A DNA stretch of 64,000 nucleotides from Zygnema cylindricum. Its lineage: Eukaryota > Streptophyta > Zygnematophyceae > Zygnematales > Zygnemataceae. Location of the stretch: the NCBI GenBank assembly GCA_037447655.1, contig JBBHKE010002782.1:257947-321946 (forward strand), in the 5' to 3' direction. Positions 1 to 64,000 of this stretch are shown piece after piece. Position 1 is the first letter of the stretch, and every line of letters starts with the position of its first letter. The notes beneath the pieces are model-generated. The model saw only the letters and a program-made list of their open reading frames with translations. It did no database searches and was not told the origin of the DNA. A program made the position numbers and the translations under genes.

Positions 1-1
1 A

Positions 2-1579
2 ACTTATGGAGATGCGATGACTTGTCCAGAAAGAAACTGGTAGAAGACAGCCATCAATGAGGAGATGGCCTCAATTATAGCAGCCGATACTTGGGAGCTA
101 GTGGATTGTCCAACTAACCGAAAACTTATCGGTTGTAAGTGGGTTTTCAAATTAAAACTTAACCCAGATAACACAATCGAGCGCTACAAGGCCCGATTAG
201 TGGCAAAGGGATTTCCACAAAAAGAGGGAATTGACTACGAGGAAACCTTTGCCCCGGTGGTCAGATTTCCCTCCGTCCGCATACTTCTCAGCGTGGCAGC
301 AGCGGAAGACATGGAAGTGCACCAGATGGACATCAAAACAACCTTTTTGCATGGAGAATTGGAAGAGGAGATCTTCATGCGACAACCCGAAGGGTTTGTG
401 GAGGAAGGAGAGGAGAGTAAGGAATGCCGGCTGATTAAATCTCTTTATGGTTTGAAACATGCGCCTCGACAATGGAATAAGAAGCTTGATGAGTTTCTTA
501 CCGGTCAGGGATATATCCGGATCAGCTCAGATCACTCAATCTATGTTTTAGAAGATGAGGAAGGTTTTATATTTATTGCAATTTATGTTGATGATTTGCT
601 TGTCTTAAGTAAATCAATGGAAAAAATTAATAAACTGAAAACCGATCTTAAAAGGAGATTTGAAATGAAGGATATGGGGGAAGAAAAATATATTTTGGGA
701 TTTCAAGTAGAAAGAGACCGAAAAAGAAAAATTATAAGATTGACTCAAAAGGAAGGAGTAGAGAACATGTTTGAAAAATTTCAAATGGATAAAGCTAATA
801 GTTTTACAACTCCAATGGAGTTGAAGAAGGGAAGTGAGGGGAGTGAGGAAGAAGGAGTCATAGTTTTAGACGAGGAATTATCTCCTGAAGATCAGAATTT
901 CATGCAGACTATTCCTTACAGACAAGTAGTGGGAAGTCTAATCTATTTTATGAATTGTACCCGGCCGGATTTAGCTGCAGCTGTAGGAGTGCTGAGTAGA
1001 AGTCTAAATGCTCCCACTAAGAGGGATTGGGAGGCAGCTAAGAGAGTCGTTAGATACTTGATAGGAACTAGGGATATATGGTTGCATTTGGGTGGGGAGA
1101 ATATTGACATCACTACTTGGAGTGATTCCAGTTATGGTGATGCTCCGATGAGGAGATGCACTTCTGGATATGTATTATATATGGGTGATGGGGCTTGCTG
1201 TTGGAGTAGCAAACAGCAAAAGGTTATTGCTCAGTCCACCATGGAGGCTGAGTATATGGCCTCTTGCTCTGGTGTAAAAGAATTGATGTGGGTCAAGTCT
1301 TTGCTTGGTGAGCTTGGTCATCTTAAGAGTGGTGTGCAGAAAATATTTTGTGATAATCATACTGCAATTGCTATTTCTGCCAATCCTAAACATCATTTTA
1401 AAGCAAAACACATGGACATCAGAATCAGCTTTGTTTGAGAGAAAGTAGAAAATAAAATAATCAGTTTAGAGTACCGACCAGATAGTGAGATGGTAGCAGA
1501 TATGATGACCAAACCTGTGCCTTCCCCTAAGCTAATTTTCTACAGGGAGAAGTGTGGTTTGAAATTAAAGATTGACTAG
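2..1579 (+). pseudogene. Copia element A: 3' part of pol (reverse transcriptase and RNase H), window-truncated
   Basis: This is the C-terminal half of a Ty1/copia polyprotein. It is in frame from the window edge to a final TAG at 1577-1579. The reverse transcriptase (RVT_2 type) shows the [26 protein letters not shown] start, the KSLYGLK block and the catalytic YVDD at 584-595. RNase H follows, with acidic motifs TWSDSSYGD, STMEAEY, CDNHTAI and HMDIR. Two in-frame stops break it: TAG at 41-43 and TGA at 1436-1438. The second lies in the last RNase H block, so the copy is dead. It is followed at once by a polypurine tract and its 3' LTR. Gag, protease and integrase lie outside the window. The family assignment is certain. 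Confidence 0.95.
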
Positions 1580-1580
1580 A

Positions 1581-1592
1581 AAATAAGGGGAG
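1581..1592 (+). other. Polypurine tract of copia element A
   Basis: AAATAAGGGGAG lies directly before the TGTAG start of the 3' LTR. The same purine block precedes the 3' LTR of elements C, D and L, and a degraded form (AAATAAAGAGAG) precedes that of element G. This marks it as the plus-strand primer site. Confidence 0.85.
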
Positions 1593-2639
1593 TGTAGAAA
1601 TTAATGGTTTTTAAGTATTTTCTAGGTCTGAATAGAAATAAAGAAGCCGAGGCAGTCTACCTCTAACTTCTCTCTCCAACTCTCAAACTTGTCGCAGTCA
1701 TTGAGAAATTGGAGAGGAAGCTAGAGCCATGGCTACCTAGGCTATCCTGAGGTTTACGGGAAATTTATATTAGTCAAGGAGTTAATTACTAAAAGGTTTG
1801 TGCCGGCGACAAGATTTGATCCTGGTACCTGCCGGCTGTCAGAGAGTAGATAGCCGGTAGCCTTAGCCGTTAAGTCTAGAAGTAGTCTAATATAGTATAT
1901 AGTACGATAATGATATAAACATGTACACGTAGGATAAATCATTTAACTATAACTGTTAACAGCATACATAGATATGGTAGTGTAAAAGTACGAATTGCGG
2001 TACGGATAAAAAATCAATACCGCGGAATGATTTCGTAAGCGAAACAAATACCGCGCATGTATTTATTACGGTTACGATCAAATGCGAGTTTAATCGGACG
2101 GCCGGAATTAGCGCCGAGATCGCGGAAGAAAAATTTGGCGGTTTGTGGGCATCGCCACATCAGATGACACGTGGCGATGTTACATTGGAGCGCGGCATCT
2201 CCAAGGATGAAAGAAGCGAATCCGGATATTCCACGTGTGGACATTTAGGCCATGTCGTACAATGTCCGTACATAAAGTACACCGGCAGTGGTACTTTTGC
2301 GTACGGAACTGTATTCTGATTGGTTCCGTACATCAGTAGATAGAGTCTGTGAGAGAAATAGGACTTAAAAAATTAGAAGATAGGACCCTCTCTCCCAGAG
2401 AGCTTCTGTATAAAAGGTCAACTTTGACCCTCTATAACTTACTGCTCAAGGGAGCAAATTCAGAGATTCTTTTTGCTATCGACTCATTGGAGTCTTGTCT
2501 TCACAGGGTTGAAGTTGGTTAACGTTTTTTTCTGTCAGGGTGGCAGTTATTTTTGCCGAAACACAAAGGAGTCAGGGTTATCCTAGAGGCTTCTTGGAAG
2601 TTGTCCACTCTGAGGACTTATGGAGGTCTCAGAGTTTCA
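1593..2639 (+). repeat. 3' LTR of copia element A (subfamily I)
   Basis: The LTR is 1047 bp, starts TGTAGAAATT and ends AGAGTTTCA. It matches the LTRs at 31381-32415, 35042-36095 and 56989-58060 along their length. U3 carries a CACGTGGC box near 2170, a CACGTGTGG box near 2231, six GTAC palindromes between 2257 and 2341, and a TATA box (TATAAAAGG) at 2409-2417. Just after it lies the inverted repeat GGTCAACTTTGACC (2416-2429), and then a leader hairpin GACTC-ATTG-GAGTC (2481-2494). An antisense tRNA-like module sits at about 1790-1880. The right flank GATTT (2640-2644) would be the target duplication, but its partner lies outside the window. Confidence 0.9.
1790..1882 (-). other. Antisense tRNA-like (A-box/B-box) module in the LTR of element A
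   Basis: Read on the minus strand, a D-arm-like hairpin TAGACTTA-ACGGC-TAAGGCTA (7 of 8 pairs) is followed by the B-box match GATCAAATC (1813-1821), which fits GWTCRANNC exactly. A TTTT run follows at 1791-1794. The A-to-B spacing of about 50 nt is close to that of a tRNA gene. No full acceptor stem pairs, so this is not a canonical tRNA. An equivalent module lies in the same place and orientation in all other sufficiently long copia LTRs here. Transcription by RNA polymerase III is inference. Confidence 0.5.
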
Positions 2640-2656
2640 GATTTCCCCCCCGATTC

Positions 2657-2965
2657 GCAGTTCTCGTAGAACCAAAGAGCAGAGGGTTTAGGACGAGGGT
2701 CCTAAGAGTAGGGGAGACAAGACTGATGCCAACAGTGGTCGCATCGATCACAGACCAGTATAGAATTATGGGAGGAAGATGAGAGGCATTCGAAGGAACA
2801 CAATGGGGGATCAGCAAAATAGGCAAGGTGAAAAGTAGGTTTGTCTTCCAATCCCCGGAGGCGACATAGAGCCACATTGATTTTATTTTCCTTGATCCTC
2901 CGCCCATCCTTCGCTTCAAGTGTCAAGACCCTTTTATTGGAGACTTCCACTACTTTCAAAATCAC
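2657..2965 (-). pseudogene. G1 C-terminal module with PHD-finger remnant
   Basis: Downstream of integrase, a frame beginning near 2965 encodes a short region rich in beta-type residues (ILKVVEVSNKRVLTLEAK) similar in place to a GPY/F or SH3-like tail. A zinc-finger pattern follows: CSFEC (first Cys at 2798-2800), CDRC, CWHQSC, then, after an in-frame stop, WFYENC (last Cys at 2657-2659). This matches a C4HC3 PHD finger in which the seventh Cys has become Tyr and the first pair is spaced by three residues. Element G2 has an intact PHD at the equivalent place, so this is a family trait and not chance. PHD fingers usually read histone H3 tails. A role in targeting integration is inference. Confidence 0.65.
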
Positions 2966-4087
2966 CCTTCCCGCTCAAATGTCGAGAGTGTCCTTTTTTG
3001 TGTTGCATCCGATACATGTAATCCCCGGGCAGAAATCGCTGTTTGCGCGGGACAAAATTCCCGCTTCGGCGTTGCAAATACCAGCTTTGATCTCAGTGCT
3101 AAGCTGCTTGTAAAATCCCCATGGCCGGAGGCATTTCCCGGTGAAATACCTTGGCCCTGTCGGCAATCAATTTTTTGATCGTTCCCTTGCTGTATATCTC
3201 CGGAAGGACCACTGCTTGGGCGGAGGCAGCGCCGGGGAGGATGGGATGCCGTTCGAACAAAATGAAATAGGGACAATAAAAGTGGAAGGATCCTTGCCGG
3301 TTGAATCGGTACCCTATGGCGATCCAAGACACCCTTCTATCCCACTCTCCTAGATCCTCTTCCACAACATATTTACCTAGTGACCGCTTCACTTTCTGCA
3401 CGCACCTTTCGGCCAAACCGTCAGCTGTGGGTGGTCTGGGCTGGTCAGCTGGTGGTCGATGAGGCACAATTATAACAAGTTTGAGAATTCTCCCGCAAAT
3501 TCGGAGCCCTGGTCGGTCATAACTTCGGCTGGGGCCCCGAATTGGGAAAGCACTTTCTACAAGAATGCTTCAGCAATCGCCTTGGACTCCTTCCTGGGTA
3601 AGATCACTAATTCGATCCACTTGGAAAAATGCTCTATCATTACCAATACAAAGCAATTCCCTCGTCTGCTAGTGGGGAGAGGACCCAGCAGATCTAGAGA
3701 CCACTGATAAAATATCCCCTTTATGGGAAGGGAATGAAGTTGAGAGCCTCCCATTTTTGTCGAAAGCTGCTTTGACTCGGTCACAGGAGGAACACGTCTG
3801 CACAATTTGGTTGACTTGGGTCCGCAACCCGTGCCACCAGTACGATCCTGTGACCAAGGAGGTGGTCCGTTTCTACCCAAAATGGCCACACTGTTGGTGA
3901 AGGTTAAAAATAAGAGTTTGCCTGTCGGCCGGGGGAGGAACCACTTTCCTCGTCCCATCTGCCCACTTCCGGATTGAGATGCCCCTTTCCCACTCGTATG
4001 CCGCCATTCATGTTTGCACCCGAGATAACTACACTCCTGACAAATGCGGAAAAGGGAAACCTTGTTGGACAAATTGGAGTAGTGCAT
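2962..4087 (-). pseudogene. G1 integrase
   Basis: Fragments in several frames make up a gypsy integrase. The HHCC zinc part shows YWWHGLRTQVNQIVQTCSSC near 3857-3780. The catalytic core shows WSLDLLGPLP (first Asp), MTDQGSEF (second Asp) and the DGLAERCVQKVK block carrying the Glu. The core then runs into a GYRF...PYFILF tail (frame 3099-3467). Stops follow the KAIAEAFL segment, and there are at least two frame changes. It matches the better preserved integrase of G2 at 19400-20430 segment by segment. It is non-functional. Confidence 0.85.
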
Positions 4088-4312
4088 CGGGATTGTTCCA
4101 AATATCTTTTCGTCCGTCCCCTATTGGCGCCTTCCCCTCCACGTCTGCAGAGAAAGTTGACATTTCCCCCCCAGATTGAGGAAGCCAAATAAAGGCAGAG
4201 GAAGCTCGAATGAGTCCCAAACTGATTTCAGGATCCACATCATGGCGGGCTTCGGTAGAATCTCTAATGGAAGGGTTAGGATTTCTGCTAAGTCCTTTGG
4301 CATTTCCCTAAA

Positions 4313-5560
4313 TTATCCGGCCCGGTGGATTATGTCGAAGTCATTATTTTGCAGTATTAACACCCACCTGGCGAGCTTGCCAGTGAGCTTGCTGTTCTCC
4401 ATAATCCACTTGTGAGGTTGGTGATCCATGATCAAAGTGAAATGGACTCCGTATAGGTATGGTCTGAAGTGTTGGATGGCCCATACCGTCGCCAATAATT
4501 CCCCTTGATAGCTGTTGTAATTCCCCTCCGCTCGGTTATTACTCCTACTGGCGTAAGCTACCACATATTCGGCCCCAGCATCATCCAGTTGGGGTAAAAC
4601 AGCTCCCAATCCAAGGCGAATCCAATCAGTGTAAAGGAGGAAGGGTCTTTGGTGATCAGGCATTCGGAGCACTGGGTGTTGCTTCAACGAATCCTTGAGG
4701 AACAAGAAGGCAATCTGTTGCTCCTCCGTCCACTGCCACTTCTGGTCTTTCCGCAGCAACTGGTTCAGAGGGTGAGCGTGGCTGCTGAATTCAAGGATGA
4801 ATCTCCGATAATAGTTAGCCAAGCAGAAAAATGTGCGGAGTGCAGAGACGTCCTGAGGAGGGGGAAGGGCATCCAGGGCTGCAACTTTGACCATATGGGG
4901 ACCCATTGTCCCGGGTGTAACTTCGTGTCCTAGGTAAAAAAAATTATGCACCCCAAAAATTCCCTCACCCGTGTGACATTTCAAGCCCGCTGCTTGGAGA
5001 GCTCGTAGTACAATCTGTATGTGCTCCAAGTGTTCCTCGAAGGTCTTCGAGAAGATAATATCGTTGTCGATACAGCATCGTGCACAATCAATCTCCCGGA
5101 GTGCCTCGTCCATGGCACGTTGGATTTTGGCTGGCGCATTCTTCAGCCCGAATGGCACGTAGAGCCATTAATACAACCTGGACCATGCCCAAAAAGCTGT
5201 CTTTTCCCGGTGCTTTAGCTCCATCGCGATGTAGTGGAACCCATTCTTCATGTCTAGTGTGGAGTAAATGGTGGCCTCGGCCAGCGAGTCAAAAATCTCT
5301 TCCCGGGTAGGCATTGGGTATCGGTCAGGTATAGTTGCTGTGTTGAGCATCCAGTAATCTCCACACATCCGAAAGTCTACCGTTTTCCCAGAAGAGTCCT
5401 TCTTGGGTGGGAGAACGATTGGAGACGCAAATCCATTAAGTCTAGTACTTTCTTGCACTAATCCTGCTTCTACCAGAGTTTGTACCTTTGTCGTGATGAA
5501 CTCCTTTTCCTTGAAACTGAGATGGTACTGCTTCTACCAAACAGTAGACGTCTCGTCTAT
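4313..5560 (-). pseudogene. G1 reverse transcriptase and RNase H
   Basis: The palm domain shows GFASPIVLPPKKD, FRMCGDYWMLN, YSTLDMKNGFHYIAM and FGLKNAPAKIQRAMD, in order on the minus strand. The catalytic box reads CIDND in place of the usual YIDD or YVDD, so the active site is damaged. The connection follows, with LGHEVTP and FCLANYYRRFI. RNase H shows LLYTDW (Asp), ELLATVWAI (Glu), IMDHQPHKW (Asp) and ends at NDFDIIHRAG before a stop near 4313. The frame changes near 5160 between two long open stretches. The RVT_1-type palm followed by RNase H and then integrase identifies Ty3/gypsy. Confidence 0.9.
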
Positions 5561-7282
5561 TAAATTGATTCGAAAAGGGGTTCCTTTGTAGATGCCTACG
5601 TTGGTATCTGACCAGGAGAACACCTGTTTATTCTTCCCTAACAGGTTAAGGAGTTGGGCCTTTTGTTGAGGGTCCAACTGCTCCCCTAAGGTCCAATCCA
5701 TCTTTTCGGGTTTAACCGCTGCCTAGGCCTCCAGGTGTCTACCCCAACGGGAGATATCGAAATCCATCCCTACCTGCGGGTCTACCTCTTTTCCTCCCGT
5801 TAGAATGCTGCTGCTAACAACTTCCGCTAAGCTGTCCTTTTTTGAGCCTCCGCTCCCCCCCACTGAGGAATCCCTTAATATCGGTGAAATGCTGGGACTA
5901 GAAAATTTTGATGATAAAAACTCTTTTCTTACCTCCCTCCCCCCCTCAAGCTGCAAGTGGGCCAGCACCGCTAACAACTTTGGAGCTTGAAGGTAGCATC
6001 CCTTGATTACGGAGACTGTAGGCTAGAGAAGGCCAGAGAATATTTTATCACCCATGTTATTGCATTTAGATCCATGCTTTGTCCGAGTAGGCTGCACCGC
6101 TGGCGGTCTGAAATACCTGGTGTCGGCGTGCTGGCAGGTTGGAATCCCATGGCTTGTTCTTGTTCTTCCACTGTTGGCGTTGTTCAAACTCCACTTCCGC
6201 TGTCAAATATCATTCCGGCCGCTCCCTTTCGATATGCATCGCTATTGGGGAAGGAAACCAATGTTGGTAGTGCTCGCCGTGGTGCTCTCTGGTTGGTTGC
6301 ACTGGAAGAACGGAGGTCGATCAGCCTTAGTTACAGGAGTGGCCATCCGCCTTGGCCCTATAATTTGTTGCAGGGTAATCTGGGTATCTCTTTTGTGGTT
6401 CTGTAATAGCTTGTTCAGGACTGACAGAGGTATCAAATTGGTCCAGTACGCCGGAACTCTGTGAGCCCTGGATCGTAGTTGCGCCGCATCGAAAACAAGT
6501 GGAGCTCCTAGAATTTGCTTGACTTTATTCCAGCTATTTGCGACTTGTTTTCTCTTATCATCTTTCGGGTGGACATTCTCCAAAACGTACCCCACTGGTT
6601 GGTCTTCGGACTGCTAAAGCCAAGAAAGTAATTTGATCATCTGAAAGAAGGTTCGACTTCTGCTGTCCTGATGTCCCTCGCCTTTCCCAGCTAGAGAGTA
6701 TCTTTGAGATGGCCATTCTGCAATCACCAAATCTACTCGCTCCAGCATAACGAGATGTGGCTTCAGGATATTGTCTATATTTTGCGGGACACTTCGGTGA
6801 GATCTGCAGATGGCGGATACCAGAAGTTGTTGGGGATAGAATTAGTGGAGTTGTTGTAGTTGGTATTCACTGACGGCCCGAGCATCCGGTGAAATTTCCA
6901 TGGCCACATATGACTCCACTTTATGCCCAGCTTTCAAGACAGTTTCGAGGTCCGAGCTAATTCCAGAAAATAGGGATAATATCCGGAGTCCAGAATCCGA
7001 GATAGATAATCACAACACTTGTGGATTGAATTTTTGATTTTCGGGCGGAACTTCCGAAGATTCCAACCGAGGTTCTTTTTCCTTTACAAAAAAACTGTCA
7101 AGGATTTGTCCACTTCCCGCCGAAGTTTTATTATTTGTAATAATCTGTTCTGGTATCCCTCTTCCCACCGCTTGGAAATAAGGAATTGCTATATTATGTC
7201 TGCGATATCGGTGGCGCTGGGGAGCAGTTATGTGGGTGTGTGGGTGGCATAGACGGGATAACATCGTGCGAGAGAAGCATTA
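5561..7282 (-). pseudogene. G1 upstream region (probable protease and gag remnants)
   Basis: This stretch lies upstream of the reverse transcriptase of G1 and keeps only short open pieces. One, ending near 5723, is rich in Ser and Gly (FSSPSISPILRDSSVGGSGG) and leads into QLDPQQKAQLLNLLGKNKQVFSWS. That motif is typical of the linker just before gypsy reverse transcriptase. Pieces at 6242-6595 and 7010-7264 have no motif I recognise. No zinc knuckle and no clear DSG/DTG protease motif can be read. The assignment rests on position alone. The region ends at the insertion point of element C. Confidence 0.5.
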
Positions 7283-7699
7283 TGTTGAAATTAAAGGTAT
7301 TTCCTAGGTAATCTAAATGATTTAAATAGGAGCAGGAAAAAGCAGAAGCAGCCTGCTTCTAACTTCTCTCTCTAGCCCCCATACTTGTCGTAGTCACTGA
7401 AGGCTGGAGAGGAAGCTAGAGCCATGGCTGCCTATGCTTCTTTTAGAGTTAGAAGGCAGATCCTTGGCAAACTTACCAAAAGGATTGACGTACCCAGGAT
7501 TTGATCCTATTACCTACCATCCGTCAAAGTAGCCGTTAGTCTTGCCCTGTAGTCTAAGACCAATGCTGAAGTATATTGGGTACGATAGCTCCTTAAAGAT
7601 GACGAAATACAGAAGTTCGATTTACTGACAAACTGACCACAATCACACTGACACAGTTAAAATAGATTTACACCGGAAATGTAGTACTTCTATTTTAAA
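7283..7699 (+). repeat. 5' LTR of element C, first part
   Basis: This holds the U3 start. The conserved CATACTTGTCGTAGTCACTGA core near 7381 sits between CTCTCTCTAG and CTGGAGAGGAAG arms, with GCCATGGCTG after it. The antisense tRNA-like module has its B-box match GATCAAATC (minus strand) at 7498-7506 and a TTTT run on the minus strand at 7478-7481. The sequence stops at TTAAA (7695-7699), the left copy of the duplication made by element D, and continues at 14141. Confidence 0.88.
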
Positions 7700-8746
7700 T
7701 GCAATTCTGTGTCCTCCATTGGACCACAGAATACAGGAAGCCTCTAGATAGTATTTAACTAACCCACTTTAAGCCACAACCACTGCTGCCCAAGAAGGCA
7801 AAATGACAATTTGACTGCACCCCTGTGTAGCCTGGACTCCCCTGAGTCCGTAGAAAAAAGAAACACTGAAAACGGCCAACCAGGCGATAAGTTATAGGAT
7901 GGCAAAGATGCCAATTTATACAAACTCTCTGAGAGAGAGGACTATCTACCTAAATTTTCCTAAGTCCTAGTTTTTCCTAATTCCCTCTCACAGCTCCTAT
8001 CTACTGCATGTACGAACCAATCACAAAACTGTATAGTACTAGAAAGTACTACTGCCGATGTACCTTCTGTACGGCCTCTGTACGACAAGGCCATAAGTGG
8101 ACGCGTGTATACTTTCCACTCATCCGTACGTTCCTCGGAATTCCCGCGACCGAATGATGTCTCCCCACGTGGCGCCAGGTGATGCCACGTCACTAAATGC
8201 CAAAGTGACCACTCCGGGATTTCGGCGATGATGTGCGCCGTTGGATTATATGCGAAACGTAATCTTGGCCGGAATAAATACTTGCGCGATATTTGTTCCG
8301 ATGTAGAAATAAAATGCGTGGTATCCGTTTTGAATTAGCGTCGTACGACGTACTTTATAAAACTGTATATATGTACGCCGTAAACAGTTTTAGTTAAATG
8401 AACTTTATCCTTTCGAACTAAATATATATCTATCACATACCATAGCACTTAGCATTGGTCCTAGTCTATTAGGATAAAGCTGACCGCTACCGGACGATTT
8501 GACGAACCGCAGGTACCGTGATCAAATCTCTGGTCCGTCAAGTAAATTTTTAGTAACCTACTAAAAATAGCTGTCTGTTGAACTAAGGCAGCCATGGATC
8601 AACCTCTCTCTCTTTCCTTCAGTGACTACAGCAAGTATGGGGGCTAGAGAGCGGAGGTGGAGGCAGGCTGTCCGTCCTTTTCTTTTTCTTTTTATAAAAC
8701 CATATTTAAACCTAGAAAATACTCTAGAAATCTATAAATTTCAACA
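7700..8746 (-). repeat. 3' LTR of element D
   Basis: The LTR is bounded by TGCAATTCTG and TTTCAACA on the plus strand. On the plus strand it carries the antisense tRNA-like module: A-box-like TAGTCTATTAGGATAAAGC at 8462-8480, B-box GATCAAATC at 8520-8528, and a T5 run at 8547-8551. That run is one arm of the hairpin TTTTTAGTA-ACC-TACTAAAAA (8547-8567). The promoter part holds a GTAC cluster, an inverted CCACGTGGCGCC box near 8165 and a minus-strand TATA box at 7914-7920. The leader hairpin is GGACTC-CCCT-GAGTCC (7834-7849). Confidence 0.93.
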
Positions 8747-8760
8747 CTCCCCTTATTTTC
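8747..8760 (-). other. Polypurine tract of element D
   Basis: Read on the minus strand, AAATAAGGGGAG follows the pol stop codon and directly precedes the 3' LTR start TGTTGAAATT. Confidence 0.85.
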
Positions 8761-11700
8761 TAGTCTAATTTTAATTTTTCTTTCAACCCGCATTTTTCTC
8801 GACAATATTTTAGTTTAGGAGAGGGCACAGGTTTGGTCATCATGTCAGCCACCATTTCTTCATCAGGTCTATACACAAGATTTAGAATTTTATTTTCAAC
8901 TTTTTCTCTTACAAAGCTTAATCTTATGTCCATATGTTTTGCTTTGAAATGGTGTTTTGGATTGGCTGCAATTGCAATTGCAGCTTGGTTATCGCAAAAG
9001 ATTTCATGCACTCCCTCCTTCATAAATCCCAGTTCTTGTAACAATGATTTCACCCACATTAGTTCTTTTACAGCAGAACACGACGCCATATACTCAGCCT
9101 CCATAGTAGACTGAGCAACCACCTTTTGTTGCTTACTGCTCCAACAGCAAGCACCTTCCCCCACATACAAAACATATCCAGAAGTGCATCTTCTCATAGG
9201 TGCATCCCCATAACTGGCGTCACTCCAAGTGGTGATATCAGTATGCTCCCCTCCCAAATGCAACCATAACTCTCTAGTTCCCACCAGATATCTCATGACT
9301 CTCTTGGCTGCCTCCCAATCTCTCTTCCTAGGATCATTAAGACTCCTACTGAGTACTCCAACTGCTGCCGCTATGTCCGGCCTGGTACAGTTCATAAAAT
9401 AGATTAAGCTTCCTACGACCTGTCTATAAGGAATAGACTTCATGAACTCTCTCTCCTCTAGACTCATCTGATCGTCTAAGATCATCACTCCTCCTTCTAC
9501 ACTCCCATCACTTACTTTTTTCAAGTCCATGGGAGTGGTACAACTGTTAGCATTTTCCATCTGGAATTTCTCAAGCATATTACCTATTGCTTCTTTCTGA
9601 GTAAGTCTGATAATCTTCTTCCCTCTATCTCTCTCCATTTGGATCCCCAAAATATATTTTGCCTCCCCTAAATCCTTCATATCAAATCTGCCCCTAAGAT
9701 CTTTCTTTAGCCTATTGATATTATCTAAAGACTTACTTAACACAAGCAGATCATCCACATAAATTGCAATAAAAATGACACCATTCTCATCTTCAAACAT
9801 ATAGATAGAATGGTCAGAGCTGATCCGGATGTATCCCAGATCGGTGAGAAACTCATCTAGTTTCTTGTTCCACTGTCGGGAGCCTGTTTCAGTCCATATA
9901 AAGACTTTATGAGCCTGCACACTTTGCTCTCTTCTCCTTCTTCCACAAACCCCTCGGGTTGCCTCATAAAAATTTCTTCCTCTAACTCACCATTAAGAAA
10001 AGCAGTCTTAATATCCATCTGGTGAATTTCCATGTCTTCCGCTGCGGCCAGACTGAGGAGAATCCTTACCGATGGGAACTGAACAACTAGAGCAAAGGTC
10101 TCCTCATAGTCAATCCCCTCTTTTTGGGTGAACCCCTTTGCTACCAATCGAGCCTTATACCTCTCAATTGTATTATCTGGGTTCAGTTTTAGTTTAAATA
10201 CCCATTTACATCCAATAGGTTTTCTGTCTGGAGGGCAATCTGCTAGTTCCCAAGTATTTGCTTCCATGATAGAAGCCATCTCATCATTTATGGCTCTAAT
10301 CCATCTTTCTTTCTCTGGACTATTCACTGCCTCTAAGTAAGACTGAGGCTCATCTGGGTGAGATAGCTTAGTTACCTTATGGGCAGCTTGTTTTTCCTGT
10401 ATCCTTTTGCTGCTCCTCCTTCCTCCCTCAAACTCCGAAGCAAGAATGGATGGAAGTCTTGGATTTCTTCTCACTGTCTCATCGGCTCCCCTGTCCATAA
10501 AAACCGTATCTTGTCCCGCTTCTTCCATCTCCTCGAAGTCCATAGGAGTATGTGAGGTTTCCGGTGAGTCTCCTGTATCTTCGATCTCCCCTGAATCTGT
10601 AATCACAGTTTCACTCATGTCTTTTTCGGGAACGACTGAGTTCTCCTCACTTTCGGACTCAAATCTGATCCTTATCTTCTTTGTATATTTGAAGGGGTCA
10701 AATGACTTCCCTTCATCCATGACAACTAAGTGTTTGACCAGAATGATATCTTTCTTTGCTAAGTCATAGACTCTATATCCCTTAACATCCTCATCATATC
10801 CCACAAAGTATCCAGGTTTTCCCTTAGCATCTAGTTTCCAGTTTTTCCTATCCGTGTCAAGACTGTAAACTTGGCTACCAAATACTTTAAGGTGTGAGAT
10901 ATCAGGTTTCCTTCCAACCCATCTCTCATAAGGTGTCACTCCCTTTACAGCTGAGGTAAGGACTCTATTTTTAATATAGTTGGCATAGTTCATTGCCTCT
11001 GCCCAAAATCTCTTTCCTATTTTCTTGTCTGCCAACATACTGCATGCACTATCTCCTAGTGTTCGATTCAACCTCTCAGCTACCCCATTTTGTTCCGAGT
11101 TATATGGTACAGTTTTCTGGTGTTGCACTCCCTCATCTCTCAGATATTCCTCAAACTGGTTAGAGGTATATTCCCCCCCATTATCACTCCTTATCCTCTT
11201 AATAGGGGTTTCATGCAACTTCTCACTCCAAGCTTTATATTCTTTGAAGTAAGTGGATGCTTCAGACTTATTTTTCAGAAAGTAGACTCTAGAGTATCTA
11301 GACCAGTCATCAGTTATTGTCATCATAAACCTCTTTCCTCCAACCGAAGGTACTTTTGCAGGTCCCCAAATATCTGTGTGGACCAAATCTAACACTTTCT
11401 CACCTCTATATGTGGCGGCTTTGGGAAAGGGAAGTCTGTGAGCCTTACCTTGAGCACAACCACTACAATCATCCATTATTTCATTATCCCCAAACTGAAT
11501 GCCATCTACTACCCCAAGCTTTTTCATTTCCCTTAACCTATCTAAATGCACATGCCCCAAACGCTTATGCCAAATCATCACCTTAGGAACACCAACATAG
11601 TAAGCATTCTTCTTTTCATTACTCAAGTTAAGCCTAAACATTCCTTGGCTACCCTTATCTGTTGTGAAGTAAACTTCATTCCCATACTTAGCTGTAAAGA

Positions 11701-13108
11701 CTCCCTTCCTGGTGAAGGTATCAAACTCTTTGTCATCTAACACAGACGTAGAGACAAGATTTTTACTCAACTGAGGAATGTAAAGTACATCTGAGAATGT
11801 AAGTATAGAGGTCTTACCCTCCACTAAGACTTTCAGATCTACTGATCCCACTAGATCTGTAGTAACCACTCTCCCATCCCCATACTCTATCTCTACAGTA
11901 GGAATCTTTCGTAGCTTAGTGAAGAGTTCTTTATCACGGCACATATGCATGGATGCACCTGAGTCGATGATCCATCCTTCCTGTGGAGCTTCCCGAATTG
12001 CTCCAAGGGCACACTTCTGCCTCCGAGGGATCTCCTTCTCCTCCAGACTCTCGTCAAGAAGAAGCTCCCCATCCTCCTCAGATGACTCATCCTCGATTTC
12101 TCCTGACACTTTTGTAACCACAAGTGCCTTTTTCTTCCCTCCGGAAGAACCCCCTCCACGGTTTTCTTGGAGCCTCAGCTCTGACAACTTGACACAATCT
12201 GCAATAAAGTGTCTCGGCTTTTTGCAATAATGACAAAGACCCTTTGGGGGCCTCTGTCCCCCAGAATTATCTCTTTCCCCTCTATAAGGTTTCTTCGGAT
12301 CCTTCCCCCATCGGTCCCCTCCTGCTGCTAGAGCTTGAATGCTCTTTCCTCCTCTCCTAATCTCCATTGTGTTTTCCTGCACAAGTATCATCCTGACTAC
12401 TGTGTTCCATTTCCATGAACTATCAGGCATTCCCTGTACTCGGTACACTATGTTTTCGAACTCATCTGGTAATTTCATAATAAGGGTGTTAACTTTCATT
12501 TTCATTGTACCTGTCCACCCGGCACTTTCCATTTCCATATACAAACAAGAAAGATCATTACAGTAATCTAACATCTTTCCTCCTTTGTAAGTGTAACTCA
12601 ATAGCTTTTGCTCAGCCAACTGGAGCTCCTGAATAGTTCCAGCTCTATAAATCTCCACCAAACTCTCCCACAATTCCTTTGCCTTGTAAATGTGAAGATG
12701 AGGAGTGGCCAAACCTTGAGTGAGGTGCCTCAAAATGAAGTTCTTGGCAGCCATGTTTACATCCTCCCACATTTGAGTATCGTTCTCCACGGTCTTCACA
12801 ATTGCCGCTCCTGATATTGTGGCAATAGGAGTAAGGGGTGTCTCCTTCCCTTTCCCCTTTTCGGACACACTGCTGTCCCCATCATCTGCCTCCTCCGCCG
12901 AGGCAGCCGTTGTTGCAGGAAACCTTACTCCCCTAAATCCTGGTGGAGTTCCTGAAGGTGGACGTTTCACTTGTCCACTGACGATACCCCAGTATCTTTT
13001 TTCACACAAAGCTCCCATCATCATGGCTTCCCAATAGATGAACCCAGATCCATTGAAGGTGGGCACCCTAGAGGGTGGGCCCATAACCTGCAATTCTGTG
13101 TCCTCCAT
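8760..13108 (-). CDS. Element D gag-pol polyprotein (one frameshift)
   Basis: This encodes the single Ty1/copia polyprotein. The ATG at 13108 lies inside the 5' LTR, and translation crosses the primer site (residues LQVMGPP). Order: UBN2-type gag (about residues 20-260); zinc knuckle CHYCKKPRHFIADC near residue 290 (usual Gly replaced by Arg); protease DSGASMHM near 379; pre-integrase zinc HKRLGHVH...CSGCAQGK near 511-555; integrase core HTDIWGP, SDNGGEY and NGVAERLN near 580-680; then reverse transcriptase with YVDD and RNase H (WSDASYGD, STMEAEY, CDNQAAI). The frame runs open for 1083 codons to 9857. It then shifts at 9878-9880, where a C run is one base shorter than in sister elements, and continues open to TAG at 8760. 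All catalytic motifs are intact. The shift may be a recent mutation, an assembly error, or, least likely, programmed. Confidence 0.95.
13076..13088 (-). other. Primer binding site of element D (initiator tRNA-Met anticodon-arm type)
   Basis: On the minus strand, GGTTATGGGCCCA directly abuts the LTR end. It is the complement of TGGGCCCATAACC, the anticodon stem-loop of eukaryotic initiator tRNA-Met. Drosophila copia uses the same type of site with a cleaved half-tRNA primer. It contains no TGG complementary to a tRNA 3' CCA end at its start, so ordinary 3'-end priming does not fit. Confidence 0.8.
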
Positions 13109-14135
13109 TGGACCACAGAATACAAGAAGCCTCTAGATAGTATTTAACTAACCCACTTTAAGCCACAACCACTGCTGCCCAAGAAGGCAAACTGACAATT
13201 TGACTGCACCCGTGTGTAGCCTGGACTCCCCTGAGTCCGTAGAAAAAAGAAACACTGAAAACGGCCAACCAGGCGATAAGTTATAGGATGGCAAAGATGC
13301 CAATTTATACAAACTCTCTGAGAGAGAGGACTATCTACCTAAATTTTCCTAAGTCCTAGTTTTTCCTAATTCCCTCTCACAGCTCCTATCTACTGCCTGT
13401 ACGAACCAATCACAAAACTGTATAGTACTAGAAAGTACTACTGCCGATGTACCTTCTGTACGGCCTCTGTACGACAAGGCCATAAGTGGACGCGTGTATA
13501 CTTTCCACTCATCCGTACGTTCCTCGGAATTCCCGCGACCGAATGATGTCTCCCCATGTGGCGCCAGGTGATGCCACGTCACTAAATGCCAAAGTGACCA
13601 CTCCGGGATTTTGGCGATGATGTGCGCCGTTGGATTATATGCGAAACGTAATCTTGGCCGGAATAAATACTTGCGCGATATTTGTTCCGATGTAGAAATA
13701 AAATGCGTGGTATCCGTTTTGAATTAGCGTCGTACGACGTACTTTATAAAACTGTATATATGTACGCCGTAAACAGTTTTAGTTAAATGAACTTTATCCT
13801 TTCGAACTAAATATATATCTATCACATACCATAGCACTTAGCATTGGTCCTAGTCTATTAGGATAAAGCTGACCGCTACCGGACGATTTGACGAACCGCA
13901 GGTACCGTGATCAAATCTCTGGTCCGTCAAGTATATTTTTAGTAACCTACTAAAAATAGCTGTCTGTTGAACTAAGGCAGCCATGGATCAACCTCTCTCT
14001 CTTTCCTTCAGTGACTACAGCAAGTATGGGGGCTAGAGAGCGGAGGTGGAGGCAGGCTGTCCGTCCTTTTCTTTTTCCTTTTATATAACCATATTTAAAC
14101 CTAGAAAATACTCTAGAAATCTATAAATTTCAACA
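13089..14135 (-). repeat. 5' LTR of element D
   Basis: This is a near-identical partner of 7700-8746. Six GTAC palindromes lie between 13399 and 13472. The plus-strand antisense tRNA-like module has its B-box GATCAAATC at 13919-13927. The gag ATG (minus, 13106-13108) lies about 20 nt inside the internal end of the LTR. The outer end CAACA is followed by the duplication TTAAA. Confidence 0.93.
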
Positions 14136-14140
14136 TTAAA

Positions 14141-14715
14141 CGGCTATAAATTAAGGCCGACATCAATCTAACGACGGAGAAAGAAGCCGACATCGCGGAA
14201 TGGTTGATTTGGCGGTTTGCGGTCATTACCACAACAGGTGATATGTGGCAACATGACATTGGATAACGCCATCTCCCGGACACACTATGGCGAACCCGGA
14301 TAGGGAAGGCGTCGTCTTTCTGGCCATGTCATACAATGGCCGTACAGAAAGTACTTCGGACCAAGTACCTTTCTGTACTGTACACTCAATTTATTGGTTC
14401 CGTACATCAGTAGGAGAGGGTTTAGAGAGGGGATTAGGACTTAGAAATTTTGAGGTAGCCGCCTCTCTCTCACAAAGCTTTTGTATAAAAGGGTCATCTT
14501 TGACCATTGATAATTAACTGCTCAGGGGAGCAAATTCAAGGATTCTTTTTGTGGCAGACTCAGGGGAGTCAGCCCTTCCAAGGGGTGCAGTTTGGTCAGT
14601 CTGTATTCTGTCAGGGTGTCAGCAATATTCATACAAAGCTTAAAGAATTGAGGTTATCCTAGAGGCTACTAACAAGCTGCCTACTTTGAGTACCTATGGA
14701 GGTCTCAAAGTTGCA
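14141..14715 (+). repeat. 5' LTR of element C, second part
   Basis: This continues the LTR started at 7283 (together about 992 bp) and ends TTGCA at 14715. It includes GTAC palindromes around 14340-14410, a TATA box TATAAAAGG at 14484-14492, the inverted repeat GGTCATCTTTGACC just after it, and the leader hairpin GACTC-AGGG-GAGTC near 14560. The gag ATG lies at 14698, within the LTR. Confidence 0.88.
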
Positions 14716-17700
14716 GGTTATGGGCCCACCCTCTAGGGTGCCCATATTCAATGGGACAGGGTTCATCTACTGTGAGAGTATGATGATGGGAGCCCTATGT
14801 GAGAAAAGATTTTGGGGAATAGTGAGTGGGCGAGTGAAGCGCCCATCCGGTCTTGCTATTCCTCCAGGGTTTTGAGGAAGCAAATTTGGTAGGAAACTAG
14901 ATCCACCGTAATCACAGGAATCAAAAGACGAAGAAAGCATCGTGATGGAAAAAGAGAAAGAAAAAGAGAAATCCACACCAATAGCAACCGGATCTACTTT
15001 CATGTCTCCTATTCCGAGGAATGAGGAGAATGATATCGATACCTGGGACTACAACAACATGGCAGCAAAGCATTTTGTCCTCCGCCACCTCAACGAAGGA
15101 CTCGCAGGTCCTCATTTGCAGGTGGAAAGGGCATCCGATCTGTGGGATGCGCTTATAGAGATGTACCGTAGCGGTACTATTCAGGAACAGAAGCTAGCAG
15201 ACCAAAGGATCAATGGATACATTCACAAAGGAGAGAAGATGCTCGATTTCTGCAATGAGCTGGCTATACTCTTCATAGAGCTAAAGTGTGCCCGAAAAGT
15301 GGAAACCGAGAAGGCAATGGTACACTGCTTACTCATGAAATTACCCGATGAGTTTGAGAACATTGTAAACCGGGTACAGGATCTACCGGACTCCAGGTGG
15401 ATATGGAATTCAATAGTTAGTATGATTCTTGTTTGAGAGAATACAATCAAAATCCGGAAGGGAGTTAAGAATCGACAAGCCTTGGCGGCTGGAGCAAGTT
15501 GGAGAAACAAAGATTCACGGAAACCCCTTGGAAGCCATGGAGGGGGAGACCTAAAAAATCAATCCGATGAATCCAGAACAAGGGGATCAAAGGGGTTTTG
15601 TCATTTCTGTAAGAAACCCGGGCATTACATGGCAGAATGTACCAAACTGACCGAGCTTCGGATAAAGGAGGGGCAGACCGAGCGTCAAACACGAGGGAAG
15701 AAAAATGCACTTGTCACACAGGTACTCGAGGAGGAATTCGATGAGGAGGATGACGAACTTCTCTGGGATGAGGAGTTGGAGGCAAAAACAGAAGTCGAAA
15801 TTCCACGAAAGCAGAAATGTGCTTTCGATGGATTGAAAGGCGAAGGAGGCTGGATTGTGGATTCACGTGCATCCATGCACATGTGCAAAAATAAGCATCT
15901 GTTTACTAAGCTGAGAAAGATCCCTACAGTAGAGATTGAATATGGGGATGGGAGGGTAGTGACCACTACTTATGTAGGATCGGTAGATCTGAAAGTCGTA
16001 GTGGAGGGAAAAACCTCAATAGTTACGCTCTCCGATGTATTGTTTATTCCGTAGTTAAACAAAAATCTTATCTCTACGTCTGTATTAGATGATAAAGGTT
16101 TTGAAACTAGCACCAGAAAAAGAGTCTTTACAGCTAGCTTTGAGGAAGATGTGTATTTCACTACTGAGAAAGGTAGTCAACGAATGTTCAGGCTAGCTTT
16201 AAGTAATGAAAAACTCAAACTTTAGTATGTTGGTATCAATGATATTATGTTGTGACATAAGAGACTTGGGTATGTGAATCTAGAAAGTTCAAAAAAATGA
16301 AAAAATTGGCAGTAGTTGAAGGGATACGCTTTAGGGAAAATGATTATGTGAATGATTTCAGTGGTTGTGCTCAAGGTAAAGCACACAGATTACCATTCCC
16401 AAAGGAAGCAACTTATAGAGGAGAAAAAGTTCTTGATTTGGTATACACGGACATTTGGGGACCGGCGAGAGTGCCATCACCCGAGGGCAAAATATTTATG
16501 CTAACCATTATTGATGATTGGTCCCTGTACTCCCGAGTATACTTTTTGAAAAATAAATTAGAAACTCCAGAGTATTTCAAACAATATAAGGCATGGGTCA
16601 AGAAACTTCACGAGACCTCAATAAAGAGAGTAAGAAGTGACAATGGAGGGGAATATACCTCCAATCAGTTTGAGGAGTTCTTAAGGGAGGATGGTGTTCA
16701 ACATCAAAAAACAGTTTCAGAAAACCTGGAACAGAATGGTGTTGCCGAGAGATTGAATAGGACACTAAATGATACTGCCCGGATTATGTTGTCAAATAAA
16801 AGGATAGGAAAAAGATTTTGGGCAGAAGCTATGAATTGTGCTTATTATTTGAGAAACAGAGTTCTAACTTCGGCGGTGAAAGGCCAATTTCCATATGAGA
16901 AATGGACCGACCGAAAACCAGATCTATCTCATTTAAAGGTTTTCGGTAGTAAAGTCTTCAGTTTAGATACAGATAAATCAAACTGGAAACTAGATCCTAA
17001 AGGGAAACCAGGATACTTGCTATGATATGATGAAGATGTAAAAGGGTATAGAGTATATGATCTAAAGAGAGAAGATATAATATTAGTAAAACATCTGGTA
17101 GCTTTGGATGAAGGGAAGTCGGTAGATCCCTTTAAATCCTCAAAACCAGTCAGAATCAGAGTTGAGTCAGACAATTCTGATGACTTTCATCTCCCTAACT
17201 ATCCGAGTTTTCAAGAAGACGATACTCTTGCAGGTTCGGATGATATCCTTGCAGATTCAAAACAGACAGAGAAAGACTTGAACTTGGAAACGCCAATGAC
17301 ACAAGCGGAAGACGTGGTGGAAACAGATATGGATCCGAGGGACAAGGGAGAAGCCGTGGTGAATCGAAAGAATCCACGAGAACCATCTATTCCAGCCGCA
17401 GATTTTGAGGGAGGGAGAAGAAGCAGCAAAAGGCTTGAAGAGAAACAAGTTAATAACAAGGTAACTAAACTATCTCACCCGGATGAACCTCAAAGATATG
17501 AAGAGGCAATGAACTGTCCGGAAAGAAACCGGTGGAAGACGGCCATCAATGAAGAGATGACTTCAATCATGGCGGATGATACATGGGAGCTGGTGGACTG
17601 TCCACCCGATAGAAAACCAATTGGATGTAAGTGGGTTTTCAAACTAAAACTGAATCCGGGCAATACAATTGAGCGGTATAAGGCTCGGTTAGTGGTGAAA

Positions 17701-19077
17701 GGTTTTACTCAGAAAGAGGGAATAGACTACGAAGAAACCTTCGCTCCGGTCGTCAGATTTCCCTCGGTCCGAATACTTCTCAGTCTCGCAGCTGTAGAAG
17801 ACATGGAAGTCCACCAGATGGACATAAAGAGAGCGTTCCTACATGGAGAACTAGCGGAGGAGATCTTCATGCGACAACCGGAAGGATTCGTGGAACAAGG
17901 AGAAGAAAGTAAGGTATGCCGGCTAATCAAATCTCTGTATGGTTTAAATCAAGCGCCTAGACAGTGGAACAAGAAACTTGATGAGTTCCTTACCAGTCTG
18001 GGATACTTTCGCATCAGTTCAGACCATTCAATTTATGTTTTTGAAGATGAGGAAGGTGTCATCTTTATTGCAATTTACGTTGATGATCTTCTTGTTCTTA
18101 GTAAGTCATTAAAGAAAATTAACAAACTAAAAACAGATCTAAAGGGAAGATTCAAAATGAAAGATATGGGGGAGGCAAGATATATTTTGGGAATACAAGT
18201 AGAGAGAAATAAGAAAAAGAGGATAATTAGATTAACTCAGAAAGAGGCAATTGGAAAAATGCTGGAAAAATTTTAGATGAACAAAGCCAACAGTTGAACG
18301 ACTCCCATGGATTTAAAGAAGGGAAGTGAGAGGAGTGAGGTAGGAGACATCCTAATTCTAGATGATGAACTAGGTCTAGAAGAAAAGAAGTTTATGCAGA
18401 CCATTCCATACAGACAGGTAGTGGGCAGTCTGATATATTTTATGAATTGTACCAGACCAGATTTGGCAGCAGTTGTAGGAGTGCTAACTACGAGTCTGAA
18501 TGCTTCTACCAAAAAGGATTAGGAAGCAACAAAAAGTGTCCTCAGATATCTCATTGGAACTAGGGATCTATGGCTGCATCTGGGTGGGGAAAACACTAAC
18601 ATCACCACTTGGAGTGATGTCAGCTATGGGGATGCTCCGATGAGAAGATGTACATCTGGATATGTGTTGTATGTGGGGAATGGTGCTTGTTGCTGGAGCA
18701 GTAAGCAGCAAAAGGTCATTGCTCAGTCTACCATGGAGGCAGAGTATATGGCATCTTGCTCAGCTGTGAAGGAATTGATGTGGGTCAAATCCTTGCCTGG
18801 TGAATTGGGGCATCTTAAGAGTGGAATTCAGAAAATATTTTGTGATAATCAAGCACCAATTGCAATTGCCGCTAATCCCAAACATCATTTTAAAGCAAAA
18901 CACATGGACATCAGACTTAGCTTTGTTAGGGAAAAGGTAGAGAACAAAATAATACGTCTAAAATACAGACCAGACAGTGAGATGGTGGTAGACATGATGA
19001 CTAAGCCTGTACCTTCTTGTAAATTATTTTTGTGCGAGAGAGATGTGGACTTAAAATTAAAAGTGACTAGGAAATAA
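14698..19077 (+). pseudogene. Element C gag-pol, decayed
   Basis: All copia domains are present in order: gag (ALCEKRFWGIVSG, then MAAKHFVLRHLNEGLAGPHL), zinc knuckle CHFCKKPGHYMAEC near 15600, protease, integrase (CSGCAQGK, YTDIWGP, SDNGGEY), reverse transcriptase with YVDD near 18080, and RNase H up to the stop at 19077. The protease motif reads DSRAS, so the Gly of the DSG active site is lost. Frameshifts lie between 14880 and 14940 and near 16290. In-frame stops include 16052, 17023, 18274, 18294 and 18520. The start codon lies in the LTR, as in element D. The copy is non-autonomous. Confidence 0.93.
14716..14728 (+). other. Primer binding site of element C
   Basis: GGTTATGGGCCCA follows the LTR end TTGCA directly and is identical to the site of element D. 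It is in frame with the gag ATG at 14698 and encodes VMGP. Confidence 0.8.
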
Positions 19078-19083
19078 GGGGAG

Positions 19084-19211
19084 TGTTGAAATTAAAGGTA
19101 TTTACTAGGTTATTTAAATGATTTAAATAGGAGCAGGAAAAAGCAGAGGCAGCCTGCTTCTAACTTCTCTCTCTAGCCCCCATACTTGTCATAGTCACTG
19201 AAAGCTGGAGA
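19084..19211 (+). repeat. 3' LTR of element C, truncated after 128 bp
   Basis: This starts TGTTGAAATTAAAGG directly after the polypurine tract and matches 7283-7410 closely, including the CATACTTGTC core. Homology stops at CTGGAGA, where gypsy sequence begins. No target duplication marks the junction. Confidence 0.88.
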
Positions 19212-20829
19212 CGGGCTCTCCAGGAATCCTTTGCCCAACTCCATAGATAATGGGGTAAGACAGGATTTTGATGGCGAAACGGTTGCCTCCCTATCGGCCG
19301 GAGCGCATCTGATCTACAGTTTTTCCGCTCCTACATATCACAAAACCGAACACGATCCATGGCGGGACATCCTTTTAATCCTTTTCCTATCTACTCAGTC
19401 TTTTCGGGCAGGCACCTTACCAATGGAAGAGGAGCGTGTTGGTAAGAGAGCCCAGAGTTACTTATGGATGGGGGGCTCACTTATTCGTCTTCTCTCAGAT
19501 GGAAGTCAACGGCACGTCCCACGACCGACGGAACGACTATCACTTATCAACCAAATTTATACAGACCTTGGACAATATGGCACCAAACGGACTTTGAGTT
19601 TGGTACACGCACGGTATTGGTGGTCCGCCATGCAGGCTGATGTGGCGGCTCTGTTGCAAGAATGCAGCACATGTGACCGGCTACGAACTTTATTTTCTAA
19701 CCGACAGTCCTCCCTTCAGCCCTTGCCTATTCGGGGTCTCTTTTACTGGTGGTCGTGTGATCTTGCAGGTCCCTTCCCCGTTTCTCGAAAGGGCAAACAA
19801 TACATCACGATAATGATCGAGAACTTTAGTAAATGGGTGGAAGTTGTGGCACTCTCACAGAAAACTGCCAAACTTACCACCGCAGCTTTCAAAGAGCATG
19901 TGTTTTTCCGATACGGAGCCCCCGCAGAAATACTTACCGACCAAGGAACCGAGTTCCGCGGCAAATTTTAAGAGATGCTGGACGAGGCGTTAATCGATCA
20001 CCAGCGGACGAGCCGAGATCATCCTCAAGCAGACGGTTTGGCAGAGAGAGCTGTACAAACCTTTAAGCTTGCTTTGCGTAAACATTGCTTGGAAAAACAG
20101 ATTACGGTGTGGGATGAATCATTGGGATATATTGTCATGGGTTATCGCATGTCTGTACAGGCCAGCCTGGCAAATTTCAGCCCCTATTATGTGTTGTTTG
20201 GTCGAAAACCACTATTAGGTAGGAATGTACAGAAAGCCGCGAGCTTACCTCTACCTCTTATGTCTGATTCTCTGTTTTTGGAAGAACTAACTAACCGAGC
20301 GTTGCTTTTTGCTAGAGAAATGCCCATGGCCTTTGAAAACTTGCAGATTGCCCAACATCGCGACTCTTTACGGTTTGCGACGACTCGCAGTGGCAGCTAC
20401 CGGCCACAACAAAAACCCTTTCGGGTGGGGGATTAAGTTTATTTGGGACGGCAGACTTTTGACACACTCGACACGGATGTTTCGGCTCTTATTTTGAGGA
20501 TAACAAATATCGACACCAATGGATTATTAAGCTTACAAGGGGCCGACACGCGAACTTTGCGGGAGCATTCGAAAAATTGTGCTCTTTGCTATCTACCTGA
20601 CCTTTCCCACAGCATGGACCCGTGGCGGATGCCGATTACCGAGGCCACTGAGTGCCAATTATGCCGGCGATCTGATGGAGAAACAACAATGCTCCTCTGT
20701 GACTATTGCAATCTGGGATTCCATATGGAGTGTCTGATTCCACCTCTACACACTATCCCGGCTGGACAGTGGTTTTGCCACGGGTGTCGCGATCTACCAG
20801 CTCTCCTGACCAGCTCCTCCGCAGGCTAA
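19212..20829 (+). pseudogene. Gypsy element G2: integrase followed by PHD finger
   Basis: This is the 3' third of a Ty3/gypsy pol in one reading frame with two stop codons (TAA 19969-19971 and TAA 20434-20436). The integrase zinc part shows YGTKRTLSLVHARYWW and CSTCDRL. The core shows WSCDLAGPFP (Asp), LTDQGTEF (Asp) and ADGLAERAVQTFK (Glu). A tail with GYRMSVQ and NFSPYYVLFGRKP follows. After a short linker (residues like DTDVSALILRI) comes a canonical PHD finger, and the frame ends at TAA 20827-20829. Everything upstream of the integrase is missing at the junction with the LTR of element C. G1 has the same domain order, so the PHD belongs to this gypsy lineage and takes the place where chromoviruses carry a chromodomain. 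Confidence 0.9.
20653..20786 (+). other. PHD finger at the C-terminus of the G2 polyprotein
   Basis: The zinc ligands are CQLC, LLCDYC, FHMEC and WFCHGC. The spacing is C-x2-C-x11-C-x2-C-x4-H-x2-C-x14-C-x2-C, with the conserved Trp two residues before the seventh Cys. This fits the C4HC3 PHD consensus exactly. PHD fingers commonly bind histone H3 N-terminal tails. A link to target-site choice is inference. Confidence 0.9.
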
Positions 20830-20845
20830 GGAGCTGGGGGGGGGG
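20830..20845 (+). other. Polypurine tract of G2
   Basis: GGAGCTGGGGGGGGGG lies right after the pol stop. G1 has a comparable G run (GGGGGGGAAATC on its minus strand) at its 3' end. The following GAATTCC is the start of the LTR-like repeat. Confidence 0.75.
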
Positions 20846-22030
20846 AATTCCATCCTTACTTACACGATCTTGTTTTGTCTTTTCTTCCTTTGCTAAGTCC
20901 ATGTGTTTCGGAATAATTTGTTTCTTTGGGCATATTCATTTATTATTTCTTGCAGTATATATTCTTTGTCCTCCGATTGTGGTCACAAATACTATACATA
21001 TGTAATGGTCATTCATTTTCTGGTGTTTTTCGGCGACCCACGCGGGATGTGATGCATGCCATTCACGGTTGTACTGTCATGCACAACAGCTCTCATGCCG
21101 TAAGACGTCAGCAGGTATTGTGATTATATCGTGTACTAATTGATGTTTCGGTGACGTGATAGGTACATATCCGAAGGTACAACTAGAGATTCGTACGGGA
21201 CAAAGGTCGAAATATACTCTCGTACGGCACCACGGGAACACAATATGAAATCAGCGTGGAACTGGACCGCGGTACGGCATCAAACGTCAGAAATTCAAAC
21301 GGCTATAAACTTGACAGGTGTCTGAAGTCATGAACCCTTGGAGGTTCATGCATCATTTTTGCTTAGCTTAGGGAGGGTTTTTATCCTAAAGGTGTAGATG
21401 TAAGGCAGTCTGAGGCGGCCAGGCAGCGGTCATCTCTTGAAACTAGCAGTGTTTTAACATACAAACCTGCCTGCTCAAAGACATGTAGGAATTAGTGTAG
21501 CCGTACGGATTAGTGAGAGCATAGGATAAATGCCATTTGGCGAGATAGTAACCTTTGCAAATTAAGTACGGGAATCCAACATTGGAAGGTTGTCGTTTTC
21601 TGACAAACATTATTCTCGGGATTTGTCGAACTCTACTGTTAGGGTTTCACCTGAATATTTAGTGGCAGGCTAGTTTTTGAGTTAGGGTTTTTCCTTTTTC
21701 GGACCCATAGTTTCATGCTAGTAATTGTCTCTGAGCTTCTCTTTTTATTTGTTTTAAGACCTTACCTAATCTACCGGCGCAAGCCAGCCTGCAAGGTTTC
21801 CCTTCAGACTATTTTATACATGCTGTGATTTGTGAATTGTGTTTGTGGACTTGGCGTTTTCTTGCTGTCTAGACGCTGACCGCACGGGCTGGTACTCACC
21901 TTGTCTGGCCTTGGAGGAATGCCGGTTTTCTTGGCTCTTTTATCCGGCTAAGGAAGGCTTCTTACAAGCTGATTAGACTCTTGTAGGGAATATTGATGAC
22001 TTCAGGGCCTAGTGGCTACTATCGGAAATA
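20845..22030 (+). repeat. LTR-like repeat of G2, first copy (1186-bp period)
   Basis: The sequence starts GAATTCCATCC right after the polypurine tract. Its first 239 bp recur at 22031-22268, so the unit is 1186 bp if the two copies are tandem LTRs. It contains about ten GTAC sites, several in GTACGG context (21190-21500), and a TATA-like GGCTATAAAC at 21300. It lacks an obvious TG start, so the exact LTR boundary is uncertain. No open frame of note lies in it. Confidence 0.6.
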
Positions 22031-22268
22031 GAATTCCATCCTTACTTACATGATCTTGTTTTGTCTTTTATTTCCTTGCTAAGTCCATGTGTTCGGAATA
22101 ATTTGTTTCTTTGGGCATATTCATTTATTATTTCTTGCAGTATATATTGTTTGTCCTCCGATTGTGGTCACAAATACTGTACATATGTAATGGTCATTCA
22201 TTTTCTGGTGTTTTTCGGCGACCCACGCGGGATGTGATGCATGCCATTCACGATTGTACTGTCATGCA
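22031..22268 (+). repeat. Second, truncated copy of the G2 LTR-like repeat
   Basis: This 238-bp stretch is a close copy of 20845-21083, with about half a dozen differences. It stops at GTCATGCA, where minus-strand gag debris begins. Confidence 0.85.
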
Positions 22269-25200
22269 AGACATTGTTCCTCCATCTTCCTAGTTTTAGT
22301 TGTCCTATAATTTTCGAATCCAGGAGGCAGTTTCTTTGCGGCTGGTGGAGGTGGGTTTGTAGATTTTATCCTGAGACCTATGTTGTCGTTCAAGATGACG
22401 ACCCTGGGGGTGAAGGACAGAGGTCCAGTAGTGTTCTTGTTGTTGTCTCGTGGAGCAAGCTTTTGCCTGTCCCTTTGCTGCGCCAAGGTTGAGTTGCGGA
22501 GCTACTTGCGATTGTCCCCCACACCGACATTCCAGGCTCTCGAAAGGAAGGTCTGTGCGTGATGTGCTTTAGGAGGTTCCATGTCCCACCCCATCACCTG
22601 GTCATCGTCTTCGCCCGCAGCGGTTTCTTGTTCAAGCTCCGCCAGCTTCTGTAGTAATTCATGTTTTCTCCAGTGGAGTTTTTGGGCGGCTGTCAGAGCG
22701 GGAGTCCTGGAGGGAGATCCTTATCGCAGTGCTGCCAATTTTGTAGCCATGGCTACCATTTGCAAGCTCTGCTGTTGGATGATAACCTCCGGGTTTAGTC
22801 GGGCTTGACATGTTGGTTATCGTTCCGGGTTCTCCGGGGTTTGGCGTCCCCAAGGGTAAAGAAGCTGCAGCGGGAGAGGATTCACGGCAGTTTCACCTTC
22901 TCCGGTGAACAGTGCATATTGTATCATCTCTTTCGGAACTCCATTCTTTCGGAAGCACTGCCCTTCCTTGTGACCCATGAAACCGCAAGCCACACACTTA
23001 GAGCCCTCAGTAGTATATTTGCCTTTCAATTCATTGGAGATTTGCGCGTCATCGAATTTTCAGAGTTTTATCTGTCGCAACTGGGCTTGCGACATCTTTG
23101 CAGTTTCAGATCGTGCAGTCGGCCAGTAATTTTATTTGTTAACCTTAGTTTTGTCGTCCGACCCTCCTCCTTGCTTCCTTTCTTGCTGCCTCTTTGTCAT
23201 TTCAGCAATCTCTTTCTCCCATTTCTTCTGCTTAAGAGCTAATTCCGGTTTGAGCTTCTTGGGGCATCGCTTCCATCCATGACCTGTTTGTTGACAGTTT
23301 AAACAATTATAGAGGAAGACACGATCATCGGCCCCCATGGCGAGTTCAGATCCGCTATCCACCACGTGTTTCCCTTAAGCTTCCGCAAAGCTAAGAGGTC
23401 GGCCGACTCTTTATTTTGAGGAGGCATTTCTCCAGCAAATCCTGCAAAGTTCCCTCAAGTTTTTCCGGTTACCACCTTTTCCTGGGCCTCTCGGTGGACA
23501 AAGTGATCATAAAGCTTCATTGCGGCCAGAGAGATTTCCTTGGCGGTTGGATTGAAGTCCTAGATGGCCTGTCCTGCAATCCTATTATCCAGGGCTGCTT
23601 GCCCCATCTGTCCGAACGAATTTCGGACGGCGATGAATTATTTGGTTGCCATTGTCCGGAGATCAATGGTTAAGAGTTTGGTCTTTTGACAGAGGCTAGA
23701 CAATCTGTTAAAAAGAGTCTGGGGTGTTTCACTCTTTTGGCAACGGAATTCCATGAATTCCTTGATAGCAGATTCATTCCTCTCGGAGTAAAGGAGTCTC
23801 CAGGCAATCAAAAGAGTGGTACAAGGGGTTGGGTTTGGAACCATCCGAGTGGATGCCCTGGCCTCATGGATGGCCTGAAGCTGAGCGACATAGGCTCGTC
23901 CTTGTGCCTGCAGTTTCATGTCCTCTGTGAAGAGGGCGGTGACAAGAGCGGCTGCAGCGCAGCTTAGTCTGCTTCCGCCTGCAAGACTGCCTCATCAAGG
24001 ATAGGGTCTGAAATTTTGATACTGGGAGCCATCACGAGAGGTTGTAGCTCCTTATAATCAGCCAAAGCGCCACCAGCTAGATAATTTACCATCACGGGGA
24101 AAAGCGTGGTTTTGAAGTCATCCGAAATGGCTCCGCCCCTATATTTGTTGATTTCGGACTAGGTGAAAGATTTCCACAGCAATTCAAAATTTGAGAAAGC
24201 GATTCCTGGACTATCTCCCGTAAAGATCCTAACGTCCCCCATTTCTTTTTCCTCCTCTGCAAGGTTGGTGAACTGAGAAGAGGATGGTCCGGTTGAGCTG
24301 ACAAACTGAACCGGTGAAATTACCCTTGGATCTGCGTCGTATGGCTCGGGGCCGCCTCCTTCTCCGGTAGAAGGAGCTGCCTGACGAGAGATGGGCACCC
24401 CCCCCAATGAAGAAGTTGCAGCTACTGGTGATTTAGCGGAAAAACTTGTATTTCCCTTGGGGTTGTTTCTTGGGAAAGAAGAGACTATCACCTTGGGGAA
24501 AGATGTCTGAAATTCTGCTCCTCTATACCTAGGAGAGGCTTGTTTTTCCCGGAGTACTGTTTCCACCGAGGGGATTTGAAAAAGTGGTTTGACCAACGGG
24601 GTCCTTTATGGATAGGTGGAGAAGGGGATGGAGATGACTGAGGGCTACGAGCAAAAGGCGTCTGTTTCCTTGTACGTCTTCTAGAGGCCTCTGGTGGAGG
24701 TGTTCCTTCGCTAGAAGCAGGAGAACGCTGGTGAGGAGGAGAGTAGGCAAGACGTCGTATTTGTATGGTAAGACAGGTGGGCCCGGGGACCCACGGACTA
24801 CAGCAGCCGGAGAAGCGGATGGAGAAGGAGAGGATGCCTGAGGTGGTGATGGTGGACGAGTGGAAAGTCCGAGGGAAATGTGTTGTCTCCGGTCGCGTTG
24901 TAATAACACCACGGCCTCCGCAGTTGAAGACCCAGCCACTGAGACAAAAGTAGGACGCTCAGTGGTGGCGGCTGCAACATTACTCGTTAGATCTACACCC
25001 ATCCCCTGTTTGTTAGGTCTTGTTGTTTCCCCCCCTTCCGCTGAAGAGGAGACTCCGGTCTAAGTTCCGAGGAAATCCCGGGAGCTTCCGTCTCTGTAGG
25101 GGTTGTCTGCACTGTAGGTTGTCTCTCAGTAGAGGGACCTGTCTCTCTAGGAGGAGCTACCTGTCCACAAAGGATCCCTCTTGATATCCGATAAGCCTCC

Positions 25201-25670
25201 CTTATGAGGAACAATTCTTGTTCGAGGGCCCTCTTCCTCTCTTCTTTAAGAGCTTCCCAATCGATGGTGACGCGTCCAACCCTGGCAGTAGCTTGACTCT
25301 GGGATCGCAAGATATCAACCAATTTTTGTCTACTGCTCACCACCCTTCAGAGATCAGCAATCCCCAACCCCGGTACCTCGGGATCGGTGGGTCTAGAACG
25401 CCAAAACCACTCTAATGGTCGAACAGCCGGAGCAGATGGAGACTTTGAGCTCGTTGAGGTGGAATGGGAAGGGAAGAACGTCTCCGCTTTAGGTCGCGGA
25501 GCAAACCTGCCCTTGCGGTCCCGATGATCAAACCTTTACCCCCTCTTTGGCTCGAGTAACCCTCGCTTGCTGGTCCCTTCCCCGGCCATTGTTCGAGGGA
25601 TCACCCCGTTGTGAGCCAGCCTGCTGGTTGCGGTGTCCTGAGATGGGGTGGGTTGCTGGTATGAAGTTGA
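22269..25670 (-). pseudogene. Gypsy-type gag remnant with two zinc knuckles
   Basis: On the minus strand this is a broken gag-like region. A Pro/Ser-rich stretch (24530-25000) and a charged helical piece (VTIDWEALKEERKRALEQEL, near 25250) are followed by a capsid-like part. That part includes IAFSNFELLWKSFT near 24160 and WRLLYSERNESAIKEFMEF near 23780, a typical retrotransposon gag pattern. Two CX2CX4HX4C knuckles follow: CLNCQQTGHGWKRC at about 23264-23305 and CVACGFMGHKEGQC at about 22951-22996. Stops and frameshifts are frequent. No pol follows, because the sequence ends at the G2 LTR copy. It could be the lost 5' part of an element like G1, but I cannot prove the link. Confidence 0.7.
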
Positions 25671-25672
25671 TG

Positions 25673-27540
25673 GTCAGCTCTCGGACGAATTGCTAAGTAT
25701 CTCCACTACACCTCCCACTGGGCGTACTACTCTGGCTCGGTCGGACTTGTTGTTTTTGAAAAGTTAGTTTCGTGCGAACACGGCGTTTCGTGCGTACGCG
25801 ATGTTTCGTGCGTACGCATTTACGTGATATACTGTGGAGGTTCGAAAGGATTTGCGGATTGGGGGAGTAAGTGTACGAGCAAAATTAAAGTGACGTGTGA
25901 GTAGCGCGAACAAACATTTGAAAATGTACGGCGGATCGCGAAGCGATCCGATATGAAATGTTTAAAATATTTGAATTGTACGCCGACGGTACGGAGCGTC
26001 ATATTTGGATTGTTGTACTTTATTTGACACAGGCGGCATTTGTCCCAAATGACGCGTACTTTTCATGTGACACGTCGCATCTCGTACAAATGACACGGTT
26101 ACGGTACGGCTAGATTTGGATAACATGACGTCGCTTCGTCAAGTGGATTTTGAGACCACGGGGCGCGACATCAAGGGTGCCGAGCAAGAGGTACGGACGG
26201 TGGATATAGGCCGCCGTTATTTTTCAAATAGTGGGGACGCGAAATCGCGTCATTCACAAGAATCATATTTTGGACGTCCCGGATTCTTTGACGAAAATCA
26301 AGGAGTTTCGCTGAGTGACTCAGCATGACTCAGCATGACTCTGCATAGGATTTTGTGAGATTGTGTGTACTTCAAAATATTTGAAACAACATTGTCTTGT
26401 CTTATGTGTATTAATAAAATAGAATTGATTGTGATATTTATTTTTATGTGGTCAATCAGGGTCTCGACACTTTAATTTATGTGTCGCGTTTGCAGACAAG
26501 TGTACGCTTACGATTGCTTGACTTTCAGGTGTACGCTTACGATTAGTTTGATTTAATGACAGTTACGTAATTTACGTTGGTTATTTTGACACTTAGTGAT
26601 TTGTTAACAGCTCACAAGTGTATATATAGGAATGAGCTTTGTTAGAAATTAATCATCAATGCTGGTTAGTAAAGTGGGGACAGAAGATGTAGACTTTTAG
26701 GGTTGCCGATTAGGTCATGCATTTGAATGATATAATGATTATACCTTGATTATACTCTTGTTTATGTGTGATGCATTTGTTTTTATTATTTATGTTATTT
26801 TATATATGTTTTATATGCATTGTTTATGCATTTGTCCTAGGGTTTGTTTATGTCGATTATTCCATCAAACCTTAGATATTGTCATAGGGTTTATTTATGT
26901 TGATTATTCCATGAAACCCTAAATGTTGTTGTATGTTAAATGGAGGATGCATTTCAAATGATTGTTCATTGGCCTAGCTTCGCTTAGCTTTTTGCATGAT
27001 ACTTTGGGTGGCTTCTGCGGTCTATTTTAGACCAAAGAACAACAAGACTTGGCTACCCGCTGCACCAACTCATTCTTAACCTTCAACTCATGGAGATCAT
27101 GAAGGGCTAAGATTTCTTTGCGACCTGGCCGGTTAGGATCGGCCAGGATCTCATGATCTATGTACATTTCTGCTATCAGTAACTTAGATCGCGTATAGCG
27201 ACCGATCTCGGGAAGTTGACTAGAGACAGTTTCTTGTGGGCCAACCCATTTCTACGGCTTTTTAGGGGATAAGGGCGGCCTCTCCGCCTTCTCCAAAGCC
27301 CTAGCTCTGGCCGACTCGAACAACGTTGGGAAATTCTCGGGGGAAAAGACAGGTGGAGGTGGAAGAGAGAACTGCTTCTCTAGGTGCGTCGGAGGAGTGT
27401 GGACGGCAACCTCTAGAGGCATCTCTCCCTTCAAAAACCGCTCTATGTGTACAGGTGAGCCGAGGGGGGGTGCTTCCTCGGGCACATGTGGCTCTTCCTC
27501 TTGGGCCACCGCTTCTTGCCTCTTCGCTCGTCCGATCTAA
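25673..27540 (-). pseudogene. Minus-strand reading frame split by a solo-LTR-like insertion
   Basis: A minus-strand frame from about 27540 encodes an acidic, Pro-rich protein part (EEEPHVPEEAPP, FSLPPPPVFSPENFPTLF). After one in-frame TAG near 27250 it continues through ILADPNRPGRKEILALHDLHELK to the right edge of the inserted unit at 27045. Removing the unit and one duplication copy lets the frame continue on the left side to a TGA at 25673-25675. It probably belongs to the N-terminal part of the same gag-like region, but I do not recognise the family. No ATG start is evident. Confidence 0.5.
25748..27044. repeat. Solo-LTR-like unit with TGTTGTT/AACAACA ends
   Basis: This 1297-bp unit has 7-bp perfect inverted ends (TGTTGTT...AACAACA). 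It is flanked by GGACT (25743-25747) and AGACT (27045-27049), a 4-of-5 target duplication. Its left 600 bp resemble the reverse complement of the solo LTR at 30191-31196. It contains about eleven GTAC sites and a 10-bp tandem TGACTCAGCA (26316-26342), a GCN4/AP-1-type bZIP motif. Its orientation and parent element are unknown. A non-autonomous TIR element is the alternative. Confidence 0.7.
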
Positions 27541-27576
27541 CACCTGGAAGATCCTTATCCTGAACTTCTCCTCCAC

Positions 27577-28872
27577 CTATAGCTGACTGGAGAAGAAGAT
27601 CTAAATCCCCTTATAAAAGTACTCCGCCCTGAGCACCAATCCTCTTTAACCTAAAGAGACTGGTGGTTGTTTTAGTACTGTGACGGTCTGTTGGAAGCCT
27701 AACAAAAATCCTCTCAAAATCCACTATTTTGGTTCAAAAGATTCTCGTAATCGACCTCGGAAGAAACCCAACCAGAGCCCCAAAAAGGACTACCAAAGAG
27801 AGAACCTAGATGCTTCCACTCAAAAAAATCAAAGGATAGAAATATAAAAATGCTGTCTTAGAATTAACAATATCACCTTGCCCTTAGAAAAATAGAGGAT
27901 AAAGTTAGAATGTAGAATAATAGCAAGCAAGCTCAACCTACCCCCAAAGTGTAACGTGGACATCCCAAAAGTAGATGAAATCTCCCCCTGAAAACCCCGG
28001 AACAGGTAAGGCCTCCTTAACTTCTCGATTTCCGCGACCCGGAACGGGCAAGACCCTTCTTGGTTTCCAACAAACACCAGTCCCCAAATCGCCCAAAACA
28101 GGAAAGACGGTGCCAACAACCCAACCAGACTACGATTTCCACAAAGGACGGATGCAAACCAAGATGGCAATAGGGTCACAATCACATACAAAACAAAAGT
28201 TCTCCACAAGAAAGTTTGCTAGAATTTCTAGGGTTTTTCTCAGGAGATAGTACTGAAACAACAACCTGTCTCCCTCGGCCCCAAGTGCCTTACACAAGCC
28301 AAGTTTGTCCTACCGATAGTACCAAAGTCAAAGCAATACCAGGAGCCAATCACTGGCCAGGAATTGATATCGTACAGAGATAAGACAAAACAGGTTGTAC
28401 TACACTCAGGGCAAAAAGTTAGGCGACTATCTCCGGCTAGATTAGAAGCCACGTGTTTTTCTATGACTTAATCCTGAGCAACAAAGTTCTAAATTGATGT
28501 GAAACGCCTAACTTTGACTCACATTAATAAATGCTCTACCCGGCTGGTGGACCTGAATTAACGTCCTACTGAAAGCCAACAGCAAAATCTACAAGACTAT
28601 CCCAAAATTTACGTGGCGTTCCACAATGTAGCCCCCAATGGGACAGTTGGCAACTGGTCACATGTAACAGGATGGTAATCTTTGGAACAGAGTAACTCCG
28701 TCGTGTAGCCTCCGTTAGGCGCAAAATAAAGTGCGTTCCGTTCAGTTAAGAAAATAGAAGAATCTGATTCAGCTGAATGCGCTCCTTTCCCCGTACTTTA
28801 ATGCCGTACAGAGGAAAAAGGCTCGCGAAGCCTTGGTAAGATAAAAGTGGTGCCTGTGAAGCACACGAGCTT
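27577..28872. other. Unassigned sequence between gag debris and element G
   Basis: There is no open frame with recognisable content. On the minus strand near 27640, TGGTGCTCAGGGCGGA could be a gypsy primer site ahead of the gag debris, with LTR sequence to its right. No CA end abuts it and I cannot name a tRNA. Sequence up to about 28872, where copia homology begins abruptly, remains unexplained. Confidence 0.3.
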
Positions 28873-30190
28873 GACAGTGGACTATCCACCTAACCGAAAA
28901 TCCAATCCGTTGTAAGTGGGTTTTCAAATTAAACTTGAATGCGGACAACACCATTGAGCGTTACAAAGCCCGATTAGTGGCAAAAAGGATTTTCACTGAA
29001 AGAATGAATCGACTACGAGGAAACCTTTGCCCTGGTCCTCAGATTTCCCTTCGTCTGCATACTTCTCAGTTTGGCAGCAGCGAAAGACATGGAGGGGCAC
29101 CAGATGGACATCAAGATTGCCTTTTTGCATGGAGAATTGGAAGAGGAGATCTTCATGCGACAACCCAAAGGATTTGTGGAGGAAGGAGAGGAGAGTAAGG
29201 TATGTCGGCTAATTAAATCTCTTTACGGTTCGAACCAGGCGCCTCGACAGTGGAATAAGAAACTTGATGAGTTTCTTACCGGTTCGGGATATATCCGGAT
29301 CAGCTCAGATCACTCAATCTATGTTTTTCAAGATGAGGAAGGTGTTATATTTAATGCAAATTATGTTGATGATTTGCTTGTTTTAATTAAATCAATGAAA
29401 AAAATTAATAAAATGAAAACCGATCTTAAGGGGAGATTTGAAATGAAGGATATGGGGGAAGCAAAATATATTTTGGGAATTCAAGTAGAAAGAGACCGAG
29501 AAAGAAAGATTATAAGATAGACTCAAAAGGAAGCAATAGGGAACATTCTGGAAAAATTTTAAATGGATAAAGCAAATAGTTGTACAATTCCAATGGAGTT
29601 AAAGACGCGAAGTGATGGGAGTGACAAAGAAGGAGTCATAGTCTTAGATGAGGAATTAAGTCCTGAAGAACAAAAGTTCATGCAGACTATTCCTTACAGA
29701 CAAGTACTGGGAAGCCTAATCTATTTTATGAATTATAACCCGGCCAGATTTAGCTGCGACTGTAGGATTGCTGAGTAGAAGTCTAAATGCTCCCACTAAT
29801 AAGGATTGGGAGGCAGCTTAGAGAGTCCTTAGATATTTGACAGGAACTAGGGATATATGGTTGCATTTGGGTGGGGAGAATACTGACATCATTACTTGGA
29901 GTGATGCCAGTTATGGTGATGCTCCGATGAGGAGATGTACTTCTGGATATGGATTATATGTGGGTGATGGGGCTTGCTGTTGGAGTAGCAAAAAGCGAAA
30001 GGTTATTGCTCAGTCCACCATGGAGGCTGAGTATATGGCCTCTTGCTCTGCTGTAAAAGAATTGATGTGGGTCAAGTCTTTGCTTGGTGAGCTTCGTCAC
30101 CTTAAGAGTGGTGTGCATAAAATTTTTTGTGATCATCAGGTAGCAATCGCTATTTTTTCCAATCCTAAACATCACTTTAAAGCTAAACAC
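28873..30190 (+). pseudogene. Copia element G: reverse transcriptase and RNase H, 5'-truncated
   Basis: Homology to subfamily I pol starts abruptly at GTGGACTATCCACC and runs through the reverse transcriptase (NYVDDLLVL box near 29365, DIKIAFLHGELEEEIFMRQP near 29105) into RNase H (TWSDASYGD, STMEAEY, CDHQVAI). Several frame changes (near 28990, 29750 and 29820) and stops (29518, 29560) break it. It is interrupted at 30190 inside the last RNase H block by a solo LTR, and the final 50 codons continue at 31202. Gag, protease and integrase are missing. Confidence 0.92.
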
Positions 30191-31196
30191 TGTTGTCTAT
30201 AGCCTATTTCAGCCATGGACTAAGCTCGGAAGCACCACAGGCTACCCCTCAAACAGTTGTGTTTCAAACATCACATATTACTCCAAAATGAACAGAATCA
30301 TCTCAAACTGCACCAATATGCAGTATACCACATACAATGTAAATTCCCAAAGTTACAGCCAAATCCACTAAGAAATCTAGAAGATATGAGCTCTAGAGTT
30401 TCCCAAAAATAGCTCACAGCTTCACAAACTAACCACTTAGACTGCTCACAGAATCTTACACAGATATTGGAATACAATGAAACTTCACACACATATATAT
30501 TATATATCATTAAATAACTCCACAAAGTTTCACATGAAAGAACCAAACAGAGTGATGACACCAACAGGTCAAAGATGCAGAAAACAGTTTGCCATTGCTT
30601 TGAGAAATTTGAATGCGATCAATAAGAATAAACTAAGTCCTATGATTTATACACTCAGGCTCACTACTGATTGTACGGAGGCATCCAGCCGTACACTAAC
30701 TACCAGCTACCTCTATTAACGTTAGTATACCAGAATACATCTATATATTGTCAGAATGAGTCAATCTACACTAATAACTAATACACATAAAGATTAACCA
30801 ATGTTATTTCAAATATTTACACGTACACGCAATCTAACAGAATCGTATGCTGAGTCACTCAATGAACCGATGTCATGTCATCCAAATCAACCTTACCGTA
30901 ATCGCGTCCTTTGAAATAAATCTGACGTGTCACATAAAAGGTACACGTCATTTGCTATAAATGTTGTATGTCGCATTAGATTCCGTACGGCTGGCGTATT
31001 CTTTTAAAACATTTCGAATACTAATCGTCGGATCGATTCACGATCCGCCGTCCATTTCCTAGCGCATTCCGCACCACTTAATTCGTCCATTCATTTTACT
31101 GGTACACTTAATTCCCCCAAATTACGTACGCCTCATACCGTATTATCAAGGCTACATTAAAATGGGTGTGTACGAAATTAAGTCTTTAAAACAACA
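30191..31196. repeat. Solo LTR in element G, duplication AACAC
   Basis: This 1006-bp unit starts TGTTGTCTAT and ends AAAACAACA. It is flanked by perfect AACAC duplications (30186-30190 and 31197-31201) that sit in the codons for KAKHM of the RNase H. Its right part, reversed, matches the unit at 25748 onward over about 350 bp, including GATCCG repeats and many GTAC sites. It is not a copia LTR of subfamilies I-V. Confidence 0.88.
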
Positions 31197-31201
31197 AACA
31201 C

Positions 31202-31366
31202 AAGGACATTAGACTCAGCTTTGTTAGAGAGAAAGTATAAAAAAAAAATCAGTTTAGAGTACCGACCAGATAGCGAGATGGTAGCAGATATGATGACCAA
31301 ACTTGTGCCTTCCCCTAAGCTAATTTTTTGCATGGAGAAGTGTGGTCTGAAATTAAAGATTGACTA
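31202..31366 (+). pseudogene. Element G: end of RNase H
   Basis: This continues the RNase H cut at 30190: CATTAGACTCAGCTTTGTT reads as the IRLSFV block, then MVADMMTK-type sequence follows, with a frameshift in the A run near 31240. It ends at the AAATAAAGAGAG polypurine tract, a decayed form of AAATAAGGGGAG. Confidence 0.85.
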
Positions 31367-31380
31367 GAAAATAAAGAGAG

Positions 31381-32415
31381 TGTAGAAATTGATGGTTCTT
31401 TTAGTATTTTTTAGGTCTAAATTGGAATACAAAAAGAAGCCAAGGCAGTCCGCCTCTAACTTCTCTCTCCAACTCCCACACTTGTTGCAGTCACTGAGAA
31501 GTTGGAGAGGAAGCTACAGCCATGGCTACCTAAGCTATCCACAGGTTTACGGGAAATAGATTAGTTGATTTACGGATAGGTAGGTTTATTTTCTAAAAGG
31601 AGTATGTCGGAACCAGGATTTGATCCTGGTACGTGGCGACCGTCAGAACGCAGGTAGCCGGTAGACTTATCCGTTAAGTCTAGACATTAAGATACATATA
31701 AGAGAGTTTGATATTTATTTAAATGTTGCCACGTAGGAAAATTTATTTAACGGCGCACAATTACGGATACATAGATCCAGTTATGTAAACGTACGGATTT
31801 TGGTATAGATTAAAAACGAGTAGCGCACATTTTGTTTCTTTTACGGCTGCGGTTGAAATATGCTTCAATCAGACGGCCGAAAAGAAAGCCGAGATCGCAA
31901 AAGAGATTCTCGGCGGTTTTTGGTCATCGCCACATCGGATGACACGTGGCACGATTACGTTGGATCACGGCATCTCCGGGAATTACGAGACCGAATCCGG
32001 ATATGATATGTGTCGACATTTAGGCCATGTCGTACAATATCCGTACATAAAGTACACCGAGCGCTGTACTTTTGTGTACAGCAGTATAATATGATTGGTG
32101 CCGTACACCAGTAGATACAGTTTTAGAGAGAGATATGACTTAGAAAAAATTGGTAGATAGGACCCTCTCTCTAGAGAGCTTTTGTACTAGAGGTCAACTT
32201 TGACCCTCCATAACTTAATTCTCAGGGGAGCAAATTCAGAGATTCTTTTTGCTATCGACTCAAGAGAGTCTTGCCTTCACAAAGGTGAAGGTGGTCACTG
32301 TTTTTGTTCGCCAGGGTGGAAGTTATTCGTGCTGAAAAAAAAAAGGGTCAGGGTTAACCTAGAGGCTTTGTGTGAGCTACTTACTCTGAGGTCTTATGGA
32401 GGTCTCAGAGTTGCA
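31381..32415 (+). repeat. 3' LTR of element G (subfamily I)
   Basis: The LTR is 1035 bp, from TGTAGAAATT to GAGTTGCA. It contains a CACGTGGC box near 31942, a GTAC cluster near 32030-32110, and a TATA box decayed to TGTACTAG. It also has the inverted repeat GGTCAACTTTGACC at 32192-32205 and the leader hairpin GACTC-AAGA-GAGTC. The antisense module has its B-box match GATCAAATC (minus) at 31617-31625 and a perfect 8-bp D-arm-like stem TAGACTTA/TAAGTCTA near 31660-31685. Confidence 0.9.
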
Positions 32416-33877
32416 CAGCGGGCCCGAGCTGCCAAGAAGAATGTTTCTTTCAAATTGAGGAACATACTGGGGTGGGAAGCCGAAGCGAAGGAAGAAAAGG
32501 AGGAACCACCAGAAGCGACTCCGGCTTCATCGAGTGTAACACCAGTTGAACGTGTACCGGAACTGCCCCTGCCTGAACCGGAAGCACCAAGGATCGCTCT
32601 CGAGGAAGGAGACGAGCAACTGAGGTGGCGAATCACTCAGCACCGGCTAGCAGCAGTTGATCATCGCACTAGCCTCTTGGAAAAGAGATTCAAATACCTA
32701 CAAAGCTACATCGATGACCTCCGGGATAACTATAACTCTGAGACCCCCATAGGTCCTAAAACTAGGCATTCACACGAAGCCTCTAAGATAACTCTGACCC
32801 CTTTTTGTTTCAGCAAGAATAACTGTCACCTTGACGGGTAAAAACTCTAACCATCTTCACATTTGTAAAGGCAAGACTCCCGTGAGTCTATAGCAAAAAG
32901 AATCTTTGAATTTGCTCCTCTGAGCAGTAATTTATGAAGGGTGAAAGTTGACCTTTTGTAACGAAGCTCTCTAAGAGAGAGGGTCCAATCTATAAAAAAA
33001 AAAAAATTCCTATCTCTCTCTAAAATTGTATCTACTGAAGTACGGCACCAATCATAATAGTGTATCGTACATAAAGGTAAAGGTGTCGGTGTACTTTTTG
33101 TTTGGCCATTGTACGACATGGCCAACAAGTCGACACATGTCACTTTTGGATTCGTTTTTGTAATCCACGGAGATGCTGTAATCCAATGTGATTGTGCCAC
33201 GTGCCAATTGATGTGACGTAGACCGCAAATCGCCAAAAACCTATTCCGCAATTTTGACATGCTTCGTGGCCGTCCGATTAAACCGGATTATAATCGTGGC
33301 CTTCATAAATACTTGCGCAATGTTTGTTTTGTCTTCGAAACACGATGCGCGGTATCTGTTTCAGATGTTTCGTACGTCGTACATTACAAACTGTATCTAT
33401 GTCTAAATATCTCGTTAAATGAAATATCCTACGTGTTAACATTTAAATAACTATCAAACCTTGATATCCTATATCCTATAACCTTGATCTTAGACTAATT
33501 GGCTAAATCAACCGGCTACCGGCTACCCTGAAGGCCGGCAGGTACCATGTTTAAATCCTGGGTCCGTCAATATCTATTTTGGTAAAATCTACCAGCCTAA
33601 TGTCTGTCCCCGTCGGGATAGCATAGGCGGCCATGGCTTTATCTCCCTCTCCAACTTTCAGTGACTGCGACAAGTGTGGGAGCTGGAGAGAGGAGTTAGA
33701 GGCAGACTGCCTCTGCTTCTTTTCTGCATTTTACAAAACCTAGAAAATACTAAAATAACCTGTAATTTCTACAATAACCACCAACAACACATTCGGAGGT
33801 TCAATGCGCTCCATCAAGAGTTCCAAGATTACCGCAGCGAGATGGATGATCCACTTCAACAAATGCAGTTTCCCTAA
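32416..33877 (+). pseudogene. Unidentified reading frame, split by solo LTR H
   Basis: Right of the element G LTR, an open frame (32416-32730) encodes a basic start (ARAAKKNVSFKLRN), a Glu/Pro-rich linker and a charged helical stretch (RITQHRLAAVDHRTSLLEKR), probably coiled coil. It breaks at solo LTR H (32731-33773). Skipping H and one duplication copy, the frame continues from 33779 and stops at TAA 33875-33877 with more helical, Gln-rich sequence. This agreement shows that the frame predates H. I recognise no domain. It may be the tail of a retroelement gag or a cellular exon. Confidence 0.5.
32731..33773 (-). repeat. Solo LTR H (subfamily I) with duplication ATAAC
   Basis: This 1043-bp LTR in minus orientation is flanked by perfect ATAAC duplications (32726-32730 and 33774-33778). 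Its outer end reads TTTCTACA. Its inner end has decayed from TG to TA. The plus-strand antisense tRNA-like module has a B-box with one mismatch (GTTTAAATC, 33549-33557) and a TTTT run after it. Only the LTR remains, as after recombination between two LTRs. Confidence 0.93.
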
Positions 33878-34413
33878 TGAGCAACATTCAGCAAGACAAT
33901 GAACTGCTAGTGGGAGGCACTCTAATCCGGTTTTTGAATGGAAGCAGAGTTCAGAAGCTCCTATAGTTGCAATGTCATAGCAGTGCAGCAGCGATGTCAT
34001 ATTAGCGCAGCATAGCAACGCAGTAAAGCAACAAAGCAATGCAACTTAACAGCATATCAATGTAGAAAAATGTAGATTGAACTATATAGTTCTACAACCT
34101 AGTGTAGATAGGGTGCGGTTAATGAAGAGTCTCAACGTTTACATAATTGACCAGCTGTAGTACCGGATTGACTAGCAAGTAAGTAGTTTAAATAGTGGGT
34201 AGACTTAGTGAAGAGACACACTCTTTTGCGAGTAGAGTTCTCCCAACAAGCAATCAATTTTGTTATCCCTTTCTCGGAGAAATATAAACTTTCAAGCTCT
34301 TCATTGTGTATGCTGTGTACACTATGAGCTCTTGCTGTTGCTACGAGTGAACCCCTAGTTATATTTCACTGTGTACTATCGCTGTCTGTGGACTAGTCTC
34401 ACCCCTTTTACAC
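33878..34413. other. Unassigned sequence, possibly a short LTR remnant
   Basis: There is no open frame worth calling. TGTAGATAGGG near 34102 and TTTTACACA near 34413 could bound a 310-bp LTR-like piece with an AT-rich TATA-like TTTAAATAG near 34187. I found no second copy in the window, so this stays a guess. A run of short GCA-rich repeats (AGCAGTGCAGCAGCGATG) lies near 33980. Confidence 0.25.
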
Positions 34414-35041
34414 AAGGAGGGAGGGAGGGAGGGAGGGAGGGAGGGAGGGAAGGAGGAAGAAAATGATGGAGGGAGAGAGGGAGAGTGGAAGAAAGTGAGG
34501 GAGAGTGAGGGAGGGAGGGAGGGTAAGAAGGAGAGAGGTCTAGAGAGAGATATCAAAGAAAAAAGGGAGGGAGGGGGGTAGGGAGAGAGGGAGGGACGGG
34601 GAGAGAGGGAGGGAGAGAGGGAGAGAGAGGGAGAGATAGGGTGAGGGGGGGTGAGGGAGGGAGGGAGGGAGAGAGGGAAAGAGGGAGGGAGGGAGGAAGG
34701 GAGGGAGAGAGATATAGAGGGAGAGAGGGAGGGAGGGGGGGAAGGGAGGGAGGGAGGGAGGGGGGGAGAGAGGGAGGGAGAGAGAGGGAGAGAGAGAAAG
34801 AGATATGGTGAGAGAGGGACGGGGAGGGAAAGAGGGAGGGTGGGAGAGAGAGGGAGAGAGAGGGAGAGGGAGGGAGAGAGAGGGAGAGAGAAGGAGAGGG
34901 ATGGAGAGGGAGGGAGAGGGAGGGAGGGAGAGAAAGAGCGAGGGAGATGGGGAGAGAGGGGGAGAGGGAAAAATAAAGGGAGAGGGAGAGGGAGAGGGAG
35001 TGGGAGAGGGAGAGGTAGAGGGAGTGGGAGAGAGAGAGGGA
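34414..35041. repeat. GA-rich low-complexity tract (GGGA/GA repeats)
   Basis: About 630 bp of almost pure purine on the plus strand is built from GGGA, GGAGA and GA repeats. It ends exactly where the element I LTR begins (35042). The long open frames in it on both strands are artefacts of composition. Similar tracts lie at 62529-62690 and 63661-63760, also against LTR or element edges. Confidence 0.95.
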
Positions 35042-36095
35042 TGTAAAAATTAATGGTTTTTTTAAAGTATTTTCTAGGTCTGATTAGAAATATAGAAAGA
35101 AGCCGAGGCAGTCTACCTCTAACTTCTCTCTCCAAACTCTCAAACTTGTCGCAATCACTGAGAAATTAGAGAGGAAGCTAGAGCCATGGCTACCTAAGCT
35201 ATCCAGAGGTTTACAGGATATAAATATTAGTAGGGGTTTATTTACTAAAATTATATGTGACAGCTCCAGGATTTTATCTTAGAACCTACCGGCCGGTAAA
35301 CAGTCAGTAGCCGGTAGCTTTAACCGTTAAGTCTAGAGATAGTGTTACGTAGTGTAGGGTTTCATATTTAATTAAACATTAATACGTAGAATAGTTCATT
35401 TAACTGAAATAGTTTTACGGGAGACAGAAATCCAGTAATGTAAAAGTACGGATTATGGTACGGATAAGAAACGAATACCAAGAATTTATTTCTTTAGCAA
35501 AACGAATACCGCGCATGTATTTATTACGGCTACGCTTAAATGTGAATTTAATCGGACGCCGAAATTAAACGTCGAGATCGCAAAAGAGAATTTCAGCGGT
35601 TTTTTATCGTCGCCACATCGAATGACACGTGGCGGATTGACATTCGATCGCGGCATCTCCGAGGATTAAGGGAGCGAATCCGGATTTACCACGTGTCGAC
35701 ATTTAGGGCATGTCCTACAATGTTCTTACAGAAAGTACACCGCCAGCTATACTATTGTGTACCGAGGAGTAATCTGATTGGCTCCGTACATCAGTCGATA
35801 GAGTTTGTGAGAGAGATAGGACTTAGAAAAATTAGGAGATAGGACCCTCTCTCCCAGAGAGCTTCTGTACAAAAGGTCAATTTTGACCCTCCATAACTTA
35901 CTGCTCTGGGGAGCAAATTCAAAGATTCTTCTTGCTATCGACTCAGGGGAGTCTTGTCTTCACAGGGGTGAAGTTGGTCAGAGTTGTCTGCCAAGGTGGC
36001 AGTTGTTCTTGCTGAAACACAAAAGGGCCAGGGTTATCCTAGAGGCTTTTTCGAAGCTGTCCACTCTTAGGACTTATGGAGGTCTCAGAGTTACA
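35042..36095 (+). repeat. 5' LTR of copia element I (subfamily I)
   Basis: The LTR is 1054 bp, from TGTAAAAATT to GTTACA. It has a CACGTGGC box near 35626, CACGTGTCGAC near 35690 and several GTAC sites. The TATA box is changed to TGTACAAAAGG. The inverted repeat GGTCAATTTTGACC and the leader hairpin GACTC-AGGG-GAGTC (35940-35953) are present. The antisense module is partly decayed (GATAAAATC near 35269, one mismatch to a B-box). The primer site AGTTATGGGCCCA (36096-36108) follows. Confidence 0.92.
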
Positions 36096-39000
36096 AGTTA
36101 TGGGCCCACCCTCTAGGGTACCAATCTTTAATGGAAATGGCTTCATATACTGGGAAAGTATAATGATAGGAGCTCTATGCGAAAAAAGGTTTTGGGGGAT
36201 AGTGAGTGGACGATTGGGGCGTCCATCAAGTCTTCGAATTCCTCTATGGTTTGAAGGAAGCAGATTCACAAAGAAAGCAGGTCCATCTTCAACGGAGGAG
36301 ACAAACGAAGGAGAGGTGGTGGACAAAGGAGCGGAGAAGGAGACGACCACACCAATAGCAACTGGTTCAGCATTCATGTCACCTATTCCGAGGAACGAGG
36401 AGAATGATACTTAAACCTAGGATTTCAACAATATGGCGGCAAAGCACTTCATCCTACGCCATCTTACTCAAGGACTTGCATGTCCTCATTTACAGGTAGA
36501 AATGGCATCCGATCTGTGGATGGCTCTCATAGAGATGTACCGAAGTGGTACGATTCAGCAACAACAGTTGGCTGATCAAAAAGTTAAGGAATATGTATAC
36601 AAAGGGGGGAAAATGTTGGATTTTTGCAATGAGCTTGCTACATTCTTCATGGAGCTAAAGAGTGCGGGAAAAGATTTTGGTGAAAAAGAAAATGTTAACT
36701 GTTTACTGATGAAGTTACCCGATGAGTTCGAGAACATAGTTAACCGTGTGTAGGACTTGCCGGACTTAAGGTGGATATAGAACTCAGTGGTAGGGATGAT
36801 TCTCGTTCGAGAGAATACGATTGAGATCCGAAGGGGAGGAAAGAGTGGCCAAGCCTTGGCAACTTCGACCGGTTGGAGGAACAAGGATTCTCGGAAACCA
36901 GTCGGAAACTATGAGGGAAGGGAGCAAAAAAATCAGGCCGACGAGTTCGGGCCAAGGGCTCCCAAAGGTTTATGTCATTTTTGCAACAAACCGGGGCACT
37001 ATATGGCAGAGTGCACTAAGCTAACCGAGCTTCGGTTAAAGGAGGGGCAGACCGGTGGTACCTCGAGAGGAAAGAAAAAGGCCCTTGTGACACAGGTACA
37101 TGAGGCCGAATCCAAGGACGAGGATGATCAACTCCTTTTGGATGAGGAGTTGAAGGCGAAAAATGAGGTCGAAATTCCACGAACGCAGAAATGTGCTTAC
37201 TGTGGATTGAAAGGTGAAGCAGGCTGGATTATAGATTAAGGTGCCTCTATGCACATGTGTAAGGATAGGCACCTCTTCACTAAGATAAAAAAGATTCCCA
37301 CCGTAGAGAAGAGTACGGGATGGGACGATAGTCACCACTACTCTTGTAGGATCGGTAGATCTGAAAGTGTTAGTCGTAGGAAAGACATCCATAGTAATAT
37401 TCTCCGATGTATTGTTTATTCCGGAGTTGAACAAAAACCTCATCTCTACAACTATATTAGATGATAAGGGTTTTTTTACTAGCACTAAGGAAGGAGTCTT
37501 TACTGCTAGTTTGAGGAGAATGTCTATTTCATTGCTGAGAAAGGTAGCCATGGGATGTTTAGGCTGATTTTAAGTAATGAAATGAAGAAACTTTATTATA
37601 CTGGTGTTCATGATATTATGATGTGGCATAAGAGGCTTGGGCATGTAAATCTAGATAAGTTAAGAGAGATGAAAAAGATGGACGAGGTGGAAGGGATTCA
37701 GTTCAGTGAGAGTGATAATATAAGTGATTGTAGTCGATGTGCTCAAGGTAAAGCACACAGATTACCCTTTCCTAAAACAACCCTATAAGGGAGAAAAAAT
37801 TCTAGATCTAGTACACACAGATATTTGAGGACCGGCTAAAGTGCCCTCACCCAGGGGGAAGAGATTTATAATGACTATCACTGATGAGTGTATTTTTTGA
37901 AAAACAAGTCCGAAGCTCATGATTGTTTTAGACAATATAAAGCATGGAGCGAAAAACTCTATGAAACTCCAATCAAGAGAATAAGGAGTGACAATGGTGG
38001 AGAGTATACTTCTAACCAGTTTGAGGATTTTTTAAGGGAAGATGGGGTCGAACACCAAAACACTGTTCCAGAAAACCCGCATCAGAAAGGGGTAGCTAAA
38101 AGGTTAAATAGAACACTAAGTGATAGTGCTAGAAGTATGTTGTCAGATAAGAAGATAAGAAAAAGGTTTTGGGCAGAAGCAATGAACTATTCTAATTACC
38201 TCAAAAATAGAGTTATTACTTCAGCTATAAAAGATCAAACACCTTATGAGAGATGGACAGGCCGGAAACCAGACATATCTCACTTAAAGGTTTTCAGTAG
38301 TCAAGTATTCGGTATAGATACAAATCGGTCTAATTCGAACCTAGATCCTAAAGGAAAACCGGGATACTTATTAGGATATGATGAGGATGTTATAGGATAT
38401 AGAGTTTATGATCTAAAAAGGGAAGATATAATCTTAGTAAAGCATCTAGTAGTTATAGATGAAGGAAAGTCTGTGGATCCCTTCAAATATACAAAGTTAG
38501 TAAGAATCAGATTTGAGTCAGAAAATTCCGATGACTTTGAGCTTCCTAACTATCCAGGTTTTAAAGAAGATGACATTCTTGCAGGTACAAATCAGACCGA
38601 AAAGGACTCGGCTGTGGAAACTCTAGTGAAATCTCTAACCAAAGCGGAAAACGTGGTGGAAATTGATTTGGAATCAACGGATAGGGGAGAAGCCGAGATT
38701 GTTCAAAAAAATCCACGAGAACCATCTATTCCGGCCTCAGATTTTGAGAAAGGGAGGAGAAGTAGCAAAAGATTGCAAGAAAAACAGGTTAATAACAAGG
38801 TAACAAAACTATCTCATCAAGATGAACCTCAGACTTATGGAGAGGCGATGACTTGTCCAAAAAGAAATCGGTGGAAGACAGCCATCAATAAGGAGATGGC
38901 CTCAATTATGGCAGCCGATACTTAGGAGCTGGTGGATTGTCCACCTAACCGAAAACCAATCGGTTGTTAGTGGGTTTTTAAATTAAAACTGAACCCAGAT

Positions 39001-40051
39001 AACACAATCGAGCGCTACAAGGCCCGATTAGTGGCAAAGGGATTTCCACAAAAAGAGGGAATTGACTACGAGGAAACCCTTGCCCCGGTCGTCAGATTTC
39101 CCTCCGTCCGCATATTTCTCAGTCTAGCAGCAGCAAAAGACATAGAAGTGCACCAGATGGACATCAAAACAACCTTTTTGCATGGAGAATTGGAAGAGGA
39201 TATCTTCATGCGACAACCCGAAGGATTTGTGGAGAAAGGAGAGGAGAGTAAGGTATGCCGGCTGATTAAATCTCTTTATAGTTTGAAACAAGCGCCTCGA
39301 CATTGGAATAAGAAGCTTGATGAGTTTCTTATCGGTCTGGGATATATCCGGATCAGCTCAGATCACTCAATCTATGTTTTCGAAGATGAGGAAGGTTTTA
39401 TATTTATTGCAATTTATGTTGATGATTTGTTTATTTTAAGTAAATCAATGGAAAAAAATAATAAACTAAAAACCGATCATAAGGGGAGATTTAAAATGAA
39501 GGATATGGGGGAAGCAAAATATATTTTGGGAATTCAAGTAGAAAGAGACCGAAAAAGAAAGATTATAATTTTGACTTCAAAAGAAGCAATAGGGAACATG
39601 CTTGAAAAATTTCAGATGGATAAAGCTAATAGTTGTACAAATTCAATGGAGTTGAAGAAGCGAAGTGAGGGGAGTGAGGAAGAAGGAGTCATAGTCTTAG
39701 ACGAGGAATTATCTCTTGAAGAACAGAAGTTAATACAGACTATTCCTTACAGGCAAGTAGTGGGAAGTCTAATCTATTTTATGAATTCTACCCGGCCAGA
39801 TTTGGCTGCGGCTGTAGGAGTGCTGAGTAGAAGTCTAAATGCTCCCACTAAGAGGGATAGGGAGGCAACTAAAAGAGTCCTTAGATATTTGAAAGGAACT
39901 AGGGATCTATGGTTGCATTTAGGTGGGGAGAATACTGACATCACTACTTGGAGTGATGCCAGTTATGGTGATGCTCTGATGACGAGATGCACTTCTGGAT
40001 ATGTATTATATGTGGGTGATGGGGCTTGCTGTTGGAGTAACAAACAGAAAA
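36076..40051 (+). pseudogene. Element I gag-pol, decayed and 3'-truncated
   Basis: The ATG at 36076 lies in the LTR and reads MEVSELQVMGPPSRVP across the primer site. Gag (FWGIVSG; MAAKHFILRHLTQGLACPHL), zinc knuckle CHFCNKPGHYMAEC near 36975, a damaged protease start (stop before GASMHM at 37237), integrase (CSRCAQGK; SDNGGEYTSNQF), reverse transcriptase with IYVDDLFILSKS near 39410, and RNase H up to CCWSNKQ follow. Stops include 36412, 36418, 36751, 36778, 37237 and 38923. Frameshifts lie near 37300, 37500 and 37890. RNase H is cut at about 40051, where element J begins without any target duplication, so the 3' LTR is lost. Confidence 0.93.
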
Positions 40052-40846
40052 AACAAATATTCTGACCACTCTCACCCCTGTGAGGACAAGACTCGCATGA
40101 GTCAAACGCAAAAAGAATCACTGAGTTTGCTCCCCTGAGTAATAAGTTATGGCTGGTCAAAAATGACCTTTATAGTTACAAGCTCTCTTAGAGAGAGGTA
40201 CCAAAATTCACTAAGTCCTGGTTTGCCTACTTATAACTGCCTACTATTAAACCCTAGTCAAATAGAAACACTATATAGTAGAAGAAGGTTCACTAGGCGA
40301 TGTACTTATTGTACGGCCATTGTACGATATGGCTTTCAAAGTGACGCTTGTCAAAACGGGAGCCATGGTTCCTCCTCCCATCTTCTCCGGTATCCAATAG
40401 TATGGTGCCACATGGCGTCGCGTGACGCTATCCTCTAAGGCCGTCGAAAGTTTATTGCAGATGGCCGCTGCAATTGTGGCTGTCGGATCATTTCTATTTA
40501 TGCGGCTACTATTCGCTTCCATGCATGAATTGATTAATGCGTGTTTTCGTTAGTCTGCTTTAAATTAGTCCGTTTAATAAATAGATGAATATGCGTGAAA
40601 CGTAATACGTATATTGTTTTGCTATTGCCTTAATGGATAAGGCTTAGCTCTAGATAGTAGTCCGTAGACCCCGGTTGAAATCGCGCCAGGGATAGTATTT
40701 TTCTATAAATATTAAAATACCTTCTATTTCATTCTGCCTCTTTCTAAATGACGCGGCAGCCATGGCCTGTCTTTGGTTCTCTCTTTCTCTCTCTTTACAT
40801 TCTAACTAAAATATAGAAGTGAACTATTAATTACCTTTTTTCAACA
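40052..40846 (-). repeat. 3' LTR of copia element J (subfamily IV), U5 end missing
   Basis: This matches 45295-46087 but lacks about 107 bp at its inner (plus-left) end, where it fuses directly to element I. Its outer end is TTTTCAACA, preceding a CTCCCC polypurine complement. The plus-strand antisense module has D-arm stem GCCTTA/TAAGGC near 40627, B-box GTTGAAATC (one mismatch, 40674-40682) and a T5 run after it. Confidence 0.88.
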
Positions 40847-40857
40847 CTCCCCTTAAT

Positions 40858-43800
40858 TCTTAGTCACTTTTCAAATTTAATCCACAATTTTCTCTGCAAT
40901 AAATCAACTTAGGGGAAGGTACTGGTTTTGTCATCATGTCTACAATCATTTCTTTATCAGTTTTATGAACCAGTTTAATGATTTTATTTTCAACCTTCTC
41001 TCTGACAAAGGGTAGTCTAATATCCATATGCTTAGCTTTGAAGTGATGTTTCGGATTAGCGGCAATAGAGATAGCACCTTGATTATCACAAAAAACATTC
41101 TGAGTTCTTTGTCTTCATGAACCCAAGTTCTTTAAGAAGAGATTTCACCCACATTTATTCTTTGGTTGCAGCATAGGAAGCCATGTATTCAGCCTCCATA
41201 ATGGACTGAGCAACTACTTACTGTCGCTTGCTACACCAACAACATGCACCAGATCCAATTCGCAACACATGTCCAGTCGTACACCGCCTTAAAGGCACAT
41301 CTCTATAACTTGCATCACTCCAGGTTGTGATGTTAGTGTGCTCCCCTCCCAAATGAAACCACGATTCCCTTGTCCCCACCAAATACCTCATCACCCTTTT
41401 GGCAGCCTCCCAATCTCTCTTTCTTGGTTCATTTAGACTCTTGCTGAGGACTCCTACAGCTGCAGCTATATCCAGCCGGGTATAATTCATAATATATTAA
41501 ACTGCCTACAATCTACCGATAAGGGATATTTTCCATAAATCTTCTTTCTATCTCATTTATCTCATCATTAATGATCAATATTCCTCCCTCTTCACTCCCC
41601 TCACACACTTCCTTCAAATCCATGGGAGTAGTACATCCGTTTGCTTTCTCCATTTCAAATTTTTGTAGCATATTACCAATTGCTTCTTTCTGAGTGAGTT
41701 ATATAATCCTATTCCCTATATCTCTCTCCATTTGAATTCCCAAAATGTACTTTTCTTCGCCGAGATCTTTCATGTTAAAGCGGCTTCTAAGATCCCGTTT
41801 TAGTTTGTTAATTTTATCTTAGGACTTGCTTAAGACCAAAAAATCATCCACATAAATAGCAATAAATATCACTCCATCCTCATCCTCAAATAAATATATG
41901 GAGTGATCTGAACTAATTTTGATAAACCCCAAACCGGTCAGAAATTCGTCGAGCTTTATATTCCACTGTCACGGGGCTTGCTTAAGCCCAAAGAGTGATT
42001 TTATCAGTTTGAAAACTTTGTTTTCTTCCCCACTTTCCACGAATCCTTCCGGTTGCCTTATGTAAATTTCTTCTTCCAACTCTCTATGCAAAAAGGTCGT
42101 TTTAATATCCATCTGGTGTATTTCCATTTCCTCCGCAGCGGCTATACTTAAAAGGATTGTAACAGAAGGAAATCTGACTACAGGTGAAAAGGTTTCTTCA
42201 TAGTCTATCCCCTCTTTCTAAGTATATCCTTTTGCAACTAACCTAGTTTTGTACCTCTCAATGGTATTATCGGGGTTTAATTTAAGTTTAAAAACCCACT
42301 TACATCCGATCGGTTTTCAGTCCGGTGGACAATCTACCAACTCCCATGTATTGGCTTCCATGATAGAGGCCATTTCTTCATTTATAGCTGTGATCCACCG
42401 GCTACTTTTTGGAGTGTTTATGGCCTCTAAGTATGTTTGAGGTTCATCTGGGTGAGACATCTTTGTGAGTTGGTAATTTACTTGTCTTGCTTGAAGTCTT
42501 TTACAACTTTTTCTTCCCCGTTCAAAATCGGATGCCGGTATGGAAGGCATCCTTGGGTTTTGTTTAGGGAGATTTTCAGCTCCCCTATCTTCCAATTCCG
42601 GTGTCTCATCAAGTTCCTCCTTGATTTCCACTTCGTATTGTGGCGTTGCCTCGAATGTTGTCCTTTCCTCCTTCTCCTTTGGTAGATCTGCATTTTTTTC
42701 TTTTTCTCCCTCTTCTTTCTCTTCATTTTCAAAATCAAAGTCAGAAAACTGATCCGTTTCAAATCTGATTTTGACTTCCTTATTATATTTGAATGGATCA
42801 ATGGACTTCTCTTCATTCATCACCACTATGAGTTTTACCAAAATTATATCTCTCTTTTTCAAATCATACACTAGGTATCCTTTTGTGCTCTCAACATATT
42901 CTACAAGATATCTTGGCTTCCCTCTCCCCTCAAACTTCCATTTAGTCTTATCAAAATCCAAACTGTAGACTTGACTTCCGAACACTCTCAAACTAGATAA
43001 ATCATGCTTTCTTCCTGTCCACCTCTCATACGGAGTTTCCTCCTTATTTGTTGAATTTAGGACTCTATTTTTGATGAAATTAGCGTAGTTCATAGACTCC
43101 GCCCAAAACTGCAACCCTATCCTCTTATCACTTAACATACTTCTGGACATAACTCCTAAAGTTCTATTTACTCTTTCTGCTACTCCATTTTGTTCCGGAT
43201 TTTAGGGAACAATTTTCTCATGATGAATTCCTTCTTCTTTAAGATATTCTTCAAATTCCCTCGAGGTGCATTCTTTCCCATTATCACTTCTTATCTCTTT
43301 TATTGAGTTTTCGTGTAGTTTTTCACTCCATATTTTATACTCTTTGAAACATCCCAATACCTCTGACTTATGTCTGAGAAAGTATACCTTCATGTATCTA
43401 GATCAATCATCTGTGATAGTTAACATCCACCTCTTCCCCCCATGTGAAGCATATTTAGCAGGTCCCCAAACATCGGTGTGAATTAGATCCAATACTTCCT
43501 CTCTCTTAAATGTGGTTGCCTTTGAAATGGAAGTCTATGAATCTTCCCTTGGGCACATCCACTGCAATCATCAAAGGTCTCATCATCCTCAAAAGTAATA
43601 CCCTCCACTATTCCCTTTTTCTTCGTTTTCTTTAATTTATCTAGATGCACATGCCCCAACCTTTTGTGCCAAAGCATCATCTCACTTGCACACGAGTAGA
43701 GAACACTATTTTCATTACAAAGAATAATTCTGAACATTCTTTGACTGCCCTTCTCAGCTATGAAATAAACCTCATTATCAAAGCTTGCTGTGAAGATTCC

Positions 43801-45207
43801 TTTCCTAGCTCCTGTTTCAAACTCCTTTTCATATAGGACAGTTGTAGAGACCAAGTTTTTACTAAGCTGTGGAATGTAAAGAACGTCTGCGAGTGATACA
43901 ATTGAGGCCTTTCTATCAACTAGAACCTTCAAGTCAACAGTTCAACAAGACTTGTGGTTTCTACTCTACCATCTCCGTACTCTATCTCAACTGTTGGGAT
44001 CTTTCTCAGTTTAGTGAACCACCTTTTATCTTTGCACATATGCATTGAGGTCCCTAAGTCTATGATCCACCCATTTTCAGATGGACCCCTCTTATCTCCG
44101 AAAGCACACTTTTGTCTCCGTGGAATGTCAACATGTTTTTCAGTGTTTTTTGGATTAAGAAAGAAGCTCCTCAAGCTCGTTTTCTTGTTCGCTTTCTTCG
44201 TTCTCTTGCTCATCATGAACTTGAGTTAGGAAAGCATTTTTCTTTCCTCCATTTTTTGAGGTCCTTTGCCCATCTTTTAGTCGAAGATCTGCAAGTTTGC
44301 CACAATCTGCCATATAGTGTTCCGGTTTCTTCCAAAAGTGACATAATCCTCCTCGAGAAGTTCCTCTCCCTTGTCTATCAAATCTGCCACCTCGTTGTCC
44401 TCTTCCTCCAAAGTTTCGATAGTATGGTGCTATCTTTCACTTAAATCATTCCCATTGTGTCATCCCAATTCCAATTACTATCTTCTATGTCCTCTAATTG
44501 ATTAATGATATTCTCATACTCTTCAGTTAGTTTCATCATTAATGTGTTCACTCTTTGTCTCTCAGACCATGAGTTACCTGCACTCTCTAGCTCTCCAAAA
44601 AATGCTCCTAAATGATTGCAATAATTATTCATGCTTCCTCCCTTACAAGTATAAGCTGCAATCTTGTTTTCTGCCAACTAATGCTGCTGCAATGATCCAC
44701 TCTTATATTCGTTAACTAGTGATATCCAAATCTGAGATGAAGATTTGACATGCATAAGGGAAATGGCAATGCCCTTTACTACACTTTTAAAAATTAAGAG
44801 CTTAGCAACCTTGTCTTTGCAGTTCCACTTTTCATACCCTGATTTTTCGATCTGAACCCTTGTCGCCGTTGTTGGTGGTGCTGCTGCCGGTATCGCCTTC
44901 GGTAATGGTGTCACTTGAGTTGCAACTCCTCCCATTTCTCCTTCCATGACAATCTCCTCTCCTTCTTCGTCTTCATCCTCATTGAAGGTGGCAGCTGTTC
45001 TACCTACTATAGAGGCGGAGGTGCCAAAAAAACACGTTCCTCCAAACCCAGGTGTAGGTGGGCATCGAACTTATCCAGACACTACGCCCCATAAGTGTTC
45101 TCAAATAGTTCTATCTCTATCATCATTTCCCAATAAAGAAAGTCTGATCTATCAAATGTGGGCACCCAAGAGGGTGGGTTCATAACCTGGAATTCTGTGG
45201 TCTCCAT
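40858..45207 (-). pseudogene. Element J gag-pol, heavily decayed
   Basis: This minus-strand copia polyprotein starts at an ATG (45205-45207) inside the LTR and crosses a diverged primer site (VMNPP instead of VMGPP). Recognisable parts are gag (44441-44947), a zinc knuckle with its second Cys changed to Trp near 44320, the protease-like IIDLGTSMHMC (DSG reads DLG) and integrase (CSGCAQGK near 43560; SDNGKE near 43290). The reverse transcriptase is broken up between 42317 and 41500, and RNase H lies at 41218-41490. At least ten stops or frameshifts are visible. It is the most diverged copia coding region in the window. Confidence 0.9.
45175..45187 (-). other. Primer binding site of element J, diverged
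   Basis: On the minus strand this reads GGTTATGAACCCA, differing at two positions from the GGTTATGGGCCCA of elements C, D and L. It directly abuts the LTR end. Confidence 0.6.
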
Positions 45208-46087
45208 TGACCCAGAAATAAGTAGCCTATGTAAAGCCTCTAGGATAATATTTGCCCCTTCTACTTTCCCGCTGAATAAGCGCCACCCAAGCACACAAAT
45301 ATTCTGACCACTCTCACCTCTATAAGGACAAGACTCCCCTGAGTCAACCGCAAAAAGAATCACTGAAGTTGCTCCCCTGAGCAGTAAGTTATGGCTGGTC
45401 AAAGATGACCTTTTTAGTAACAAGCTCTCTTAGAGAGAGGTACCAAAATTTCACTAAGTCCTGGTCTGCCTACTTACGACTGCCTACTACTAAACCCTAG
45501 CATAATAGAAACACTATATAGTAGAAGAAGGTACACTAGGCGATGTACTTATTGTACGGCCATTGTACGACATGGCTTTCAAAGTGACGCCTGTCAAAAC
45601 GGGAGCCATGGTTCCTCCTCCCATCTTCTCCGGTATCCAATAGTATGGTGCCACATGGCGTCGCGTGACGCTATCTCCAAAGGCCACCGAAATTTTATTG
45701 CGGATGGCGGCTGCAATTGTGGCTGTCTGATCATTTGTATTTATACGGCTCCAATTCGATTCTATGCATGAATTGATTAATGCGTGTTTTCGTTAGTCTG
45801 CTGTAAATTAGTCCATTTAATAAATAGATGAATATGCGTGAAACGTAATACGTATATCATTTCGCTAGTGCCTTAATGGATAAGGCTTAGGTCTAAATAG
45901 TAATCTGTAGTCCCCAGTTCAAATCCGGCCAGAGGCTGTATTTTGCTACAAATAGTAAAATACCTTATATTTCATTCTGCCTCTTTCTAAATGACGTCGT
46001 TGCCATGGCGTGACTTTGGTTCTCTCTTTCTCTCTCTTTACATTCTAACTAAAATATAGAAGTGAACTTTTAATTACCTCTTTTCAA
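45188..46087 (-). repeat. 5' LTR of element J (subfamily IV)
   Basis: The LTR starts TGGAATTCTG and runs about 900 bp until TTTTCAA, where it fuses to a truncated element K LTR without CAACA. The plus-strand antisense tRNA-like module is the most tRNA-like here: D-arm GCCTTA-ATGGA-TAAGGC (45870-45886), B-box GTTCAAATC (45917-45925), TTTT (45941-45944), and the hairpin GTATTTTGCTA/TAGTAAAATAC (45938-45963). The leader hairpin GACTC-CCCT-GAGTC lies at 45332-45345. Confidence 0.9.
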
Positions 46088-46632
46088 AATCCTTCCACGT
46101 GGCGCCAAGTCATGCCACGTCCATAAACGCCAAAGTGACCATTCCGATATCCCAGCAGTGATGTATGCCGTCGGATTAAATCCGACATTCAATGTCGACC
46201 GTCGAAACAAATGTCCGATTCATTTGTTTCGTGCGAAATGACGTCCGCACTGAAACTGAAACTACTTCTATGTTCCTTTATTCAAATTTTAGTTTATCGG
46301 TTTCAAGACCATGTACCAATTTAAATATGTATCAAACACTATGTACTTTAACGGACTTCTACGACAAACTGGTTAAAGAAAACGGCTACACCGTACTCTA
46401 TCGGTCGTAGGTACGAATCCTGTCGGACTCAACCTTTTTGTTGAGAGTGACATAAGTCACTCTTTAGTCCAGCCTGTTGAACTAAGGCATCCATGGCTCA
46501 ACCACCCTCTCTGTCCTTCAGTGACTACGACAAGCATGGTGTGTGGAGGCAGGTTGTCAACCCTTTTCTTTTCTTTGTTATACTAACATATTTAGACCTA
46601 GAAAATACTCTAAAAATCTATTAATTTAAATG
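46088..46632 (-). repeat. 3' LTR of copia element K (subfamily V), truncated
   Basis: Only the U3 side remains, starting at a CACGTGGCGCC box. It matches the LTRs at 49305-50292 and 58066-58742. The plus-strand antisense module has GTACGAATC (one mismatch to a B-box, 46411-46419), T5 (46435-46439) and hairpin GAGTGAC-ATAA-GTCACTC (46445-46462). The junction at 46087 with the element J LTR has no duplication. Confidence 0.88.
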
Positions 46633-49299
46633 CTTCCCTTATTTTTTGTCTAATTTTAACTTCACTTTTAGTCCACATTTTTCTTTGTAATATTTTAATT
46701 TGGGAGAGGGCACTGGTTTTGGCATCATATCAGCTACCATTTGCTCATCAGATTTATATACAAGATTCACAATCTTATTCTCAACTTTCTCCCTCACAAA
46801 ACTCAATCTTATGTCCATATGCTTAGCCTTGAAATGATGTTTTGGACTAGCTGCAATTGCAATGGCAGCTTCATTATCACAAAACACTTCATGCACTCCC
46901 TCCTTCATATACCCCAATTCTTGCAACAAGAATTTGACCCACATTAACTCTTTCACAACAGAACAAGAGGCCATGTTCTCAGCCTCCATAGTAGACTGAG
47001 CAACCACCTTTTGTTGCTTGCTGCTCCAACAACCAGCACCTTTCCCCACATAAAACATTTACCCAGAAGTGCATCTTCTCATAGGTGCTTCCCCATAACT
47101 GGCATCACTCCAAGTAGTGATATCAGTATGCTCCCCTCCCAAATACAACCATAACTCTCTGGTTCTTACCAGATATCTCATGACTCTCTTGGCTGCCTCC
47201 CAATCTTTTTTCCTAGGATGGTTGAGACTCCTACTGAGGACTCCTACTGCTGCCGGTATATTCGGCCTTGTCATTTCATAAAGTAGATCAAACTTCCTAC
47301 GACCTGTCTATAAGGAATATCCTTCATAAAATCTCTCTCATCTTGACTCATCTGATCATCTAACATTATCACTCCTCCGTTTACACTCCCATCACTTACT
47401 TTTTTCAAGTCCATGGGAGTGGTACAACTGTTTGCCTTTTCCATCTAGAATTTCTCAAGCATATTACCTATTTTTTCTTTGCGGGTAAGTGTGATAATCC
47501 TTTTCCCCCTATCTCTCTCCATTTGGTCCCCCAAAATATATCTTGCTTCCCCTAAGTCCTTCATATAAAATGTGCTTCTAAAATCTTTCTTTAACTTATT
47601 GATCTTTTCAAAAGATTTACTCAACACAAGCAGATCATCCATATAAATTGCAATAAAAATGACACCATTCTCAACTTCAAATATATAGATAGAATGGTCG
47701 GAGCTTATCCGAATATATCCCACACCGGTGAGAAACTCATCTAGTTTCTTATTCCACTATCGTGGAGCCTGCTTCAGTCCATATAAGGACTTGATGAGCC
47801 TGCAGACTTTGCTCTCTTCTCCTTCCTCCACAAATCCCTCTGGTTGCCTCATGAAAATTTCTTCCTCTAACTCACCATTAAAAAAACAGTCTTAATATCC
47901 ATCTAGTGTATTTCGATGTCTTCCGCTGCTGCCAGATTGAGGAGAATCCTTACAAATGGGAACCTAACAACTAGAGCAAAAGTCTCCTTATAGTCAATCC
48001 CCTCTTTTCGGGTGAACCCGTTTGCTACCAATCAAGCCTTATATCTCTCAATGGTATTATTTGGGTTCAGTTTTAGTTTAAACACCCATTCAATTTTAGT
48101 TTAAACACCCATTTACAGCCAATTGGTTTTTTTTTTCAGACGAGAGTACGCTAGTTCCAAAGTACTTGCTTCTATGATAGAGGCCATCTTATCATTTATG
48201 GCTCTAATCCATCTGTCTTTCTCTTGACTGTTTACTACCTCTGAGTATGACTGAGGCTCATCTGGGTGAGATAGCTTTGTTACCTTGTGAGCGGCATGTT
48301 TTTCCTAAATTCTTTTGTTGCTCCTTCTCCCTCTCTCAAACTCCGAAGCTAGAATGGATGGAAGTCTAGGATTTCTCCTTACTGTCTCATCAGCTCCCCT
48401 ATCCATGGAAGCCGGTTTCGGTTCCTCCTCTTCTGTCTCCTCGAAGTCCATAGGAATATGTGAGGTTTCCGGTGGATCTCTGTGTCTTGGATCTCCTTTG
48501 AATCTGCAATCCCTTTTTCACTCATGTCCCTTTCGAGAAAGATGGATTCCTCTTCACCTTCAGACTGAAATCGGATTCTTAACTTCTTCGTATATATAAA
48601 GGGGTCGAATGACTACCCTTCATCCATGACAGCTAGGTGCTTGACCAAAATGATATCACTCTTTGCTAAGTCATAGACTCTATACCCCTTTACATCCTCA
48701 TCATATCCTACAAAGTATCATGTTTTCCCTTAGCATCTAGTTTCCAGATTTTCCTATCAGTGTCAAGGCTGTTAACTTAGCTACCGAAAACTTTAAGGTG
48801 AGAGATATCTGGATTCCTTCCAATCCATCTCTCATAAGGTGTCATTCCCTTTACAGCTAAGGCAATGACTCTATTCTTAATGTAGTTGGCACAGTTCATG
48901 GCTTCTGCCCAAAATCTCTTTACTATTTTCTTGTCGGCCAACATATTGCATGCACTATCTCCTAGTGTTCAGTTCAACATCTTAGCTACCCTTTTTTGTT
49001 CCGGGTTATACGGTACAGTTTTCTGGTGCTGATCTCCCTCATCTCTCAAGTATTCCTCAAACTGGTTAGAGGTATATTCCCCCCCATTATCACTATTTAT
49101 TCTCTTAATGGGGGTTCCATGCAACTTCTCACTCCAGGCTTTATATTCTTTCAAGTAAGTTGATGTTTTAGACTTTGTTTTTAGGAAGTAGACTCTATGT
49201 ATCTAGACCAGTCATCGGTTATTCTCAACAAAAACCTTTTTATTCCAACCTAAGGTACTTTTGTAGGTCCCCAGATATCTGTGTGGATAAGATCTAGTA
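46633..49299 (-). pseudogene. Element K pol, 3' part (integrase to RNase H)
   Basis: On the minus strand from 49299, the end of the integrase (SDNGGEYTSNQFEEYLRDEG near 49080; SPLSQ-type tail) is followed by the reverse transcriptase with IYMDDLLVLSKS (YVDD changed to YMDD) near 47650. RNase H (WSDASYGEAPMRR, STMEAENMAS, CDNEAAI) reaches a stop near 46639. In STMEAEN the aromatic residue after Glu is changed. There are frame changes near 47275, 47730, 47890 and 48600, and a short duplicated stretch near 48070-48110. The integrase is cut at 49299-49304 by element L and resumes at 55631. Confidence 0.9.
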
Positions 49300-49304
49300 C
49301 TTTC

Positions 49305-50292
49305 TGCAATTTTGTGTCCTCCATTGGACTACAGAATACAGGAAGCCTCTAGATAGTATTTAACTAGCCCACTTTAAGCCACGATCACTGCTGCCCAAGA
49401 AGGCAAACTGAAAATTTGACTGCACCCCTATCCTGCCTAGACTCCCCTGAGTCCGTAGCAAATAGATTCACTGAAAACTGCCAACCAGCCGATAAGTTAT
49501 GAGTCGGCAAAAATGCCAAGTTTTATACAAACTCTCAAAGATAGAGAGGTTCCTATCTACCAAAATTCTCTAAGTCCTAACTATTCACAAACCCTATCTA
49601 TTGAAGTACGAACTAATCCGATCACTGTAGAGTACAGAAAAGTACTATGGCCGATGTACTTTCTGTACGGCCCATGTACGGCAATGCCATTAAGTGGACG
49701 CGTGTCCGCTTTTCACTTGTCGGAATTCTTGCGACCAAATGTCATCCCTCCGCGTGGCGCCACGTCACGCCACGTCCATAAACGCCAAAAGTGACCATTT
49801 CGTGATCTCGGCATTGATGTACGCCGTCGGATCAGATTCGATATTAAATGTCCGCCGTCGAAAACAAATGTCCGATTCATTTGTTTGCGTGCGAGATAAT
49901 GTTCGCACTATATAATACTTGGTTCCATGTTCTTTCGTTTGTAATTCTGTTAATCGAATTCATAGACGTAACATTGTTTAAGTAAATATCAAACCTAATG
50001 TATGCTAACGGACTTCTACGACAGACTGGTTAGAGCTAACGGCTAAGCCGCGCTCTACCGGTCTGAGGTTCGAGTCCTGACGGACTTAACCTTTTGTTGA
50101 GAGTGACATAAGTCACTCTTTAGCCCTGCCTGCTTAAGCTAGGACAGCCATGGCTCAGCCACCCTCTCTATCCCTCAGTGACTACGACAAGTATGGTGGG
50201 AAGAGAGAGGAGGCGGAGGCAGGCTGTCCACCTTTTCTATTTGTACTAAGTTCAGACCTAGAAAATACCATATAAAAATAATAATTTCAACA
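49305..50292 (-). repeat. 3' LTR of element L
   Basis: The LTR is 988 bp, from TGCAATTTTG to TTTCAACA. Six GTAC palindromes lie in 74 bp (49606-49679). A minus-strand TATA box lies at 49521-49527, and the leader hairpin GACTC-CCCT-GAGTC at 49440-49453. The plus-strand antisense module is at 50024-50118: hairpin arms, B-box GTTCGAGTC (50068-50076), TTTT (50092-50095), then GAGTGAC-ATAA-GTCACTC (50101-50118). The conserved AGTGACTACGACAAGTATGG core is near 50179-50198. Confidence 0.93.
50024..50095 (+). other. Antisense tRNA-like module in element L LTR (type example)
   Basis: Three nested stems are readable: GACTGG (50024-50029) with CCGGTC (50058-50063), TAGAGC (50031-50036) with GCTCTA (50052-50057), and CGGC (50040-50043) with GCCG (50047-50050). 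GGTTAGAGC resembles the tRNA D-arm and A-box. GGTTCGAGTCC (50067-50077) is a textbook T-arm and B-box. TTTT at 50092-50095 would end a polymerase III transcript. The acceptor stem is absent. The module runs opposite to the element. Function is inference. Confidence 0.55.
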
Positions 50293-50305
50293 CTCCCCTT
50301 ATTTT

Positions 50306-53300
50306 CTAGTCTAATTTAAATTTCATTTTTAATCCACACTTTTCCCTGCAATATTTTAACTTGGGAGAAGGCACCGGTTTTGTCATCATATCAGCTACCA
50401 TTTCTCATCAGATCTATATACAATGTTCATGATTTTATTCTCAACCTTTTCTCTTACAAAAATTAATCTTATGTCCATATGTTTAGCCTTAAAACGATGT
50501 TTTGGATTAGCTACAATTGCAATGGCAGTTTGATTATCACAAAACACTTCATGCACTCCCTCCTTGATATACCCCAGTTCTTGCATCAAGGATTTGACCC
50601 ACATCAACTCTTTCACGGCAGAACAACAGGCCATGTACTCAGCCTCCATAGTAGACTGAGCAACCACCTTTTGTTGCTTACTGCTCCAACAGCAAGCGCC
50701 TTCCCCAACATACAACATATAACCAGAAGTGCATCTTCTCATAGGTGCGTCCCCATAACTGGCATCACTCCAAGTAGCGATGTCACTGTGCTCCCCTCCC
50801 AACTGCAACCATAACTCTCTGGTTCTTACCAGATATCTCATGACTCTCTTGGCTGCCTCCCAATCCCTCTTCGTAGGATCATTAAGACTCCTACTGAGTA
50901 CTCCAACTGTTGCCGCTATGTCCGGCCCGGTACAATTCATAAAATAGATTAAACTTCCTACGACCTGTCTATAAAGAATAGTCTTCATAAACTCTCTCTC
51001 TTCTGTACTCATTTGATCATCTAAGATCATCACTCCTCCTTCTACACTCCCATCACTTACTTTTTTCAAGTCCATGGGAGTGGTACAACTGTTAGCATTT
51101 TCCATCTGGAATTTCTCAAGCATATTACCTATTGCTTCTTTCTGAGTAAGTTTGATAATCTTCTTCCCCCTATCTCTCTCCATTTGAATCCCCAAAATAT
51201 ATTTTGCCTCCCCTAAATCCTTCATATCAAATTTGCTTCTAAGATCTGTTTTTAACTTATTGATCTTTTCCAAGGATTTACTCAACACAAGCAGATCATC
51301 CACATAAATTGCAATAAAAATGACACCATTCTCATCTTCAAACATATAGATAGAATGGTCAGAGCTGATACGGATATATCCCAGACTGGTAAGAAACTCA
51401 TCTAGTTTCTTATTCCACTGTCGGGGAGCCTGCTTTAGTCCATATAAGGACTTTATGAGCCTGCAGACTTTGCTCTCTTCTCCTTCTTCCACGAACCCCT
51501 CAGGTTGTCTCATGAAAATTTCTTCCTATAATTCACCATTAAGAAACGCAGTCTTAATGTCCATCTGGTGTATTTCTATGTCTTCCGCTGCTGCCAGGCT
51601 GAGGAGAATCCTTACTGATGGGAACCGAACAACTGGAGCAAAGGTCTCCTCATAGTCAATCCCCTCCTTTTGGGTGAACCCCTTCGCTACCAATCGAGCC
51701 TTTATGTTTCAATGGTATTATCTGGGTTCAGTTTTAGTTTAAATACCCATTTACACCCAATAGGTTTTCTGTTTGGAGGACAATCTGCTAGTTCCCAAGT
51801 ATTTGCTTCCATGATAGAAGCCATCTCATCGGTTATAGCTCTAATCCATCTTTCTTTTTCTGGACTATTCACTGCCTCCGAGTAAGACTGAGGCTCATCA
51901 GGGTGAGATAGCTTAGTTACCTTATGAGCGGCTTGTTTTTCCGTTAATCTTTTGTTGCTCCTCCTTCATCCCTCAAACTCTGAAGCAAGAATGGATGGAA
52001 GTCTTCGATTTCTTCTCACAGTTTCATCGGCTACCCTGTCCATGGAAACCGGTTCTTGTCCCGCTTTTTCTATCTTCTCCAAGTCCATAGGAGTATGTGA
52101 GGTTTCCGGTGAGTCTCCTGTATCTTAGATCTCCCCTGAATCTGTAATCACGGTGTCACCCATGTCCCTTTCAGGAACGACCAAATTCTCATCACTTTCT
52201 GACTCAAATCTGATCCTTATCTTCTTTGTATATTTGAAGGGGTCAAATGACTTCCCCTCATCCATGACAACTAAGTGTTTGACCAAAATGATATCTTTCT
52301 TTGCTAAGTCATAGACTCTATATTCCTTAACATCCTCATTATATCCCACAAAGTATCCAGGTTTTCCCTTAGCATCTAGTTTCCAGTTTTTCTTATCCAT
52401 GTCAAGACTGTAAACTTGGCTACCGAATACTTTAAGGTGTGAGATATCTAGTTTCCTTCCAACCCATCTCTCATAAGGTGTCACTCCCTTTACAGCTGAG
52501 GTAAGGACTCTATTCTTAATATAGTTGGCACAGTTCATTGCCTCTGCCCAAAATCTTTTTCATATTTTCTTGTCTGCCAACATACTGCATGCACTATCTC
52601 CTAGTGTTCTAATCAACCTCTCAGCCACCCCATTTTGTTCTGGGTTATATGGTACAGTTTTCTAGTGTTGCACTCCCTCATCTCTCACATATTCCTCAAA
52701 CTAGTTAGAGGTATATTCCCCCCCATTATCACTCCTTATCCTCTTAATAGGGGTTTCATGCAACTTCTCACTCCATGCTTTATATTCTTTGAAGTAAGTT
52801 GATGCTTCAGACTTATTTTTCAGAAAGTAGACTCTACAGTATCTAGACCAATCATCAGTTATTGTCATCATAAACCTCTTTCCTCCAACCGAAGGTACTT
52901 TTGCAGGTCCCCAAATATCTGTGTGGACCAAATCTAACACTTTCTCACCTCTATATGTGGCGGCTTTGGGAAAGGGAAGTCAGTGAGCCTTACCTTGAGC
53001 ACAACCACTACAATCATCGATAGTTTCATTATCCCCAAACTGAATGCCATCTACTACCACAAGCTTTTTCATTTCCCTTAACCTATCAAAATGCACATGC
53101 CCCAACCGCTTATGCCAAATCATCACCCTAGGAACACCAACATAGTAAGCATTCTTCTTTTTATTACTCAAGTTAAGCCTAAACATTCCTTGGCTACCCT
53201 TATCTGCTGTGAAGTAAACTTCATCCCCATACTTAGCTGTAAAGACTCCCTTTCTATTGAAAGTATCAAATTCTTTGTCATCTAACACAGACGTAGAGAC

Positions 53301-54653
53301 AAGATTTTTACTCAGCTGAGGAATGTAAAGTACATCTGAGAATGTAAGTATAGAAGTCTTACCCTTCACTAAGACTTTCAGATCTACTGATCCCACTAGA
53401 TCTGTAGTAACCACTCTCCCATCCCCATACTATATCTCTACAGTACGAATCTTTCTTAACTTAGTGAAGAGTTCTTTATCACGACACGTATGCATGGATG
53501 CACCTGAGTCGATGATCCATCCTTCCTATGGAGCTTCTCGGATTGCTCCAAGGGCACACTTCTGCCTCCGAGGAATATCCTTCTCCTCCAGACTCTCGTC
53601 AAGAAGAAGTTCCCCATCCTCCTCAGATGACTCGTCCTCGGTTTCTCCTGACACTTTTGTAACCACAAGTGCCTTTTTCTTCCCTCCGGAAGAACCCCCT
53701 CCACGGTTCTCTTGGAGCCTCAGCTCTCATAGCTTCACACAATCTGCTATAAAGTGTCCCGACTTTTTGCAATAATGACAAAGACTCTTTGAGGGCCTTT
53801 GTCCCCCAGAATGATCTCTCTCCCCTCTATAAGGTTTCTTTGGGTCCTTCCCCCATCGGTCCCCTCTTGCTGCTAGAGCTTGAATGCTCTTTCCTCCTCT
53901 CCTAATCTCCATTGTGTTTTCCTGCACAAGTATCATCCTGACTACTGTGTTCCATTTCCATGAACTATCAGGCATTCCCTATACTCGGTACACTATGTTT
54001 TAGAACTCATCTGGTAATTTCATGATAACGGTGTTAACTTTCATTTTCATTGTACCTGTCCACCCGGCACTTTCCATTTCCATATACAGACAAGAAAGAT
54101 CATTACAGTAATCTAACATCTTTCCTCCTTTGTAAGTGTAACTCAATAGCTTTTGCTCAGCCAACTAGAGCTCCTGAATAGTTCCAGCTCTATAAATCTC
54201 CACCAAACTCTCCCACAACTCCTCGGCCTTGTAAATGTGAAGATGAGGAGTGGCCAAACCTTGAGTGAGGTGCCTCAGAATGAAGTTCTTGGCAGCCATG
54301 TTTACATCCTCCCACATTTGAGTATCGTTCTCCACGGTCTTCACGGTCGCCGCTCGCGATACTGTGACAATAGGAGTGAGGGGTGTCTCTATCCCTTTCT
54401 CCTTTTCGGACACACTGCTGTCCCGATCATCTGCCTCCTTTGCTGAGGCGGCCGTTGTTGCAGAAAACCTTACTCCCCCAAATCCTGCTGGAGTTCCTGA
54501 AGGTGGACGTTTCACTTGTCCACTGACGATACCCTAGTATCGTTTCTCACACAAAGCTCCTATCATCATGGCTTCCGAATAGATGAACCCAGATCCATTG
54601 AAGGTGGGCACCCTAGAGGGTGGGCCCATAACCTCCAATTCTGTGTCCTCCAT
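50306..54653 (-). pseudogene. Element L gag-pol, moderately decayed
   Basis: This minus-strand copia polyprotein has its ATG at 54651-54653 inside the LTR and crosses the primer site (54621-54633). Gag, zinc knuckle CHYCKKSGHFIADC near 53750, protease start near 53520, integrase (CSGCAQGK; HTDIWGP; SDNGGEYTSN), and a long intact reverse transcriptase/RNase H stretch of 372 codons (50395-51513) with IYVDDLLVLSKS and CDNQTAI follow. Stops or shifts near 51520, 51705, 52130, 52560, 52670, 53430, 53530 and 54000 inactivate it. A 2-base loss near 50402 shifts the RNase H end. It is close to element D in sequence throughout. Confidence 0.93.
54621..54633 (-). other. Primer binding site of element L
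   Basis: GGTTATGGGCCCA on the minus strand, identical to elements C and D, abuts the LTR. Confidence 0.8.
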
Positions 54654-55625
54654 TGGACTACAGAATACGGAAGCCTCTAGATAGTATTTAACTAACCAAC
54701 TTTAAGCCACGATCACTGCTGCCCTAGAAAGCAAACCGACAATTTGACTGCACCCCTATCCTGCCTGGACTCCCCTGAGTCCGTAGCAAAAAGAATCACT
54801 GAAAACGGCCAACCAGCCGATAAGTTATGAGTCGGCAAAAATGCCAAGTTTTATACAAACTCTCAAAGATAGAGAGGTTCCTATCTACCAAAATTCTCTA
54901 AGTCCTAAATCCCTCTCACAAACCCTATCTATTGAAGTACGAACTAATCCGATCACTGTAGAGTACAGAAAAGTACTATGGCCGATGTACTTTCTGTACG
55001 GCCCATGTACGGCAATGCCATTAAGTGGACGCGTGTCCGCTTTTCACTTGTCGGAATTCTTGCGACCAAATGTCATCCCTCCGCGTGGCGCCACGTCACG
55101 CCACGTCCATAAACGCCAAAAGTGACCATTCCGTGATCTCGGCATTGATGTACGCCGTCAGATCAGATTCGATATTAAATGTCCGCCGTCGAAAAACAAA
55201 TGTCCGATTTATTTGTTTGCGTGCGAGATAATGTTCGCACTATATAATACTTGGTTCCATGTTCTTTCGTTCGTAATTCCGTTAATCGAATTCATAGACG
55301 TAACATTGTTTAAGTAAATAACAAACCTAATATATGCTAACGGGCTTCTACGACAGACTGGTTAGAGCTAACGGCTAAGCCGCGCTCTACCGGTCGGAGG
55401 TTCGAGTCCTGCCGGACTCAACCTTTTGTTGAGAGTGACATAAGTCACTCTTTAGCCCTGCGTGCTTAAGCTAGGACAGCCATGGCTCAGCCACCCTCTC
55501 TATCCCTCAGTGACTACGACAAGTATGGTGGGAAGAGAGAGGAGGCGGAGGCAGGCTGTCCACCTTTTCTATTTTGTACTAAGTTCAGACCTAGAAAATA
55601 CCATATAAAAATAACAATTTCAACA
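54634..55625 (-). repeat. 5' LTR of element L
   Basis: The LTR is 992 bp. Its inner end has changed from TG to TC. It carries the same motif order as its partner: GTAC cluster near 54937-55010, CGCGTGGCGCCACGTCACG box near 55082, and B-box GTTCGAGTC at 55400-55408. TTTT and hairpin GAGTGAC-ATAA-GTCACTC follow. Confidence 0.93.
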
Positions 55626-55630
55626 CTTTC

Positions 55631-56692
55631 TCACCTCTATATGTGGCGGCTTTGGGAAAGGGAAGTCTGTGAGCCTTACCTTAAGCACAACCACTATAAT
55701 CATCCATCATTTCATTATCCCAAACTAAATGTCTTCTACTACCCCAAGTTTTTTCATTTCCCTTAAACTATCAAAATGCACATGAGCCAATCGCTTATGC
55801 CAAATCATCAAGTTAGGAACACCAACATAGTAAGCATTCTTTTTTGCATTACTTAGGTTAAGCCTAAACATTCCTTGGCTACCCTTATCTACCGTGAAGT
55901 AAACTTCATCCCCATACTTAGCTGTAAAGACTCCCTTTCTAGTGAAAGTATCAAACGCTTTGTCATCTAACACAGACGTAGAGACAAGATTTTTACTTAG
56001 CTGAGGAATGTAGAGTACATTTGAGAATGTGAGTATAGAAGTCTTACCCTCCACTAAGACTTTCAGATCTACTGACCCCACTAGATCTGTGGTAACCACT
56101 CTCCCATCCTCATACTTTATCTCTACAGTAGGGATATTTCTTAGCTTAATGAAGAGGTCATTATCACGACACATATGCATGGATGCACCTGGGTCGATGA
56201 TCCATCCTTCCTGTGGAGCTTCCCGAATTGCTCGAAGGGCACACTTTTGTCTCCGAGGGATCTCCTTCTCCTCCAGACTCTCGTCAATAAAAAGCTCCCC
56301 ATCCTCCTCAGAGGACTCATTCTCGGTTTCTCCTGTCACTTTTGTGACCATAAGTGCATTTTTTTTCCCTCCAGAAGAACCCCCTCCACGGTTCTCTTGG
56401 AGCCTCAACTCCGACAACTTGACAGAATCCGCGATAAAGTGTCTCGGTTTTTTGCAAAAATGACAAATACCATTTGGGGGCCTTGGTCCTCCAAGCTGAT
56501 CTCTTTCCCTTTGTACAGTTTCTTCGGGTCCTTCCCCCTCGAAGGTGGACGTTCACTTGTCCACTAACGATACCCCATTATCGTTTTTCGCACAAAGCCC
56601 CCATCATCATGGCTTCCCAATAGATGAACCCAGATCCATTGAAGGTGGGCGCCCTAGAGGGTGGGCCCATAACGTGCAATTCTGTGTCCTCT
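55631..56692 (-). pseudogene. Element K gag, protease and pre-integrase part
   Basis: This is the 5' coding part of element K, continuing from the cut at 49299. A 230-codon open piece (55725-56417) holds the region after the zinc knuckle, the protease start with DPGAS in place of DSGAS, and the pre-integrase zinc HKRLAHVH. The zinc knuckle reads CHFCKKPRHFIADS, so its last Cys is lost. About 645 bp of gag, relative to element D, is deleted at about 56541. The start codon is ATA instead of ATG. The primer site is at 56662-56674 with one change. Confidence 0.9.
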
Positions 56693-56988
56693 ATTGGAGT
56701 ACAGAATTCAGGAAGCCTCTAGATAATTTTTAACTAACCCACTTCAAGCCACAACCACTACTGCCCAAGAAGACAAATTGAAAGTCTGACTGCACCTTTG
56801 TGTAGTGTGGAATTGTTTGAGTCCGTAGCAAAAAAAATCACTGAAAACGACCAACCACCCGATTAGTTATGAGCCGGCAAAACTGCCAATTTTATATAAA
56901 GCTCTCTTAGAGAGAGGTGGCTACCTACCAGATTTTCCGAAGTCCTAAACCCCTCTCACAACCCCTATTTTTTAGAGTACAAACCAAT
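56675..56988 (-). repeat. 5' LTR of element K, first part
   Basis: This is the inner end (TGCAATTCTG) of the LTR, up to the CCAAT duplication (56984-56988) made by solo LTR M. It holds the decayed leader hairpin near 56810. It continues at 58066. Confidence 0.9.
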
Positions 56989-58060
56989 TATAGAAATTAA
57001 TGGTTCTTTTAGTATTTTCTAGGTCTAAAATGAAATGCAGAAATAGAAGCCGAGGCAGTCTGCCTCTAACTTCTCTCTCTAACTCCCACACTTGTTCCAG
57101 TCACTGAGAAGTTGGAGAGGAAGCTAGAGCCATGGCTGCCTATGCTATCTATAGATTTACGGGTAATAGATTAGCTGATTTACAAGTAGTAAAGTAGTTT
57201 ATTTACTAAAAAGAACACTGTCGTTCCTAGGATTTGATCTTGATACCAACGGTTAGTTAATGTTGCTGGTAGCCGGTCGACTCATCCATTAAGTCTATGA
57301 CTAGTGGTAAGTGATACAGGGATTAATAAGTATATAAGCGTTACCAATGCATGCTAATTCATTTAACGGCAACTATATACGGGATACATATAGTCAGTTA
57401 TAAAAAATAAGGATTACGAGTACGGATAAGAAACAAGTACCGCGCATTTGTTTCGATAGCAAAACAAATAACACACAAATATTTATGACGCCTAGGATTG
57501 AAATCGCAATTCGATCGGACGGCCGGAAAGAATACCGAGAACGCGGAAGAGGATTTTGGCGGTTTATGGTCACCGCCACATCGGATGACACGTGGCACCA
57601 CGACATTGGATTTCGGCATCTATAGGGATAACGGAAACGAATCCGTATATGACATGTGTCGACTTATTGGCCATAATGTACAATGTTTGTACAGAAAGTA
57701 CACGGCAGCTATACCTTTTAGTACGGCACAGTAATATGATTGGTGTCGTATATCAGTTGATAGATTTTTAGAGAGAGATTGGACTTAGAAAAATTTGGTA
57801 AATAGGACCCTCTCTCCTAGAGAGCTTCTTTACAAAAGGTCAACTTTGACCCTCCATAACTTACTGCTCGCAGAGCAAATTCAAAGATTCTTTTTGCTAT
57901 TGGCTCAGGGAAGTCTTGCCTTCACAAAGGTGAAGGTGGTCAGAGTTTTTGTCTTCCAGGGTGGCAGTTATTCTTGCTGAAACACAAAGGGGTCATGGTT
58001 ATTTCAGAGGCTTCTTGCAAGCTGTCCATTCTGAGGACCTATGGAGGTCTCAAAGTTGCA
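56989..58060 (+). repeat. Solo LTR M (subfamily I), duplication CCAAT
   Basis: This 1072-bp LTR in plus orientation is flanked by perfect CCAAT duplications (56984-56988 and 58061-58065). Its first bases are TATAG instead of TGTAG. It contains CACGTGGC near 57590, five GTAC sites near 57680-57725, GGTCAACTTTGACC (57839-57852) and the minus-strand B-box match GATCAAATC (57231-57239). It sits inside the 5' LTR of element K. Confidence 0.94.
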
Positions 58061-58065
58061 CCAAT

Positions 58066-58742
58066 CACATGACTGTAAAGAACAGAAAAGTACGACGGCC
58101 GATGTCTTTTATGTACGGCCTGTGTACGATAAGGCCACTGAGTGGACGTGTGTCACCCTTCCACTCGTCCCTATGTTCCCTTGAATTCCTGCTACCAAAT
58201 GTTATCTTTCCATGTGGCGCCAAGTCATGCCACGTCCATAAACACCAAAGTGACCATTCCGGGTTCTCACTAGTGATGTATGTCGTCGGATTAAATTCGA
58301 CATTAAATGTCGGCCGCACAAATGTCCGATTCATTTGTTTCGTGCGAAATGACATCCGCACTGAAACTTAAACTACTTCTATGTTCCTTTATTCACATTT
58401 CACTTTATCGGTTTCAAGACCATATACCAGTTTAAATATATATCAAACACTATGTAATTTAACGGACTTCTAGGACAGACTGGTTAGAGCAAACGGCATT
58501 GCCATACTCTACTGGTCGGAGGTTCGAATCCTGCCGGACTCAACCTTTTTGTTGAGAGTGACATAAGTCACTTTTTAGTCATTCCTGTTGAACTAAGGCA
58601 GCCATGGCTCAACCACCCTCTCTATCCTTTAGTGACTACAATAAGTATGGTAGGTGGAGGCAGGTTGTCCGCCCTTTTCTTTTCTTTTTTATATTGGCAT
58701 ATTTAGACCTAGAAATACTCTAAAAATCTATTAATTTCAACA
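58066..58742 (-). repeat. 5' LTR of element K, second part
   Basis: With 56675-56988 this makes a 991-bp LTR ending TTTCAACA. The plus-strand antisense module holds the most canonical B-box in the window, GGTTCGAATCC (core 58522-58530), with T5 at 58546-58550 and a GAGTGACATAAGTCACT hairpin after it. Confidence 0.92.
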
Positions 58743-58749
58743 AGAGGGA

Positions 58750-59755
58750 TGCAATTTTGTGTCCTCCATTGGACTAGGGAATTCAGGAAGCCTCTGGGTG
58801 ATTTTTAACTAACCCACTTTTAACCACAACCACTGCGTCCCAAGCAAACAAATTCATAGTTTGACTGCACTCCGGTGCAGTCTGGACTCCCCTAAGTCTG
58901 TAACAAAAGAAATCACTAAAAACGGCCAACTAGGCGATAAGTTATGAGGTGGCAAAGGTGGGAATATATACAAACTTTCAAAGAGAGAGATGACTGTCGA
59001 CTAAAAAATTGCTAAGTCTTACTTCCATTCACAACCCCTTTCTACTGCAGTACGATCCAATCAAATAACTGTACCGTACAGAAAGGTACTACGGTCGATA
59101 TTTTTTATGTACGGCATGTGTACGACAAGGCCATTAAGTGGACGTGTGTCCACCTTTTACTCGTCCTTATGTTCTCCGGAGTTCTCGCGACCAAATATTA
59201 TCTCTCCACGTGGCGCCTGGTGATGCCACGTTCAAAAACGCCAAAGTGATCATTTTGGGATCTCGGTGGCGATATGTGCCGTTAGATCAAACACTAACAT
59301 TTAATGTTAGCCGTTGAAAAACAAATGTCCGATTCCTTTGTTTCGTGTGGGATCATGTTGGCACTAAATATTAACTAGTTCTATATTTCTTCATTCGTAA
59401 TTCCGTTAATCGGATAGAAGATCATAATATAGTTTAAGTAATTATCACACCTTATATATTTTAACGAACTCTTACGACTGACAGATTAGAGCTAACCGCT
59501 ACGCCTCGCTCTGCCGGTCGGAGGTTCGAGTCCTGCCGATTTCAACCTTTTGTTGAGAGTGACTTATATCACTCTATAGTACTGCCTACGGAGCTGAGGC
59601 AGCCATGGGTCCACTACTCTCTCTCTCCTTCAGTGACTACAACAAGTATGGGGGATAGAGGAAAAAGGTGGAGTCAGACTGCCTGCGGTTTTTTTTTTTT
59701 TTCTACTAATCTATTCAGACCTAGAAAATACTCCATAAATCTAGTGATTTCAACA
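58750..59755 (-). repeat. 3' LTR of copia element N (subfamily V)
   Basis: The LTR is 1006 bp, from TGCAATTTTG to TTTCAACA, preceded by AGGGA (58745-58749). The plus-strand module has B-box GTTCGAGTC at 59524-59532 and TTTT shortly after. A GTAC cluster lies near 59050-59125 and the hairpin GGACTC-CCCT-AAGTC near 58882. Confidence 0.92.
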
Positions 59756-59774
59756 CTACCCTAATTTCCTAGTC

Positions 59775-62528
59775 TTATTTTAACTTCTCTTTCAATCCAC
59801 ATTTTTCTATACAATATTTTAACTTGGGAGAGGGCACAGGTTTGGTCATCATGTCAGCCACCATTTCTTTATCAGACCTATATTCAAGATTCACAAAAAA
59901 AAAATCAACTTTCTCCTTCACGAAGCTTAATCTTATGTCCATATACTTTGCTTTAAAATGGTGTTTTGGATTGGCTACCATTGCAATGGCTGCCTGATTA
60001 TCACAAAAGACTTCATGCACTCCCTCCTTCATATTCCCTAGTTTTTGCAACATGGACTTGACCCACATCAACTCTTTCACAGCAAAACTAGAGGCCATAT
60101 ACTCAGCCTCCATAGTAGACTGGGCAACCACCTTTTGTTGCTTGCTGCTCCAACAACATGCACCTTCCCCCACATACGAAACATACCCAGAAGTGCATCT
60201 TCTCATAGGTGCATCCCTATAACTCGCATCGCTCCAAGTAGTGATATCAGTGTGCTCCCCTCCCAAATGCAACCATAACTCTCTAGTTCCCACCATATAT
60301 CTCATGAATCTCTTGGCTGCCTCCAAGTCTCTCTTTCTAGAATCATTAAGATTCCTACTGAGTACCCCAACTGCTGTCGCTATTTCCGGCTTGGTACAGT
60401 TCATAAAGTATATTAGACTTGCTAGAACCTGCGTGTAAATAGTAGACTTTCTAAACTTTCTCATTTTTTGACTAATTTGATCATCTAAGATTATCACTCC
60501 TCCTTCTACACTTGTGTCACTTACTTTCTTCAAGTCCATGGGAGAGGTACAACTTTTTGCCTTTTCTATCTGGAATTTCTCAAGCATATTACCTATTGCT
60601 TCTTTTTGAGTAAGTTTAATGATCCTTTCCCCACTATCTCTCTCAATTTGAATTCCCAAAATATATCTTGCCTCCCCTAAATCCTTCATGTCAATTCTAC
60701 TTCTAAAATCTTTCTTTAACTTTTTGATCTTTTCCAAAGACTTACTTAAAATCACTAGATTATCCACAAAAATTGCAATAAAAATCACACCATTCTCATC
60801 TTCAAACATATAGATAGAATGGTCAGAGCTAATCCGGACATATCCCAGACCTGTGAGAAACTCATCTAGTTTCTTATTCCACTGTCGAGGAGCCTGTTTC
60901 AATCCATATAAGGACTTTATGAGCCTGCAGTCTTTGCTCTCTTCTCCTTCCTCCACGAACCCCTCTGGTTGCCGCATGAAAATTTCTTCCTCTTATTCAC
61001 CATTGAGAAAAGCGGTCTTAATATCCATCTGGTGTATTTCCATGTCTTCCGCTACCGCTAGACTTAGGAGAATCTTTACTGATGGGAACCAAACAACTAG
61101 AGCAAAGGTCTCCTCATAGTCAATCCCCTCCTTTTGGGTGAACCTTTTTGCTACAAACCGAGCTTTATGTCTTTCAATGGTATTATCTGGGTTCAGTTTT
61201 AGTTTAAACACCCATTTACAACCAATTTGTTTTTTGTTCGGACGACAGGCCGCTAGTTCCCTAATATTTTTTTCCATGATGGAGGCCATCTCATCATTTA
61301 TGGCTCTAATCTATCTGTCTTTCTCCACTCTGTTCACTGCTTCCAAGTATGACTGAGGCTCATCAGGGTGAGATAGCTTAGTTACCTTATGAGCAGCCTG
61401 TTTTTCTTGTATATTTTTGCTGCTCCTTCTCCCTCCCTCAAACTCTGAAGCTCGAATGGAGGGAAGTCTTGGATTTCTCTTTACTGTCTCATCAGCTCCC
61501 CTATCCATAGAAGCCCGTTCTGGTTCCTCCTCTTCTGTCTCCTTGAAGTCCATAGGAATATGTGAGGTTTACGGTGGGTCTTGGATCTCATCTGAATCTT
61601 TGATAACTATTCACTCATGTCCCTTTCGGGAAAGATTGAGATTTCCTCACTTTCGGACTCAAATCTGATTCTTATTTTTTTGGTATATTTGAAAGGGTCA
61701 AATGACTTTCTTTCATCCATGACAATTAGGTGTTTGACCAGAATGATATCTCTCTTTGCTAAGTCATAGACTCTATAGCCCTTTACATCCTCATTATATC
61801 CTACAAAGTATCCAGGTTTTCCCTTAGCATCTAGTTTCCAGATTATCCTATTAGTGTCAAGACTGTAAACTTGGTTACCAAATACTTTATGGTGAGAGAT
61901 ATCTGGTTTCCTTCCAACCCATCTCTCACAAGGTGTCATTCCTTTCACGGCTAAGGTAAGGACTCTATTCTTAATGTAGTTGGCACAGTTCATGGCTTTT
62001 GCCCAAAATCTCTTTACTATTTTCTTGTCGGCCAACATACTGCATGCACTATCTCCTACTGTTCAGTTCAACTTCTTAGCTACCCTTTTTTGCTCCGGGT
62101 TATGTGGTACAATTTTCTGGTGCTAAACTCAATCATCTCTCAAGTATTCCTCAAACTGGTTAGAGGTATATTCTCCCCCATTATCTCTCATAATTCTCTT
62201 AATAGGGGTTCCATGCAACTTCTCTATCCAAGCTATATATTCTTTGAAGTAAGTTGGTGATTCACACTTTGTTTTCAGGAAGTAGACTCTGCAGTACCTA
62301 GTCCAGTCATCGGTTATTGTCAACATAAACCTCTTCTCGCCGACCGAAGGTACTTTTGCAGGTCCCCAGATATCTGTGTGGACCAAATCTAGTACTTTCT
62401 CACCCCTATATGTGGCGGCTTCGGGAAAGGAAAGTCTGTGAGCCTTACCTTGAGCACAGCCACTACAATCATCCACCATTTTATCATCCCCAATTTGAAT
62501 GCCTTCTACTACACCAAGCTTCTTCATT
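59775..62528 (-). pseudogene. Element N pol (pre-integrase to RNase H), 5' half lost
   Basis: On the minus strand from 62528, the pre-integrase zinc end (CSGCAQGKAHRL) is followed by the integrase (HTDIWGP; RDNGGEYTSNQF) and reverse transcriptase. The last 400 codons (59775-60977) are open. The catalytic box reads FVDN instead of YVDD, so the polymerase is dead even where the frame is open. RNase H keeps WSDASYRD, STMEAEY and CDNQAAI. Stops or shifts lie near 60990, 61290, 61610, 62070 and 62130. Homology ends abruptly at 62528, inside the pre-integrase region. Gag and protease are replaced by purine-rich filler. Confidence 0.93.
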
Positions 62529-62795
62529 AGGGAGAGGGATGGAGAGGGAGGGAGAGGGAGAGGGAGGGAGGGAGCGAGGGAGATTGGGAGGGAGAGGGAG
62601 AGGCAAATGGAGAGGGAGAGGGAAAGAGGGAGCGGAGATCAGGGGAGAGAAGGGAGAGGGAGGAAGTGGAGCAGAAAGGATGTAAGACGCCTTCATTAAA
62701 AGAGGATAAGAAGTATAATAATAAAAGGAATCAACAACAACCGAAAGGAGAGAGAGCAAAGAAAGGGAAAGAGAGGAGATTGGACTCGAGGGCAG
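62529..62795. repeat. GA-rich filler replacing the 5' internal part of element N
   Basis: Sequence switches from pol to GGGAGAGGGATGGAGAGGG repeats (62529-62690), then to about 100 bp of purine-rich unassigned sequence, before LTR homology resumes near 62796. Gag, protease, the primer site and the inner LTR end are absent. Confidence 0.85.
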
Positions 62796-63660
62796 GATGG
62801 ATCCCAGTCGGAGAAAAGAAATCATTGAAAGGCCAAAGAAAGATAAGTTATGAGGTGGCAAAGATGCGAATATATACAAACTCTCAAAGAGAGAGGTGAC
62901 TGTCTTGTAAAAAATTGCTAAGTCTTTCTTCCCTTTCACAACCTCTATCTACTACAGTACGATCAGATGAAACAACTATACAGTATAAAAAGGTACTACG
63001 GTCGATGTCCTTTCTGTACGGCCTGTGTACAACAAGGCCATTAAGTGGACGCGTGTCAACTTTTTACCCGTCTTTGTGTTCTCTGGAATTCTCGTGACCG
63101 AATATTATCTCTCTACGTGGCGCGAGGTCATGCCATGTCCAAAAACGTCAAAGTGACCATGTCAGGATCTCGCTGGCGATAATTATCGTTAGATCAAACA
63201 CTGACATTTAATGTTAGCTATCAAACAAATGTTTTATGCATTTGTTTCGTGCGGGATCATACTCGCACTAAATATTAACTAGTTCTATATTTTTTCATTT
63301 GAAATTCCGTTAATCAGATAAAAGATCATAACATAGTTTAGGCAATTATCACACCCTATATATTCTAACGAACTCCTACGATAGACTGGTTAGAGCTAAC
63401 GGCTACGCCTCGCTCTGCCAGTCAGAGGTTCGAGTCCTCTTGGACTCAACCTTTTGTTGAGAGTGATTTATGTCACTCTATAGTCCTACATATAGAGCTG
63501 AGGCGGCCATGGCTCGTTTAATCTCTCTCTCCCTCAGTGACTACAACAAGTATGGGGGGTAGAGGAAATAGGTGGAGGTAGACTGCCTGCGCTTTTCTTT
63601 TCTTTTTCTACTATTCTATTCAAACCTAGAAAATACTCCATAAATCTAGTGATTTCAACA
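62796..63660 (-). repeat. 5' LTR of element N, inner end missing
   Basis: This matches 58900-59755 and ends TTTCAACA, followed by AGGAA (63661-63665). With AGGGA at 58745-58749 this is a probable 4-of-5 target duplication, so both LTRs belong to one element. The module has B-box GTTCGAGTC at 63428-63436. Its outer stem GACTGG/CCAGTC (63384-63389 and 63418-63423) is fully Watson-Crick. Confidence 0.9.
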
Positions 63661-64000
63661 AGGAAAAGGGAGGGAGAGAGAGTGAGAGGGAGGGAAGGAG
63701 GTAAGGAAGGAGGGAGGGAGGGACTGGGGGAGGGAGGTAGCGAGAGGGAGAGAGGTAGAGAGAGTTTAATATACAAAATTAATGAACAAAAGATATTATC
63801 ATGTATAATATCCCTTTAACAAAAACCACTCTATGTTTACTTTATTTAAATCAAAAAGAGAAATTGCTCGAAAATATGCATCAATTTGTTGAAACAATTT
63901 AAGTCATGCCTGTTAAATATGTTTTGTTTGTTAGTTTTTTAGATTGTGTTTTACAAATGAAAACAATGCATGAAACAAGTGTTGTAAACAATTCTTGTGT
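63661..64000. other. GA tract and AT-rich sequence at the window end
   Basis: GGGAGGG/GAGA repeats run to about 63760, directly against the element N LTR end. The rest (63770-64000) is AT-rich. I see no gene or repeat in it. Confidence 0.8.

Follow-up and report, generated by a model that had tools for sequence, protein, structure and literature searches.

What does a short, tRNA-gene-like segment do inside the long terminal repeat (LTR) of a Copia element when it lies on the strand opposite to that of the element? The question is raised by a module at 50017-50095 (plus strand) of the window, meaning the whole 64-kb stretch of DNA analysed here. The module consists of an A-box/D-arm-like part (50017-50034), a B box (50068-50076) and a terminator TTTT (50092-50095), and it is held by the 3' LTR (49305-50292, minus strand) of an element referred to as element B.

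Element B and a second element of the window, element A, both on the minus strand, have the structure expected of Copia elements, namely target-site duplications (TSDs) of 5 bp and TG..CA LTRs, in both elements examined, with the one exception that the 5' LTR of element B ends in ..GA in this copy. The 3' LTR of element A (7700-8746) is 99.1% identical to its 5' LTR (13089-14135) and the TSD is TTAAA, while in element B the 3' LTR is 96.6% identical to the 5' LTR (54634-55625) and the TSD is CTTTC (49300-49304 and 55626-55630). Integrase precedes reverse transcriptase (RT) within one frame of element A (rve 137-235, RVT_2 515-603), and the coding region of this element is split over two overlapping frames. 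The element length is ~6.4 kb, with coding frames containing Copia domains between the LTRs, and it is in this sense, judged by the frames present, that the elements are called autonomous. Directly after the 5' LTR, the primer-binding site of element A (13074-13088, minus strand; 15 nt) and that of element B (14 nt tested, as the query began one base in) are exact complements of the anticodon arm of an initiator tRNA-Met from the same genome. Reverse transcription of both elements is thus most likely primed by a host half-tRNA, and since the primer-binding sites match this tRNA, the module can be ruled out as a self-primer. Two of the initiator sequences (L155, L156) equal that of the plant cytosolic initiator tRNA, which makes a green plant or a closely related alga the probable host; a fungal host, to which a short COX1 fragment had pointed, was rejected. 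Among the best 120 of 561 protein relatives, identity ranged from 33 to 48%; no relatives were found in viral contigs, none were confirmed in a database of genome contigs, and none were near in plasmids.

A B box antisense to the element was found in all 16 LTRs of the window that reach the site, exact in 12 and with one mismatch in four. On the plus strand, in addition to the focal module, exact B boxes lie in the LTR spans of element A (modules 8461-8550, B box 8520-8528, in the 3' LTR; 13850-13939, B box 13909-13917, in the 5' LTR), in the 5' LTR of element B (55349-55427, B box 55400-55408), in a D-type module (45866-45944, B box 45917-45925) and in three further modules at 58471-58549 (B box 58522-58530), 59473-59551 (59524-59532) and 63377-63455 (63428-63436). 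On the minus strand, they lie in three C-type modules at 1791-1878 (B box 1813-1821), 31595-31682 (31617-31625) and 57209-57296 (57231-57239), and in a module at 7478-7558 (7498-7506). The one-mismatch B boxes belong to plus-strand modules at 33489-33580 (B box 33549-33557), 40623-40701 (D-type; 40674-40682) and 46360-46438 (46411-46419) and to a C-type minus-strand module at 35247-35335 (35270-35278), and their mismatches fall at fixed positions of the pattern. That the exact boxes vary at degenerate positions alone follows from the way the pattern is built and carries no weight as evidence. The initial annotation had reported the 12 exact boxes on the same strands, and also the four one-mismatch boxes, and all of them are real, with one exact box placed 10 bp off (at 13919-13927 rather than 13909-13917). 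It had also described a T run as usually following the B box, which understated the regularity, as TTTT starts 15-19 nt past the B-box end in 16 of 16 copies. The A box had been described as part of a D-arm hairpin; a D-arm-like element is indeed present, and 39-48 nt separate its D-loop GG from the B box in the 14 of 16 window copies where a simple motif located the GG, but the description as a hairpin holds only in part, as the D-stem pair -54/-40 of C-type copies is A-G in 42 of 68. The window LTR fragments without a module, at 14186-14719, 19074-19211 and 56675-56947, correspond to other LTR portions and do not extend to the site.

LTRs were also picked blind to the module by a motif in U5. 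In the eight window LTRs having this motif, its distance to the B box is 531-632 bp, and it gave 9,733 matches, against 31 for the reversed motif in the same 352.8-Mb genome. Out of the 100 matches heading the list, 80 were selected for sampling as 501-base stretches, near neighbours that are likely the partner LTR of one element being mostly skipped, and 78 were obtained, as two overran contig ends. An exact B box was found on the module strand in 61 of the 78 loci and on the opposite strand in one, with dinucleotide shuffles giving a mean of 5.8 and a maximum of 12, and an exact B box followed 8-30 nt later by TTTT was found in 57 loci and in none on the opposite strand (shuffles: mean 0.8, maximum 5). 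A chance origin of the pattern of B box and TTTT is excluded. Among the 17 loci without an exact B box in the sampled stretch, nine show one mismatch at the expected place, one has its exact B box in the adjoining sequence (L130), one holds a D-type module in which TTTT is present and the B box shows two mismatches (L090), and one has a D-type module interrupted at the B box by another LTR (L071); in the remainder (L087, L103, L120, L127 and L133), the LTR matches omit the module region or another LTR sits there. Overall, the module is complete in 72 of the 78 loci, ten of them with mismatches, and none of these U5-picked loci has an LTR that runs through the region without a module.

Two modules 148-165 nt apart occur in 11 of the 78 loci (L075, L079, L081, L089, L091, L096-L099, L101 and L125, of which L098 and L099 are near neighbours and alike). 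In five of them (L079, L089, L091, L101 and L125) both B boxes are exact and each is followed by TTTT, and the count includes two loci in which one module has no TTTT (L081 and L097); four others (L084, L093, L138 and L142) were left out, the extra match lying outside a module and being mostly a word in the hairpin described below. The first module of this LTR type is D-like and the second C-like. The type could be a recombinant, or it could represent an ancestral state with alternative losses.

The boxes are conserved within a part of the LTR that otherwise changes fast. In 26 C-type LTRs picked by U5, the mean pairwise divergence is 0.14. Positions 200-340, with values of 0.20-0.28, belong to the most variable parts, but within them divergence falls to 0.13-0.14 at the B box and D-arm. 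In a larger C-type set (n = 69: 39 U5-motif loci, 25 U5-query loci and five window copies, two truncated loci having been dropped), where p values treat sites as independent and ignore ancestry shared among copies that all come from one genome, the seven specified B-box sites have a mean pairwise identity of 0.919, against 0.694 at the other sites in -140 to +90 (p 0.0003), T4 has 0.958 (p 0.001), and the A-box core lies modestly above background (0.801, p 0.026). With p values to be read in the same way, the first modules of D- and E-type LTRs (n = 29) give 0.924 for the B box against 0.63 at other sites (p 0.0006) and 0.83 for the A core (p 0.003), and T4, compared by its mean, stands at 0.952. 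The excess of B-box conservation over the flanks, on which the initial annotation had staked its reading, is thus found by test for the B box and T4 of C-type copies and for the B box of D/E-type copies. When the comparison is widened to all of the C-type stretch examined, the B box is equalled or exceeded by 13 of 403 other 9-mer windows, and the highest 10-nt conservation averages are found in the U3 hairpin and past it. The 27 B-type copies, at a divergence of 0.055, resemble one another too closely to contribute much. About -100 to -80 from the B box, C-type copies have a conserved AT-rich stretch with TATCAAAC, which resembles the signals, TATA-like and CAA, that mark the transcription start in plant tRNA genes.

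The terminator is regular in its placement. Across a set of 69 module rows, of which 66 are distinct because three repeat window copies, TTTT begins 14-19 nt beyond the B box in 65 (62 of the distinct ones), and the 41 nt after the B box contain TTTT in 67 rows and AAAA in seven. In the C-type copies, the T run is exactly four long in 57 of 69 and five long in nine, and 10% of 18-nt control windows reach four. A point against the Pol III reading is that in the set of 69 module rows TTTT also occurs between the A and B boxes in seven and AAAA in four, so that internal stop signals are not fewer than their complement. Twelve host tRNA loci were located by pattern, six of initiator tRNA-Met (five of which ARAGORN called) and six of tRNA-Arg; T4 or T5 lies 14-19 nt after the B box in six of the 12, and the other six have no T4 at that distance. 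The terminator spacing of the modules therefore overlaps the range of host tRNA genes, and the combination that marks a type-2 RNA polymerase III (Pol III) gene, namely an A box, a B box and a T run at tRNA-like spacing, is present, with the A box weaker than the B box.

The reading that best accounts for the observed position, strand, box-specific conservation and terminator, for the presence in the sampled LTR groups and for the tandem pairs in one group is that each LTR of this Copia group probably carries in U3 a type-2 Pol III unit antisense to the element, from which a short antisense U3 RNA would be made. The parts of this predicted unit are the A-box-like D-arm, a B box separated from the D-loop GG by 39-48 nt, and T4 ~15-19 nt past that box. 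TFIIIC would bind the boxes of the module, Pol III would start ~10-20 nt before the A box, and the product would be an antisense RNA of ~90-110 nt that is complementary to U3 in the RNA of the element itself. An antisense RNA always matches its own template, and therefore only promoter and terminator would need keeping, which fits the pattern seen: the letters of the module RNA itself drift in the spacer while the boxes stay. This drift fits either an antisense RNA whose target changes along with it or a role for the transcription or the bound complex. Worded in the initial annotation as an antisense Pol III transcript that may regulate the element, or else the fossil of a captured tRNA or short interspersed element (SINE), the proposal has held up in part, namely in its promoter and terminator signals, which are conserved, with a terminator spacing that overlaps that of host tRNA genes, and its fossil alternative has been weakened.

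As to function, it is tentatively proposed that this large Copia group, autonomous in type, has in its LTRs an antisense Pol III gene of its own, in one or two copies per LTR, and may keep it to control the element through transcription or through antisense RNA, which would make it a regulator that an LTR retrotransposon encodes for itself. Two roles, antisense self-limitation and the upkeep of an open or insulated LTR by a Pol III complex, appear to us equally possible, and neither could be called probable. The latter overlaps with an alternative in which TFIIIC bound to the boxes would form an insulator or extra-TFIIIC site, or the boxes would open the chromatin by the LTR promoter, any RNA being a by-product; this alternative is possible if somewhat doubtful, and overlaps in turn with the antisense Pol III unit itself. 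It could explain why the spacer and acceptor parts vary freely and why the tRNA stems are not kept, and assembled Pol III complexes are described, in the accessible text of the source, as having extra-transcriptional effects on neighbouring Pol II transcription (PMC4228148). In C-type copies, however, the conservation of T4 equals that of the B box in strength, and since binding alone needs no terminator, real transcription is favoured over TFIIIC binding alone.

The conserved words might also be sense-strand sites for Pol II or host factors that resemble Pol III boxes by chance. Promoter sites are expected in U3, and conservation by itself names no factor, yet three linked signals (A-like, B and T4) share one strand and T4 lies at the distance found in half of the host tRNA loci, which makes this explanation unlikely.

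The likeness of the module to tRNA was also assessed. ARAGORN detected no intact tRNA in the window or in four D-type loci, and no Rfam tRNA match was obtained at E up to 1 in the window or up to 10 in three module-bearing stretches; the modules thus have no recognised cloverleaf of a functional tRNA gene. In C-type copies, several T-stem pairs are often broken and the D-stem is broken in most. Together, these results rule out that the module is an intact tRNA, and the part that is kept is the promoter and terminator, not the tRNA fold. A tRNA-derived origin is nevertheless likely for D/E-type modules. Of 26 D- and C2-labelled loci, 25 have a module D-arm that is 1-4 edits away from the D-arm of host tRNA-Arg, GCCTAATGGATAAGGC. 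The closest among five shuffles differs by 3-6 edits, and the D-arms of L072 (five edits) and L104 (four edits; shuffles three) are no better than shuffles. Because of the proximity in most loci, a tRNA-Arg-like ancestor is suggested for the D- and C2-labelled modules. In B-type modules, the D-arm is different in appearance and may derive from elsewhere.

This closeness to host tRNA-Arg would equally be expected of a captured tRNA or SINE head that is now a passive fossil. The fossil explanation is disfavoured and in our view improbable, because the box sites are kept while the spacer drifts; box-specific conservation within a fast-changing part of the LTR, occurrence in 72 of 78 loci when mismatches are allowed, and two modules per LTR in one group all stand against it.

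An inverted repeat of ~88 nt (50142-50229), identified by folding and by its pairing in C-type copies, separates the module from the start of the LTR. It is present in A-, B- and C-type LTRs and strongly conserved near the LTR start, and D-type copies seem, by eye, to retain one arm only. A Pol III transcript might be imagined to read through T4 into this U3 hairpin and yield a hairpin RNA precursor like those of retroviruses. The inverted repeat does lie just downstream on the same strand, and its 41 pairs are mostly kept in C-type copies. However, the hairpin, which a Pol III pri-miRNA cassette has inside its transcript, sits here beyond the T4 of the module, and it would therefore be part of a Pol III RNA only by read-through of this T4, itself one of the best-conserved module sites. 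Downstream of the hairpin, a T run of at least four is found in only 25 of 69 C-type copies, and wobble counts in the hairpin (294 on the module strand, 176 on the other) leave the strand undecided, so that such a precursor seems quite improbable.

Finally, that the module lures new insertions into the element's own LTRs, as Ty1 integrates within ~1 kb upstream of Pol III genes (PMC7175516), is the least credible explanation and very improbable: of seven readable junctions inside other LTRs (B at ~551, ~597 and ~683, D at ~429, C3 at ~981, C-type at ~196, and a D-type B box), five are upstream with respect to the Pol III direction, seven being too few to test, whereas 60 LTR flanks were mostly unmatched in a small library and the rest match internal regions as well as LTRs.

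Pol III signals in retroelements have precedents, which are considered here as far as the accessible text of the cited papers describes them. Helenus elements (TRIMp3; Kojima 2024) are tiny non-autonomous LTR elements of 311-1263 bp with tRNA-like sequences and probable Pol III promoters, found in fungi, animals and one lycophyte (PMC10886601). They share with the present LTRs the tRNA-like A and B boxes, which mostly do not form functional tRNAs and do not serve as primer. They differ in size and coding capacity, as the elements described here are not short and non-autonomous but span ~6.4 kb with integrase and RT frames, and in orientation, as the boxes of Helenus are regarded as its own promoter and the module here is on the strand opposite to the element, an orientation that does not suit them to drive the element RNA. 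Autonomous partners of Helenus have been argued to need Pol II and to be unlikely to share a long LTR stretch with TRIMp3 (PMC10886601), and the word "antisense" is absent from the accessible text of that paper. In both Helenus and Cassandra, which are non-autonomous, the promoter is held to serve the element's own RNA (PMC10886601, PMC10853983). Cassandra uses a 5S promoter (PMC10853983), and the 5S-type LTRs of Cassandra and Ajax resemble those described here in having a Pol III promoter within the LTR, but they belong to non-autonomous elements and their promoter is 5S-derived, unlike the tRNA-like modules; no Rfam 5S match was obtained in the window at E up to 1. In bovine foamy virus, a Pol III miRNA cassette is located in U3 (PMC7693620), and the Pol III microRNAs of bovine leukemia virus (BLV) come from the positive strand (PMC4855707). 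The likeness is a Pol III unit inside a retroelement genome; these cassettes make hairpin miRNA precursors, whereas the present module is antisense and has its terminator ahead of the hairpin. Ty1, a member of the Copia group, provides the other half of the comparison, as its short antisense RNAs inhibit transposition (PMC7175516). Ty1 antisense RNAs start in gag, however, with no tRNA-like promoter described in the accessible text, and copy-number control has been traced to truncated Gag (PMC7175516). The component parts are thus known, and within the open-access literature searched, a scope that leaves subscription papers aside, and as far as its accessible text goes, no antisense Pol III unit in the LTRs of autonomous elements, and no such arrangement inside coding Copia LTRs, was found.

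Pol III promoters in LTRs are known from tiny non-autonomous elements, in which they take the place of the usual promoter. Should the antisense unit be confirmed in coding Copia elements, one LTR would serve two polymerases in opposite directions, and the group would offer a direct test of self-encoded Pol III antisense control against Pol III complexes shielding the LTR promoter. It would also illustrate that numerous LTRs can harbour tRNA-like promoters that tRNA finders miss.

Other features were observed beside these elements. A further retroelement frame with Integrase_H2C2 and rve lies at 19195-19971 (plus strand), and a candidate retroelement frame, known as an open reading frame alone, at 4313-5167 (minus strand). 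A long low-complexity tract with spacings of 8 and 12 bases occupies 34402-34921 and continues onward. Elsewhere in the assembly, a short COX1-like fragment (L144, G000:C364:339106-339234) sits beside Copia sequence.
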